From positions 8,324,259-8,388,258 of the forward strand of contig OX442320.1 in assembly GCA_949358305.1 (NCBI GenBank): a stretch of DNA of 64,000 bases, in the 5' to 3' direction. Position 1 is the stretch's first letter, and each line of letters begins with the position of its first letter. The DNA comes from Strigamia acuminata. Lineage: Eukaryota; Arthropoda; Chilopoda; Geophilomorpha; Linotaeniidae. The translations under genes were made by a program, and so were the position numbers. The notes under the pieces were generated by a model. It searched no databases. It was not told where the DNA came from and saw nothing but the letters and a program-made list of their open reading frames with translations. This document shows, piece by piece, positions 1 to 64,000 of the stretch.

Positions 1-2111
1 CTATCAAAAACAAGAGTCATGACTTCTTTCGCATCTTGTTCGTTGGTTTCGTTGAACCCAAAATCGCTTTCTTTAAATACGACGTCACATGAAGTCATCA
101 CCTTTCTTTTCTTGGTATTCCAGAGTCTATATGTCTTTTCCCCCGCTGAATACCCAAGAAATATGCACTTTTCTCCGCGTTCGTCCAGTTTTCTTCTTTT
201 AGGCGCCGGAACGTGCATCACCGCGTTGCAGCCAAACACTCTTAGGTGTTTTACAGACGGCGTCCTTTGATGTGGTGTCTTGCCGGTAATATGAGTTACT
301 GTTTGGTTTCTCACGTACACCGCAGTATTGACCGCTTCAGCCCAAAAGTCTGCGCTCAAACGCGACTGGATCAAACTCGACCGTACTAAATCTAACAAAG
401 TTCTGTTCAGTCTTTCGGAAATCCCGTTCTGTTGAGGCGTATACACCGCGGTTCGTTGGTGTGTGATTCCTCTTTCTGCTAAAAACTTGTCAAATTCTTC
501 ATTACAATACTCGAGCCCATTGTCCGTTCGCAACGCTTTTATTTTCCTTCCCGTCTTCCTTTCCACTCTGGTCAGGTAATCTTGAAATTTTTCAAGCGCT
601 TGGGACTTGTGTGTTAGAAAATAAACGTCGATTTTTCTCGTTTTATCGTCAACAAAAGTAACGTAATAACGATGACCGCCCTTGCTTCTTGTCTGGAACG
701 GACCAGCAAGATCTGAGTGGACCAAATCCAAAATCCCGGGAGCCAATTTCCGTTCTTCTTTATTAAATGGCTGCCTTTTGGATTTGCCTTGGAGGCAACT
801 GTCACATTTGTTGATCGCGTTTTTATTGATCTCCAAATCCCTGACTTTGTCCTTTTTAGACATCTTATGCAGACTGTCCAGTGACACGTGCATAAAACGT
901 TGATGCCAAATTTCGTTTTTGGTCGCTTTCGTCGTTGCTGCCAAAATATGCTGAGTGGACTCGCTGACTACATACATCCCATTTTCTTTCTTCGCTCGAA
1001 GAACTTCAATGTCTCTCGAATTCATAACGTGACAAAATCCGTCTTTAAACGTCAACCAGTAGCCTTTTGCTTCGAGTTGCGCGACAGACAGCAAACTCAT
1101 CGTTACTTCCGGTACAAACAGTACCCCTTTCAGGAGCGTTGGCACTGCTTGCCCTTCGTAAACAAAATTCACGCTAACATCCCCTTGGCCTTCCACCTTG
1201 ACCTTCTTTCCGTTGGCGATGTTTATTTCCGCCACTTTGGGATCTTCGGTCGTCACAAATTTCCTTTTCTGTGCTGTCATGTGATGACTCGCCCTCGAAT
1301 CGATTACCCAAACATCATTGGAATCCGCTTGTGCCGCTAACGCTGACATGACGTTGACCTTCTTTTGATCGCCGGAATCTTTTGATGCGTTACTTCTTTC
1401 CTTTTTGGGTTTATGACAGTCTCTCGCATAGTGACCGAATTTGTTACAATTGTAACATTTGATCTTTTTAAGATCACGTTGCTGTGGAATCTTGTTTGCA
1501 ATTAACACAGCTGGGTCCCGTTTGGTGTTGTCTGAAGTCTCTCTTCTTGAGGATTCTGCCAATATCATGTCTTTTATTTTGTTTGACGTGAAATCCGCTT
1601 TTGCGATTGTGTGTACTGACGTAATCAGTCCTTCGTATTCTTTGGTCAAACCACATAACATGGCCCAAGCCAAATCTGTGTCCCCGACTGTTTGGCCCGC
1701 ATTCGTTAACCTCTCGGAACATTCGGACACCCTCATGAGATACTTGTCCATACTTTCACCGGTTTGCTTCATTGTTGAATAAAGCTCTCGGCGGAGCTGA
1801 ACGATGCGTAACGAATTCGTCGGTTCGTAAACTTCTTTCAGTCGATCCCAGGCTTCTTTTGGACTTTTCAACCCCCGTATGTGAGACTGCTGTTGCGTTT
1901 TAATAGTCAACCCAATTATTGAAAAAGCTTTATTGGTCAGTTCCAATAACTTCGCTGGGTCAGCTTCTTTTTCATTCCCTTCGACCACAGCCCAAAGTTT
2001 CTTTTCCGTAAGCAACAATTTCACACTAAATGCCCATGACAAATAGTTGGATCCATCCATTTTTTCAATCCCGTAGGACGTAATGCCTGATGATGACGTC
2101 GTATCTGTCAT
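1..2111 (-). CDS. Copia-1 Gag-Pol polyprotein, 5' part (gag, protease, integrase)
   Basis: An open frame of 703 codons runs from the ATG at 2109-2111 to the window edge with no stop. Reading minus: an N-terminal Gag domain of UBN2/DUF4219 type (begins MTDTTSSSG, with MDGSNYLSW); a CCHC zinc knuckle CYNCNKFGHYARDC near residues 218-231; the aspartic protease core near residue 270; the integrase HHCC zinc finger from about residue 401 (WHQRFMH ... CDSC); and the integrase core with D (HSDLAGPF), D (TDNGLEY) and E (SERLNRT). The protease motif reads D-S-R-A instead of the family's D-[ST]-G-A, one base from GGG to AGG. That should abolish proteolysis, so this copy may be dead in cis despite its open frame. 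Confidence 0.88.
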   Translation of the reverse strand, partial: MTDTTSSSGITSYGIEKMDGSNYLSWAFSVKLLLTEKKLWAVVEGNEKEADPAKLLELTNKAFSIIGLTIKTQQQSHIRGLKSPKEAWDRLKEVYEPTNSLRIVQLRRELYSTMKQTGESMDKYLMRVSECSERLTNAGQTVGDTDLAWAMLCGLTKEYEGLITSVHTIAKADFTSNKIKDMILAESSRRETSDNTKRDPAVLIANKIPQQRDLKKIKCYNCNKFGHYARDCHKPKKERSNASKDSGDQKKVNVMSALAAQADSNDVWVIDSRASHHMTAQKRKFVTTEDPKVAEINIANGKKVKVEGQGDVSVNFVYEGQAVPTLLKGVLFVPEVTMSLLSVAQLEAKGYWLTFKDGFCHVMNSRDIEVLRAKKENGMYVVSESTQHILAATTKATKNEIWHQRFMHVSLDSLHKMSKKDKVRDLEINKNAINKCDSCLQGKSKRQPFNKEERKLAPGILDLVHSDLAGPFQTRSKGGHRYYVTFVDDKTRKIDVYFLTHKSQALEKFQDYLTRVERKTGRKIKALRTDNGLEYCNEEFDKFLAERGITHQRTAVYTPQQNGISERLNRTLLDLVRSSLIQSRLSADFWAEAVNTAVYVRNQTVTHITGKTPHQRTPSVKHLRVFGCNAVMHVPAPKRRKLDERGEKCIFLGYSAGEKTYRLWNTKKRKVMTSCDVVFKESDFGFNETNEQDAKEVMTLVFD

Positions 2112-2627
2112 CTCGTTTTGAAAAACTCTCAAAAGCTAACAGCACAATCAACTGACTTTTTAGACAATCACTTTCCCCCAAAACAATATCAACAACAATT
2201 GACAAACTTAATTGTATCTTAAAACTACAACAAAGCTTCGTTGCGCAGCTCCAACAATACACTTTTATAACAATTGCACAAATGTTCGTCTTGTTTCAAA
2301 ATGGTGTCGTTTTTCCTCCGTTTGCACGTGCAGTTCGAAAATGGCGTCGTTGGATTCCAAATCGTTTCGCACACACGTTGAAAACAAAAACTAATGCCTT
2401 TCGTCCCTTATCTTCGGGCTCATGAAACTAATATTCATTCGAAAAACAACTCACAGTTCCCGATTTCGTCTCGTTCGCGTCCTCGCTCGTTTTTAGGCCC
2501 GTCTTGCCACACGTTCGATTCCGCTCGTTCGAAACGTCCGTCTGACGTCCGTATCGTCTCGTCGTGTAGTCGAAACGTTCACCTTCCTTGCCGATACTCG
2601 TAGAACAAGCCCGCGCAGTTTAACGTC

Positions 2628-2641
2628 CTGGCCCCATAACC
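2628..2641 (-). promoter_or_regulatory. Primer-binding site of Copia-1, half-tRNA-iMet type
   Basis: The minus strand reads GGTTATGGGGCCAG. This differs at one base from GGTTATGGGCCCAG, the complement of the anticodon-stem region of initiator tRNA-Met, which Drosophila copia is known to use as an internally cleaved half-tRNA primer. The other Copia elements in this window instead use the 3' CCA end of the same tRNA. Confidence 0.65.
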
Positions 2642-2645
2642 AATC

Positions 2646-2841
2646 TGTTATGCTGGAGCATTCCACGAAATGAAAAGAATGGTTTTGAACAGGAAACAAA
2701 ACAACACGACTTTACTTGTCTAAAGATACAGAACAAGTGCGCGAAGCAAAACAGAGTAGTCGTGGTAACTTAACTGTAACAATGTAAAACCTTAGCAACT
2801 AGTAATCACACATTTCTTAACCATAACAATTGATCTCAACA
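2646..2841 (-). repeat. 5' LTR of Copia-1
   Basis: Read on the minus strand, this 196-bp segment starts TGTTGAGATC and ends GCATAACA, i.e. canonical TG...CA ends, and it sits 4 nt from the primer-binding site. The partner LTR is outside the window, so the boundary rests on termini and on the adjacent PBS only. Confidence 0.65.
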
Positions 2842-3618
2842 ATTTGTAATGCAGGGAAGCATTATATATTAGACTTCTAAACTCCTTCTACACTTTTCTT
2901 CGATTATTTCGGTTAGTTTTTTAAAATATTTTTTTTTTGAAATTTTCCACCCAGTTGTCCATTTTCATTACATTACATTACGTTTCGGTCACGGCTTCCG
3001 CCAGGTGGCGCTCCGGTTTACTTAAATTTAGCCGTAATTTGTTTTTTTCGCCTTTTTAACTATATTTGATCCAGAAACTAACGATGCCACCAGATTACAC
3101 GTAGGAAACTTTATTTAAATATTCCAATCGGTCAGTTTTTGAAATTAGTATTTTTTCAAATTTCCCACCGAATTTGCCATGCGGTCGCCCTTTGGTGGAT
3201 CGTAACGGTACTTTTTCTTTACCAAATTGAAAAATAAAAGATGGGCAGAATTGTTTAAAATGTAAGCTAGATACGTTGCAATTGTTTAAAAAAAGTTGCT
3301 ACGAGTAACAATTGCAACTCCCTAACCTGTTTAATGTGTTTAGTTTCACCTGAACTGAGCACACTTTGTTGTATTTTGACCTTGTGTAGTTGAAGCGGGT
3401 GTGGCGCCGCCATGTTGGTTTGAGTTGAGAGAGCACTTATAATCGGTCAAGTCAGCAGAAAATCATGGTTTGGGATGATTACTTGATTACTTGATTGGTT
3501 GCTTATTTGATGAAATGATTATTCTCAGGATTGGTTGAATCCAATCACATGATACATCAAATAATCCACTAATCAAAGTAATCAAAGTAATCAACTAATC
3601 ACTCATTTAATGAAACCC
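2842..3618. other. Non-coding stretch with dispersed and inverted short repeats
   Basis: No gene is seen. 2880-3200 holds two diverged copies of a short repeat with the words CACGGCTTCCGCCAGGT and AGATTACAC; a related copy in opposite orientation lies at about 6490-6640. 3475-3600 is an imperfect inverted repeat built from TTGATTACTTGATT and its complement, possibly a small MITE. Confidence 0.5.
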
Positions 3619-5125
3619 GTTATTGTGTTATTGTGTTATTGTGTTATTGTGTTATTGTGTTATTGTGTTATTGTGTTATTGTGTTAATAGTGAGTTTGCG
3701 GTGGCCAATTGTTCCTTATAATTATGAGTTACAAGCTCATAATTATAATTATAATTCCTTCTTGAAATAGGCACTTGCGGTACAATAAATATTTTATAAA
3801 TTATACTTATAAATACCATGTGAACAGTACAAATCTCTTGCATGTAATGGTAGAACAAATCCATATGCAAAAGAAAATGAAAATCTGTAGTTTTACTAAT
3901 TTGACAGTTTTCAGACATGAAATTGGCTTCCAGTTCATTTATTTGCTGACCTGGAATGATTTTAGTTGTTTCTATCCTTCGATGGCAGAAAGAAATTGTG
4001 ATTGAGGCTGATTGTTGAAACAGGTCAGGCAGCCATTTTGAATTTCTATTAGCACCATCAGCGCCATTTGCAATAGTGGGAGGAGCTTAAAATAGTGTTA
4101 AGCGATCTGATTGGCTCCCTTATTTTACAAAATAGTGTAAAAATTGAGGAGTTACGTTATGTTATAAGTCCAATTTTATAATTATGAGCTTGTAACTCAT
4201 AATTATAAGGAACAATTGGCAACCGCAAACTCACTATTGTGTTATTGTGTTATTGTGTTATTGTGTTATTGTGTTATTGTGTAATTGTGTAATTGTGTAA
4301 TTGTGTAATTGTGTTATTGTGTAATTGTGTTATTGTGTTATTGTGTAATTGTGTAATTGTGTAATTGTGTAATTGTGTAATTGTGTAATTGTGTAATTGT
4401 GTAATTGTGTAATTGTGTAATTGTGTAATTGTGTTATTGTGTAATTGTGTTATTGTGTTATTGTGTTATTGTGTTATTGTGTTATTGTGTTATTGTGTTA
4501 TTGTGTTATTGTGTTATTGTGTTATTGTGTTATTGTGTTATTGTGTTATTGTGTTATTGTGTTATTGTGTTATTGTGTTATTGTGTTATTGTGTAATTGT
4601 GTTATTGTGTTATTGTGTTATTGTGTTATTGTGTTATTGTGTTATTGTGTTATTGTGTTATTGTGTTATTGTGTTATTGTGTTATTGTGTTATTGTGTTA
4701 TTGTGTTATTGTGTTATTGTGTTATTGTGTTATTGTGTTATTGTGTTATTGTGTTATTGTGTTATTGTGTTATTGTGTTATTGTGTTATTGTGTTATTGT
4801 GTTATTGTGTTATTGTGTAATTGTGTAATTGTGTAATTGTGTTATTGTGTTATTGTGTTATTGTGTTATTGTGTTATTGTGTTATTGTGTTATTGTGTTA
4901 TTGTGTTATTGTGTTATTGTGTTATTGTGTAATTGTGTAATTGTGTAATTGTGTAATTGTGTAATTGTGTAATTGTGTAATTGTGTAATTGTGTAATTGT
5001 GTAATTGTGTAATTGTGTAATTGTGTAATTGTGTAATTGTGTAATTGTGTAATTGTGTAATTGTGTAATTGTGTAATTGTGTAATTGTGTAATTGTGTAA
5101 TTGTGTAATTGTGTAATTGTGTAAT
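3619..5125. repeat. ATTGTGT(T/A) octamer tandem array, split by a MITE
   Basis: An 8-bp unit ATTGTGTT, alternating with runs of ATTGTGTA, occupies 3619-3689 and 4235-5125. The larger block is about 890 bp, roughly 110 copies. The same array continues at 19414-19640 on the far side of the Copia-3 composite, so one ancestral array was split by insertions. All long reading frames here are repeat artefacts. Confidence 0.95.
3690..4234. mobile_element. MITE with about 57-bp TIRs and TA target duplication
   Basis: Both ends read GTGAGTTTGCGG(T/-) inward for about 57 bp, nearly identical in inverted orientation, and are flanked by TA at 3688-3689 and 4235-4236. A TA duplication is typical of Tc1/mariner-type transposition. 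Each TIR contains its own palindrome (ATAATTATGAG ... CTCATAATTAT). No transposase is encoded in the 545 bp. It sits inside the octamer array. Confidence 0.8.
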
Positions 5126-5266
5126 AAATTTAGTGACGGCACAAAACACATTTTCACGAATTAAATGCAGCACTTTCACAAAATGCACTTAAAACTTTGA
5201 AAAATACTCAAAAACACTAATTTTCCCTCCAAAAATAAGGCGAAAATACACTCTGCCCTGGGACTA

Positions 5267-5368
5267 ATCTCACTAAGTGAGATGACAAACTCCACACAGT
5301 ATTTCCCAAGTTCCGACCGGTGCACCTGGGCCCGCGGGACACTTGGTGGCCAGAAATAGCCTGTGTGG
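5267..5368 (-). ncRNA. Two-hairpin leader RNA element, Copia-3 copy
   Basis: On the minus strand, a closing stem pairs CACACAG with CTGTGTG and TATTTC with GAAATA (5292-5368) around the loop words CCCGCGG and CCCAGG ... GGTCGGA. It is followed by a second hairpin ATCTCACTTAGTGAGAT (5267-5283). The same architecture with different stem sequences occurs in the Copia-2 and Copia-4 leaders, which points to selection on structure. The role is unknown; packaging, dimerisation or internal ribosome entry are options. Confidence 0.6.
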
Positions 5369-5543
5369 AAATAGGATTCTGCTACTCGACTGAGTAAAGG
5401 GCAGAAAACAAACAAAAGGACCCCAAAACAAAACCTTAAATAACTATACAAAGTTTCACGACAACCCCGAAAATAAACAATAATATGTTGGCACGTTGTC
5501 TTCTTGTTTGCTGGACTTTTGCGTCGCAAAATCCCACGTAGAC

Positions 5544-7030
5544 GGGGTTACGTAATAAGCGCGGAATGAATGGGCGCGGAATGAAATTTAAATGTGAAAT
5601 TCGAAAATCAAGTTACTGAATAACCGCGGAATGAACAACTGCGGAATTACTTAATACATAATTGAAGTAGCGCGGAAAGTGAAACTAGGAACTGAATAAC
5701 CGCGGAAATCGAAAAAAATGTAACTTTGAAATTGGAAAAACTGAATAACCGCGGAATAAGAAAAAGTGTAATTTGGAAGTTGGAAATAGATTGCAACAGA
5801 ATAACCGCGGAATTGAAATTTTTGTTTTTCACCTTCAGTTGTTCAAATCAAAAAATTACTTCATTAAAATTGTTTCAACGTCGTTTTTGTTAAACTAATG
5901 GTGGTTAGTAATTTATTTTGAACAACACACCGTGTCGGCATTTTAAATTCAATCGTCGGCCACTCATATACACGCGAAACGTCGATCCCGTTGATCACCT
6001 TAGTGCCCATTCGTCACATCAATTGCGGTCCTTTAACGTAGCTGTTTAATTAACAAATTTTCACAACTTCTCGGTCTGTGTCATATTTAAATGTTTTAAT
6101 TCGTCCAATTAGTGACCTTTGTTAAGTTGGCCCCCCAAGTTTATGTCCAATCAAAAAAATTTATTGGACTAGATAGCCCTTTCAATGGACATCATTGGAC
6201 TTCATTTGTTACATTAAACAAATATAACAAACGAAAAACCGAAATTGTAATTGCTAACAAAAATTGCAGTTTTGAATAAGAGCCGCAGCTCTTAATTGAT
6301 AAAATACGGTAGTCATTTTTTTTGTAAAAAAAACGGTGATTTATTATGTCATGTTCACCATTTTATTTCGAATTTCTAATTTTAAAATGCATGTCTTCGT
6401 AATTAAACTTGGGTGTTTGTTTGGGAAAACCGATTAACTTTCATGTACACCATTTTCATTTTGAATTTCGATTGACCATGAATTGTAAACAAACTAGAGC
6501 TTTACCTGGCGGAAGCCGTGAACAAAATAGAATTTAATTTTAAAATTAAAAAAAAAGACTAATTTACAAAATTGACCTATTGGAATATTTAACACATGAA
6601 TCCTATGTGTAATCTGCCGCTGAAAACGTTGGCGTCGTTACTTTTCTCATTAAATTTAGTTAAAAGGAAGAAATCAGCAAATTAAGACGAAAATTGAACA
6701 AACGCGCATTGCAGTGAAGTTCCCTCCCGTCTCCTAGCTGAATTCTCTACAGAACACCATTCCGCGCTCAGTCAGTTCTTCAATTGCCTGAGCGCGGAAT
6801 TCTCTACAGCACACCATTCCGCGCTCAGGCAATTCAAGAACTGACTAAGCGCGAAATGGTGTTAAGTAGGCAATTCCGCGCTTAGTCAGCTCTGGAATTG
6901 CCTGAGCGCGGAATTCTCAGAACCACAACTGAACAGGCGCGGAGTGTATAGCCGGACTGCATAAGCGCGTATGAATTAGCGCGGAATTTTTTTCCGCGCT
7001 CATTCTTTCCGCGCCAGGTATTGTAACCCC
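5544..7030. mobile_element. Non-autonomous DNA transposon with 8-bp target duplication
   Basis: The ends GGGGTTACGTAATAAG and, inverted, GGGGTTACAATACC are flanked by the exact 8-bp duplication ACGTAGAC at 5536-5543 and 7031-7038. Both subterminal regions are dense in GCGCGGAA/TTCCGCGC words (about 5555-5815 and 6745-7010), the usual look of clustered transposase-binding sites. There is no transposase ORF in 1487 bp. An 8-bp duplication fits hAT, P or Merlin types, but the GGGGTTAC end matches none I can name. Confidence 0.75.
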
Positions 7031-8197
7031 ACGTAGACGTCGCTGAAACGTCGATCCTAAACGCTGGCATTCACTTGTGCACCTGGCACAAGACTTATCC
7101 GGTCCAACGGTGCACAGATACCCGTCCCGGGCTAATCCGTGATCGGCGAATCTCGATTCGCACGTCGCGTGCGAAGAATCGCTCCAAAAATCGAAATGTT
7201 CGCCGCAAAAATTCCAAAAACCTCTTGAAACACTAGCCGCTGTTCCGTAGAACGTCTTCACGACGTTATCCAACGATGGAGATGCTCCAAATACTCGTTG
7301 GCGACGATTCTCGTCCTTTTTCACCAGCTTGGCATAAGCGGCGCCATTTTGGATTCGGCTGCACCGCACATCAGGCTGAAAAATACACAAAAACGATAAT
7401 TTCGATTTTCCTACTGTGTCTTGGCAATCCACGCTTATTCCAGGCGTTGAATCCTTGTTGATTCCAGTTGAATCCGTTACTTTTCGACGATCTTATCGTC
7501 GTGTGCGATGCCGACGTGTCTTCGCTCGTTTCTCGGGTCCCGGACACGAAAATCTCCTCTATCCACCGAAATACGTTCTCCGGACGTCTTCAAAATCGGT
7601 GGGCACGTATTTAAAACTTGCGCTGTGCTTCGACACGTTTCCAAAACGATTCCAAATCGCCGCACCCGTAATCGACGTGTGCGCAGACGATAAATCGCCA
7701 ATTATCGTCGGATATTGGCGAAAAACGAAGCACAAACACCACTATAGGTGTTGAAGAAACATTTAATACCTTTAAAGTACTTGAAAGTACTTGCAAAACT
7801 TCCGAAAACACTTTCCACAGCTGCTAATACACTCGAACTGGGTGCGCCGCCATCTTAGTATGACGCGCCATCGTTGATTTGAAACGACGAAAAATGGTGT
7901 TATTTCCACCAAACAAATTCTCAAAACACTTAGAATTGTTCCTACTGTCTATAGTAATCATCCACCGACGATTCCACGTTGTTTTCCCAAGAAAAACGTC
8001 GAATTCCACTCGTTCGCAACTCGTCGACTTCTCTGCGCCACAAAGCACGCGAATCTCGAATCGCCGTGCCGCGAAAACGTCCTCGAATGCCGCGTCTCGT
8101 TCCGACGATCTCCGGTCACCCGTAATCGACGTTCTAGGCCAGAAAAACGTCGCGAATCCGTTTTTCAACGTTGTAGCAACGTTAAACACTCACCAAA

Positions 8198-8213
8198 CCA
8201 CCCTCTGCTACCA
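8198..8213 (-). promoter_or_regulatory. Primer-binding site of Copia-3
   Basis: The minus strand reads TGGTAGCAGAGGGTGG directly after the LTR end CCAACA plus one base. It is complementary, with one mismatch, to the 3' CCA end of initiator tRNA-Met. It fixes the polarity of the adjacent LTR as minus. Confidence 0.8.
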
Positions 8214-8214
8214 T

Positions 8215-8667
8215 TGTTGGAAATAGGCTGGTGAGTGCAGTGAAATAATGGCAGACAGTTGTATAAAACTTGCACTTGAAAACCATGCAAGTGGCCATTT
8301 TTATTCCAGGCATAATAAGTAAACATAAAATACATACATTGAGGCTAACTGCACTCAATATCTATCAATAGGACAAATCAATGATTAACATCAGTTGATT
8401 TATCCTGTACAAAGTTAAAACAAAGATAACTAATAACAGAACAAATTATATGAACAAAATGCTCATTTGAGCAGACGACAACTTGCTAAATCATTACACA
8501 AAGGGGAAACGGTTGTGGCAACGTAACACGCATTAATAAAAGTCAATATTAACCGATCCTCAACTCCGGGACATGATGTAACAATAAACAAGTTGCTTAA
8601 CAGTCGCACTAATACGGAAACGTGCGATGTGAACAATACAAACACCATACGGTTGATCAAATCTCTA
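8215..8667 (-). repeat. Copia-3 5' LTR, inverted
   Basis: This 453-bp segment starts TGTTGGAAATAGG on the plus strand and is the reverse complement of 18961-19413. One difference was noticed (TGTTTACTT versus TGTTCACTT near 8311). Its outer end, which should finish ...CTCTACA, reads ...CTCTA followed by GCAAAATGG of the integrase frame, so the terminal dinucleotide is lost or altered at the junction. Confidence 0.85.
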
Positions 8668-8668
8668 G

Positions 8669-9306
8669 CAAAATGGGTAGAAGTAATGAAGAATTACGGG
8701 ATTACAATTAACAGTGTAGATTCTGATGACCCAATGGCTAACTCCATCTCTGAGAAGGCTAATGCAGATATCATAAATGGGGTGGAAAGTTTGATTGTAG
8801 AAAATAAATTCCCAAGTTATTTGTGGTTGGAGCTAGCCAACACAATGGTCTATTTACGAAATAGAGCCCCCAAGACTAATTTGGATTGGAAATCCCCGCA
8901 TAATGTATTATACGACCAAGGTGTATCGGTACGACATCTCAGATGCGTGGGGTCTAGAGTTAAAGTTACCCATATTAATGATGGGAAGAGATGTTCTTGG
9001 ATGGGTGCTTTAATTGGCTATTCAAGGTTTGGAAGAAAATACCGGGTCTGGGATCCACTGAGAGATAGGATATTCCAAACAAGTAATGTGAGAATACATG
9101 AGTGGAGTTATTGGCACGAGGGGGAAGTTAAACCCTCTCTGGAATTTTCCAATGTGGATCAAACTTCGGATAGTGCAGGAGTTGAAATTCCATCAAGGGT
9201 TGAGGTGCCAATATCCTCCCATCTGGAAGTCCCCTCAACATTAGACTTGTTGAAATTAGAAAATCCCCCATTGTCGTTAAGCAGAGAAATTGAAGAAGGC
9301 CTTTAA
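8669..9306 (+). pseudogene. Copia-3 integrase fragment (C-terminal half of the core onward)
   Basis: The plus-strand frame begins inside the integrase core immediately after the inverted LTR. It aligns with Copia-2: WVEVMKNYGITI with the Copia-2 region before its NSVAERANRT, then VYLRNRAPK with VYLKNRFPH, then RHLRCVGS with RHIRCIGS. The catalytic Glu equivalent is kept (SISEKAN); the two catalytic Asp residues lie upstream and are absent. The frame continues through IN C-terminal words (GALIGYSRFGRKYRVWDP) into a linker and ends at a stop at the border of the fold-back element. It cannot encode an active integrase. Confidence 0.8.
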
Positions 9307-9308
9307 TA

Positions 9309-9942
9309 GCGACGCTAATAAGAGCGACGCTGAAAAGAGCGACCTTGGAATAGCGTCGTTTGTAAAAAGCGTCGCTTGAAAGAGCGACACTGGAAAGAGC
9401 GCTCGCTGAAAAGAGCGACGCTGAAAAGAGCGCTCACTGAAAAGAGCGACGCAGGAAAGAGCGACGCAGGAAAGATTGCTAATCGCCAAACAAAACATAA
9501 AAGACGTCTACTTCTTATTATCATTCCTGAAATTAGAATAGTATTTGAAACTCGGCACACGATTGCACAATTCCAAGTCAAAAGTTTAACCTAGATTTGG
9601 CCCACTATATTCAATCGCCCCATGCGACATGACAAAACTCGTATGACGAGTGAAGTATTAAAAAAGAAAAGAGAAAAATCGAGGTAAAGTTGATTTTTAT
9701 CCTGCACTGTGTGCTGGCAACACGTTTTGATGATGCGTCAAGAAATTTTGTTCGTAACGTCGCTTATACGTGCGACGCACTTCCGCGGGGTCGCTCTTTC
9801 GTGCGACGCACTTCGACGGGGTCGCTCTTTCGTGCGACGCACTTCGACGGCGTCGCTCTTATGAGGCGTCGCTATTTTCAGCGACGCTTAAATGAAGCGA
9901 AATTGCGCTTCAAGAGAGCGACGTCGCTCTTTTAAGCGTCGC
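9309..9942. mobile_element. Fold-back element of AGCGACGC repeats
   Basis: The ends read GCGACGCTAATAAGAGCGAC and, inverted, GCGACGCTTAAAAGAGCGAC, with TA on both outer sides (9307-9308, 9943-9944). Each arm is a string of 10-13-bp units around AGCGACGCTGAAAAG: the left arm (about 9309-9470) in one orientation, the right arm (about 9750-9942) mostly in the other. A 270-bp unique spacer lies between. It interrupts the linker region of Copia-3. Reading frames here are repeat artefacts. Confidence 0.6.
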
Positions 9943-10150
9943 TATTCTGGTGTTTTCCGGAGAAATTGACATTAATAAGTGCGAAGGTATTGAAAACGAG
10001 GGGGAACACTTAGAAAGGATTGAATGTGATCTCTTGAAGACACATGTCGATTCTAAAGTGGATGCGTTTCCAAACGACGACATGAAAGATTATCAATCTA
10101 GGGTTGATAAAGTTGCATTGTCGACACGTACGGAAGTTGACATAGATGAG

Positions 10151-10627
10151 TATTGAGTTGTGGTGGAAATATTGTGTGTTTGGTTGTTTGTCGCCATATT
10201 GTATAGTTTGTGAATATTTACATTACACACTTTCCGGATATGTGTAATGAATGTGCTGCTATTTAATGTCTCGATGTCGCGTTCAATCGATCTCGATTTT
10301 TATTAATGCTGGTTCTGTACCGCGGTTGAACGTTTCCATTTAGCAGCATGCGCTGATAACATCGTCTGCTCAAAAGAGCGAGTCCTGTATTGTTATTATT
10401 GCTTAGTTATCGATTATGAATGTCATTGCTTTTATTTTATAATGTAAAGGACAAATCATTGAAATCCAACAATGATTTATCCTATTTTTCCGAGTGCAGT
10501 TGTTAGCCTCGAAGCGTGTACACTTTTATGTGATATTAAACATGGCGCACGCATGTCGGGGTCGCGCACCTGTTTAGACACTCGTCAACTCCTTTCTAAC
10601 CGATGTTTTGGCCAGGAAATCGCTTTA
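10151..10627 (+). repeat. Copia-2 5' LTR
   Basis: 477 bp, starting TATTGAGTTG and ending ATCGCTTTA, identical to 17481-17957. It contains an inverted repeat GGACAAATCATTG ... CAATGATTTATCC (10449-10482) and a GCTCAAAAGAGC hairpin; equivalents of both occur in the Copia-3 LTR. It should carry the promoter; no clean TATA box stands out. Confidence 0.93.
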
Positions 10628-10629
10628 TA

Positions 10630-10647
10630 TGGTAGCAGAGGGTGGTT
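10630..10647 (+). promoter_or_regulatory. Copia-2 primer-binding site (first copy)
   Basis: TGGTAGCAGAGGGTGGTT, two bases after the LTR. It is complementary to the 3' end of initiator tRNA-Met with one mismatch. The same 18 bases recur at 11416-11433. Confidence 0.85.
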
Positions 10648-11415
10648 CAGAGCCACTAACATGTCCCCAAACGCCGTTGTATTTGAGCAATAACTGGACC
10701 TGCACGGACCAGGTGGCATAGTTCGTGCCATCGAGCTTTTTAATATCCTTGTAATCGTCGTGCTTTGAAGCCATCACGACGACACCAGGAAAATGCACAA
10801 TAATAATTGGTTATGCACAGAGAGAACACAATTTCGGAATTTATTCCGCACACACACTTCACAGGAGCACTTAATCACACAATGCACAATTGTCTCTAGT
10901 CCCAAAAACCAAAAAGGAAGGCGAAAATACAGTTTCAACCCGGGGAATCTCAATAAGTGAGATTGGAAAACCTTGACTGGCAATCCACCAACTCTTCCGT
11001 CCGACCTCCTGGGGTCGCGGGATGGTTGGGGGCCCTGGATAAGCCCAGCCAAGAATACAGTGTTACGTGCCCGACTGGACGTAGGGTAGCACCGAATCTA
11101 ACAAGGGACCAACAACAAAAACTTAAAACTATACAGAGTTTCACGAAAGTATGCAAATAAATCAAAACAGTCTAGATGTGAAGTTGGCCAATTACGGGAT
11201 CCTTGCGCCGTAATCGGTTCCCACGGTGTGTTCAACGTCGGCTTCACGTGTCGAATTAACTCACACGCACGCCGGGGTGCTAATGTGAGGAGAAACCCTC
11301 TCAACTGGTGCACCCTGCGTGCAAAACCAGGGTTTCCTCTTGAAATCGTCGTTGCGCACGTCCGCGCCTTCGTAATTCCACGTCGGGTGTAAATCACGGC
11401 TCTTCGTGCTAAATA
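10648..11415 (-). repeat. Inverted leader-plus-gag segment between two PBS copies
   Basis: This 768-bp segment is the reverse complement of a Copia-2-like leader and the first part of gag. 10648-11144 is nearly identical, inverted, to about 12246-12747, including the gag ATG (here read on minus near 10773). 11166-11415 resembles 11990-12240 but is clearly diverged, so the donor was a related copy. The segment is flanked by identical 18-nt PBS copies. A full-length transcript would fold into a hairpin of roughly 500 bp. Confidence 0.85.
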
Positions 11416-11433
11416 TGGTAGCAGAGGGTGGTT
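11416..11433 (+). promoter_or_regulatory. Second PBS copy inside the Copia-2 leader
   Basis: TGGTAGCAGAGGGTGGTT, identical to 10630-10647, followed by the ordinary leader (GACGACGGCC). It marks the right border of the inverted segment. Confidence 0.8.
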
Positions 11434-12615
11434 GACGACGGCCCAACCAGTTTGTAAAGGATTTTCGGCATTTTTGGAGACCGAACGTAGCCCAGACGTC
11501 GCTCGACATCGCCGCAAACGCGACTCGATCGACCAGGACGGGTTTCACCTCGCCAACGCGCTTGAAACGGATTGACAGGGTGTGCGGACATTATTTCGGA
11601 CATTTACAAGCGTAAGCTGTGTGTTTTTGCAATTTTTCGGTGTGAAATAAACACCAAAATCGTCGACTTTGAAAATTTTTGTGCGGCGGCCATCTTGGAT
11701 CGCCCAGGCAGCGTAGCCAGCCGACCAGAGCGTGTATCGGGTCTATTCACGCCCGCACGACGTTGTTTCTTCAAGACAACGTCAATTTTCAACGAGACAA
11801 CGCGTATCTCAGCGGAACGGCGCCTTCAATCGCCGAAACGACGATTTTTCATCACGAAACGGACGAAAATCATCGTGGGATCGCTGGTGAAGAACAAATC
11901 CTCACCAGCGGCCATTTTTGTTTGGATTTTCATCGCTGCCGACGGTGGAAATCAATCGGGAGTGTCTGCGTACGTATAAGCCTACGTACACGACCAATTT
12001 TGAGCGGAAAAGCCGTGGCTTGCACCCCGGTGTGCTACACGAAGGCGCGGACGTGCGCAACGACGATTTTGGATTATTTTTCCCCACTTTTGCACGGAAG
12101 TGTGCAAGTGGTAGCACGTCGGCCCCAGTTCCGTGCACCAATAACGTCAACCCGATGTTCACCGCTACGAGGAAGCGATTGCGACGATCGGATCCCGCAA
12201 TTCGCCCAACTTAACAACGAAAAAGTGTATTTAATTAGATATTGTCGTGAAACTTTGTTAGTTTTAAGTTTTTGTTGTTGGTCCCTTGTTAGATTCGGTG
12301 CTACCCTACGTCCAGTCGGGCACGTAACACTGTATTCTTGGCTGGGCTTATCCAGGGCCCCCAACCATCCCGCGACCCCAGGAGGTCGGACGGAAGAGTT
12401 GGTGGATTGCCAGTCAAGGTTTTCCAATCTCACTTATTGAGATTCCCCGGGTTGAAACTGTATTTTCGCCTTCCTTTTTGGTTTTTGGGACTAGAGACAA
12501 TTGTGCATTGTGTGATTAAGTGCTCCTGTGAAGTGTTTGTGCGGAATAAATTCCGAAATTGTGTTTTCTCCGTGCATAACTAATTATTATTGTGCATTTT
12601 CCTTGTGTCGTCGCG
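11434..12615 (+). other. Copia-2 leader (5' untranslated region)
   Basis: About 1.2 kb between the second PBS and gag. It includes the two-hairpin element at 12337-12444. Several frames are open (for example 11679-12440), but they match no gag or pol motif, and the conserved structure implies an untranslated leader. Confidence 0.65.
12337..12444 (+). ncRNA. Two-hairpin leader RNA element, Copia-2 copy
   Basis: The closing stem pairs CTTGGCTGG (12337-12345) with CCAGTCAAG (12410-12418). The loop holds CCCGCGACCCCAGG and GGTCGGACGGA. The second hairpin is AATCTCACTTATTGAGATT (12426-12444). The gag ATG follows 171 nt later. Equivalent folds with other stem sequences lie at 5267-5368 and 48842-48951. 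Confidence 0.6.
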
Positions 12616-15600
12616 ATGGCTTCAAAACACGACGATTACAAGGATATTAAAAAGCTCGATGGCACGAACTATGCCACCTGGTCCGTGCAGGTCCAGTTAT
12701 TGCTCAAATACAACGGCGTTTGGGGACATGTTAGTGGCTCTGAGCCACCACTGGCTGCAACAGCCACTGCAAAAGAGAAGCGGGAGTTTAACGCTCGAGA
12801 GGACAAGGCAATGTCCACTATTTGCATGAGTTGCGCCGAGCCGCAGCAAGTGATAGCTGTTGCCTGCCCCACCGCTGCTAAAGTTTGGGAAGCCCTAAAG
12901 GACGCTTATCAACCGACGACGAGGGCACGTCGTGCTCGGTTGCGACGTGAATTCCTCAACATGAAACTTAGAGATAATGAGGAAATGCTAGTTTTCACCG
13001 GGCGGGTCGACCGCAAAATTGTCGAACTGAAGGACGTTAAAATTGAGGTCACCGATGAATTCCAGGCATTCCAATATTTAGATCTTCTGCCCCCACAATA
13101 CGAGGCTGTGAAACAGACCGCGTATCACTGGTCGGATACGGAATTCACAGCGAAAAACGTTAAAGAACGTTTACTTGGCGAGTACAATCGCCTTTATGAA
13201 CAGACCAATGAATTTGGCGTCCCACCTGTATTGGCAGACAATACTACCGCTTTCTATACTAAAGGGAAATGGAAACCTCGTGGAAAAACCCCAAATTCCC
13301 CCGGAACTTCGCGTGGAACATGTTTTACTTGCGGTGGGTCGGGACACTTCGCCAGGGAGTGCCCATCGCCGCCGAAACAGCAAGGGACTTTCCCCGCCAG
13401 CGCTGGCTCGCCAGCCCAATTGAATCGTGGAGGCACCCGTGGCAAAGGACGAGGCAGAGGGGGTCCACAGAGAGCAAATCTCACACAACTGGACCCCTAT
13501 ACAGATGAGCCCTACACTTTGTATTCTGCGGTGTCGGAAGAGAAGCCCACAGTGCCCTTATCTCTTGTGTCGCACGGAAACTACGATTCACAGTGGTACG
13601 TGGACACGGGAGCGACCGATCACTTTTCCTTCAACCGGAATTGGTTTTCAAACTTCAAACCGTTGTCTAACTTCAGCGTTCTACAAGGAGAAGGAAAATC
13701 GAAGATTGAAGGTGTGGGCAACATCGTTCTCACGTCGCTTTATGGACAAAGAACGAGGAAAATAACTTTGACGAATGTATTCTTCGCCCCGAATTTTCGG
13801 AAAAACCTTATTTCGCTCGGGCGCACCGATGAGGCTGGGTTGTGCACAATTGTCAAAGATGGGAAAATGAGTATTTTCAAAGATAAAATCGAGGAACCTT
13901 TGATTTCGGCAGTTCGGACTAGCGACAGGCTGTACAAAGTCAACTGCCGGGTCGAGGTTAATTCTGTAAACACAGCTGCATTAACTGCGCAACAGGATAC
14001 AGCTGCTGTCCTCGATTTAATCAAATCATCCGTGAAGGATGAAAAATTTGTACAACCGCTACTAACCATTTTAGATTTTAAGTCAGCTTTACTAAAAAGT
14101 TTCTGTAAGCCGGATATGGGAAAATCCGCATCTAATTTGAGTACGCAAGTAAGCGAGCCAACCAAAGCGAATGCGCCTGCGGCGATTAATTTACAGAAAA
14201 CAGTGAATGAGGTTCAGACACCTCCTGCTATTGTTCCCGAAGCTAATGCGACTGCGAAAGTTAACAAAAGCGGGGATACTGGGATCAAAATGAGAAAGAA
14301 AGAAATATCCCAGAGTATGGACACGTGGCATTCCAGAATGGGCCACCATAATGCTAAAGGCATTATTAAATTAACCGAATCCGAGGACGTTTTTGGGATC
14401 AATTTGTCTAACAAAGAATTATCCACTTGTGACGCATGTGCCCGTGCTAAGAGCACTAGGGCGAGTTTTCCCCCGATAATTACCATTTCCACTAAGGGAG
14501 TATTAGATTTAGTGCACATGGATGTTTGGGGGGCATCACAAGCTACTTCCTTGGGTGGGGCTAATTTTTACTTTATATTGGTTGATGATTATTCACGTTA
14601 TATGTGGATCATAACGATGAAGACCAAAGGGGAAGTTTTGGGCCATTTTAAACGTTGGTTGACGGAAGTCGAAAGAACGACATCACGGAAAGTGAAATGC
14701 ATTAAAACTGATAATGGAGGAGAATTTATTTCGCGGAATTGGGATGATTATGCATCCAAAATTGGTTTGAAATGTATTCGTACGAATACATATAGCCCGG
14801 AAATGAATTCTGTTGCAGAACGTGCAAACCGTACCATTGTCGGTGGCGTCAGAGCTTTAATGTTGGAAAATGATTTCCCCTATCCCCTTTGGGCTGAATT
14901 AGCGACGACCATAGTTTACTTAAAGAACCGATTCCCCCATGAAGGGCTTGGAGGAAAAGTGCCCTATACCGTGTTTTTCGGCAAGAAATTGTCTTTGCGA
15001 CACATCAGGTGTATTGGGTCGAAGACATTTGTACATATCCCGTCCCAGGTCAGAAAGGGCAAACTGGAAGGAAGGGCTTGGGCGGGAGCACTCATTGGAT
15101 ACGCAATATCAACTAGGGGCTACAGGGTTTGGGATCCTGTACGGAATCAAGTTTTTGCGTCCAAACATGTCCGAATTTTCGAAGACTCATATTGGTATGA
15201 GATTGGCAAACGGCTACAACAGCCCATCAAGCAACCGCAGGGTGGCCAATTCAAACATTTTGGGGATTCTTCCTCGGACACCGAGGGAGATGATGATGAT
15301 TCCGTTGCCCCTATCCCTGAAATTGTTGAGGAAGTGCAAGAGGCACTACCACCTCCTATTCCGCCCCCTGTTGAACCCCCGGTTCCGAAGGAGAAGCCTC
15401 CTTTACCCACAACCCCAAAGCCTGTTTTCAGACCTGAATTGAGGCCGCTTGTAAAACAAGCGATACAACAGCCTGCGATAGAAACTGTTGAAGGTGACTT
15501 GGTTGGGGATGCTGGTGCTGGGGATAATCCAGTTGAAGAAATTGGTGGGGCGAAGGGGGATAACGGCGATGGCGAGAATTACTTCAATGTTTATCCTGAC

Positions 15601-17463
15601 GACGATGAGGAGGTTGATCTTCCTCCTACGATACAAGCTCGTCGTGGTTCGGGCAAAAAGGGAAAGAAGGTCAAAGATCCTTTGTCGCTGCCGCTGGATA
15701 TGACTAAGTGGAGACGGGTCCAGTCTGTCCGGAAAGCCGGGGCAACGGCTGGGAAAATTGATGTGGTTTATTTCTCGCCCAATGAAGACAAACTTAGAAG
15801 TCGGACTGACGTTGCGCGATGGTGCGACGCAGAGGGTTACCACTACGACCCAGATCTTTTTGACTTCAAAACCTTAGAGGGTGAAGAACCCGAACTCCCT
15901 TTTGCCGGTTTCTGTGCCGTAGAGCCTGATACCTACGAGGAGGCAATGAGGCACACCAACAAACGGGACTGGGAAAAGGCGATGAAAGAAGAGACAGATA
16001 TCTTCGACGATCGAACTGTCTATAAAGAAATTGATAAGCCCGAAGGAGAGTTGCTTTTGGGATCAAAATGGATTTATAAAATGAAAAGGGACCAGTCGGG
16101 TGCAGTCGCGCGCTACCGGGCTCGCTTGGTAGCACAAGGCTTCAAGCAGAGGCCGGGCATTGACTTTACGGAGGTATTTTCCCCCGTAGTCAATTTCGTC
16201 CTCGTTATAGTGTTTTTCTGTACCTTGGTGATACTGAAAGGTTGGAGAGATGTCCACCTTGACATCAAGGCCGCGTACTTGTACGGGGACCTTGATAAGG
16301 TCCAATTCATGGAGATTCCCAAGGGCTACAGAACAGCCGAAAACCAACATAAGTGTTGGATGCTGTTGAAGTCATTATATGGACTACATCAGAGTGGACG
16401 GATGTGGTACCAAGCCCTCCACGACCGTCTACTCCAACTGGGATTTGTGCCCTTGTTGGGTCTTAACTGTGTTTATGCGTTAGACAACGACGCAATTCTT
16501 ATCTTTTACGTGGACGACATAGTTCTCTTCTCCAAGGATGACTACGTCGAGGAATGCGTTGTTCGATGGATTAGGGAATCCTTTGACACGGTTGATTTGG
16601 GTCCCGTGACCCTCTTGTTAGGCATAGCCTTTGATAGGTCTGGGGGCCAAATTAGGATCCATCAAAGGGCATACATAGAAAAACTTTGTAAGTTGTATGG
16701 GGTCGACTCATGCCTTCGGATTAGAGTACCTGGGACGCCAGGAACGATTATTCAGGGCGTGACGGAAAAGGAGCGGGTTGATTCCACTTTCCCCTATCGC
16801 AACTTAGTGGGAAGTCTCTTGTTCTTGGCGAGCAGGACAAGGCCAGACATCCTGTTCTCGGTCATTGTCCTCTCACAATACAATGAGAAACATTCGACGC
16901 GTCACATTAGTATGTTATTGCAAATTTTGCGATATCTGGCAAATACGTCGGATTATATGATTAATCTTTCCAATTGCCGAAATGATAATCTAACTGTGTA
17001 TACCGACGCGTCGTTTGCCCTCGATGCAGACAAAAGGAGAAGCTTCGGGGGTCACATAGTCTATTTGGGTGGCGTTCCGATCATGTGGAACTGCCATAAG
17101 CAGTCAATGACTGCGTTATCGATCATGGAGAGTGAATTTCTGGCCGTGGTCGATGGCGTAAAGGAGATTATATGGCTAGAGAGGCTTTACGATGCCGACA
17201 TCATGTTCAGCATCAATCGGAACACCCCATGCGTGTACGCGGACAGTATGCCCGCGATACAATACGCCAAAAACCGAATAGAGAATAGGGCGAATAAACA
17301 TATCGACGTAAAGCTTCATTTCCTCAGGGACTGGTTTGAGCGCGGAACGTTTGCTATTAAGCATATTCCAGGGGCCCTGAATGTCGCCGATGTGATGACC
17401 AAATGGTTACCCAAGCCCAGACTTAACACCTTGTGTGAGCATTTATTTGTAAGGCGCAAATAA
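12616..17463 (+). CDS. Copia-2 Gag-Pol polyprotein with MBD-like domain (1615 aa)
   Basis: The start is the ATG at 12616 (MASKHDDYKD); an in-frame GTG at 12592 is less likely. Domain order: Gag UBN2-type (LDGTNYATW); CCHC knuckle CFTCGGSGHFAREC near residue 236; aspartic protease VDTGATDHF near 328; integrase zinc finger HSRMGHH ... CDACARAK from about 571; core D-D-E (MDVWG, TDNGGEF, NSVAERANRT) at about 635-735; acidic/proline linker; MBD-like segment at about 1032-1085; reverse transcriptase with FYVDDIV near 1298; RNase H from VYTDAS near 1462 to the end. No stop or frameshift, and all catalytic residues that I can check are present, so it is probably competent. It encodes one polyprotein with no gag-pol frameshift, as is usual for copia. 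Confidence 0.95.
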   Translation: MASKHDDYKDIKKLDGTNYATWSVQVQLLLKYNGVWGHVSGSEPPLAATATAKEKREFNAREDKAMSTICMSCAEPQQVIAVACPTAAKVWEALKDAYQPTTRARRARLRREFLNMKLRDNEEMLVFTGRVDRKIVELKDVKIEVTDEFQAFQYLDLLPPQYEAVKQTAYHWSDTEFTAKNVKERLLGEYNRLYEQTNEFGVPPVLADNTTAFYTKGKWKPRGKTPNSPGTSRGTCFTCGGSGHFARECPSPPKQQGTFPASAGSPAQLNRGGTRGKGRGRGGPQRANLTQLDPYTDEPYTLYSAVSEEKPTVPLSLVSHGNYDSQWYVDTGATDHFSFNRNWFSNFKPLSNFSVLQGEGKSKIEGVGNIVLTSLYGQRTRKITLTNVFFAPNFRKNLISLGRTDEAGLCTIVKDGKMSIFKDKIEEPLISAVRTSDRLYKVNCRVEVNSVNTAALTAQQDTAAVLDLIKSSVKDEKFVQPLLTILDFKSALLKSFCKPDMGKSASNLSTQVSEPTKANAPAAINLQKTVNEVQTPPAIVPEANATAKVNKSGDTGIKMRKKEISQSMDTWHSRMGHHNAKGIIKLTESEDVFGINLSNKELSTCDACARAKSTRASFPPIITISTKGVLDLVHMDVWGASQATSLGGANFYFILVDDYSRYMWIITMKTKGEVLGHFKRWLTEVERTTSRKVKCIKTDNGGEFISRNWDDYASKIGLKCIRTNTYSPEMNSVAERANRTIVGGVRALMLENDFPYPLWAELATTIVYLKNRFPHEGLGGKVPYTVFFGKKLSLRHIRCIGSKTFVHIPSQVRKGKLEGRAWAGALIGYAISTRGYRVWDPVRNQVFASKHVRIFEDSYWYEIGKRLQQPIKQPQGGQFKHFGDSSSDTEGDDDDSVAPIPEIVEEVQEALPPPIPPPVEPPVPKEKPPLPTTPKPVFRPELRPLVKQAIQQPAIETVEGDLVGDAGAGDNPVEEIGGAKGDNGDGENYFNVYPDDDEEVDLPPTIQARRGSGKKGKKVKDPLSLPLDMTKWRRVQSVRKAGATAGKIDVVYFSPNEDKLRSRTDVARWCDAEGYHYDPDLFDFKTLEGEEPELPFAGFCAVEPDTYEEAMRHTNKRDWEKAMKEETDIFDDRTVYKEIDKPEGELLLGSKWIYKMKRDQSGAVARYRARLVAQGFKQRPGIDFTEVFSPVVNFVLVIVFFCTLVILKGWRDVHLDIKAAYLYGDLDKVQFMEIPKGYRTAENQHKCWMLLKSLYGLHQSGRMWYQALHDRLLQLGFVPLLGLNCVYALDNDAILIFYVDDIVLFSKDDYVEECVVRWIRESFDTVDLGPVTLLLGIAFDRSGGQIRIHQRAYIEKLCKLYGVDSCLRIRVPGTPGTIIQGVTEKERVDSTFPYRNLVGSLLFLASRTRPDILFSVIVLSQYNEKHSTRHISMLLQILRYLANTSDYMINLSNCRNDNLTVYTDASFALDADKRRSFGGHIVYLGGVPIMWNCHKQSMTALSIMESEFLAVVDGVKEIIWLERLYDADIMFSINRNTPCVYADSMPAIQYAKNRIENRANKHIDVKLHFLRDWFERGTFAIKHIPGALNVADVMTKWLPKPRLNTLCEHLFVRRK
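15709..15870 (+). other. Methyl-CpG-binding-domain-like segment in Copia-2 Pol
   Basis: About 54 residues between integrase and reverse transcriptase. They contain WRRVQSVRKAGATAGKIDVV, then YFSP, LRSR, and a closing YDPDLFDFK. Eukaryotic MBDs share the pattern W-K/R-R ... R-K-S-G-x-S-x-G-K-x-D-V-Y-Y-x-S-P ... R-S-K ... LFDF. The two arginines that contact methyl-CpG in MeCP2 (R111 and R133) and the Asp at 121 have counterparts; the Tyr at 123 is Val here. Methyl-CpG binding is inferred by family resemblance, not shown. Confidence 0.75.
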
Positions 17464-17469
17464 CCAAAC

Positions 17470-17480
17470 AAAGGGGGATA
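17470..17480 (+). promoter_or_regulatory. Copia-2 polypurine tract
   Basis: AAAGGGGGATA ends exactly where the 3' LTR starts, 7 nt after the pol stop. It primes plus-strand DNA synthesis in this class. Confidence 0.85.
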
Positions 17481-17957
17481 TATTGAGTTGTGGTGGAAAT
17501 ATTGTGTGTTTGGTTGTTTGTCGCCATATTGTATAGTTTGTGAATATTTACATTACACACTTTCCGGATATGTGTAATGAATGTGCTGCTATTTAATGTC
17601 TCGATGTCGCGTTCAATCGATCTCGATTTTTATTAATGCTGGTTCTGTACCGCGGTTGAACGTTTCCATTTAGCAGCATGCGCTGATAACATCGTCTGCT
17701 CAAAAGAGCGAGTCCTGTATTGTTATTATTGCTTAGTTATCGATTATGAATGTCATTGCTTTTATTTTATAATGTAAAGGACAAATCATTGAAATCCAAC
17801 AATGATTTATCCTATTTTTCCGAGTGCAGTTGTTAGCCTCGAAGCGTGTACACTTTTATGTGATATTAAACATGGCGCACGCATGTCGGGGTCGCGCACC
17901 TGTTTAGACACTCGTCAACTCCTTTCTAACCGATGTTTTGGCCAGGAAATCGCTTTA
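17481..17957 (+). repeat. Copia-2 3' LTR
   Basis: 477 bp, identical to 10151-10627, followed by the target duplication ATGAG. Confidence 0.93.
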
Positions 17958-18944
17958 ATGAGTACAAACCTATTATAGACGAGGGGGAACATTTTGGAAG
18001 TGTTGAACAAAAACCGATGGAATTGAACCAAGAAGGGAAATTTAATGATAAGGAAATTGGTTTGCTAATGGAAATTCCTTCAGAGTTAACACATGAGGAG
18101 TCTGAGACTATTGCAAATGAAAGGCAAAAATTGGAACAGTTTACATTGGAATTTGAGTCCAAATCCGATGAAGGGTTTAGACAGATCGATCCCATGAAAG
18201 TTTGTGAGATTTCTTCGACGTCACTGGAAGATGACATTTCCCCAACACCGATAGAGACACTCATAGGTGTGAATGAATACAAATCCATTGAGATAGAGGG
18301 GGAATGTGAAAAGACAAAAAGACGTAAGAAAAGGTGTAAGAAAACCAAGAGTAATGCTTTAATGAAAACAAATGACGTGGGCGTGAGACTTAAACAAAAT
18401 TTAGACATGACCGAAAAGAATTTGGTTAATGAGGAGGAAGACCGAGATAGGTGTTACACTCATAATCAGAAATTTGATTCCTTATTGTCAAGTTTGGGAA
18501 AACGGACTGGACAGGTCACGATACATGACTTAGACTTTGTGTGGGATGAGAATTACTTATATGTCAAATAGTTAGTTGTAAGAGGAATAATGGTTTTAAC
18601 CTGAATGAGTTTTGGTTTGACTTTTACGACGAGAAACCGTTATTCCTGGCATATGCCCTTACTCCTCCGTTAGATGAGAATACTGGAGTAATTAGAGACT
18701 TTAATAGGGACTTGAATTTTTTGAATGTATTTGATTCGGGTCTATTTGATTTTTGTAACAGGAATCCAGTACACCCAGCATATCCCGTTTTTAACATGCG
18801 GATGATTGAACTCGAACCTGTTGTATACTGACCATTATTTAAGATGTAATTGTGTTTAATCAGACTAGCATTTGTTTTTCGTTTGGGATGTTGTGGAATA
18901 ATCAAACAGATGGAGTTGTTGTTTTTCAATGTAACCATGCGTTG

Positions 18945-18958
18945 ATCAGAGGGGGATT
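18945..18958 (+). promoter_or_regulatory. Copia-3 polypurine tract
   Basis: A purine run around AGAGGGGGATT abuts the 3' LTR start TGTAGAGATT. It confirms plus orientation of this half of the composite. Confidence 0.7.
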
Positions 18959-19413
18959 TGTAGAGATTTGATCAACCGTATGGTGTTTGTATTGTTCACA
19001 TCGCACGTTTCCGTATTAGTGCGACTGTTAAGCAACTTGTTTATTGTTACATCATGTCCCGGAGTTGAGGATCGGTTAATATTGACTTTTATTAATGCGT
19101 GTTACGTTGCCACAACCGTTTCCCCTTTGTGTAATGATTTAGCAAGTTGTCGTCTGCTCAAATGAGCATTTTGTTCATATAATTTGTTCTGTTATTAGTT
19201 ATCTTTGTTTTAACTTTGTACAGGATAAATCAACTGATGTTAATCATTGATTTGTCCTATTGATAGATATTGAGTGCAGTTAGCCTCAATGTATGTATTT
19301 TATGTTCACTTATTATGCCTGGAATAAAAATGGCCACTTGCATGGTTTTCAAGTGCAAGTTTTATACAACTGTCTGCCATTATTTCACTGCACTCACCAG
19401 CCTATTTCCAACA
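18959..19413 (+). repeat. Copia-3 3' LTR
   Basis: 455 bp from TGTAGAGATT to CCAACA, inverted relative to 8215-8667. It joins the octamer array directly at 19414. It holds an inverted repeat GGATAAATCAA ... TTGATTTGTCC (19223-19257) and TGCTCAAATGAGCA, equivalents of the Copia-2 LTR hairpins. Confidence 0.88.
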
Positions 19414-19640
19414 ATTGTGTAATTGTGTAATTGTGTTATTGTTTTATTGTTTTATTGTGTAATTGTGTAATTGTGTTATTGTGTTATTGTGTTATTGTGT
19501 TATTGTGTAATTGTGTTATTGTGTTATTGTGTTATTGTGTAATTGTGTTATTGTGTTATTGTGTAATTGTGTAATTGTGTTATTGTGTAATTGTGTAATT
19601 GTGTAATTGTGTTATTGTTTTATTGTTTTATTGTGTTTTA
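19414..19640. repeat. ATTGTGT(T/A) octamer array, right part
   Basis: Continuation of the 3619-5125 array after the composite insertion, with extra ATTGTTTT variants. Confidence 0.9.
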
Positions 19641-21704
19641 TTATGTATTATGTTCTTTTGACTTATTTTTTTTTCACTTTAGGACTACAATGACCAACCA
19701 CTTGGATTTGAAGCGGGACAATGACGACCACTTGGATTTGAAGCGGAACAACGACGACGACCACTTAGATTTGAATCAAGACTGACCACTGAGTTCTCAA
19801 AATTTTTCTTTTTGTTCAATATTTGTATTTGATATTCCATTGCTTATATATTTTTCATGGTGTGTATGGAAGGGAAGAGGAGAAGGAAAGGAGAAGGAAG
19901 GGAAGAGGAGAAGGAAGGGAGAAAGAGGAGAAGGGAAGAGGAAAAGGAAGGGAGGAGGAGGAGGAGAAGGAAGGGAGCAGGCGAAATAATCATCATTGAA
20001 AGCGGTACGGGATAAATTTGAAAGCGCTTTCAAATTCATAACTTCTCTTGAATAATTAAACAATTGAATTAAATAACGATGTGTTATATAACGATAAGTT
20101 GGTTTTATTGAAATTGAGGACACGTAGTTACAAGTGTGTTCTTTAATATAGCATTGAAAAAGAAAAAAATTGGGATTCTATCAAACGATTGAACCTTCGG
20201 ACTGGAATTTAATTTGAAACTAACTTGGTTGCCGTCTAGCGTGAATTGTAGCAAACTACTTTTTGAAGGTCGCCAAAGATGGCGCCAGGATTTTTGTTTA
20301 GCTCAAATCGGTACTTACGTAAACAAAATTGGCGAGAAACGAACGATTTGTCAAGTGTTTAAAACATTACGACCTACGGACGTGTTTTTTCGAAATTTTA
20401 ATCCGAACTATTTTCAAATATCTTTTCAGTTTGAGTTTTAATGACGTCATCGATAATCAAACTGCGGCATTGAACCGGAAATACCGCACGAGAAAATTCA
20501 TCAAAGTGCCTCATTACATAATCATCACATTTTTCAAGTTTGAAGAGAAAAACGGCATTTATCGACGGTTTTATTTAGACGAAATCCCTGAATATTTATG
20601 AGATGCAACCGGATGGAAACGGATTACGACTCTTCGGTAAGCGATATTTTCTTTTATCTTTATAGCGCATTTGAATTAGAAATTTAGGCCTATACATATT
20701 TTTTCTTTGTTTGCGGCCATTTTAATTTAATAGTTTAGTCCTAGCTTTAATTATCTACCGTGTGTTTAATTTAGTTTTTTGTGGTTTTGCACAGCCTTGT
20801 GTTGTAATTATTTACACCATATAATATCAGGGCATTTTATGTGTATTACTCTGTAGTTATTTCATGCAGTCTATAATATTATATTTAATCGTAAGCTTAG
20901 TAATTTAATCAATTATATTTTAATTTGATTTTTTAAAGTTAACATACCAGTAATGAATTAAATTAATTTTTTTTATTATTTTTTGGAAATAAATTTTCAG
21001 TCACATCATTAATTTTTATTGTTTTTGTTAAAATTTTATTCCTCCAATAGGGCTGTCTGTGCCAGCAGGAAGTTGATCTATTTCCCGCCCATATTTTCTA
21101 GAAGTTTCCATGGTGTTAGTTGATTGAATATGCAAATGAATCAAGCTTTCTTTTTCTATTTTGCATTTTTCACTTTTCACGTGGTGTGGCTCAGTTGTGT
21201 CCTCGACGCGGAGGTGGAAAGACGCATCGAATTGAGGTGAGTGTGTGGTCTCTTTGTCACACTTTAATTTGTATTTAGACTTTTTTTAATAGTTCTTAGC
21301 GTTTGGTTTTCTGTCCTTTGTTTCAAAGAAGTTTAATTTAGTTAAGAATTCCGGAACGTTTAGTTTTAAATTATTATTTCACTTCCCGTCAGCTTTATAG
21401 GCATTTTTAACGTTTAGCAGTTTTAGTTTAATTTAAAGCGTTTTAAGTTTAGAAACGTTTAAACAAGTAATTAATAATTTTCACTTTTTAGTTTATAAAT
21501 TTTTTTTTAGAGTTAATTTTGAATTTCTTTTCCATTTTAGGTCGAATGGGTGAATTTCTACATTAACGGACGGACGGCTACTGGATCAACACAAATGGAC
21601 TTCAGTGTCGCTATTTATTATTTTTATTTAAAACTTAAGTTTAAATATTTTTGTAATTAATTTTATAATTTTTGTTTCATTAAAAATTGTTTGATGTTGT
21701 GTAT

Positions 21705-21758
21705 AATTATTAATTTTGTGTAATTTTGAGATAAAAAAATTACACAAAATTAATAATT
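21705..21758. repeat. Perfect 23-bp inverted repeat (hairpin)
   Basis: AATTATTAATTTTGTGTAAT at 21705 onward (arm to 21727) is mirrored exactly at 21736-21758 with an 8-nt loop. It could be a residual MITE end pair or a transcript hairpin. Confidence 0.7.
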
Positions 21759-22318
21759 TATACATTTATTTCTTGAATAAAATTTGTTTTTTAAACTTTT
21801 CTGCTGCTACTTATTTATTAAATACTAAAACATACAAATGGGAAATCTGTATACCCACCCACCATCCCTTTTTTATTCTAAGTCCAAACTCCAAACCTAT
21901 AAAAATTTGGCATAGATTCGCCTTTTTGGACTTTGTCATTTCTCCAAAAAAAATTTACTTAGCTCATAAATGAAACTTTATTCAAAATATCTGCTTTACA
22001 CAAAAAAACTTACAAATTTTTCCTTAAAAGGAAAATAAATGGCAAATGACAAGTTTAAGCGGGTTATAACGGACCATTTAAGGATTTGTCTCGGGTAACC
22101 ATCCCCCTTGAGACTCCGCCGTTTTACCACACCTGGGACCCAGAGTGTGCCACGCTCTGGGCCCCCAAAATCATGTCCCACGGTGTCTTCCTAATGATGA
22201 TATACTTTAACCTGGAAATCAATATTTAAATACACTAAAATAAAAATAAAAATATAAATTGTACAAAATTAAAAATACAAGTAGAAGTCAAAGTAAAAAT
22301 ACAAAAACACAAATAAAA

Positions 22319-22506
22319 ATACAAAAATATAAAAGTAAAAATACAAAAATATAAAAGTAAAAATACAAAAATATAAAAGTAAAAATACAAAAATATAAAA
22401 GTAAAAATACAAAAATATAAAAGTAAAAATACAAAAATATAAAAGTAAAAATACAAAAATATAAAAGTAAAAATACAAAAATATAAAACTAAAAATACAA
22501 AAATAT
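22319..22506. repeat. 22-bp minisatellite
   Basis: About eight near-perfect copies of ATACAAAAATATAAAAGTAA plus two bases. The FYFYIF reading frames on the minus strand are artefacts of it. Confidence 0.9.
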
Positions 22507-23479
22507 AAAAACAAAATTAAAAATAAAAATTATACAAAAACGACTATAGAGATTATGTAATAATAATTGTAACAAATTAAAATCATTCGAAATCAAATAG
22601 AACCTGGGAATTGGTTTACGCTGTGCGAGGATTCGTCTTTTATTCCACGTTGTCGTCTCCATGTTGTCGTTCGCGTCATTCGACTCGTGCGTCGGCAAAC
22701 CTATTTTTAAATAATGAAAATAAATTAGCAACGTACGAAAATAGTAAATAAGTTTCTCAATTGACAAAAGATTAATAACTAAGCTTCCATTCCGAAATAA
22801 AGTTAAATGAAATCTTTATAAAATGTTAAATAAAACTAATTAAATATTCTCTCACTATAACTGTGCTAGAAAAGCAACAAATAAAAAACTAAATTAAAGA
22901 TATAGCTAACAATGAAAAAGTAACGTAAAGAAAAGAAAAACTCACGGAAAACCGTTGCGTGCTTCGCTCCGCTTCGAGCAGGAAAAAATGAGTGAAAACC
23001 TCGGTGAAAATTTTCACAAAAATAAAAATGCAAAATAAAAATGCTCCGTTATCTTATTTGAATATCCAATCAAAAATCCCAGAAATTTTTAGAAAAAACG
23101 TCAGCTTCGTGCGAGTTGTCATCTAGTGATAAAAATTGCAACCTATGGCGCAACATAAACACGTAACGACGCTCTATAGGCTGTAGCACAGTAGTAGTGG
23201 TTGCTAGGCGACACATCGGTGTTATCAGTCAAAGCAATGGCGGGAAGACGAAAAGTAGGATTGCATATTTCTTTATTTGTCAAATGCTGCTTTTTTCGCT
23301 AGAGAACATCAGAGTAAGTGGTAAGTAAATTTATTTTCATCACAAACAAACCAGTAAATGTAGACTTGTCCCGATTTTCAATTCTGGTAAATTGGTTTAT
23401 ACAAAAAGAAAAATAATTTCTTTCTTGAAGTAAAAATTTAAAACGTCTATAATTTCCATTTTAAATCACTTTGTTTTAA

Positions 23480-25010
23480 TCAATCACTACATGAAACTTC
23501 TCTCGGTTTCAAACGTAATTTAATCCCATTTCTGGGCCTTATAATCAGTTCTGCCGTCACTTCAATTTCTTCAAGTGTTTGCATCGATTCAACAACAAAG
23601 GACCTCAGAATGTGAATTAAAACCACTTTTTCTTCCATCAGAGCAAACTTTTGACCTAAAATCAATTTTTGTGATTTATCTTGTGAAATTGTAATCCCAA
23701 AGTATTGACCTATGCAATTTCTTGGTCCAGCAGAGAAGGGCACATATGCGAATGGATTCCTTTAAAAACCTATCTGGATCAAACATTTCCGGATCTGGAA
23801 AAATTGTTGGATCTCTGAGCAACATGTAGGCTAAAACAATGGCTGTAACTACAGCAGGAATGAAATGAAATGAAATGAAACGAAATGATCACGAATTGCA
23901 ACCACTGTATAATATAAAAAGCAATTTCAATACCAATAATTCCGTTTTCCTGTAAGTACCGTGCAAATATTGGCACTGATGGAAAAAGAAAGTCGCAGTG
24001 ATTCCTAGAATATGTAAACAAATCAAAAATTAATATTTTTTTTCCTTTTAAAAAGTATAATAATTGCTATTTATTTACTTTGATGACACATTCTAAATAT
24101 TTCACTTCCTTTATATCATCGGAAGACACACGTTTCGTGTGATTATCACCTTAATGGAGAAAATTAGCAACAACAAAATCTAGATTTCTCAAATTGAAAT
24201 AAATACCAAATACGGAATCGATTCCTTCGTGGACTTTGCTTTGAATATAAGGATGGGATCCGAGTAAACACAGAGCCCAGCTAATGGCAGCGGAGCTTCG
24301 AACATGACATCTTCTCGTATGTCCAAATGAGTCATATTGCGGCCACCATCTGCAGCTTCGATGAGTAAATCGAGAAACCGAGCAAAAGATATCGTGGAAA
24401 TCCGAGTGCGATTTTAATTCTCCTATTTTTATTTTGCCATTCCGCTTTCTTCTCTCGTATCACCTAAAAACCAGATGAATATATTAAATGGAATTTAATT
24501 TACCACTTTGAAATATCAGTACATTAAATTCGTACTTGATTTGTAAAGGAATGTAGAATCTAATCTGTAAACATAATTGCGCGTGCTCTTTGCCATTTTC
24601 GTGAAGCAAAATACCCAATCCGGCTACAGAATGATTCGCATTTGCCTCGAATGAATAATTTCTTGAATCCTGCAAGGAAATAATTAACACTAGTCTGAAT
24701 ATGATTCGACACGCTATTTTCGACCTTTCAGTAGCTTTTAATAAAGCGAATTATCGCACCCTTGAGCATTTACATGTCGACCCATGACTGCATCTACGAA
24801 AACATTAAAAACACGAGTAAAATTTTCAATTTTTAAAACGATAATAATAAAATAATGTATAATAATTTATTAACCACAAATAATGTCGAGTGTGCAAAGA
24901 GTCATGAGCGGAAAGACGTCAAATTAAGGTTTTTTAGCTTCAATTCTCAGTTTATTAACCAACACCTCGGCTTGTTCATTGAAAACTGATACAAAGTCCT
25001 CTAAAATACG
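23480..25010 (-). pseudogene. CYP4-like cytochrome P450 pseudogene
   Basis: The minus strand shows, in gene order, recognisable CYP4 blocks: [18 protein letters not shown] with FDVFPLMTLCTLDIIC (about 24890-25010); a VMGRHVNAQG block (about 24755-24795); KEHAQLCLQI; ARFLDLLIEAADGG with DIRED; SAAISWALCLLGSHPYIQSK (about 24200-24370); SSDDIKEVKYLECVIK; LFPSVPIFARYLQENG; YMLLRDPTIFPDPEMFDPDR; and the heme-binding [11 protein letters not shown], then [11 protein letters not shown] to the stop at 23480. Defects: the I-helix oxygen-activation motif (GHDTT-type) is deleted between MFE and SAAIS; a stop follows EAKKP; several blocks change frame; and residues before NPFAY are lost. It therefore cannot make an active P450. 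The cysteine ligand motif itself is intact. Confidence 0.8.
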
Positions 25011-26812
25011 GAAATGAAACGATGGAGTGAGCAGTTTTCAGCTCGAGCGCCATTTTGTACCATTACTAAAACATTAGGGTTAGAAATTAATATAAAAACC
25101 TTATCAACAACCCAGTTGGTTGAAGGAAAATGTAGTCAATTGACTTAGATATGTGACTACTCGTCAAAATAGCCTAGAAATAAATAGAGAGACGAGCAAA
25201 TAGGCGCTTGATCTAACACTCGACATTTTCGGCATGAAAAACGACGCGATACGCTGATACGGTTTCAAACCGAACCACAATCGGTACAACCTGCATCTCG
25301 TATGGCAAACGGTGCACGCAGCCATTAGTTCAAACAATACTGCAAAAAAAGTAATAAAGGCGCAATTTATTCAATTATTTAACGCTAGGAGACGAAATGT
25401 TTTCAATCAGTGCTGTGCAGAAAACATCAGGGGCAGCTCAAACACTCAATAATTCATCGGAGCAATGAAAAGTTCCCTTCCCTTCCCTTTTTCAACTTTC
25501 TGCTCATCAGCATAAAATTGTATTGTCCACAACTGAATTAGGTCGGTCAAACACAACTTAATGTCAGAGATGACAACAAACTCGTTTTACAATTTGTGTG
25601 TTTGTTTTGTTTGTCCTAGTTGGAATTAACCAGACCAATTAAATGTCCCTCTTTAAAATGACAGTACAATGAAATCTTTTTGATTATATTTTTTTAAATA
25701 TCTTTTTAGTTGTTTACCGGTATGTAACTTATTTTATTTTTTACGCAAAAGAGTAGTTTTGCACGCTGTTGCTTTGCATTTGCATTTGCATTTCCAGTGA
25801 GTGTTGTTTGTTCGTTAGACATGTTTTGTCACGATTTCTTGAATTAAGAGTTTGTTTGTCATTAGTAGAGCGAGTCAATATTTGAAAAGTGATGTTAAGT
25901 GTGTGAGAAAAGTGGACGGGACCACCAAAAGTTCAAATAGAAGTACCGCTAGATGGAAAGGTGAGTGTGTGAATGCCCACAAGTGTCCTGGCCTGGGTTA
26001 GCGTTAAAAAGGAGGTTAGCGTTAAAAATTTGAGAAGTAAATGACAAAGTAGTAAATTCCTCGTTGAACTTTATTGAAATTTGAATAAATTTCTGTTTAC
26101 ATTCGCTTACAAGTTAGTGTGTGGAACGACTTCGCTTATCCATTTCAAATATGCTGGATTTCCTTCGGTTATCTACGTAATTTTAGAGATAAAAACGTAA
26201 ATTGTGAGTGCTAAAGAATTGTATATTTTTTTATTCCTAATTTACCGGACTTGAAAGACTTGGCAAACTTCGTACCGAGGATTTTCCCGAAAGAAAACGA
26301 GCGTTTTATTTGAAATCGAATGGAAATTCACGCTTTGCTCACTTGATGTAACTCGTCATTTCATCTATTCTCGAAGTTTGGGTTTTAATTATCTGGAATA
26401 AAAAATTAGGATTAATGAAACAAAAAAGGGAATTAATATTTTAGTATCACTACCAAGAGAGACTCGTTGTCTTCATTAATTTCATTCTTCCATTCGTATC
26501 TGTAAAAATACATATTTTAGTTTAATTCAATTTTTCTTTTTAAATCTCAATTTCAACTTGCATTAAAATGATTTTTGGCACTATATTGACACAAGTTGCC
26601 ACGAGCTTCCTTTCAAGTAAACCACTAAAAGTATGATATTTTTAGGGCATTGATCACGGTTTATTTCGTTAAGTATATTTAACTGGGCTTATTTCTTGGC
26701 TACTTCTTCACATAAGCTATTGAATGTTTGCCAGTGCTTTTGCGTTTCTTGTAGCGATTTACAATTTTGTTAATCACGTAATAAAATAATTTTTAAAAAA
26801 CATTCGGTAAAG
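25011..26812. other. Intergenic stretch, nothing convincing
   Basis: Further upstream exons of the P450 relic might lie here, but I found no clear block. A splice-donor-like ATGGAAAGGTGAGT at about 25953 has no open frame. The rest is AT-rich. Confidence 0.35.
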
Positions 26813-27419
26813 TTATATAAAATACTTGTATGTGACTGTTTCTTGAATCCGAAAACAATGTGTAACGACTTTCCATTTATCTTTTTGAACAGTGAGCACA
26901 AAACTTTGACGAAACTGAGCCGACGGTTTTTCCTGGAACTTAATGAAGACACCTGCTACGAGCACGAGAATCGTTGGTTGGCCGTTCACAGCTTCACCTA
27001 CAACCACAGTGGTTAGCTAATTAATTAAAATAATAACTAACGTTTAAAACATTTTTAAACAAACAAAACTCGTACCTAATACACGTTGTTTCTCTGATGG
27101 TTAAATTTTTGTAAAACTTAGTAATCGCTTATTCATTTCCGTTCACGCAGTTGCCATTCCACACTAAACGTGCGTCGTCCATATACAGTTTGGATAATTT
27201 CTACAAAATAAAATCATAAATTAGTATTGCTTTCTATTTGAGATTTTTTTCCGTACTTACATGGCGACATTTATTTAAGTAAATTATAGCAAAATCATTG
27301 GCGGCCTTACAATCTTGATACAGCTTGTTTGCGGCGTCCTAAGACGAATGAATTGTAAAGATTCATTAGAATCTTTCATAATATTTAAAATACAAATACA
27401 GCATTACCAAGTCAGCCAT
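26813..27419 (-). pseudogene. NXT1/p15-like (NTF2-related mRNA export cofactor) gene, probably decayed
   Basis: Minus-strand exons: 27408-27419 (MADL); 27261-27338 (DAANKLYQDCKAANDFAIIY onward); 27076-27200 (KLSKLYMDDARLVWNGNCVN onward); and 26813 to about 27000 (GQPTILVLVAGVFIKF ... KWKVVTHCFRIQ). The order and motifs match NXT1/p15, the NTF2-fold partner of the NXF1 mRNA exporter (RLYxDxAxLVWNG, TxLVVxxGxVKF, WKIASDCFRFQ). Two defects: an in-frame TAA after NGNE in the third exon, and a third/fourth exon junction whose phases do not match. NXT1 is normally essential, so this is either a second, dead copy or carries assembly errors. Splice sites of the first three exons are canonical GT/AG. 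Confidence 0.65.
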
Positions 27420-27567
27420 TTTGTTGTTTCGACAAACGATTTCGTAAACGAAATGCGCGCGCAGTTTGAAAAAGAAGTCCCTCCGATAGAAAATCAATAA
27501 GATTTGTCAATTTTAAGCAAACTTTTTGGACAATTTTTCCATCAAATCTTTATTTTAAGTTCGTCGT

Positions 27568-27792
27568 TTAGATATTCCGTAAAATTGTATCATTTTTAAT
27601 CCCTTCGTTTTTAAGGAGCTGACCACGCGATAGTTCACGCTGTGAGTCATCTTGTAACCATCCGCTTCGTCGTTCATTGTGGGATGGCGTCACCAATGGC
27701 CGCTGTTGTTTGAATACGTCAGCGCCGTCACGACGGCCGCTTTTTACGATTTTCAAAGGTTTGTATTTCAAAATAATTAACAAAATAATCAT
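27568..27792 (-). CDS. Small ORF with an N-terminal hydrophobic segment, unrecognised
   Basis: 74 codons from a true ATG (27790-27792). A short hydrophobic start (MIILLIILKY) is followed by a polar, basic remainder. It lies just upstream of the NXT1-like relic in the same orientation. I know no family for it, and it may be chance; composition is the only support. Confidence 0.2.
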   Translation of the reverse strand: MIILLIILKYKPLKIVKSGRRDGADVFKQQRPLVTPSHNERRSGWLQDDSQRELSRGQLLKNEGIKNDTILRNI

Positions 27793-29353
27793 TAGAGTTA
27801 TTCTTGGTACGAAAGTTATTGTTTGCTGGTAATTTTAGCTCGTAGTTTTTTGTGTTATTTCGAATTCGAATCTGTCAAATTCCAAAGCCGGAAGCCCGGA
27901 ACTTCTTTGTTTTCTTCCATTTTCCTTTTTTTGGACTCCCATCCCAAATTTAACATGTTTTGAAAGTAGTTTAAACTTCCGACACGAAACAAGAATTACA
28001 AAAACTTACGGAGTTGTAAATATTTCTTTGCAGGTTCTACGACCTAGTGGAGTGACGTCATCGAGCGGGCCGCACGAAAATTGAAGCGAAAAATGAAAAT
28101 AACCACCACCAACGTGAATGAGATTTTCTACGAGAAAAAGTCAGCGCAATGAGTTTTCGCAGCGAAAATACAGTATTAGGCATTAAGGGGAAGGTTTTAT
28201 GCGATTTGATTTTACAAGTTTATTGATTTTTTTTTTTAAATTAAAAATTATTATTTATTAAATAATTAGAAATATGACTGGTGTCGGTTGTTTGTGTCAC
28301 GCACTGTACGACCGTGGACATTGTCTATCAATAAACTTATAAAATGAAATTGTATACAGTCTCCTCATCACCAAGATGGTCTTGTAGAGAAGCCTATCAC
28401 TACTCACTACTCAACATCATCCACTTAAGGAAATTTTATTTTATTTTTATGTAAACGCAATAATTTGGAGTTGGCTTTCAAACCAATGTAAAATAGTCTT
28501 AACTCACCAATCAGGTGAGAACTATTAATTCCGAGTAAAGTAAGAGGAGTTCAATGAGTTTAATTGCGTTTCTATAAGATTCAATCTATTTTCGAAACAG
28601 ACTCCAGAAAAAATACGTTCTCTTACATTTAAGACTTATTTTTTGTAGTGATATTATACTTAAATGAAATATGATTTTATGGTCAAACGGTTATGAAACG
28701 TTAGACAAACAAACACCTGGCGTAGTGCTAGCAGAACGAAGAACTTAGAACATTGTGCCATGTGCACGTTTTCTGGTCAGAAAACTTGTTTTTACATGAA
28801 TGGACAAAACATTATATTAAAAATGTGTTATTAGCTTATAATTGAGCAGTGTTGCTGACCATTCTACAGTAGTATTGAAAAGGAATGTTTTGGTGTGAAT
28901 TAGCACTAAGCAATCATGCTTTTTCTTGTGGCAATCAATTTACACTTGGAATAATCCTTTACCAAGTGGATGTGGGTTAATATTAATACAATTTACCTTT
29001 GTACTCCGTATTAATAAATCATACAAAAGGTAAGTTTCCTTTAATTACTGAGTTACAAGTGAACAATTTGCTATTTTCATTGTATAGCTTGTATTGAATA
29101 ACTTTGTTGTATTGGTTTACACCCAGTATAAATGTAAATTGATTTTAATGTATCATCCTGAACCCATTGGGTACCGTATGTCTTAACATTAAAGTGAATA
29201 TAAACTAACTTTGTAGTACCAGTCTAGTGTGTACAGATTTCTACTTTGGTATTGTTTGTTTAGGTTGGTATGGATTGACATCAATGATATGTAATTATTC
29301 TTTACCTTGTGTTCTTGGAATGGTTAAGTAATACTAATCTTAAATGTGCTGTT
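27793..29353. other. Intergenic stretch, no gene seen
   Basis: AT-rich with stops in all frames. A TGACGTCATCG box at about 28052 follows a splice-acceptor-like TTTGCAG and could be promoter sequence. No RNA gene was recognised. Confidence 0.35.
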
Positions 29354-29533
29354 CAGGGGCGGATCTAGCTTTTCGGGGGCTCTGGGCTTGAGGTTTTTCC
29401 TTTATCACAATTTTTAATAGCAACCTTTGTTTTTTTTGTTTTTTTTAGTACATTGCCTTGTGTCTTGGAGGCCCCCTAAGATTTGGGGGCCCTGGGCTCA
29501 AGCCCCATTAGCCCTATGTTAGATCCGCCCCTG
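29354..29533. mobile_element. hAT-type MITE
   Basis: 180 bp with terminal inverted repeats CAGGGGCGGATCTA ... TAGATCCGCCCCTG. The flanking 8-bp duplication is GTGCTGTT (29346-29353) and GTGCTATT (29534-29541), one mismatch. CAGGGGCGGATC ends plus an 8-bp duplication are typical of non-autonomous hAT elements. No coding capacity. Confidence 0.9.
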
Positions 29534-29559
29534 GTGCTATTGCCTTTTTTCTCGAATAT

Positions 29560-30395
29560 ACTGTACCATCATTATGTTTCTTTCTGTTCGTTTTGTTTCC
29601 TTCTGTTCGTGGTTACTGTTGTTTCCCATTATCGTACATTTATCGTACATGTATCGTACTGTAATCGTATGTTTCTTTCTGTTCGTGATTACTGTTGTTT
29701 CCCATTATCGTACATGTATCGTACTGTAACTGTATTATTTCGTTCTGCTCCTTATAGCTGTTCTGTACCATGAAGAGGTTTTCTAAAACGCTGGAATCGA
29801 TATCATTCGGTATCGTCCTGTCACTAGTCAGTATACTGTCCTTTGGGACGATACATACCATTAAATATCCAGCCACTTGTCAATACACTCGCGATTGGAC
29901 CTTTAACATTGAGTATCGTCCTCTCGCTAGTCACTATAATGCCTCTTGAGACATTACCATTAGGTATCGTCCTGTCGCTAGTCAATTTTCTGCCATTGAG
30001 ATTTTAACATTGGGTATCGTCCTCTCGCTATCCAATTTCCTGCCATTGAGATTTTAACATTGAGTATCGTCCTCTCGCTAGTCAATTTCCTGCCATTGAG
30101 ATTTTAACATTGGGTATCGTCCTGTCGCTAGTCAATTTCCTGCCATTGAGATTTTAACATTGGGTATCGTCCTGTCGCTAGTCACTGAACGTTATCATCT
30201 GGTATGACTAGCCACAGGACGATACTCAATGTTAAAATCTCAATGGCAGGAAATTGACTAGCGAGAGGACGGTACCTGATTATAACATTTCAATGGATAG
30301 CATATTGACTAGCGACAGGACGATACCTAATGGTAATGTCTCAAGAGACATTATAGTGACTAGCGAGAGGACGATACACAATGCTAGAGTTCCAA
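29560..30395. repeat. Fold-back tandem repeat, about 50-bp units in both orientations
   Basis: 29560-29760 repeats TTTCTTTCTGTTCGT and TATCGTACATGTATCGTAC words. 29808-30190 has about seven copies of a roughly 50-bp unit with GTATCGTCCTGTCGCTAGTC. 30205-30380 has four copies of the inverse, GACTAGCGACAGGACGATAC. The two arms can fold on each other. Short ORFs here (for example 30254-30454) come from the repeats. Confidence 0.85.
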
Positions 30396-31034
30396 CAGCA
30401 AAGTGCAGCTACGCAGATCGTATCTTTAAAACAGAAGATAAGGACTCTGACTAAACTCTTTAATTGGGTTTATATTTCTAAAATACAAAGAATAAAATTT
30501 GTTAAAGATTAACAACTTTGACATTAGATAGAAGATAATTTCTATAAATATGTTGAACACATTAATTTTTTTTAAGTGTTAAAATAGAAAACAAAATCCT
30601 CTTTAAACATTCATGTTTCAATCAAAGGTGTACAGAAATTAGAATGAACTAACCAGTACGTGTTTACAATTTCCACCGCCCGTTAAAACGGTGGTCGTAA
30701 GTATCACTCAATGAACAGCACGACGATTCAGCAACAATGTCATTTCCAATCCCACCGCTTGTAGTTTGTAGTTCCTGGCCACGTGAAGCACTCCTCAACC
30801 GGAGCTTAGTCTTCGTGCGATGTCAGATGGCGTGTCATTGGTTCACATACCGGACGTGCTCCAAAAGGGATAAATCGTTTTTGCAATCATGTCGTTCTCT
30901 TTTTCTTACAGTTAGTCTTCGTGCGATGCCGAATTGCACGTTATTGTCACAAATACAAGACGTGCTCCGTAAATGTGATAAATTATTGATGCAATCACCT
31001 TTGTTCATATTTTTCTTGTCATCGATGCTAATAA
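30396..31034. other. Intergenic stretch with a roughly 100-bp tandem duplication
   Basis: 30807-30905 and 30912-31010 are diverged direct copies sharing TTAGTCTTCGTGCGATG and ACGTGCTCC. The plus-strand frame 30737-31090 runs through the duplication and resembles no known family. Nothing else is seen. Confidence 0.45.
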
Positions 31035-31502
31035 TCAGCGAAGATAACCTCGTTGCACGGTTTCACCAAAAACGACGACCATGTGGATAAACCCGTCGTT
31101 GGAGAAAGCCAGAAACTTCCAATAGTTGTCTGTCGTCTCTATTTTCCCAACGAAATCGCTCGCCGTGTCTTCAAATTGCGCACTTATCAAGTTTCAGTCC
31201 TGTAAAAAAAATAATTTAATATAAAATGGAGAAAAATTAACTGATTTTGTGAAATAAATAAATTTGAATGAATAAACTAACACTTCGCTCTCTTACGAAA
31301 CCATGAGTAAAATAAACTGCGGTTACGCTAATTTTCCGCCACTAACTAAAACCTATCATTTTATTTCAACTCGTAAAACTAATGCAAATGGCCGCCGTCG
31401 CAGTTTCCAAACAAAGGAAAACCACCAAAAATCAAACATTACTTACAGTTTGCTTCTCGCCACCAAAACATAAAACATTTTCCACTCGTCGACTGCTGCC
31501 AT
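31035..31502 (-). CDS. Small two-exon gene, 67 aa, unrecognised
   Basis: Minus-strand exon 1 is 31447-31502 (ATG at 31500-31502; MAAVDEWKMFYVLVARSK), with donor GTAAGT. Exon 2 is 31035-31182 (QFEDTASDFVGKIETTDNYW ... GETVQRGYLR, stop). Exon phases match (2+1), and the joined frame is open. The exon 2 acceptor (GATAAG) is weak, 22 nt after a poly-T tract. The composition is that of a compact globular protein, with no signal peptide or membrane segment. I do not recognise the family. Four TGACGTC(A/G) boxes begin 36 bp upstream of the ATG, in promoter position. Confidence 0.45.
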
Positions 31503-31537
31503 AAAACCGAATAATTAAATCAAGAAACGCCAAGTGC

Positions 31538-31701
31538 TGACGTCGCGAGCTCAAAATTTAGACAATTTTTCACCCATCGATGCGGCTGCTGACGTCACGA
31601 GGAGTAGAATTCAAAAACTTCTCTGCACTCGATGCGGTTGCTGACGTCACGAGGAGTAGAATTCAAAAACTTCTCTGCACTCGATCTGTTTGATGACGTC
31701 A
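31538..31701. promoter_or_regulatory. Four CRE/ATF-type TGACGTC(A/G) sites at exact 52-bp spacing
   Basis: Sites lie at 31538 (TGACGTCG), 31590, 31642 and 31694 (TGACGTCA). They are part of a 52-bp tandem unit (TGACGTCACGAGGAGTAGAA ... TCGATGCGGTTGC) repeated a little over three times. The region separates the minus-strand gene at 31035-31502 from sequence to the right and could act in both directions. CREB/ATF-family bZIP proteins bind this palindrome. Confidence 0.6.
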
Positions 31702-31929
31702 CGACATAGTGATGGCGCATTGCGGCCACTATCGGCACTATTTCTCTTCTTTCGTGCCTTTTATAGAAAAAAAATCTTCTCGCTCGCCTGTGAGCGAGCC
31801 AACTAAATACGTCGAGACGAGGCAAGAAAATATGGATGGAAATTACTCAACCCCATTCTGTAGTCCGAACGTGGCCACCATTGTAGTTGTAGGAACCCAA
31901 AGTCAAAATATCAAAAATAAAATTTCCTA

Positions 31930-32058
31930 CTAACAATTTCTCGCTTCCAAAACCTTATACAGCATTTTCACTCGGTCCGCCACCTTCATTTCCTCCCATT
32001 CCTTTGTCTTCTCGCCCTCGTCCGCTTCAATTTCATCGCTACGACGCCATCTTGGAAA
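31930..32058 (-). CDS. Possible terminal coding exon, acidic
   Basis: After an acceptor TTTTTTCTTTAG on the minus strand, a phase-0 frame of 42 codons ends in TAG at 31930-31932 (SDEIEADEGEKTKEWEEMKV ... VLEARNC). Strong codon order and acceptor suggest a real exon, but I could not find an upstream exon that fits. The candidate ATG near 32200 meets a stop. Unknown function. Confidence 0.25.
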   Translation of the reverse strand, partial: FPRWRRSDEIEADEGEKTKEWEEMKVADRVKMLYKVLEARNC

Positions 32059-32865
32059 CTAAAGAAAAAAATCGCAAGAAACAAACACCTTAATTTGGAT
32101 TTCACTCGTTCGTTGATTTAACACATTTCACGTGTATCAAAACGGGTTAGGACTGGACAAAACATCTATTTATTTACCTGTCACAGCTCACCCACTGCCA
32201 TAGTTGAATGACTGTTAACGCCACCTAGTGACGATGGTGACGAAACTTCTAGTGTACAGCGATTGTAGCCAGCTGGCGTAAGATTTGCTCTAGAATAATA
32301 AAAAAAAAACACAGAAAATATGAAAAACAAAATCTCTAACTATTAGTTTGCAGGTGAAAGCACACTGTTATTCTTTGACTGGCACTGTATTTTCACAAAC
32401 GAGGCAAAGTAAACCACACAACATCACGTGAATAAATGAATGAACATCTCCGGTATAAAATAAAATCATTCAATTTCAACACATTTTTACAGTTGATATT
32501 TCTAACAAATATTTATCTACATTTTCAAACAGTCAGTTACCGAGGAAACTTCATTGTACATACAAAAATCAAAATAAATGCACACATTCCCCTTTCCATC
32601 CTCCAATGCTTCGATTGCGAGCTCAAACAAACTCGCACAGAGACAGCGGATAAAAAGGAGGAACTTTCTTCTTTCAATTCTTTTCTTCTCACTCGAGAAA
32701 ACCAAGTTCGATGTTTACGAGCATTGTTTGCTCAACTCACTCGATATTTAAACAAAAGGTATAGAAAAAAATTGTCAAGTTTAAACTTCTCTTAGAAATT
32801 CTCTAAACACAATTTTTCCATCCTTTGTAGTTTGATTTCATTTGAAAAGTGCAACAACAGCAGCC
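32059..32865. other. Region upstream of the first DEG/ENaC gene
   Basis: No gene is supported. The plus-strand frame 32436-32795 has low-complexity composition and no family. It presumably holds the promoter and 5' UTR of the gene starting at 32866. Confidence 0.35.
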
Positions 32866-34486
32866 ATGACCGCAGTAAATGTGATGACCACCAAAAAAGG
32901 TAAACTGCAGCTAAATTTGTTTTAAATATTCTACTTCTATCTCCCGATCAAATCGTACAGAATTCTTGATTAAATCGATCCAAAAAAGACGCAAAAACGA
33001 CGAATCTTTGGAGCTAAACGTGCCAGTGCCGGGCTGGCAGCAACTCATGGACAAGAAACGCGGCTTCTTCTACAGATTCTTGTGGGCGATGGTCATTTCT
33101 TGCAGTTTTCTCGTCTGCGCCTACCAAATAACGGACCGCCTCATTTTATTCTCCGAATCCCCGATATCGTGCATGGTGTCGATACTGCAAAACAAGTCGG
33201 TCAAATTCCCATCTTTCACCGTCTGTCCGCACCACCTCAACACCATCAACTCGATACAACTCAGAGAGTTGTTGTTCGGACACGAATATACATGTCCCAT
33301 CAAACTCGCTGACTTACCATCGCGTTTCAACATTTCCTACGCCCAAGTTTTCAATAAAGTCACTGCCGATGGCCTACTAGCATTTGCAGGCTTGACGCAG
33401 GTAATAGAAAAATCGATAAAAAGATCAATAAGATACCAATAAATTCCACATTTTCCCAGCATTTACTTCCTACCGCGAGTTCCAAAATTTTTAACATGAC
33501 CACCCAAAAAGTGAAGTCTATCCTCGGTACCTGCACAAGATACACAATCCGTACGTATATTAAAATGTTATGGTGTGCGCAACAGTGTGCAATTTTGAGT
33601 AAATATTTCAGCCGATTTGATCCCTTTTCGCAAAGATGATCTTGTATTTCAGACCATAAGTAACCGTTCGGCCAACCTGTGCGCCGATACTGTAAAGAAC
33701 GATTATAAAGTGAGATAATACTTGGAAAAATTCCTCGTTTAATTCCACGTGAAATATAGAAAATCTATTTAATTTTTAGTTTTACATCTCAACCGATGAT
33801 TACAATATCGATGACAATCCGTTAAGCTGCATCGAAGTGAAACGTCATGAGCAATCGACATTTGCCATCAGTGCTAGACAGGTATCGATCGATTGACAAG
33901 TAAACTCAATTGAACATCCATTTCTGCTTTATGTAGTTTTCATTCCTAAACACGCCGGAAAATCCTTGCACAAACGCGTCTGGTTTCAATTTATGCCGTA
34001 CTCAATGCAGAGATGGATACCTGTTGAATCGCACGTCGTGCAAGTAATTCTATAAATATAAATGATAAAATGTCTAATTTTAAATTAATTTCGTCTCGTC
34101 ATCATCGAAGAATGGCCCACACTCCGCATTTAGCTCTGCCGCCGTGCAACCCCGACAACTTGACTGAATTCATGGACACACTCATGCAACATTTGTACAT
34201 GCCCACCGTATTGGACTACGAAGAATCTTGCCACTGTCCTCGCGCGTGCACCAGCATGAGTTACAATATTAATTTCAAGGGAATGAGTGTTGAAATAACT
34301 ACGGCCGTTTTCGCTTATTTCGATGACAATGTAATAGCCGAAGTAAGCGAGTATTACTCGTACACGCTCATTCCTTTCCTTTGCGACGTTGGGGGAAATT
34401 TGGGTCTGTTTCTGGGCTTGTGCATCCCGACTGTTCTGGAAATAATAGAACGTAGTGTTGTGTATCTCAATCAAAAATTGTTTTAA
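32866..34486 (+). CDS. DEG/ENaC (pickpocket-like) sodium channel subunit, 7 exons, 415 aa
   Basis: Exons: 32866-32899, 32961-33400, 33460-33550, 33612-33709, 33780-33881, 33937-34043, 34111-34486. All introns are GT-AG and all phases agree (1248 nt). The start is the ATG at 32866 (MTAVNVMTTKK). It has a short cytoplasmic N-terminus, TM1 (FLWAMVISCSFLVCAYQI), the post-TM1 family motif FPSFTVCP, a short extracellular domain with GTC and the cysteine-rich FLNTPENPC ... C ... C block, SCHCPRAC, then TM2 (FLCDVGGNLGLFLGLCIPTV). Family members form amiloride-sensitive trimeric cation channels. The selectivity filter, normally G-x-S, reads G-L-C. At 415 aa it is at the short end of the family. The last acceptor (CATCGAAG) is weak. 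Confidence 0.88.
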
Positions 34487-35070
34487 AATGTCACACCAAA
34501 TGTGACAGCTTTAAAAATCAATTGTTTAATCATTCACTCATTGATGTTTAGTGTTTGTAACAGTTTGGCTTTTGTGGGGAGATCAAAATATATTTTTGAA
34601 ATGATTTAAATACAAATTTCAAGCAAGTTGCTCGCAAAAATCTTTATCTCTATACAAAGTCAACAAATTAAAAATGAATTAGACAAGCAAAACTTGAAAC
34701 AAACATTTCCAACTTTGACAATATAATTACTAGGCTGCCCATGACAACGTCTGCACTGTCTAATTTCCTTATTATTTATTCCATTAATGCATCTTATATG
34801 TATGAAGTTTTGAAACTTGTATACGAACTTGTATAAAAACAAATAAAAACACACAAACCTCCATTTATCTAAAACAAACAGTAATTACTAGACTGCCCAT
34901 GTCAACATCTGCACCGTCTAATTTCCTTATTATTTATTCCATTAATAGATCTCATATGTATGAAGTTTTGAAACTTGGATACGAACTTGTAAAAAAACAA
35001 ATAAAAACACACAAACAGTAGATTTTTAACGTTTCTTAAACAGAAATTTCAAGTTTCTAGTGTCCACACA
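34487..35070. other. Intergenic, with a roughly 137-bp tandem duplication
   Basis: 34724-34858 and 34882-35018 are direct copies about 90 percent alike by eye, starting TAATTACTAG(G/A)CTGCCCATG and ending AAATAAAAACACACAAAC. No gene is seen. The second copy ends about 50 bp before the next ATG and so falls in promoter or 5' UTR position. Confidence 0.6.
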
Positions 35071-38000
35071 ATGAGTAGGCTTGCAGCTGCGGTAAAGTCT
35101 AAAATCCGTGAAATTGTACAAAAACAAATGTCACGACTTTGGATGTTTGAAGATTCATTTCCCGAATTACAAACGTTAATCGATTCCACAAAAGGTTCTA
35201 AAATCAAATTTGCTTGGAGTTTACTTTTAACGAGCTGCCTAGCACTCTGTTGTTATCAAACTGGACAGAAAATCAAATATTTCTTTTCGAACCCCATCGC
35301 TACTGATGCGTATACGAGAGACGAAGCCGACATGTCATTCCCTGCTTTGAAAATATGCACGTCTGAAAACGCATACACACGACATGCGTGGGGAAATATT
35401 TTACACTCAACACCAACAAGACCATTCGACTGTTATAACAATCTGCTCGGGCTAATTGATCATAAGAATGTCAATGTGTCTGCATTATGGGATATTGATT
35501 TTCCTGTAGTAAACAAAAGTGAATTTATTTCGGTAAGAAATGTGTGTTTACGTTGAAGTTTAAACCTGACTCTTTCTTTCTGCCTCAACAAAAAAACCTC
35601 ATTTACTTTTGCAGAAATCAACGGACAAACCAAACATTAAAATAATAAATGAATTGACTATTTATGGAACCTGTGCTATGATTACAGTTGGTAAGTTGTC
35701 ATCTACTACAGTAAATAAACAAACATAAACATAAACATACATGCACACGCACATAAATATGGAAATGGAAATGATTCAGTGTCATTTGATATTTTCTAGA
35801 AAATGTTAGAGGACGAAACATATTTGGCAAATTCAAATTATGGTTCAATCGGCCTAAATTCTGCCAGCCAGGCACACTTATCGTAAATATGTTGACTTAT
35901 ACTAGCTGCATTCAAAAATTAAAATAACAATTTTAGTTTAAGTGTATTTTAAGTTTTAACATGGGTTTAAACAGGAAATGATGTCATTTTTGGTTTAAAA
36001 TTGAAGTAAAACACAAAATATTTTAGTTTTTGAATGCAGCTACTGTATAATTGCACAAGCAAATTTCAAACATTAAAATTCATTAAATTTTTAGAATGTG
36101 TCACCTAGTCCAGGTGGATCTCAAGCGGGAAGAGCTTTCGCCTCAAATGAACTAATGAGAAGTAAATTTGATTTACATAAGGTATTTACCATCTTTTTAT
36201 TAATTCCTATAGCGAGGTATTTTATCACTACAACCTACACTGACTTGTAGTGTCATAAGTCCTAGCTTGTTATAATAAGTATAATCGTACACAATTGTGC
36301 AGAAATTTACTCACAACATTCTATGGGTGTCTATTTCACATCAATATTCAAACTAGATCATTAAATGGACATCTAGGATAGTTGTTTAGAATTTTTTAAT
36401 TAATTTTTAAGATATTCAGTGCTTGGAAATATTGTAATTTACAATTTACAATCTGCACAAAATACTGAATACCAGACATTGAATAACAATAAAAATTTAG
36501 AAATTTTTGATTAATTTTTATCTATCTATATTATTATACAGTTCATATTTTTGAATACATCATCTAATCCATGCACTGACAAAAAGGATTTTAGCAAATG
36601 CCACAAGAAATGCCTCAAAAATTTTTACCGTCAACAACCTTGCAGGTTAGGGATCGCTTTGTAGCGTATGTTCAATACAAAAGCACAAGCACCGTATTGT
36701 CGCAATAATACGGTATTTTTGCTCCCTCAGCCGCGGCTCTTATTTGAGAGCAGCTCTTAATCGAAGGAATACAGTATGATAAAACTTGTTTCTGTCTTCA
36801 AAAATGTAGATTGCCATTCATGAGTGGGAAACCAGGCATCATATGCAATAGTTCAATCGACACACTAGTACTGTATGAGAGCATTATTCAGAAACTACAC
36901 AAGATAAATACAGAATTAAATTGCTCATGTAGCCGAATGTGTACTCAGATAAAAGATGAGTTCAAATCCTTCACGATTACTATATCAGAAGCCCCGTTAT
37001 TAGAACGCCAAGTTGAAACATCAAATTTAATTTACGTCATTGAAGAAAGATTTGCTTATGGATTTCTCAATCTACTGATCGATGCAGCTGGAAACATTAG
37101 CCTCTACCTTGGAATGTCAATACTTTCAATTTTTGATTTGATAACATTAATCATCAATTACCAAAAACGTAATGCAACGTCACGAAATGGAAGAAAAATC
37201 CCGGCCAAAGTATGCCATTATCTCCAAAAGAAAAAAAGTCATTCGTCATCTCTACTGCAAAAAAACGAGCCAATTCGCAGCTGTATTCAAAACTCCTTGG
37301 AAAAAGTTGTTTCTCTTGGCTGCATCTCTCTGTTTTTGGTTATGATCTATTTCAAATTTATGACTTACATTGCATATCCCATTCGAATAAACACTGCAAT
37401 CTCGGACGAAGCAAATGTAAGCTTTCCAAATATAACAGCTTGTTTATTGCATCCAAAGATTATGAAGTTGGAAAAAATGTATGCTGAAGAAAATAATCTC
37501 AGTCAAAGTGATTGTCCCATTCACACATTAAATCTATTAGATGTAAAAGGGAAAAACCTCACAATAGAAAAACTATGGGAAACATCTTTCATTTCGGAAA
37601 TTCCACTCACAGATAAAAAATTAGAAATAGTAAGTAGGATTGTGATATGCAAGTTACCAGTCTCATCTTATAAATAATATCATCTTTTTGCAGGTAGAGC
37701 ATTCAAAAGTTAAAATAAACACCACAAGTGGAATGTGTACCCAATATTTAATTGGTGTGTCTAGCAAATTGCCGCTAACTGTAACTATACTGCAGTAAAT
37801 GAATGAATGTCATTTATTGTAGAAAAAATGCTTTCGTCATCTTTTGAGCCAAATCGTGGATGGAAAAATGTGAAAAGCATTTAACCTTCCCATAGCCATG
37901 GTCGGTCATTTCTGACTTCTTTTCAAAAACCCTTCTGCACATGTGTACAATCACATTTTTCCTGGTGCAATCGCATTTTTCCTGGTGAAAGCACATGTTT

Positions 38001-41000
38001 TAGGACTAATTTTAATACGCCACCTAGTGCAAACAGATGGCAAAGCAGTGTACGGTGCTCCCATTAAGGGTGTTTTATGTTATAAATATTAAATTATCTT
38101 AATAATAATTGAAAAACTATTCGTATTTAGACATTATAAAATAAGAAAAAAAAGTTTTTCAGGAAAAAAAGAATTACAGTGATTTTTCCACTTCTGTAAT
38201 TTTTTTGACCCACCATGGCTATGAGAAGGTTAAATGATTTTTACTGTATCTATGTAAATAATAATTTAATCACAACTCCTCCTTTTTTCTAGATGACGCA
38301 CCATTCAATGGTTTTAACACAAGGCTTTTTATAATTTACTTCGCTCCTCCTTTGGTTTTTTGTCACCATTATTGCGAGGTAAAAGACCACTTTAATCATA
38401 AATCTAAAGAAGTCTACATTAATTAATTGTCCATGGGTCAAAGCTTTACTCAACAACAAGAGAAGACCACGATTTGGATTTAACTTCAAAGAGATTGTTA
38501 CCAGTGGAAGGAGGAATCATAACTAATGTTGCTTATCGCTTAATAAAAGTGAGAAAAAGTATATTATGTCACGGGCACGTCTACCCGCCTATTTTTATTT
38601 TAGAATAACCCAATCTTATTTCTTATAATATTTTCTTGTTTCTCTCACTCGTGATGATTCATCTCGCTTACTCATCTTCAGTTAATGAATGCGCAATCTG
38701 GATGATGCGCATATCATTATTTCTACAATTGAACTCTTATTTTCACCTTTCCACCCCCTTCTCTAATTGATCTGACCAGTCACATGACTGAGTCTTCTTC
38801 TTTCCAATCATCCTAAGTTTAATCACTTCTTCTTATGCTCTCTACTGGATAACACCATTCTCCTTTAGTAACATTTAGATTTAGTCCTCTATTATTTGCG
38901 CCTTCAATAAGCGCTCCTACATCTAACCCTATTGCGCTATTTTCCAAGCCGACATCTTTTATATTATCACTGCCCGATGATATCCCCTTCCCACTTTAGG
39001 TTTATATCATCGTGCTTCCATTCTTTTATGCCTACAAACACCCGTCGTAAGCAAGGAACTGTCCAATATAAATTATGTTAGTCAAACGCGAGTATTAGGT
39101 TTCCTGAGTTTCTGGATGTCCACATTTGAAGGAAACAACGTTTAGGGAAATCTACGAACTTTGCCCATTACTATTGCGCGAATTAGTTTTTGCGCGATAT
39201 TGTTTAGAATTAATTATACCAACAGAATTAATCGTGACAACATGGCGAGCCTGACAGGATTCTCGCTTATTTAGGCTGAAAACGCGCAAGAAAGTTAAGT
39301 TTTCGTTTAAATTATTAATCATTCTCATTATTTTTTTCATCATGTCGAATGAGTTGGGAAACGGTGAGGAAAACCCCGCCGTACGAGACCCCTTTGATTT
39401 GGACGAGCTGGCTTCGTCTCTCGACTGGCAGCGTTATGAGCGTTTAAGGCGAACACGAGCGGAGCAAAGTGAGTTATTGATAACCATTGCAAATTCAATG
39501 CCGTCAACATTCCGTGACAACATGTCGGCTCAAATACCTGGCGTGAACATTTCTGCGCCAACGACAGTTGCCACGTCAACACCAGCATATCAGCTCGTGC
39601 CTCCAGCCTTCTTCACTCCTGGCACGTCAGGAATATCAATGAATCCGACGATTTTACATTCCGAAGCTTTATTGATGTGTGATATTCGTAATCAGTTTTT
39701 CGTTCAGGCACAGGGATTACTCAAAGAAATGCGAAGCATTTACCAACAAGGCACCAGCCCTCCACATCCAACGACACCCCCGTCAGAGGATGGTGGGTCC
39801 TCTCATGGATCCATAAGGGTAAAAGGCAATTCGGCACCATTAGGAAATGAACTTTCCACGGAAGTTCCTCATTGTGGAGGAGCAAGCCACCAACAACAGT
39901 TTGCGCCCACCACCATCACTGCGCAACCGACGTTTACAACTACAACGCCACCGGTAATGACGCAGGCCACTACTTTTACTCAATGTCCGTCCGTGGCATC
40001 ACAAATTATGGATTCAACAAAAGCCAATCAGCAGGTGATGAATTCTTTATTATGTGCCAAAATTAACAACCCAGGGCACCCATCCGGAGTAAGGGCCCAA
40101 TTGTCTCTACCATCAATACGAGTGAGACGAGAAGACTCTTCCCGAGGATATAACAATAATAAGGAAAAACTCCCACGTTTCGACCCTGAGAAGGCCACAC
40201 TTGACTCTGTTAATTTGTTTCTTGCGCAATTATTTGCGCATATGTATTCCACCCGCATGCCCGAGGAAGAGTATTTAAAAGTGAATATAATTCAAGCAAC
40301 CCGCAACAAGGCGCAACGTTGGTGGCTCGCATTAAAACCAAAACCCAAAACTTGGATTGAGTTCGAGATATTGTTTCGTAAGGCATTCTCCATGAATTCA
40401 GCGGCAGCTAATGTGAAAATTGCAAATCGAAAGCAACGCAGTGGAGAGTCCACCATGACTTTTCTCAGCGAAATAATTTATTATTTAGAAATTGCAGGCT
40501 ACACAGACCCTGGATTACAATGGGAGAAGGCACAGAACATGCTGCTGTCTGACGTCGTCCAACTTTTGAGAACAATGCACGTCAAAACTATCGACGAAGC
40601 CATTCAAATAGGAAACGACGTAGACAATCGATTACTACTCGACTCTCATCGCAAAACTGAGTATAAACATTTGGGTCTCGTTGATCAGTTTGCACCTCTT
40701 TCAGAAGTAAACCCCTCATCCCCCACCGTGTTGAAATCCGTGGATAAGTCCAGAGGTGAAGCCGAATCTAAAACCTCCACGTCCCACGACGCCAAACGTT
40801 TTACGCGCTATCGTAAACAACAGCTTATGTTAGAACTAGCTGCGTTGGAAGCCCGACCCGAGCAACCTTCGCCGCCACAGGAGCCAAGTTCAAGTAGCAG
40901 CAGTGAGTCGGAATCGGAAGTGGAAACCAAAAAGAGTTCTGTCGCCGGAGCCGCGCAAAAGGTGAACATTTCAGTAAATTCAACCACAATCGCGCCCCCT

Positions 41001-44000
41001 GCAGATCTCCCAAAGGACCATGTCTGTTCTACCTCTGTTGTTACATTTGCGCCATCACCAAAACCTCCAACAAGCGTCAAGTTTCCCGAAAAAGGTGCGG
41101 CTTGGCGCAAAACGAGAAAGGATTGGTGGTACATGATTGATAACACTACTTGGCGTCCCATTTGTCCTGTGTGCTATAAAGTTTTCGAGAGGCAGGAAAA
41201 CTCCGACGGCCTGAAGTTCCCACGACCGGCGGAGCCAGGCCGCAAGTAAATCAACCGGTCTCCACAAGCGTAAAACGTGTGGAATCAACAAGACGTGCTT
41301 CACCCGACATAATCCTTGACGAGAACATTTCCGATAGGATAATTCCAACAACAACTACTTCTTCTACCACTCCTAGTGAGTCTAAACCAGGAATTAGTGT
41401 TGTATCGTCCACACCTCCATCTTCATCACCGATAGTGACGAATCAACGGAAAACTTCAGTTTTGCAACCTGTGGCTTTCCAACTAGCATCTGGACCTGTT
41501 TCAAAGTCGACAGCCTTGCAAGCTGCGACTGCACAGAAACAAATCACCAAGAATGTGAGTAAAAACTTTAAAATACCCCTTATTAAGCCTACTTCCAGTG
41601 TCAATTCAGCGGAAGCACCCAAGGAAGTGATCGCTCCAATGAAGGTATCTTTTGTCATGTTGACCTCGGAGGAGCTTAAAGAATCTCAAGAGCCAATTAT
41701 TGAGATAACACGCGCCGATAGATTGCGCAGAGAAGCTCCATGCGTAAAAATATCTTGGGCAAATGTGTCATTTACCGCGCTTTTAGATTCAGGTGCCCAA
41801 ACTTGCATCATGAGCGAGGAATTATTTCAACAACTTCACGAAAAAATGGGACTCGAATTTATTAATTTACATGAAAAAGTACAGGTCGCATCCGGACACG
41901 TGGTTACTGCTTCAAAATCAGTGACGCTTGCGTTGCGAGCGCCGTTAGGAGTGGTGAAATTCGTGTGTTTAGTGTTGCCTGATGCCAAAAATGACTTGAT
42001 CCTCGGACGAGACTTTAACCAAGCAGTCGGAGCCACCATCGATCATGGAAGGAGCCAGTGGAGCTTGGCTGGCTCAGACGAAATTCGTAAATTCGTGACC
42101 TATGAAGACGCCAAAAAATCCGAGTCCATCCTCGTATTTCCAATGGCACCGGAGGAACTGGATAAATCAGCAACTCCGCCAGTTAAAATAAGTGAGATTG
42201 TTCCAAATAAAATACTCAAGAAGCCTGCGCCACCCAGTGACATTAACTGTGTGCTGCTGTTACACCAACCATTGAAAAATGAGGTTTTTGAGTATCCAAA
42301 CGACGACTCACAAAGACAAGTAAAGACAATTAGGCATCGCAGTCGAACCACGTGGTCGAATGTTTGGTCACCGAAACGAAAGGAAACTTCGAGAACTTCG
42401 AGTAAAGTGAAAAAGACAATCTCTCGTAAGTTGACTTTAAGCCAATTTCGTCGATTGCGTCGCCTTCGTCATAAATTGAATGTTATTCGTCCCATCGCCA
42501 AACAATTGATTGCGCAACGAGCCAAAGACATTAACGACAAAAAGAAGTTAATTAACGACTCCAGAACAACTGCGCAACCTACTAATGGTGAGAACGACTC
42601 AAATTCAAATGTTTACAACATCAACTTTTTGCAGTACCAACCTAGTGAGAATCCGACCGATCTCGATTGGATTTATCACCAGTTATGGAACCATCTGACT
42701 GTTACGCAAATCAAACTACTAATTGAAACTTTGCAGCCAATTTCACAGATTTTCCGTGAGGAAATCGGTTTATGTAATAATACGGAATATGAAGTTAATC
42801 TGAAACCAGATTTTCGTCCGATCCATGTTCCAGTACGCCCCGTAAACCCTGCGAAAAAGGCAATTATTGACAAGTACATTGACAAGAAACTTCAACAAGG
42901 CATAATTCGCCGTTCACAAAGTGATTGCGCCGTCGCCCCAGTGGTCGTACCCAAAAAGACCGGGGAATGGAGGACAGCAATGGACTTCAGACCCATTAAT
43001 GTGTAGCAGAGGAGCACTGGAAATAACTCGAAATATCGAGTGAAAAACGAAAAACAGAGTCGAAACACGACTCGCAGAATACTCGCGAATTTCGCGACTC
43101 GCAGAATACTCGCGAATTCGCTATGCAGTAAATAACGGCCGTGTAATTACACTTATATGCCGTGTGAAACATAAGACAAATGTTTAAATAAAAACATAAA
43201 AAGATTTAATCGAAAATACATTACGAAATGAGTCCAAAACAAAGTAGAAAACAGCTTGGCACTGCTCAATCATGGCAGCAGCCATCTTGGATGTCACTCA
43301 AGTGAGTAGCGACACCTAGTGTCGGAATTGAATAATACAATTTGGAGAATAAATCGAAATAAAGTAAATGGGATACAAGAAGCATGGTGCCACATGCTAT
43401 AAAATATGACAATAGCATTAAATAACCGAAAATGCAATAAATGACTCGAAGATAAGTAAATACAGCAATTGGCTAATAAAAATTGAAAAGATAATGAAAT
43501 ATATCGGATCTATTTGCATCGACATACTAAAAATGGTCAGCAGACCAACAAATCCCCCCTTCGATGTAAATAAATTCGGGGGAAATAAAGAACGGGTACT
43601 GGAATTACAGTGTGTTATCAGAAAAGACAAAAGATAAAGTTCGAATCACCGAGCCGGGTACTGTCATTGAAGAACTCTACGGAAGCCCGAATATTCCCAC
43701 TGGAACTCGATGATCCTCGATGTCGGGTAAACTAAACTAGGAATGTCAAAAGTACTCAAGGCCGGAAGATTCTCGAGATGAGTGAACGAAGTTTTTCCGA
43801 GCCGAGCCACTTTGTAAATATATCGGCGACGTTCAGATCGCCGGGCACTTTCCGAAGTTCAAACTGTCCCGCCGTGTACCACTCCCGAAGCCAATGGAAC
43901 TTGACGCGGATGTGTTTCGTCTTGCTGTTCTCGATATCGTTCGCGGTGAATTGGATAGCAGCAAGCGCGTCGGAGTAGATAACGGGACGAGAAATCGGAT

Positions 44001-47000
44001 CTAACATCGGACATTCGGAGTAAACATGTCGGAGCCAATAAAATTCTTTAACTGCATCAACAAGAGCGAGGAACTCGGCTTCCATTGTTGAGCAAGCCAC
44101 GGTGGTCTGTTTTCGGCAGGTCCATCCAATTGGCGTTTGTCCGATGTAGCAAATGAAGCCTCCGAAACTAAGCGATGTAGCGGTATCCGATGCCCACGAT
44201 GCGTCTGTGTATCCCCACAGTTGTCCTGATCCACATCCCGATAATTCGATACAATAATCAATGGTGTTCGAGACATACTGAAGTACCTGGAGTAGGGCTT
44301 TGATGTGTGCCTGAGTATAACACGTGTTGAACTGCGACAGGTAAATCACGGAAAATAAGATATCGGGACGTGTTCGCGACGCTAAAAACAATAGCGATCC
44401 AATGAGCGATCTATACGGGAAATCGATCAAGTTCTCGGTCGGTCCCCGAGTGAGCGTCGTTCCCGGAGTAACAGGGACCTTGACGAGGTTATTTGCGACG
44501 GTTCCGAACTTTTTAACGATCTTCGAGATGTACATCCGCTGGCTAATGAAAGTCTTGCCAGCCTCTCGGATAAATTCAACGCCGAGCAATTTCGTGATGG
44601 GACCCAAGTTGACGATTTGAAACTTGGTGCTGATCAAAACGATGAGTCGATCGAGGACGGTGTCGTTAGCGTAGAAAAGAACGATGTCGTCCACGTAGAC
44701 CAGCATCAACGCTGAAGTCCCAAAAGAATAAACACAATTGCATCCGGGCAGTCTTCGAAATCCGAGCGCTCGAAGAGTTTCGTCTAGCTTCTCGAACCAT
44801 TGCCTTCCGGATTGATGGAGGCCGTAGAGGGATTTTATCAGAAGCCAAACGTTGTTCGGGTGTGTGCAAGTCGCACCTGCCGGAATCCGCATATATACCT
44901 TGTGCTCGAGCTCGCCATAAAGGTAGGCACACTTTACGTCGAGGTGTGCGTCCTTCCATCCGCGGAGAATGACAAGCAAGCAAAAGAACATCCGGATGAG
45001 AACAAAGTTCACGACGGGGCTGAAAACCTCATCGTAGTCGACGCCGAGAGTTTGTCGGAAACCTTGAGCGACAAGGCGGGCACGGTAACGAGTAACTTTG
45101 CCGGTGGCGTCGGACTTCAACTTGAAAATCCATTTACATCCGAGGATCGTTGTATCAGGCGGTTTCGGTACTTCAACGTACACCTCACGCTCCTTGAAAG
45201 TTCCGAGTTCTTCATCGATCGCTTCGCGCCATTTTGGCGCATCATGAAATTTTGGAATTTCGGCGAATGAAGCGGGTTCCGTCCGACACAGGTGAGCCGC
45301 ATGTCTGGCAGGGATCGAAGGCGTAGTATATTCAATACTGCCAAAGAAAAAGAGTTCCGGGTTATATTCGAGATGATTAAATTGACAATATTTCTCGATG
45401 TCCCCGCGTGAACGTAGTCGCACATCCGGTTCCGGGAAATAATATACATCGGTGTCAATCTTTCCGGGTCTCTGAACCTTGCGGAGATGTTCTTCACGTC
45501 TCCAACGTGCGCAATGCGAATCTCCTCCGACATATCTCCACATGAATGCGGTTCGGTGTGCAGATGTAGGTGCCACTTCAGTTCCTTCAGTTCCTTGAAG
45601 CGGAGCCGGAGACATAGGTGCAGCATCGAAAACGGGTATTGTATGTTGGAGAACGGAAGTACCCGCTCTTCTCCGTGTCGTCACAAATCTGCTTGGGGAA
45701 CTAGGTGGAGATAACGGGGGTGATGTTTGAGGTGAAGTTTGCGGTGACATGTGAGGGGAAGTGTAGTTAGATATTGGCACGAGAGAAACTTCATCGATAT
45801 CATCAATGTCACGATCCGTGTCATCACCTAGATTGCTGTCGGAACTCGGCAATCTCAAAGCACATGCTTCTTGAAACTGACGTTCCGGTGTCTGGAATTG
45901 TGCAGATGCTGCCGAGCTCGAACTCTCTTCTAATGGCGGCATCTCAGACTCTTCGTCTGATGATGAGTATTCATGGTCCGAGTCCGATCCTTTTGGCCAA
46001 TCGAGATACTGAATGTTCTCGTCGAATGTGACAGTCGACTGCGGGATATCTTGAACGTTCGGACTGTGGTCAACATTCGAGTACGGTATGTACTGCCGTA
46101 GATTTCCGTTTCCGTTTCCATTTCGAAGAGTTCGACGATAGGATTGCTTTTCATCAATTCGGACATGAGTTGATTCTGTGATTTTATCGTCAAGTGGGTT
46201 CCAGATTCGATATCCCCGTGTGCCGACAGCGTATCCAACAATGTAACCTTCCCAGGCACGCATCTGAAGTTTCTTGCGACCTGGGGTAGTAAAATGTACC
46301 CAACATTTCGATCCTATCTTGCGCAGATGTCGTAGTGAAAGGGCACGCTGTCGCCACAAGATGTAAGGGATCTGATTGTTCAAACGAGAATGTGGAGATC
46401 GGTTCTTTATATAAGCGAATGTGACTGCGATTTCCGCCCACAAGTCGTTCGGAAGTTTCGTTTCGCTTAAAATCGATCTCACGTTGTCGGCCATTGTTCT
46501 GTTGATCCGCTCCGCAGTGCCGTTCATAGCGGGCGAGTTTGGGTTGGTGCGTTGACCTTCGATGCCCTTCTCTCGGAGATAATTGAGGAATTCGTTAGAC
46601 ATGAACTCCCCGCCGCGGTCAGAACGAATGGCTTTGACTCGAGTATTGGCGACGCGTTCAATCCGAGCGACAAAATCCTTAAAGACACCAAAAACTTGGG
46701 ATTTTTGGGCAATCGGTGTAATCCAGCAATATCTGGTCGCGTCGTCGATGATCGTGAAGACAAATCGAGCTCCACCAATTGAAGTCGTTTCCGCTGGCCC
46801 CCAGACGTCCATGTGCAAGAGGTCCAGTGCCTTGGTGGTAATCGGATTTGGATCGGGCTTATGCGAAGCGCGGATGGATTTTGCAATACGACAGTCGTTG
46901 CACGCCAAATCCTGGCGTACTTCCGCAGGCTCCATGCCATAAACCTGATCATTGGCTGCCAGAAGACGCATGGCGTTGGTATGAAGGTGGCCAAGTCGGC

Positions 47001-50000
47001 TGTGCCATAAGCCGGTTGCATCTTTCTTTGCCGTCGGATTAGCAACAGTCTCCTTTTTGGGTGGAGAAGGATTTTTGGCAGCGGGAGATGTCGGGATTGA
47101 CTGTGAGACGTCAGCATAGGATGGGACGGGAGATGGTAGCTGGACTTGCGGAGGATTAGGATTTGGTAACGGATTGGTAGGAGTTGGGGTCGGAATTTGG
47201 TTCACGACGTTAGAAGGTGACAACTCGATACGAAAATCCGTCATAAACTCCGTTTTATTTTTCGATTTCTGTTTCGGTTTCGGAATGGGCTCGAAATCAA
47301 CCTCTGAAGTGACTAAAGTCTTGACAGGAACTGTCGGAGCCGGTTGATGAGACGTTGAAACCGTTGTCGAAATAGTCGGAGTAGCGCAAAGTCCGTCCAC
47401 GTAATACAATCCGCCTTTCTCTTTCGCTCGGAGAACTGAAGAGCGAATGTCTGTTTGGTAAACATTGATCTCCCCGTTGAAAATATGAATGTGAAACTTA
47501 TTTCTGTCGATTTTGCTCACGGAGACTAGATTCGCCTCAAAGTTCGGTGCAAACAAGACATTATGTAAAGTTACGAAACAGTCACAATTGTCAATCGAGG
47601 TCTGAAGTCGTACATTGCCCCGTCCGGTCACTTTGGACTTGCCCTGTCCAAGCTCGATGTCGAATGGCGTAATGTGTTCAAAGTTCGTAAACCACGATTG
47701 GATGTGAGAGACGTGGTCGGTGGCCCCGCAGTCGACGATCCACTCATTTGACTGCATAAAATGTGCGATGGGGCGCTCGATTACTTGGGGACAATTGACA
47801 AAGAAGTTCGCATCTCGACGTGGCCTGGAACTGCCTCGCGGTTTGGAATCGTCCTGCTTCGCCGAATTTTTATTTCGACGACGGCTCTTGCTGCGTGATG
47901 AGCGTTGAACTTGCGCAGCCGGGCGACTCTGACCATCGCGTTTCTGATGAGGGCATTTGTTTGCATAATGCCCTAATTCCTGGCAATTAAAACATCGGAC
48001 AGTGGAAATGTCACGAGGCGGTCGAGACGGGTTTCGTTGTCGAGACTGATCAGTGTTGGAAGCATGCGCCGAGGATTGTTGGAAATTGTCCGTACGCATC
48101 GATTTCAGGCGCATGTATTCCGAAAGGAGCTGTTCGGCCACTTCCTTCGGTTTGAACTTGTCATCCGGCCAATGATATATGGCAAACGAAACTTGAGAAT
48201 ACTCTGGAGGTAAGCGTCGAAGGTATTGGTATGCATGATGTATATCTGACACTTCTTCTTTGACCGCTTTAAGTTGGCTGACGTGGTAATCTACACGGCC
48301 AATAAAATCGGCCATTTCCTCGTTCGGTTTGAGGCTGAGTTCGAGGAACTCCCAGCGCATCGCGGCTTGGCGCGCGCGAGAACTGGGCGCGTAGATCTGG
48401 GCCAACTTATCCCAAGATTCTTTCGGTGTATCACAGTTATCAAGGGCGGATTTCTTCGCCTCTGAGACAAAACAGTATATTAATCCGAGAGCCTTGTCCT
48501 TTTTGCGTTGAAACTTCACTTTTTCTTTTTCCGATGCGGTTTTGAGATAATCGATTTCGCCGTCCTCCGTGACGTGGTGCCACAGGCCTTCAGCTTTGAG
48601 GAGCATTTTCATGCTCCTCTGCCACGAATCATAGTTCCCCACGGCGAGCACGGGAACTTTGCCGCTGGTCGGATCGCCCACTTTCTGCATGATAGCAGCG
48701 AAGACGAGACCAAACACCAAAAATCACAGAAGCGACGAGAGTGGTATTGGCGCACTAGATTTGAAACACTTAAACGTTCGATGCACAACACAAACACAGC
48801 ACTGATCCCGCGGTGATCGAAGCGGAATACCGAAAAGGGGCGATAACTTCTGAAGTTATCAAATAACCCCCGATAGCCAGTCTGAGAGGGTCCGTTCGAC
48901 TGCCTGGAGCCGCGGGAAACCTCACTTGTACCACGACAAGCACTATCGGGGAATACAACGACGCTTACTCGGATTCGAGTGAAGGGCGCCGAGGATACTA
49001 AATGTCCCACACCAAAATCCCCCTTAATTCTAACAAAATAATTACGACTCTGAAAAATAAATAAGGCGAAATGGAGAATCTGTGTGGGATCGTCACCACA
49101 CCGTCGTGTAAAAAACACGGGTGAATAAATGCTTTTCTCGAAAAAGCAAGTGAAAAACGCAGCTCGGATTTCCAAAACCCGAACTCTTCTCGAATTAACG
49201 AGGGAAAAATCAATAAATCCGTCGAAAATAATCAGATCGCCGCTACTGTAGACACTCCGGGGTGAATACAGCGGGTTTTGCCCGTTTCTTGATGAGAACA
49301 CGCCTCGTCGGCGGTGTCGAGTTGAATCTCGAAGAAAATCCACGTCGAATCTGAAAATAACAAAAATTTGCCAGAAAATTCGCGTGACCCGCGGAATTCT
49401 CGGCAAAATTAATTGTAGAACGTCGGTGGAACGTCTGGAAGACGTTTTCGAGACGAAAAACTGCAAAATCGGCGTCAAAATCTGAAAATAGATCAAATTA
49501 TCGCCGAAAAAAACGCGAAAATTCGCGAAATTAAGCGATAAATTAGTGGAATGCGTGCTGCAGAGGAGCAGAACCATCCTCTGCTACCAATTGTAGCAGA
49601 GGAGCACTGGAAATAACTCGAAATATCGAGTGAAAAACGAAAAACAGAGTCGAAACACGACTCGCAGAATACTCGCGAATTTCGCGACTCGCAGAATACT
49701 CGCGAATTCGCTATGCAGTAAATAACGGCCGTGTAATTACACTTATATGCCGTGTGAAACATAAGACAAATGTTTAAATAAAAACATAAAAAGATTTAAT
49801 CGAAAATACATTACGAAATGAGTCCAAAACAAAGTAGAAAACAGCTTGGCACTGCTCAATCATGGCAGCAGCCATCTTGGATGTCACTCAAGTGAGTAGC
49901 GACACCTAGTGTCGGAATTGAATAATACAATTTGGAGAATAAATCGAAATAAAGTAAATGGGATACAAGAAGCATGGTGCCACATGCTATAAAATATGAC

Positions 50001-53000
50001 AATAGCATTAAATAACCGAAAATGCAATAAATGACTCGAAGATAAGTAAATACAGCAATTGGCTAATAAAAATTGAAAAGATAATGAAATATATCGGATC
50101 TATTTGCATCGACATACTAAAAATGGTCAGCAGACCAACATAATGCGCAAACAATTCCGGATGTGTATCCACTTCCGGACATAGACAATATATTTGCGTA
50201 TTTAGGTGGTGCATATTGGTTCTCGATAATCGACGGGCGCGAGGCCTTTCACCAAATTGGAGTGCGCAAGGGAGATGAGCGATTCTTGGCCTTCATAACA
50301 CACCGAGGACTGTTCGAATACGTTCGTATGCCCTTTGGCCCCATCAACGGTCCTGCAACACTCCAAAGAGCGATGAATAAGACTTTGGCCAAATATTTAT
50401 ATAAATTCGTATTTGTATACATTGATGATGTTATTATTTTTAGCAAAACATTTGAGGAGCATGTTCAACATTTGCGCCTCGTTTTGGAGGAATTATTTAA
50501 TGCCGGTTTCACCATGAACGCCAACAAGACCGAGCTCTGTCAACAGCGCCTCGAAGTTTTGGGCCACATCGTGGAATCTGGTCAGATTTCTCCAAATCCG
50601 AAAAAAGTGTCAGCTATCCAAAACTATCCTGCGCCAACAAATTTGCGCGAGTTACAACGTTTCAAAGGTATGGTGGGTTATTATCAATCTTTTATTGCGA
50701 ACTTTTCCAAGACAAGTGAGGTATTCCGACCACTACTCAAAAAAGATGCTGTTTGGCATTGGAACGAAGCGCAACAGGAAGCTTTTGATTATCTTAAAGA
50801 TCAAATAGCGACTCCAACGCTAAAAAGACGTTTTCCCAGCTGGAAAAAGCCATTCATCCTTCAAACAGATGCAAGCTACTCCGGTTTGGGGTCGGCTTTA
50901 ATGCAATTAAATGACGCAGGAGAAAGGATACCGATAGCTTTTGCTTCTCGTGCACTTAACAGTGCTGAAAAAAACTATAATGTGACTGAAATTGAGTGCC
51001 TAGCAGCCGTGTGGGCGGTGAAACGTTTCCGCGCTTATTTAGAAATGATGCCATTTTATTTAGAGAGTGATCATCGTTCTTTGAAGTGGTTATTTCAACA
51101 AAGAGAACCAACTGGCCGACTTGCTCGTTGGGTACTCTCACTAAGCGAATACAAATTCACTTTCCTGCACTGCTCAGGATGCAAAAATCGAGTGGCCGAC
51201 GCACTAAGCAGAGCACCAGTCGATCCACCCGAACACGACGAGGAAGATGACAGCCCACTCGTCGATGAAGCCTGCTATACAGCATACTTTGATGACTGTA
51301 ATCAGTGGCCAGTATTGTCCATAATTACTGAGTTGCCAAAAGACATTAATAGACAATTTAAGAAAATGTTCAAAGATAAATTCATTAAATCAACTTTAAT
51401 TTCAGCCATTTCACCAACTAAACAAAAGAAAGGAAAAAGGAAATCCCTCATTCCTCGTCGAATTACAACGACCACTACACCATCCAATGCGCCAACTCAA
51501 ATTGCGCAACCCACTTCAACAGCTGCGTCAACTCCAGTTGCGCAACCAACTCAACAAACAACTCCAGTTACATTACCAGTAATTTCACCTAATTCTCCAT
51601 CGGTTCGTGTTTCAGTGCCACTTCGTGCGCGCAGACAACATTCGTTGATTCCAATATTGACGAAGAAAAGAGGACGACCACGTAAAATTATGATAATTCC
51701 AGTGCTCTCCCCTCGCGCCAAACGTGCTATTGCGACAAGAACTCGTGCTCGATTAAGGGACCCCACTTTAGTTCCGAAAATATCTCCGAAATTACCAAGA
51801 TATGGAGCTAATATAAAGAAATGGACATTTCCTAAGCTGCTGAAAGCACAGAGAATCGGAAAAGGCAAAAGGACGCCGAAAGCACCTCGTTCAGTGATTT
51901 CACCTATTCCCACAGCCCTTCCTAGTCCTATTCCTGTTCCGATTCCTGCTCCAACACCTCCTAACCAACCCAGTTCTCCAAGCAAATCAGAAGTTTCCAT
52001 TCCTTCAGCACCAACTCCCCTCACTTCAAAACCAAAAGGAATACCCAAAAAGTCATCTGGGATTCCCTCTCATATTTTGCCTCCTCGTAAAAAAATTATT
52101 TCCACACCAACTCCGGTTTCCAAAATACCAACTCCACCAATTCCTAGACCTAAAGGACGACCCCGAAAGTCAGCTGGAATTCCCTCTCATATTTTGCCAC
52201 CAAAACCAAAACCTACACCAAAATCAACTCCTATCCAAATTCCAAATTTTCCAACACCTTCTCCCACACAAACCATCCCAATATCACAATCTCCTATTCC
52301 TCCAACCTCTCCTGCGTCTTCGCCGTCAACGACAACTGATACAGCACCGACTGTGCCACCAGTGTTTGACCCCGGACCAGGGCCTTCTGGACACCAACTC
52401 CCCGATGGGTACCCTTCCGAGCCGGACTCCGACACGTCGTCATCCGACACAGACAGTTTTAGTCCGATTCGGGATTTTCCTTCGCCGGTAGAGTATCCAG
52501 TGCCAAGAGGTGGAATGCCTCGAACTCCGACAAGACTGCGCCCGAGATCTGAACGAACATTTACAGAATCAGACAGAAGGCTCACTGAAGCGGAGCAACA
52601 GGCTGAATTGGAACACGATCCACCTATTGAACATCCACCATTTGAAATGCTTCCAGACGCCGCTGAAATAATAGCCGCACAGAGACAAGATCCGTGGTCG
52701 CGTGAGTTGATATACTACTTAACTGCTCAAATGCTGCCGGTCGATCCAGTCGAAGCTGCGCAAATTCAAAAAGGCGCGCAAAATTTTGGTATGCATAAAG
52801 ATATGTTGTGTCGTTTTCCACCAGTTCATATTAATGAAATACGCAAGAGGCGTCAAATTTATCTCCCCTTGGAATTGCGCGAACGATATTTCCGCGCAAT
52901 GCATTACCCTCCAGTAGTGTATGACGGTTTACAATGGCTATAAATGCCTATTTTCTATCAAGAAAGCGCTGTTGCGCCAATATGATGGTATTTTTACAAT

Positions 53001-56000
53001 ATTCTGTGTAAAACTGATAAATGTCTAGAATAAAGTCATTTATGATGTTTCAAATACAAAGATGTTCGTTTATTAAGAATAAACACTAATTTCCACATGA
53101 TACTAAAGTATCACGGCATAATTACGAAGATTCGTCTGCTAAAACCCGCATTTGTCAATGCTCCATATTGCCACTAGATGGCGCGATCGCAATTAGCGAT
53201 AAATTCGAATACGAACTTGAAAACCTCATGATTAAATATAAACGTATATTTAATCAAGTGAATAAATTGTGTTAAATATTAAATATAAATATATATTAAG
53301 TATCTGACATTGTTAAATACAATGTAACTTCCATTTCTGCGGGACAGAATGTTTAGCGATCAATCGGTCAACCGATCAATCTGATTGGTGGAACCCATTT
53401 CCGGTCCTGGGTATCCAGTTCCGGTTGTAACAAGGATTAGCATAATTTGCATAAATGCTCCTCCGTATCCACTTCCGGTGATACGGGATTGGAGGGATTC
53501 GTGGAACCCATGTTCCAATTGGATGACTGGATTAATCCTTAAATCCAGTCAGGTTATATAAACCCAAACAATCGGCCATTCCGCAGCTCTGTTTGATTAT
53601 TTCTGTTTGGTATTGTTACTTAAGAAGTATGATTCGTTGTTCACGTAAAAAACCTTTTGGTTCTTTGTTGATTTATTCGCAAAGAACCGTTGCATGATTC
53701 TACAGAATCATGCCACCGCCGGCAATTGAAGTCGAAGTGCTGGGATTATTATGTTGCATAAATGTTACAGTCTACGGTTGCGACGCCGAAGGAGAACCCG
53801 CCGTTGTGCAATTCAGTATCCTCCGGACAGGACCAAGTTGTCTTTTTCGGTATGAACGTATTCCGTTACCACGAGTAGCATCGGTATTGTTGAGAATCGG
53901 TTCCTTCACCTGATGGTGCCAAAGCAGTCTGTTTTACAGTAACCACGAGTAGCACCAAGTGTTTGGCAAGCTGATTCTCATGGTATTCGATGCCAAAGCA
54001 GTCGGTCTATTATTAGTACCGCGAGAGATAAAACTGCTGTGCGGAGCCGCGAGCTATCGACCCCTGTGTACGTGGTACCGTCAACCACTCGATGGACGAC
54101 CGTGCTGCGACGCCGGGGACGCTTGATACCGTTCTGCATGGCAAGGCGTATATTCTAATCGATGGCAATTGTGTGTTGCGACGGGAAGCTTAATCTTCAT
54201 TTTATTTATAACAGCAAAACTTAAACTCGACAACCAGTTGGACCAAAATCAAGTCAGAAGACTTAATCTCATATTGAACTCAATATAACCGATAAGTTGA
54301 CGACAACTTATTCCCGAAATATCTAAATAAGAATTCACAACGATATGAATTAAATATAATTCATAAGTGGAATATTGATAAGTAAATGAATACATTTACT
54401 TACACCAATATCCTCCCAAAGTTGTGGCGGTGCAGACAAAGTCAACCGCAATGCTCAGATCATTCGATTTATCGACGTGCGATAGTTTACACAGCGAACC
54501 AAGGAAACCAGCGAAGCCGTATCGGACTCCAGGACACAGCCATCCGGCTTAAGATGACATCTATAATCAGGTCGAGCGATGGGGAAACCGCTCCCATATT
54601 CCAGACCCGTAGTGATATTATTCTAGGGCCAGTTGGCCAATTCTTTGTATAGTTTAATAGCTGATTTAACTTGCCAAATGTCGGCATTAGTCCTATGTAT
54701 AATTTAGCCTTGATATTATTGTTTACCAACAATAAACTGTCTTGTATTTATCTCGTATTGTATTCACTGTTTATTTATTGCGATCTCTTCCCGGTACCAT
54801 TGTTAAATGGGAGTTGTGGTCGTCACCGTCACAAGTGGGACACATGGGAAGAGAAAAAACACTCCATCGTTTAAAGACGCGTGTATATTGGCCCAAAATG
54901 AGAAAAGATGTTCAAACTTGGATTCAGGTTTGCGAGGCTTGTCAACGCGCGAAACCATTAAATCGCTTGCCTTATGGCAAAATGATAATGTCGAGAGCGC
55001 GCCACTTGTTCTCTGCAATATACATTGATTACTACGGCAAGAAACCACGTTCAGTGGGCGGCCATTGCTACGCCTTTGTAATGGTCGACTCAGCAAGTCG
55101 TTGGTTAGACGTAAGACTAACAGAAGATTCGACTATCGCAACTTCAGTTGCGCAAATTCAAAAATTTACGAAACGCTGGGGTTTCCCCAAAATCATTATC
55201 AGCGACAATGCCCCCGCATTCAGGTCACCTGAGTTTCGCAGCCAAATCCAGCAATTAGGTGCAGTAAACCGCTACACTGCAGCGTACCACCCCCAAGGCA
55301 ATATTGCCGAACGCCTGAATCAATCCTTAAAAAACTGCATTTTAGCTTACATAGACGACCACGATCGATGGGATGTAAATATCGGCTATTTTGTTTTGGC
55401 AATCAATTCGGCGTACCAAATTTCATTAAAGTATTCTCCATTTAAGTTAGTTACAGGCCAAGAAGCCAGATTCCCTGGTGATATTGATAGTGACACAGAT
55501 GACGGGGAACCTTTACCACCATCTGAGGCTGAAAACCTCCATGAGCAAATGCGCACCATGCGAGAAAGGGCGATGAACAATTTGCGCGAATCCCAGATCC
55601 GCCACAAAAAATGGTTCGATTTAAAACGTCGCGCTCATGACTTTCGCCCTGGCGATTGGGTGACGTTGCGCAATCGACAACCCTCTTCCGCCGACAGACA
55701 GTTTGCAGCAGGCTTACGCCAGCGAACTGAAGGAGTCTACATCATTCATAAATTGGTGGGCCCCAACACTGTTATCTTAATGGACCAAAATGGCAGAAAA
55801 ACACAACCATACAACGTTGTTGAACTCCGCCATTGGCATTTTGCGCAAGCTAATTTCCTAACTCTGAAAGATGTCGAAATCATCGACAAGCATGTCGAAA
55901 ATTATACTGCTAACACACTAGATATTTTCACTGCTTATTTTCTTTCTTTCAAATAATTTTTCTATTTATTTTTCACAAAAAAAAAAAAAAAAAAAAAAAA

Positions 56001-59000
56001 CCAAAGTAATCCGGTGTAATTCCATCGTTACTTTAAAGGAAAATTCCATTTATGTTTTTATGTTTCTTTATTTTTAAATATTTTATGTTTTATGTTATTC
56101 GTTTTACGTTTCTTATTTGTTCATTTCAAAATTGACTAAGTCCATTTCCAGTGAGGACAAAATTGCCCACTAGAGTGTGACACTTTTAACTGCATTTTCA
56201 AAACACCACGTGTTTAGATTATTTATTTTCCCAATTTATTATTTCTATTTAGTTATATGTACCTATGTGTGTCTAGATTTGCATATGCTAAACTTTCTCA
56301 TTGAAGATCAATGTTAAAATTGACTATTCCTTCTAGAACATTCATTTACAATCTTTCGTTAACTTCCAATTCTTCACACTAGAGTACGTCGTTCTATTAA
56401 AACAGTTACGACTATAGTCTCTAACACCCACACCTTATACCCATATGCTCATATGACACCTGTGTGAGAAAGTTCTCGAAGCGTTTGACACTTGTGCATT
56501 CTTCTCCTATGGATTAACTTCATGTGTTGATTTTCGTGTGTTGTGTTGTGTGCGCGTTCATAATTTGCGCAATTCTAATTGTAAGTAACGTTTGTGATAT
56601 GTTCATTGTTTCAATTTGTGTATATAACCCCAATGATTGAAATCAATTAGGCACAATTACATCTAGTTGAGACAACATGGCCGACAAACATGTGTGTCGT
56701 TGCAAGGAGGATTTTCCGGGCGAACCCTACCCGAAGAACTTTGCCGAACCGCCGCTCCACGCAGTCGGGCCGCCCAAATTTCCATGCTGGCATCCAAATG
56801 ACCCCCGTGAACACAGCTATCCTAACTTCGAGATATGCCCGGTTTGTTCCGGATACGGGTACGAACTGGTTGTTTCAGGCGTGGATAAAACTTGCCGAGC
56901 GTGTGACGGGCGGGGTGATCTTCGACGCGGATTTCATCGTGTGTGGATGCGCCAGATTTATGGCTGGTGCCTGTTTCGTCGTGTGCAGGACAAAGTTTAC
57001 CTAATCGGGGTGGAGTTTCCACAATTTCGGCCACCAAACGGTACACCAGCCATGGTGCAAAGATTCCGCGCCGGTCATTTTAAATATTGGCATCGACTCC
57101 AGCGAGAGGCAAGGCAGGCGAGAATCGTGCCTAGGAGTTGGATTTACCCGACAGCCGAGTTAATGCGCGTTACGTTTGCGCAAGTGCCAAATTTGCTCGC
57201 CGACGAAATCGCCGGTTTGGACCCGATGGACCAGGAGCAGCGGGAAGTGGACGAAGCGCAACCGACGTTGCCCCAATTCTTCCACAGCTTTCCTGGGACC
57301 GATGCGAGTCTTCAAGAGCAAATCAGCATTGCATTGGAATCGCTGGGAGACCTTGCCACTATCGACGACAACTCTGATACCGCGCTGCCATATTTTTACC
57401 AACGCAGGCCACCATGCTCGATAAATCGAAATCCAAATCGAGAGCAACAATTAGCCATCAAGGTGCGCAACACTTTGGCAACCTCGTCATCGGCGCTCCC
57501 GCACGACCCAACTCGCGACACGGAGGCGGAACAATTCGTGCCCAGACCTTCGGCCGAGACGGTTGCCAAAGCAGCCGAAAAGATGGCGACGCTCACCATT
57601 ACCACCAAGGAGGACACCGAAAGTTTGTACTCAAATTCCACTGTGTCTAACGTTGAATTCTCCACTCCACCAACAGAAATGGCGCTACGACCAGTGCCAC
57701 AACTGCAATTCATCCCTGAATCACCAGTGTTAGCGGACGATTCTGCGCAAGAAACATTGCGCAAAGAGAACATGGACAATTCTCAACAATCTATCTCAGC
57801 CGCTAGACCTACAGAATTTGACGTGCAATCCACCATGAGCGTGACCCCGTCGATTCTGGACATCACCAACGAAATTCGCGGTAGTGTTCCCACCGCTAAA
57901 ATAAGTGATGTGCGCAGACTGGAACGAAAGATGATTGACATTCGCGACATCGACATTCCGTCTGCCAAAACTAACTTTTCTCGGCCACGCGGACCGCCAT
58001 TGAGTGCTAGACTGACACCAGCCGTAAACGCGCCGTCATCAGCGTCGACGCCGAGTTTACAAATTAACCCTGATATTGACAACTTAAATATTAATTTATC
58101 TGCCGATCTTTTTCCAGCTTCGACCGTCTCTGCTGCTTCGGCCGATGTATTTTCACAAACGTACACGATCTCGCCAATTGCACCAGCAACCGAAGTTCCA
58201 GCGTGTCAGCAGGCGAAACCTTCAAAAGTTCCAACTTTGCCAGTGACGCCGATTACTTATGCGCAATTTCCAGGGCGCAATGTAACTACGACAACGACGT
58301 CCAGCGCCAACTTTAACATGTCAACCACCACGGCTGCCACCGCCAAGATTCCCGTAACCTCGACTAGCGTTTCGAGCACATCATCTTACCGGTCCCGACT
58401 CGATTGCGCAATTCCAAACATCGGAACTGGACTCTCGTTTAAAAAAGTCGCTTCTCGTTGCGATTTGGCTTTCGATAAGTATGGAGTAACCCAAAAACCC
58501 GCCAACTCATTCGAAGTCATTGAAGAATTTCTACGAAAATACGAGGTTCAGATCTCCATTGAGGGACCCGGAGTGTCTCAAACTCGTTTCCAAATTCCAT
58601 GGAAGGCCTGGAATGCGCTTATCACCTTCATGATGGTGGAGGATTTCAGTATTTACCAGGGAGACTTCCGCATAACCCAGAAAGAGATGATGGACAGGCG
58701 GCCCCACATCGCGCGCCAAGTTGCAAAACGAATGTCCGAATGTGGCACGTACGATTCCGAGACAGCAATCGAGATGCTCGTGTGGATTTTGCATCGTGAG
58801 ATCTCCGTCCATCTCTACAAAGTCCAGGACACCAGGGACTACCACAACATGATGGAGGAGAAGAGACGCCAAGAACGAGACGCGGAACACGAGTTAGAAA
58901 AAGCTCGAGTTGCCGAAGCCCACCGCCAAGCAGACGAACGTGAAGCTCGTGAGCAAGCGGAAAAAGAGGAAGAAAAGAGACGGTCGGACGAATTGCGCCT

Positions 59001-62000
59001 TCAAGAATTGCGCAATCTGATGACAGATTCAGGATTTTACCCGATGACCGCACCATCTATCCCACCGGCCCAAGGATCACAAATTTGGGATGACACGCCT
59101 CCTCGCATCACCTTGGAACTGCTCCCCAGTTTGTTGCCACCAGCTGCGGTCGAGTGTAATTTCGCAAATGCCAATGGACCATGTCTCCAGTTTGGGATGT
59201 CTGCTGCATCGGTCCGCCAACTTTTTCAATCCCTTGCGTCAGCCGACCTCCGTATGCGACCAGAAGAGGCCAAACCCCTCCTCCATTCCCTGTATCTCCG
59301 ATACGGGGAACTCTTTTTAGATCACTGCAAAAATGAAATTAACAGGCAAGGTGCCACAAACTACCGGGACGCAATGAGAGTTGTGGTTAACGTGGCTCTC
59401 AACATGATCAAATCATTTCGGATGCCGGCCCCGTGTAGAACCTTGTCAGGTAATCCTTAATAAACAATAACAATTTCTTCAAATTAGATATTCTACGGTG
59501 ATAACAACATCACTCGGAAAACCGTAGGACCACCTATTTTGCGCCACCATTCTCTTTGCGCAATTAAACCAACAAATCACCACCAACAGTGTCTTTCATC
59601 ATTTCTGCTCATCAGACGGTATAGGAATATTTCCTTACAGCGCCCGTGTAAAATTTCTCATCTGAGTTACGGAACTGGTCTTATTCTCATCCTCACATAT
59701 GAGCCGGAAATTAAAAGTATTTCATCTCAGCTATTCGTTCAAGTGCCCCGAGAACAACTCCTTATAGCGCCCGCCTAAAATTTCTCTACGGAGTTGCGGA
59801 ACTGGTTTTGTTTCTCGCCACCATGATGGATGCGAGTGAAATATTTCATCATAAAAATTCATCTTACACGTCCTAGAGCATCAATTTCTTATAGCGCCCT
59901 CCTAAAATTTCTCTACGGAGTTGAGGAACTGATTTTGTGTTCTAGCCGTTGTATTTGTGTTTCTCATCATCATCATTTTGTGTTAAGTGTTTTTCAACAA
60001 GTGTAGTATTCCACGGACTGCTGGAAACATTTATTGCGCAAATTTATCTGATCTTCATCACCGCTGGATAAGTGCTCCAAAAGTGAAGTGTTAATTTTAT
60101 TATGTTTATTTTTAAATACTTTAGCATGAACAGTTAGCCGAACAATTACGAGACTTTTATTTGCTATAGTGTTTTCTCCATTATTATTGTTTCCATTATT
60201 ATAATTTAATTATATTGTGATATTTTTGAATTTAAATCCTGACTTATTCCAGAAATTATTCTGATTTTTAGAATTCCTCAAAATTGAGATGATTAAGTTT
60301 AATTTTAGTTTGTATTATTTGAATTACTGGAATAGGTCATGATAATGATAATTATTTGTGATACTCTTAATGGTGATATATTAGTGTGATTTCTTCAAAT
60401 TTAGTATTTATTCAATTCTCATAATACCTAATATTTCTAACTGTGATAATTTTCCCGTGGCAACCGGTCCGGTTGTGCATGAGGATACCTTCATCCCCAT
60501 TTTTATTATTTCCCTTTAATGATTCCAAATAGTGTCATATTTATATTTTTTGTTTATCGCGCCAACATTGCGCAAATTTTCATATTTTATGTTTATTTCT
60601 CCTATCATTCCTTATATACCTACCTGATGTTAAGTCTACATACATGTATGGTATCCCTTACCTTGTTTTGTTTTGCGCATTCATTTGCGCCATTTTCCTA
60701 AAAAAAAGGTATCCAATCCGAATAAAACCCCCTGTTCGTAAGATAAACTCTCTTGTGACGTTCTTTATTTGTATTATTTTTCGTGTTTAAAATTTATCCG
60801 CGTAGAAATTTATTGCTTCGTTTTACAAAGCAAATGGGTAAAATATTTTTATTGTGATGACTTAAATTGAAAGTGTATAGCCTCAAGTCCGTCCTATCCT
60901 AAAAAATTTAGTCCATGTCCTCCCGTGAGTGTTGCGTGTTTAGTTAGTCTTGTCTTCGTCCTTCAAAATTGTTTAATCTTTATTCGATGAGTTTTATACG
61001 ATTTATTTAAAAAGTTTGTTTATTTTTTGATTTATAATTTTCATTTACAAGTCGGTCGGTAGATTTATTCTCAAGCTTCCTGATGAGTTAATTTTTGTTA
61101 TTATTATTATCTGGTGACGACCCCTAAATTCTCATAATCATCATATTTAGTCAAGATCTTATTTAATCAAGAGTATGTTAGTCTAGACATTTGTTTCACA
61201 TATTTAACCAAGATTGTATTTATTGTTGTATTGTTTTGAGTGAGTCTCTCTCTCTTTGCCTTTATTTCAACAACTATAATAAAGGTTTAAGGGGAGGGGG
61301 ATGTCACGGGCACGTCTACCCGCCTATTTTTATTTTAGAATAACCCAATCTTATTTCTTATAATATTTTCTTGTTTCTCTCACTCGTGATGATTCATCTC
61401 GCTTACTCATCTTCAGTTAATGAATGCGCAATCTGGATGATGCGCATATCATTATTTCTACAATTGAACTCTTATTTTCACCTTTCCACCCCCTTCTCTA
61501 ATTGATCTGACCAGTCACATGACTGAGTCTTCTTCTTTCCAATCATCCTAAGTTTAATCACTTCTTCTTATGCTCTCTACTGGATAACACCATTCTCCTT
61601 TAGTAACATTTAGATTTAGTCCTCTATTATTTGCGCCTTCAATAAGCGCTCCTACATCTAACCCTATTGCGCTATTTTCCAAGCCGACATCTTTTATATT
61701 ATCACTGCCCGATGATATCCCCTTCCCACTTTAGGTTTATATCATCGTGCTTCCATTCTTTTATGCCTACAAACACCCGTCGTAAGCAAGGAACTGTCCA
61801 ATATAAATTATGTTAGTCAAACGCGAGTATTAGGTTTCCTGAGTTTCTGGATGTCCACATTTGAAGGAAACAACGTTTAGGGAAATCTACGAACTTTGCC
61901 CATTACTATTGCGCGAATTAGTTTTTGCGCGATATTGTTTAGAATTAATTATACCAACAGAATTAATCGTGACAATTAATTGATTCATTTGATTTGATTT

Positions 62001-62654
62001 GACTTGATTACAGTTTTACCGCATAAATACACCAGTACGAAAATGCATGCCGTTAAACGATTTTTATATTTGCAAAAAGCAATGCTACCGTCAAAAACTG
62101 AATGAAAAATTAACATGCCGGTATATATTTGAACTTCTTTCAAAATTTTTTTTTTAAAGTTTTAGATATATTTAATAGTGGTAAAAGAGCACACACTTCA
62201 CTTTAAAAATAAATTAAGTGCACGTTTATCCCAATAACAGACAGACACAACTAACAGGAATTTCTCTCTTTCCAGTTTACCGTATATGGATCAAGTGCAA
62301 TATCCCATGTGCAACACATCTCGATCGGCAAAAACAACTCATTCTATTTACAAAAAGGCATTTCTGTACACAAATGTAAAAGATGAATGTCAATGTCACA
62401 TTCCCTGTCAAGAATCCAAGTACTCTAGCATTCCATACCATGTAAAATATGGCATTCCTGGAATTAGTATAACTTCCCACTTTTACGAAACAAACAAAAT
62501 TCAAATCTTTGTTGACCGGCTCGAATACGACATTATCTCATTCATATGTGACATTGGAAACATTTTAAGTTTATCATTGGGCCTATCAATATTAAGTGTG
62601 GCAAGAAAAGTAGAAAAAATGGTTTTTCAACATCAGAACAAACCAAAAAAATAA
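35071..62654 (+). CDS. Tandem (two-subunit) DEG/ENaC channel gene, about 776 aa, split by Gypsy
   Basis: Exons: 35071-35532, 35615-35690, 35800-35882, 36095-36181, 36542-36645, 36810-37629, 37694-37754, 37823-37869, 38444-38548, 62014-62120, 62276-62654 (2331 nt, phases consistent). Unit 1 has TM1 (FAWSLLLTSCLALCCYQTG), FPALKIC, a Cys-rich block (FLNTSSNPC) and TM2 with filter GMS. Exon 36810-37629 then reads with no stop through a linker of about 60 aa into TM1 of unit 2 (VVSLGCISLFLVMIYF), FPNITAC. Unit 2 continues with INTTSGMCT, FYRINTPVRKC and TM2 with filter GLS, then the stop. Homologous introns interrupt both units at equivalent places. Exon 38444-38548 has a weak acceptor; the rest are canonical. 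The 23.4 kb Gypsy lies in the intron after it. Confidence 0.75.
37870..38443. other. Intron of the tandem DEG/ENaC gene
   Basis: No coding exon is visible between 37870 and 38443 except a possible 20-nt start after the strong acceptor CTTTTTTCTAG at 38281-38292, whose frame stops after 13 codons. The minus-strand short frames are not supported. Confidence 0.35.
38567..39239 (+). repeat. Gypsy 5' LTR
   Basis: 673 bp, TGTCACGGGCACG to AATCGTGACA, same as 61302-61974. It contains about six TGCGC/GCGCA words. Confidence 0.95.
39243..39260 (+). promoter_or_regulatory. Gypsy primer-binding site
   Basis: TGGCGAGCCTGACAGGAT starts 3 bp after the LTR. A TGG start is as expected for a tRNA 3' CCA primer. 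I cannot assign the tRNA with confidence. Confidence 0.6.
39342..41249 (+). CDS. Gypsy Gag (635 aa)
   Basis: The ATG at 39342 lies 100 nt after the LTR. A Thr/Pro-rich N-terminal half is followed by a retrotransposon Gag core (WWLALKPKPKTWIEFEILFR, then a helix-rich segment with KQRSGESTMTFLSEI). A Ser/Glu tract and a C-terminal CPVC pair follow; no CCHC knuckle is present. The pol frame overlaps the end of this ORF in the -1 frame (open from 41180), so frameshifting is the likely way Pol is made. I saw no perfect X-XXY-YYZ heptamer in the overlap; GGAAAAC at 41195 is the nearest word. Confidence 0.88.
   Translation: MSNELGNGEENPAVRDPFDLDELASSLDWQRYERLRRTRAEQSELLITIANSMPSTFRDNMSAQIPGVNISAPTTVATSTPAYQLVPPAFFTPGTSGISMNPTILHSEALLMCDIRNQFFVQAQGLLKEMRSIYQQGTSPPHPTTPPSEDGGSSHGSIRVKGNSAPLGNELSTEVPHCGGASHQQQFAPTTITAQPTFTTTTPPVMTQATTFTQCPSVASQIMDSTKANQQVMNSLLCAKINNPGHPSGVRAQLSLPSIRVRREDSSRGYNNNKEKLPRFDPEKATLDSVNLFLAQLFAHMYSTRMPEEEYLKVNIIQATRNKAQRWWLALKPKPKTWIEFEILFRKAFSMNSAAANVKIANRKQRSGESTMTFLSEIIYYLEIAGYTDPGLQWEKAQNMLLSDVVQLLRTMHVKTIDEAIQIGNDVDNRLLLDSHRKTEYKHLGLVDQFAPLSEVNPSSPTVLKSVDKSRGEAESKTSTSHDAKRFTRYRKQQLMLELAALEARPEQPSPPQEPSSSSSSESESEVETKKSSVAGAAQKVNISVNSTTIAPPADLPKDHVCSTSVVTFAPSPKPPTSVKFPEKGAAWRKTRKDWWYMIDNTTWRPICPVCYKVFERQENSDGLKFPRPAEPGRK
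41180..43001 (+). pseudogene. Gypsy Pol segment 1: protease and start of reverse transcriptase
   Basis: In the -1 frame relative to gag. The aspartic protease LLDSGAQTCIM lies near 41780-41815 with a GRDF(N) block downstream (42005). A basic linker follows, then RT N-terminal motifs (KPDFRPIHVPVRPVNP, GIIRRSQSDCAVAPVVVPKK, MDFRPIN). The frame is cut at FRPIN by Copia-4, with duplicated TAATG (42997-43001 and 50141-50145), and the protein continues at 50146. The ORF that appears to end at 43006 merely runs into the Copia LTR. Confidence 0.88.
43002..43550 (-). repeat. Copia-4 3' LTR
   Basis: 549 bp. On minus it starts TGTTGGTCTGCTGACC and ends CTCCTCTGCTACA; identical to 49592-50140. Confidence 0.95.
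43551..43564 (-). promoter_or_regulatory. Copia-4 polypurine tract
   Basis: On minus, GAAGGGGGGATT abuts the 3' LTR start. Confidence 0.85.
43756..48690 (-). CDS. Copia-4 Gag-Pol polyprotein with MBD-like domain (1644 aa)
   Basis: The start is the ATG at 48688-48690 (MQKVGDPTSG); the in-frame TTG further upstream is unlikely. Order: Gag (VGNYDSWQRSMKMLL); CCHC CFNCQELGHYANKC near residue 232; protease near 340 with WIVDCGATDHV; integrase zinc finger WHSRLGHLH ... CNDCRIAK; core D-D-E (MDVWGPAE, SDRGGEF, NGTAERINRT); an acidic, Ser/Pro-rich linker; MBD-like segment at about 1063-1117; RT with VYVDDIV; RNase H from YTDASW to the C-terminus. The protease has D-C-G in place of D-[ST]-G, an unusual residue, but the rest looks intact. 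Single ORF, no frameshift. Confidence 0.95.
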   Translation of the reverse strand: MQKVGDPTSGKVPVLAVGNYDSWQRSMKMLLKAEGLWHHVTEDGEIDYLKTASEKEKVKFQRKKDKALGLIYCFVSEAKKSALDNCDTPKESWDKLAQIYAPSSRARQAAMRWEFLELSLKPNEEMADFIGRVDYHVSQLKAVKEEVSDIHHAYQYLRRLPPEYSQVSFAIYHWPDDKFKPKEVAEQLLSEYMRLKSMRTDNFQQSSAHASNTDQSRQRNPSRPPRDISTVRCFNCQELGHYANKCPHQKRDGQSRPAAQVQRSSRSKSRRRNKNSAKQDDSKPRGSSRPRRDANFFVNCPQVIERPIAHFMQSNEWIVDCGATDHVSHIQSWFTNFEHITPFDIELGQGKSKVTGRGNVRLQTSIDNCDCFVTLHNVLFAPNFEANLVSVSKIDRNKFHIHIFNGEINVYQTDIRSSVLRAKEKGGLYYVDGLCATPTISTTVSTSHQPAPTVPVKTLVTSEVDFEPIPKPKQKSKNKTEFMTDFRIELSPSNVVNQIPTPTPTNPLPNPNPPQVQLPSPVPSYADVSQSIPTSPAAKNPSPPKKETVANPTAKKDATGLWHSRLGHLHTNAMRLLAANDQVYGMEPAEVRQDLACNDCRIAKSIRASHKPDPNPITTKALDLLHMDVWGPAETTSIGGARFVFTIIDDATRYCWITPIAQKSQVFGVFKDFVARIERVANTRVKAIRSDRGGEFMSNEFLNYLREKGIEGQRTNPNSPAMNGTAERINRTMADNVRSILSETKLPNDLWAEIAVTFAYIKNRSPHSRLNNQIPYILWRQRALSLRHLRKIGSKCWVHFTTPGRKKLQMRAWEGYIVGYAVGTRGYRIWNPLDDKITESTHVRIDEKQSYRRTLRNGNGNGNLRQYIPYSNVDHSPNVQDIPQSTVTFDENIQYLDWPKGSDSDHEYSSSDEESEMPPLEESSSSAASAQFQTPERQFQEACALRLPSSDSNLGDDTDRDIDDIDEVSLVPISNYTSPHMSPQTSPQTSPPLSPPSSPSRFVTTRRRAGTSVLQHTIPVFDAAPMSPAPLQGTEGTEVAPTSAHRTAFMWRYVGGDSHCARWRREEHLRKVQRPGKIDTDVYYFPEPDVRLRSRGDIEKYCQFNHLEYNPELFFFGSIEYTTPSIPARHAAHLCRTEPASFAEIPKFHDAPKWREAIDEELGTFKEREVYVEVPKPPDTTILGCKWIFKLKSDATGKVTRYRARLVAQGFRQTLGVDYDEVFSPVVNFVLIRMFFCLLVILRGWKDAHLDVKCAYLYGELEHKVYMRIPAGATCTHPNNVWLLIKSLYGLHQSGRQWFEKLDETLRALGFRRLPGCNCVYSFGTSALMLVYVDDIVLFYANDTVLDRLIVLISTKFQIVNLGPITKLLGVEFIREAGKTFISQRMYISKIVKKFGTVANNLVKVPVTPGTTLTRGPTENLIDFPYRSLIGSLLFLASRTRPDILFSVIYLSQFNTCYTQAHIKALLQVLQYVSNTIDYCIELSGCGSGQLWGYTDASWASDTATSLSFGGFICYIGQTPIGWTCRKQTTVACSTMEAEFLALVDAVKEFYWLRHVYSECPMLDPISRPVIYSDALAAIQFTANDIENSKTKHIRVKFHWLREWYTAGQFELRKVPGDLNVADIFTKWLGSEKLRSLISRIFRP
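45340..45504 (-). other. Methyl-CpG-binding-domain-like segment in Copia-4 Pol
   Basis: Reads WRREEHLRKVQRPGKIDTDV, then YYFPEP, RLRSRGDIEKYC and YNPELFFFG. It aligns with the MBD pattern (R-K ... G-K ... D-V-Y-Y-F-x-P ... R-S-K ... L-F-x-F). Counterparts of MeCP2 R111, D121, Y123 and R133 are all present, so its contact residues are even better kept than in Copia-2. It sits in the same place, between integrase and RT. Confidence 0.72.
48691..49573 (-). other. Copia-4 leader (5' untranslated region)
   Basis: 883 nt between PBS and gag. The minus frame 48609-49577 overlapping it shows no gag motif; the conserved RNA element inside argues for a non-coding leader. Confidence 0.6.
48842..48951 (-). 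ncRNA. Two-hairpin leader RNA element, Copia-4 copy
   Basis: On minus, CCCCGATAG pairs with CTATCGGGG (48867-48951) around CCCGCGGCTCCAGG and GTCGAACGGA. The second hairpin is GATAACTTCAGAAGTTATC (48842-48860). The gag ATG lies about 150 nt downstream. The stems share no sequence with those of Copia-2 and Copia-3, but the layout and loop words do. Confidence 0.62.
49574..49589 (-). promoter_or_regulatory. Copia-4 primer-binding site, in a hairpin with the LTR end
   Basis: Minus strand TGGTAGCAGAGGATGG, exactly complementary to the 3' CCA end of vertebrate-type tRNA-iMet. The LTR ends CCTCTGCTACA, so CCTCTGCTAC-AATTG-GTAGCAGAGG forms a perfect 10-bp stem across the LTR/PBS border. Confidence 0.85.
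49592..50140 (-). repeat. Copia-4 5' LTR
   Basis: 549 bp, identical to 43002-43550, followed on the right by the target duplication TAATG. Confidence 0.95.
50146..52943 (+). pseudogene. Gypsy Pol segment 2: reverse transcriptase, RNase H, proline-rich linker, start of integrase
   Basis: The RT continues in frame after Copia-4 (YPLPDIDNIF, MPFGPINGPATLQ, VYIDDVIIF), then RNase H (LQTDASYSGLGSALMQ, TEIECLAAVWAV, VADALSR). A linker of about 430 residues rich in Pro, Ser and Thr follows, with two AT-hook-like motifs (KKRGRPRK at about 51659, KGRPRK at about 52150) and a repeated GIPSHILPP. The integrase N-terminal domain begins (IYLPLELRERYFRAMH) and is broken just after the first zinc-binding His. 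The stop at 52943 belongs to the insert, not to the gene. Confidence 0.85.
52944..54741. other. Unclassified insert in the Gypsy integrase zinc finger (about 1.9 kb with edges)
   Basis: The integrase frame is lost after RAMH (about 52911) and resumes at SPSQVGHMG (about 54815). The insert has no long ORF. It has internal direct repeats (CCACGAGTAGCA, TGCCAAAGCAGTC at about 53870-54000), palindromic GATACGGG/TCCGTATCC words near 53460-53495 and an AATAAACTG polyadenylation-like end at about 54727. I could not find a target duplication or clear LTR or TIR ends. Confidence 0.55.
54807..55956 (+). pseudogene. Gypsy Pol segment 3: integrase
   Basis: It resumes at the second zinc-binding His (VGHMGREKTLHRL), then CEACQRAK, giving the HHCC finger split by the insert. 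The core shows D (IYIDYYGKK), D (IISDNAPAF) and E (PQGNIAERLNQSLKN), then a GPY/F-like C-terminal region (EGVYIIHKLVGPNTVIL). There is no chromodomain. The stop at 55956 is natural. The catalytic residues are intact, but the protein is severed from the rest of Pol. Confidence 0.88.
55957..56676. other. Gypsy spacer between pol and ORF3
   Basis: Contains an A24-like tract at about 55977-56000, otherwise AT-rich non-coding. ATTAG just before ORF3 (56650) could serve as a splice acceptor for a subgenomic ORF3 mRNA, the way env is made in Gypsy-type elements; inference only. Confidence 0.45.
56677..59460 (+). CDS. Gypsy ORF3, 927 aa, with DnaJ-like CxxCxGxG pair and coiled coil
   Basis: The ATG at 56677 has good context (ACAACATGG). 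It lies where errantiviruses carry env, but there is no signal peptide, membrane segment or furin site. The N-terminus is Cys-rich with CPVCSGYG (C54, C57) and CRACDGRG (C73, C76), the spacing of one half of a DnaJ zinc-binding domain. It is followed by a Trp/Arg-rich segment (WMRQIYGWCLFRRV), a long Ser/Thr/Pro-rich middle, a folded segment at about 580-715, a charged coiled coil at about 725-782 (EEKRRQERDAEHELEKARVA onward) and a helical C-terminal domain. I recognise no whole-protein family; function unknown. The frame is fully open in an otherwise broken element. Confidence 0.82.
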   Translation: MADKHVCRCKEDFPGEPYPKNFAEPPLHAVGPPKFPCWHPNDPREHSYPNFEICPVCSGYGYELVVSGVDKTCRACDGRGDLRRGFHRVWMRQIYGWCLFRRVQDKVYLIGVEFPQFRPPNGTPAMVQRFRAGHFKYWHRLQREARQARIVPRSWIYPTAELMRVTFAQVPNLLADEIAGLDPMDQEQREVDEAQPTLPQFFHSFPGTDASLQEQISIALESLGDLATIDDNSDTALPYFYQRRPPCSINRNPNREQQLAIKVRNTLATSSSALPHDPTRDTEAEQFVPRPSAETVAKAAEKMATLTITTKEDTESLYSNSTVSNVEFSTPPTEMALRPVPQLQFIPESPVLADDSAQETLRKENMDNSQQSISAARPTEFDVQSTMSVTPSILDITNEIRGSVPTAKISDVRRLERKMIDIRDIDIPSAKTNFSRPRGPPLSARLTPAVNAPSSASTPSLQINPDIDNLNINLSADLFPASTVSAASADVFSQTYTISPIAPATEVPACQQAKPSKVPTLPVTPITYAQFPGRNVTTTTTSSANFNMSTTTAATAKIPVTSTSVSSTSSYRSRLDCAIPNIGTGLSFKKVASRCDLAFDKYGVTQKPANSFEVIEEFLRKYEVQISIEGPGVSQTRFQIPWKAWNALITFMMVEDFSIYQGDFRITQKEMMDRRPHIARQVAKRMSECGTYDSETAIEMLVWILHREISVHLYKVQDTRDYHNMMEEKRRQERDAEHELEKARVAEAHRQADEREAREQAEKEEEKRRSDELRLQELRNLMTDSGFYPMTAPSIPPAQGSQIWDDTPPRITLELLPSLLPPAAVECNFANANGPCLQFGMSAASVRQLFQSLASADLRMRPEEAKPLLHSLYLRYGELFLDHCKNEINRQGATNYRDAMRVVVNVALNMIKSFRMPAPCRTLSGNP
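59461..61289. other. Gypsy 3' untranslated region
   Basis: About 1.8 kb without a gene. 59610-59950 has three diverged copies of a roughly 110-bp repeat (CTTA(C/T)AGCGCCC ... AAATTTCTC). TTGCGC words remain frequent (about 59540, 60035, 60565, 60675). Confidence 0.5.
61284..61301 (+). promoter_or_regulatory. Gypsy polypurine tract
   Basis: The purine run AAGGGGAGGGGGA ends exactly at the 3' LTR. Confidence 0.85.
61302..61974 (+). repeat. Gypsy 3' LTR
   Basis: Matches 38567-39239 over 673 bp by eye; followed by the target duplication ATTA. Confidence 0.95.
62014..62654 (+). CDS. 3' exons of the tandem DEG/ENaC gene, beyond the Gypsy insertion
   Basis: Exon 62014-62120 encodes FYRINTPVRKC ... 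CKKQC ... LTC and ends in phase 2. Exon 62276-62654 encodes LPYMDQVQYPMCN, CQCHIPC, and TM2 (SFICDIGNILSLSLGLSILS), then a stop. These are the exact counterparts of exons 36542-36645 and the start of 36810-37629, with the same phase. If Gypsy blocks splicing, these exons are orphaned and unit 2 loses its pore-lining TM2. The Glu that usually follows the TM2 motif (LxxxE) is Ala-Arg here. Confidence 0.85.
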
Positions 62655-63231
62655 TCCACACAAATTAATCGTGTCTAGTCTTAAACTTGCCTTTTAATAA
62701 TAATATCATTCACAATTAATATTTTACTTTAATTTTTAAAAATAATCTATTATAAATCAATATTTTATAGCAATTGCTGTAATTACACACAAAATTGAGT
62801 GATGCAACTTAACTAATTCATTCTAACCAATATATTCATGCACAATAACAATTTATCAACTTATTAAATTTTTTTCCAATAATTGCAATTAAAAAACTTC
62901 ATCTATTGATTAACGACACATTTTACCCATTTTATTCAATTCGAGAATATAAATAAATAAATAAACGAACTGTAGCCTTACAATTTCACAACTAAATGTC
63001 AATATTACGTTGTGTATATTTGAGTGTCAAAGCAATAAAGTGTGTAAACCTTGACTCATTTTCACGAAAACCCTTTAACACAAGTTCGAGAAAAAATTGA
63101 AACTGATATCTGCCAATCATTTATCACATAAACTAAACTCATTACATAAAAGTCAAACCCAACTCAAACTTATCTCATCACAACAAGTTTTGCTACATCA
63201 GCTGCACGTTACCACGACTAAAAGAAAGAAA
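62655..63231. other. Intergenic between the DEG/ENaC and Kazal genes
   Basis: AT-rich, no gene. It probably holds the 3' UTR of the channel gene and the promoter and 5' UTR of the Kazal gene. Confidence 0.4.
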
Positions 63232-63611
63232 ATGCATCCATTTGCAACACTTTTTCTCTTTATTGCTGTTCTGCGTAAGTTTCCTTCACTGTAAGAACAA
63301 CAAACCAATTAATTTATCCATTTTTATTAAAAGTGTTTGCAGGTTCAATTCACGCTGAGGAAGAGGATCACGAAGAAGGATGCAACGCTAACAGGTCCTA
63401 CATTCCAATTTGTGGAGATGACGGTGTCACCTATGCAAATACTGACTTCTTGAAGTGTGCAAATGAGAAAAGAATCCAAGATGGCCGGCCTGGTAAGTCT
63501 GCTAGTGTTACAAGAAATTATCTAATCTTGTTATTCCGCTATATTTTAAACATTTAATTGCTAGAAATTGCAATCCAGTCTCAAGGTCCGTGTCCCCACC
63601 CGCATGATTAA
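63232..63611 (+). CDS. Small secreted Kazal-like protein, 3 exons, 79 aa, four cysteines
   Basis: Exons 63232-63274, 63343-63492, 63565-63611; GT-AG introns, consistent phases. A signal peptide (MHPFATLFLFIAVL) is followed by an acidic stretch (EEEDHEEG) and a Kazal-type core (IPICGDDGVTYANTD ... LKC ... GPC). Classical Kazal domains have six Cys. Here the equivalents of Cys2 and Cys4, which form one disulfide, are both missing (NxC reads NTD). Family members inhibit serine proteases through the loop before the CG; activity of this form is uncertain. Confidence 0.82.
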
Positions 63612-64000
63612 TATCAAATTACCAAATTAGACCGAAAAATCAAACTGCAATGGTCACCATCCGGAACAGCAATTTGTTTTCAACATTATTCTTCCTTTAT
63701 CTACAGGAAATTATCAATTTTTTCGTGTCTGACACAAGATTAACGGCAAATAGGAATTTTTTATGTTTATGTGTCATAAAGTGTCATATACATATACAAC
63801 GAATACCGTAATAAACAAAACAAAACAAAACACGCCATTTGTAATTTGTAAATTCACGGAAAACCGCTTTTGTTAGAAGGAAAATGTGATTTGAAACTTA
63901 CATTTCGATGGCCTCGCAGGTTGTTGGGGCCGGATCAGTGATTGTCCGTTTGTATCGCCACATTTGGACATCAACAGGAGAATAAATAACAATCCGGAAA
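63612..64000. other. 3' flank of the Kazal gene to the window end
   Basis: No gene is supported. AATAAACA at about 63811 may be a polyadenylation signal. The sequence becomes GC-richer after 63900, possibly the start of a neighbouring gene that cannot be read from what is present. Confidence 0.35.

Follow-up and report, generated by a model that had tools for sequence, protein, structure and literature searches.

A Young Copia Retrotransposon of Strigamia acuminata with a Predicted Methyl-CpG-Binding Domain between Integrase and Reverse Transcriptase

The 64,000-nucleotide stretch of Strigamia acuminata DNA analysed here (contig OX442320.1; hereafter the window) contains a complete, intact and very young Copia retrotransposon, with identical 477-bp long terminal repeats (LTRs) and a 5-bp target site duplication (TSD), whose polyprotein carries a predicted methyl-CpG-binding domain (MBD). 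Judged by its sequence, the presence of an MBD in this Copia Pol appears to be real and well supported, and elements of this kind have been known since 2019. It is likely that we are dealing with an autonomous element of the CopiaMBD type, in which the MBD behind the integrase would serve as a tether to CpG-dense DNA.

Structure of the Element and Identity of the Domain

The features of the window are collected in Table 1. The element at 10151-17957 has the make-up of a Copia LTR retrotransposon: Gag, Pol with the integrase ahead of the reverse transcriptase (RT), a single frame for both, LTRs and a TSD. A zinc knuckle and the Pol beta-barrel domain were also matched by Pfam in pieces of the 1623-aa frame. 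The candidate primer-binding site presumably resembles the complement of the 3′ end of the initiator-Met tRNA.

Table 1. Coordinates of the Copia elements and associated features in the window.
Feature	Position	Strand	Basis and remarks
5′ TSD copy, ATGAG	10146..10150	.	flanking sequence
5′ LTR, 477 bp	10151..10627	+	same as 3′ LTR without one difference
Probable primer-binding site, TGGTAGCAGAGG	10630..10641	+	candidate
Intact Gag-Pol frame, 1623 aa from GTG	12592..17463	+	ATG at 12616
Copia-type gag, PF14223	12691..13203	+	Pfam, E=2.4e-29
Integrase core, PF00665 (rve)	14512..14799	+	Pfam, E=8.1e-8
Integrase SH3-like domain, PF25597	14977..15195	+	Pfam, E=6.5e-22
MBD, PF01429	15706..15873	+	Pfam, E=1.5e-11; R, D, R of the MBD2 set present, Tyr178 site Val
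Reverse transcriptase, PF07727	16018..16731	+	Pfam; frame has YVDD
3′ LTR	17481..17957	+	
3′ TSD copy, ATGAG	17958..17962	.	flanking sequence
W2, second MBD-Copia	43002..50140	-	TSD TAATG; frame 43756-48720, 1654 aa
W2 divergent MBD (WRREEHLRK...TDVYYF...LRSRGD)	45343..45510	-	Tyr178 kept
Gypsy-type element, host of nested W2	38566..61975	+	protease, RT/RNase H and integrase pieces; 675-bp identical LTR stretch

The preliminary description of this DNA had placed the motifs of an MBD at 15709..15870, and they were found as placed, reading WRRVQSVRKAGATAGKIDVVYFSPNEDKLRSRTDVARWCDAEGYHYDPDLFDFKT in the plus frame. The check that it had proposed, a search with the Pfam MBD model, gave a significant match of 44.2 bits against the PF01429 gathering cut-off of 21 bits (genome position C9:8339964-8340131; E-value in Table 1). 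Its placing of the domain inside an intact Copia Pol, behind the integrase and ahead of RT, is borne out by the frame and by the Pfam domain order, in which the integrase SH3-like domain is followed by the MBD and then by RT. When a 90-aa segment of the window was compared with PDB sequences, the best match was MBD2 (E=6.4e-9), with MBD1, MBD3, MBD4 and MeCP2 as weaker matches. MBD_C was not found by Pfam in the scanned pieces of the window Pol.

The window holds a second MBD-bearing Copia, W2, whose LTRs (43002-43550 and 49592-50140) do not differ over 549 bp. A further Copia at the left edge (1-2132) gave no MBD signal in 50 aa, most of its integrase-RT gap lying outside the window. From position 4075 there is also a long 8-bp tandem array with 144 overlapping register copies, and at 36811-37677 a partial match to the amiloride-sensitive sodium channel family (ASC, E=4.5e-8), which is perhaps an exon of a host gene.

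MBD-Bearing Copia Lineages in the Genome

The searched genome comprises 237.5 Mb in 157 contigs. All 150 scored places of the first MBD list, which are the best 150 of 1092 first-look candidates, match the MBD. One of them (C3, 20.309 Mb) resembles by eye a BAZ2-type host exon; the remaining 149 were treated as Copia copies, the MBD being read in 50 and the others assigned by score and frame length. The lineages seen are A (the window element, A2 and A3), B, C, D (L048), E (L001 and L002), F (L003 and L004) and G (L006). Two further lineages, W2 and the Copia adjoining L043, are under the Pfam cut-off or uncalled. By our count, nine MBD-bearing Copia lineages have been seen in the genome so far, and the window element is not a single case.

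The W2 domain, when cut out, scores 18.4 bits with Pfam, below the cut-off of 21, and 44.0 bits with a lineage MBD profile built from A-G, host MBD2/3 and MBD2 (shuffle maximum 10.1; 583 scored of 1000). The domain in the flank of L043 reaches 23.9 bits with the lineage profile (shuffle maximum 8.1; 577 scored of 1000). The flanking element itself (2835-5288 of the L043 flank, minus strand) is a remotely related Copia. Its MBD is degenerate, keeping R, D and R and having DVEYTI in place of DVYYFSP. A search with the integrase-RT segment of W2 yielded the best 150 places of 1616 first-look candidates, W2 included, and this W2 list does not overlap with the first MBD list. The 299 MBD-Copia places considered below (149 from the first list and 150 from the W2 list) are best-scoring places and not random samples.

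In an RT tree of 10 rows, made without lineages D and G and with row E filling 22% of the columns, A, B and C are joined (98/96), and the deeper forks are unsettled or on long branches. The dN/dS of the MBD in five pairs is 0.00-0.08 and that of the upstream linker 0.15-0.19; RT gave 0.02-0.04 in three of the five pairs, the other two being saturated. For the wider pair WIN-L043 the values are 0.19 (MBD) and 0.23 (linker), and the pair L043-L035 is saturated. These ratios show purifying selection on the MBD, which is retained during element amplification. As a separate observation, two B copies at C4:2.57 Mb (L038) lie 6265 bp apart and perhaps have one common LTR; pairs with similar spacing are seen on C5 at 2.33 Mb and on C12 at 0.42 Mb.

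Contact Residues and Methyl Selectivity

The SVRK and LRSR stretches of the window MBD align with the arginine fingers R166 and R188 of MBD2. Across all 14 domains of the comparison (MBD2, host MBD2/3, W2, the L043-flank domain and ten further Copia rows), both arginines and the Asp are invariant. The position of Tyr178 varies: lineages A, B and C have V, I and W, respectively, and D, E, F, G, W2 and MBD2 have Y; host MBD2/3 has F, and the domain flanking L043 has E. Among the 50 domains read from the first MBD list, V, I or W occupies this position in 44 and Y in 6.

According to PMC9520026, R166, R188 and Y178 of MBD2 are critical, and the difference between MBD2 and MBD3 arises mainly from a Tyr-to-Phe change; PMC5240623 agrees that loss of the Tyr is the main cause of the lost selectivity of MBD3. 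The residue bears on methyl selectivity and not on membership in the MBD family, MBD3 itself having Phe. Both arginines named in the preliminary description are present, and this part of its reasoning holds, but the third selectivity residue, corresponding to MBD2 Tyr178, is Val here. Since this site is Val despite the presence of both arginines, the methyl selectivity of the window copy cannot be assumed; methyl-CpG binding by its MBD is plausible.

The notion that actively amplifying families had lost the Tyr was dropped, because the search with the Y-bearing W2 also gave its best 150 of 1616 places. Our literature searches, aimed at related topics, listed no paper whose title or abstract opening deals with Copia MBDs lacking the Tyr, which says little.

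Chromosomal Distribution of Copies

As a control, 150 other Copia RT matches were used, again best-scoring and not a random sample. Apart from the one family used for the flanks below, they were judged to be MBD-less from their frame length (at most 1465 aa, as compared to 1514 aa or more for the longest frames with an MBD; both sets include many shorter, broken frames) and from their position, none of the 150 lying within 2 kb of any listed MBD place. MBD copies crowd at C1 62-67 Mb, C3 0-10 Mb and C6 13.5-16.2 Mb, and also close to the starts of C8, C9 and C12, whereas the controls do not. In the comparison of 133 MBD with 140 control matches on 10 large contigs, the observed difference was reached by 0 of 5000 label shuffles, and the median distance to the contig end was 2.3 vs. 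7.7 Mb, respectively. With C10 added, 0/5000 shuffles reached it for each MBD list, and the end distances were 2.3 and 2.2 vs. 7.1 Mb; after thinning to one match per 100 kb, the observed values were reached by 0/5000 and 2/5000 shuffles.

The two MBD lists co-vary across 94 bins (Spearman 0.50, P=3.7e-7), as against -0.13 and -0.04 for the MBD lists vs. other Copia. Between themselves, the first MBD list and the W2 list show no difference in the distance to the contig end (P=0.66), and the bin test reveals a weak difference (99/5000). Small contigs carry 16/149 and 21/150 of the MBD places vs. 3/150 of the controls. Exact matches to six TTAGG units number 18,704 in the genome, the start of C1 included, and those to the reversed control 10, which is indicative of an arthropod host.

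Selection that removes insertions from other regions, or duplication of repeat-rich ends, could also have produced the clustering. Because the list of the Tyr-bearing W2 and the mostly Tyr-lacking first list are distributed nearly alike, the distribution alone does not show methyl reading, the Tyr having been read in W2 itself and not in its 149 listed relatives. Their common distribution implies that CpG density suffices, or that the Tyr is compensated, or that another cause is at work.

Insertion Flanks

For the flank test, 14 of 18 fetched copies were used; L038 (tandem) and L047, L048 and L052 (ends not fixed) were dropped. CpG amounts to 64.1/kb within 500 bp of the insertion vs. 47.8/kb at 2-6.6 kb, being increased in 11 of the 14 copies (P=0.0017). 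The GC content of the same flanks is also higher near the insertion (0.47 vs. 0.42), and the observed/expected CpG ratio shows no clear rise: it is 1.22 and 1.13 in the two bins closest to the insertion, as compared to 1.13 and 1.05 in the two most distant ones. The CpG enrichment of the flanks goes along with GC.

In the first 200 bp, 15 MBD copies (the window element added) have 69.4 CpG/kb, while 10 MBD-less copies have 29.6/kb (P=0.0076); the corresponding GC is 0.48 vs. 0.30 (P=0.00025). The MBD-less set consists of 10 of the 23 top-scoring control places, taken as one family by score, and no MBD was found in the 133 aa of one copy of this family (1.9 bits; shuffle maximum 3.8). Individual copies depart from the average: the window copy has a CpG-poor right flank (24/kb in 500 bp, the lowest of 15) and a rich left one (92/kb), and the three copies excluded for unfixed ends range from low values (L052, 2/kb; L047, 34/kb) to a high one (L048, 120/kb).

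Transposon domains occur in frames scanned up to 4 kb from the insertion point in 6 of the 14 MBD copies, a count made for MBD copies alone. They are of the Copia and Gypsy types by Pfam, with DUF1759, which we take to be BEL/Pao, in one; in three of the six (L036, L043 and L044) a transposon frame reaches the insertion point.

An AT-hook-like stretch (KRGPGRPK...KPGRPSK) was noticed near the MBD slot of an MBD-less Copia of 1388 aa (L063, C6:9850664-9851063). Visual inspection of a single copy revealed it, and it is not called by Pfam; the 10 family copies lie in AT-rich DNA, with the GC value of 0.30 given above.

Proposed Mechanism and Alternatives

We infer that Pol would be processed in such a way that the MBD most likely remains at the C-terminus of the integrase. 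There it would tether the integration complex to CpG-dense DNA, often methylated in such hosts, and new copies would consequently tend to land in repeat-rich compartments, with the MBD as the putative cause of the bias. The preliminary description had drawn an analogy with chromodomains, i.e., with a reader that steers integration, and both the copy distribution and the flank data agree with it. What speaks against a tether that also reads methylation is the Val in the window copy and the Phe in host MBD2/3.

To a modified version we give somewhat below an even chance: the MBD does tether the integrase, but in the V/I/W clade it would recognize CpG density and have little selectivity for methylation, like human MBD3. 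The full conservation of the arginines and Asp next to a variable position 178, the part ascribed to Tyr loss in MBD3 and the lack of a difference in end distance between the two lists are all consistent with it. Its opponents are the preference of retrotransposon MBDs for CpG-dense methylated regions, reportedly found by de Mendoza et al. in 2019, and the capacity that other residues could have to compensate for the Tyr.

That the MBD has no role in steering seems distinctly unlikely. It would then act after integration or in the particle, e.g., against host silencing or by taking advantage of it; purifying selection together with repeat-rich regions would account for the distribution. The over-representation of MBD copies on small contigs is what one would expect where any insertion is tolerated; however, other Copia of the same genome lack the regional pattern, and the flank copies, which are near-identical and therefore young, already display the flank bias.

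Finally, the probability that the window segment resembles an MBD by chance or through decay, with neither the fold nor the function of one, is negligible: although both AlphaFold2 models of the domain are of low confidence (pLDDT 60.5 with one sequence as input, 51.3 with two) and Foldseek with the former listed no MBD among 50 matches, this reading was rejected on the Pfam and PDB-sequence scores, and strong purifying selection across lineages also argues against it. In the same Foldseek run, 0/842 matches had E<=0.001, and protein-database searches returned 620 candidates, none with E<=0.001, and 73 candidates, none with E<=0.01.

Besides the tethering of integrase by the MBD, which we continue to prefer, a broader and rather improbable scheme may be mentioned. 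The integrase-RT slot might hold an exchangeable module for reading DNA, which would determine where an element inserts: Tyr MBDs (methylation), V/I/W MBDs (CpG density without methylation) or, in one MBD-less family, an AT-hook-like segment.

Comparison with Known Systems

The host MBD2/3, a NuRD subunit, belongs to the same domain family as the window MBD, whose best PDB match is MBD2. Its MBD exons are found at C5:5734.3-5734.6 kb (L033) and its MBD_C matches at C5:5733.3-5733.6 kb. In the host gene an intron splits the MBD after DVFYY, with Phe at 178, whereas the Copia MBD is uninterrupted. The Copia domain is MBD2/3-like and probably host-derived.

The preliminary description was unaware of any Copia lineage reported to carry an MBD; one had been published in 2019. 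CopiaMBD, a Copia with a captured MBD in an arthropod, was described by de Mendoza, Pflueger and Lister (Genome Res 29:1277-1286), who reportedly observed that the MBD binds repeat regions in Strigamia that are methylated and CpG-dense, and that in a spider the bias is towards gene bodies. Like CopiaMBD, for which an insertion bias to CpG-dense, repeat-rich DNA is reported, the window element encodes its MBD within a Copia Pol, and insertions are found in CpG-dense DNA (14-15 copies, compared with one control family of 10). The copy distribution seen here likewise fits the pattern reported for Strigamia in that study, and the window element could even be the same family as the published one. 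To our knowledge, the study does not report nine lineages per genome, replacement of the Tyr in one clade or clustering at the chromosome scale. It is cited in PMC7343188 for a relatively recent transposable element family of Strigamia maritima acquiring high methylation.

Epigenome-reading retroelements offer a test of how the sites of integration are selected and of the reasons why certain parasites are nearly harmless. The nine MBD-Copia lineages seen so far, with and without the Tyr, together with other Copia as internal controls, make up a natural comparative series, and its existing insertions allow one to ask whether methylation or CpG density is the guide for integration.

Chromodomain-bearing Gypsy elements, the subject of Gao et al. 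(2008), read histone H3K9 methylation. They likewise have an epigenome reader behind the integrase, which steers them to repeat-rich chromatin. These are Gypsy and not Copia elements; the window element would work in a similar way without being a member of that group.
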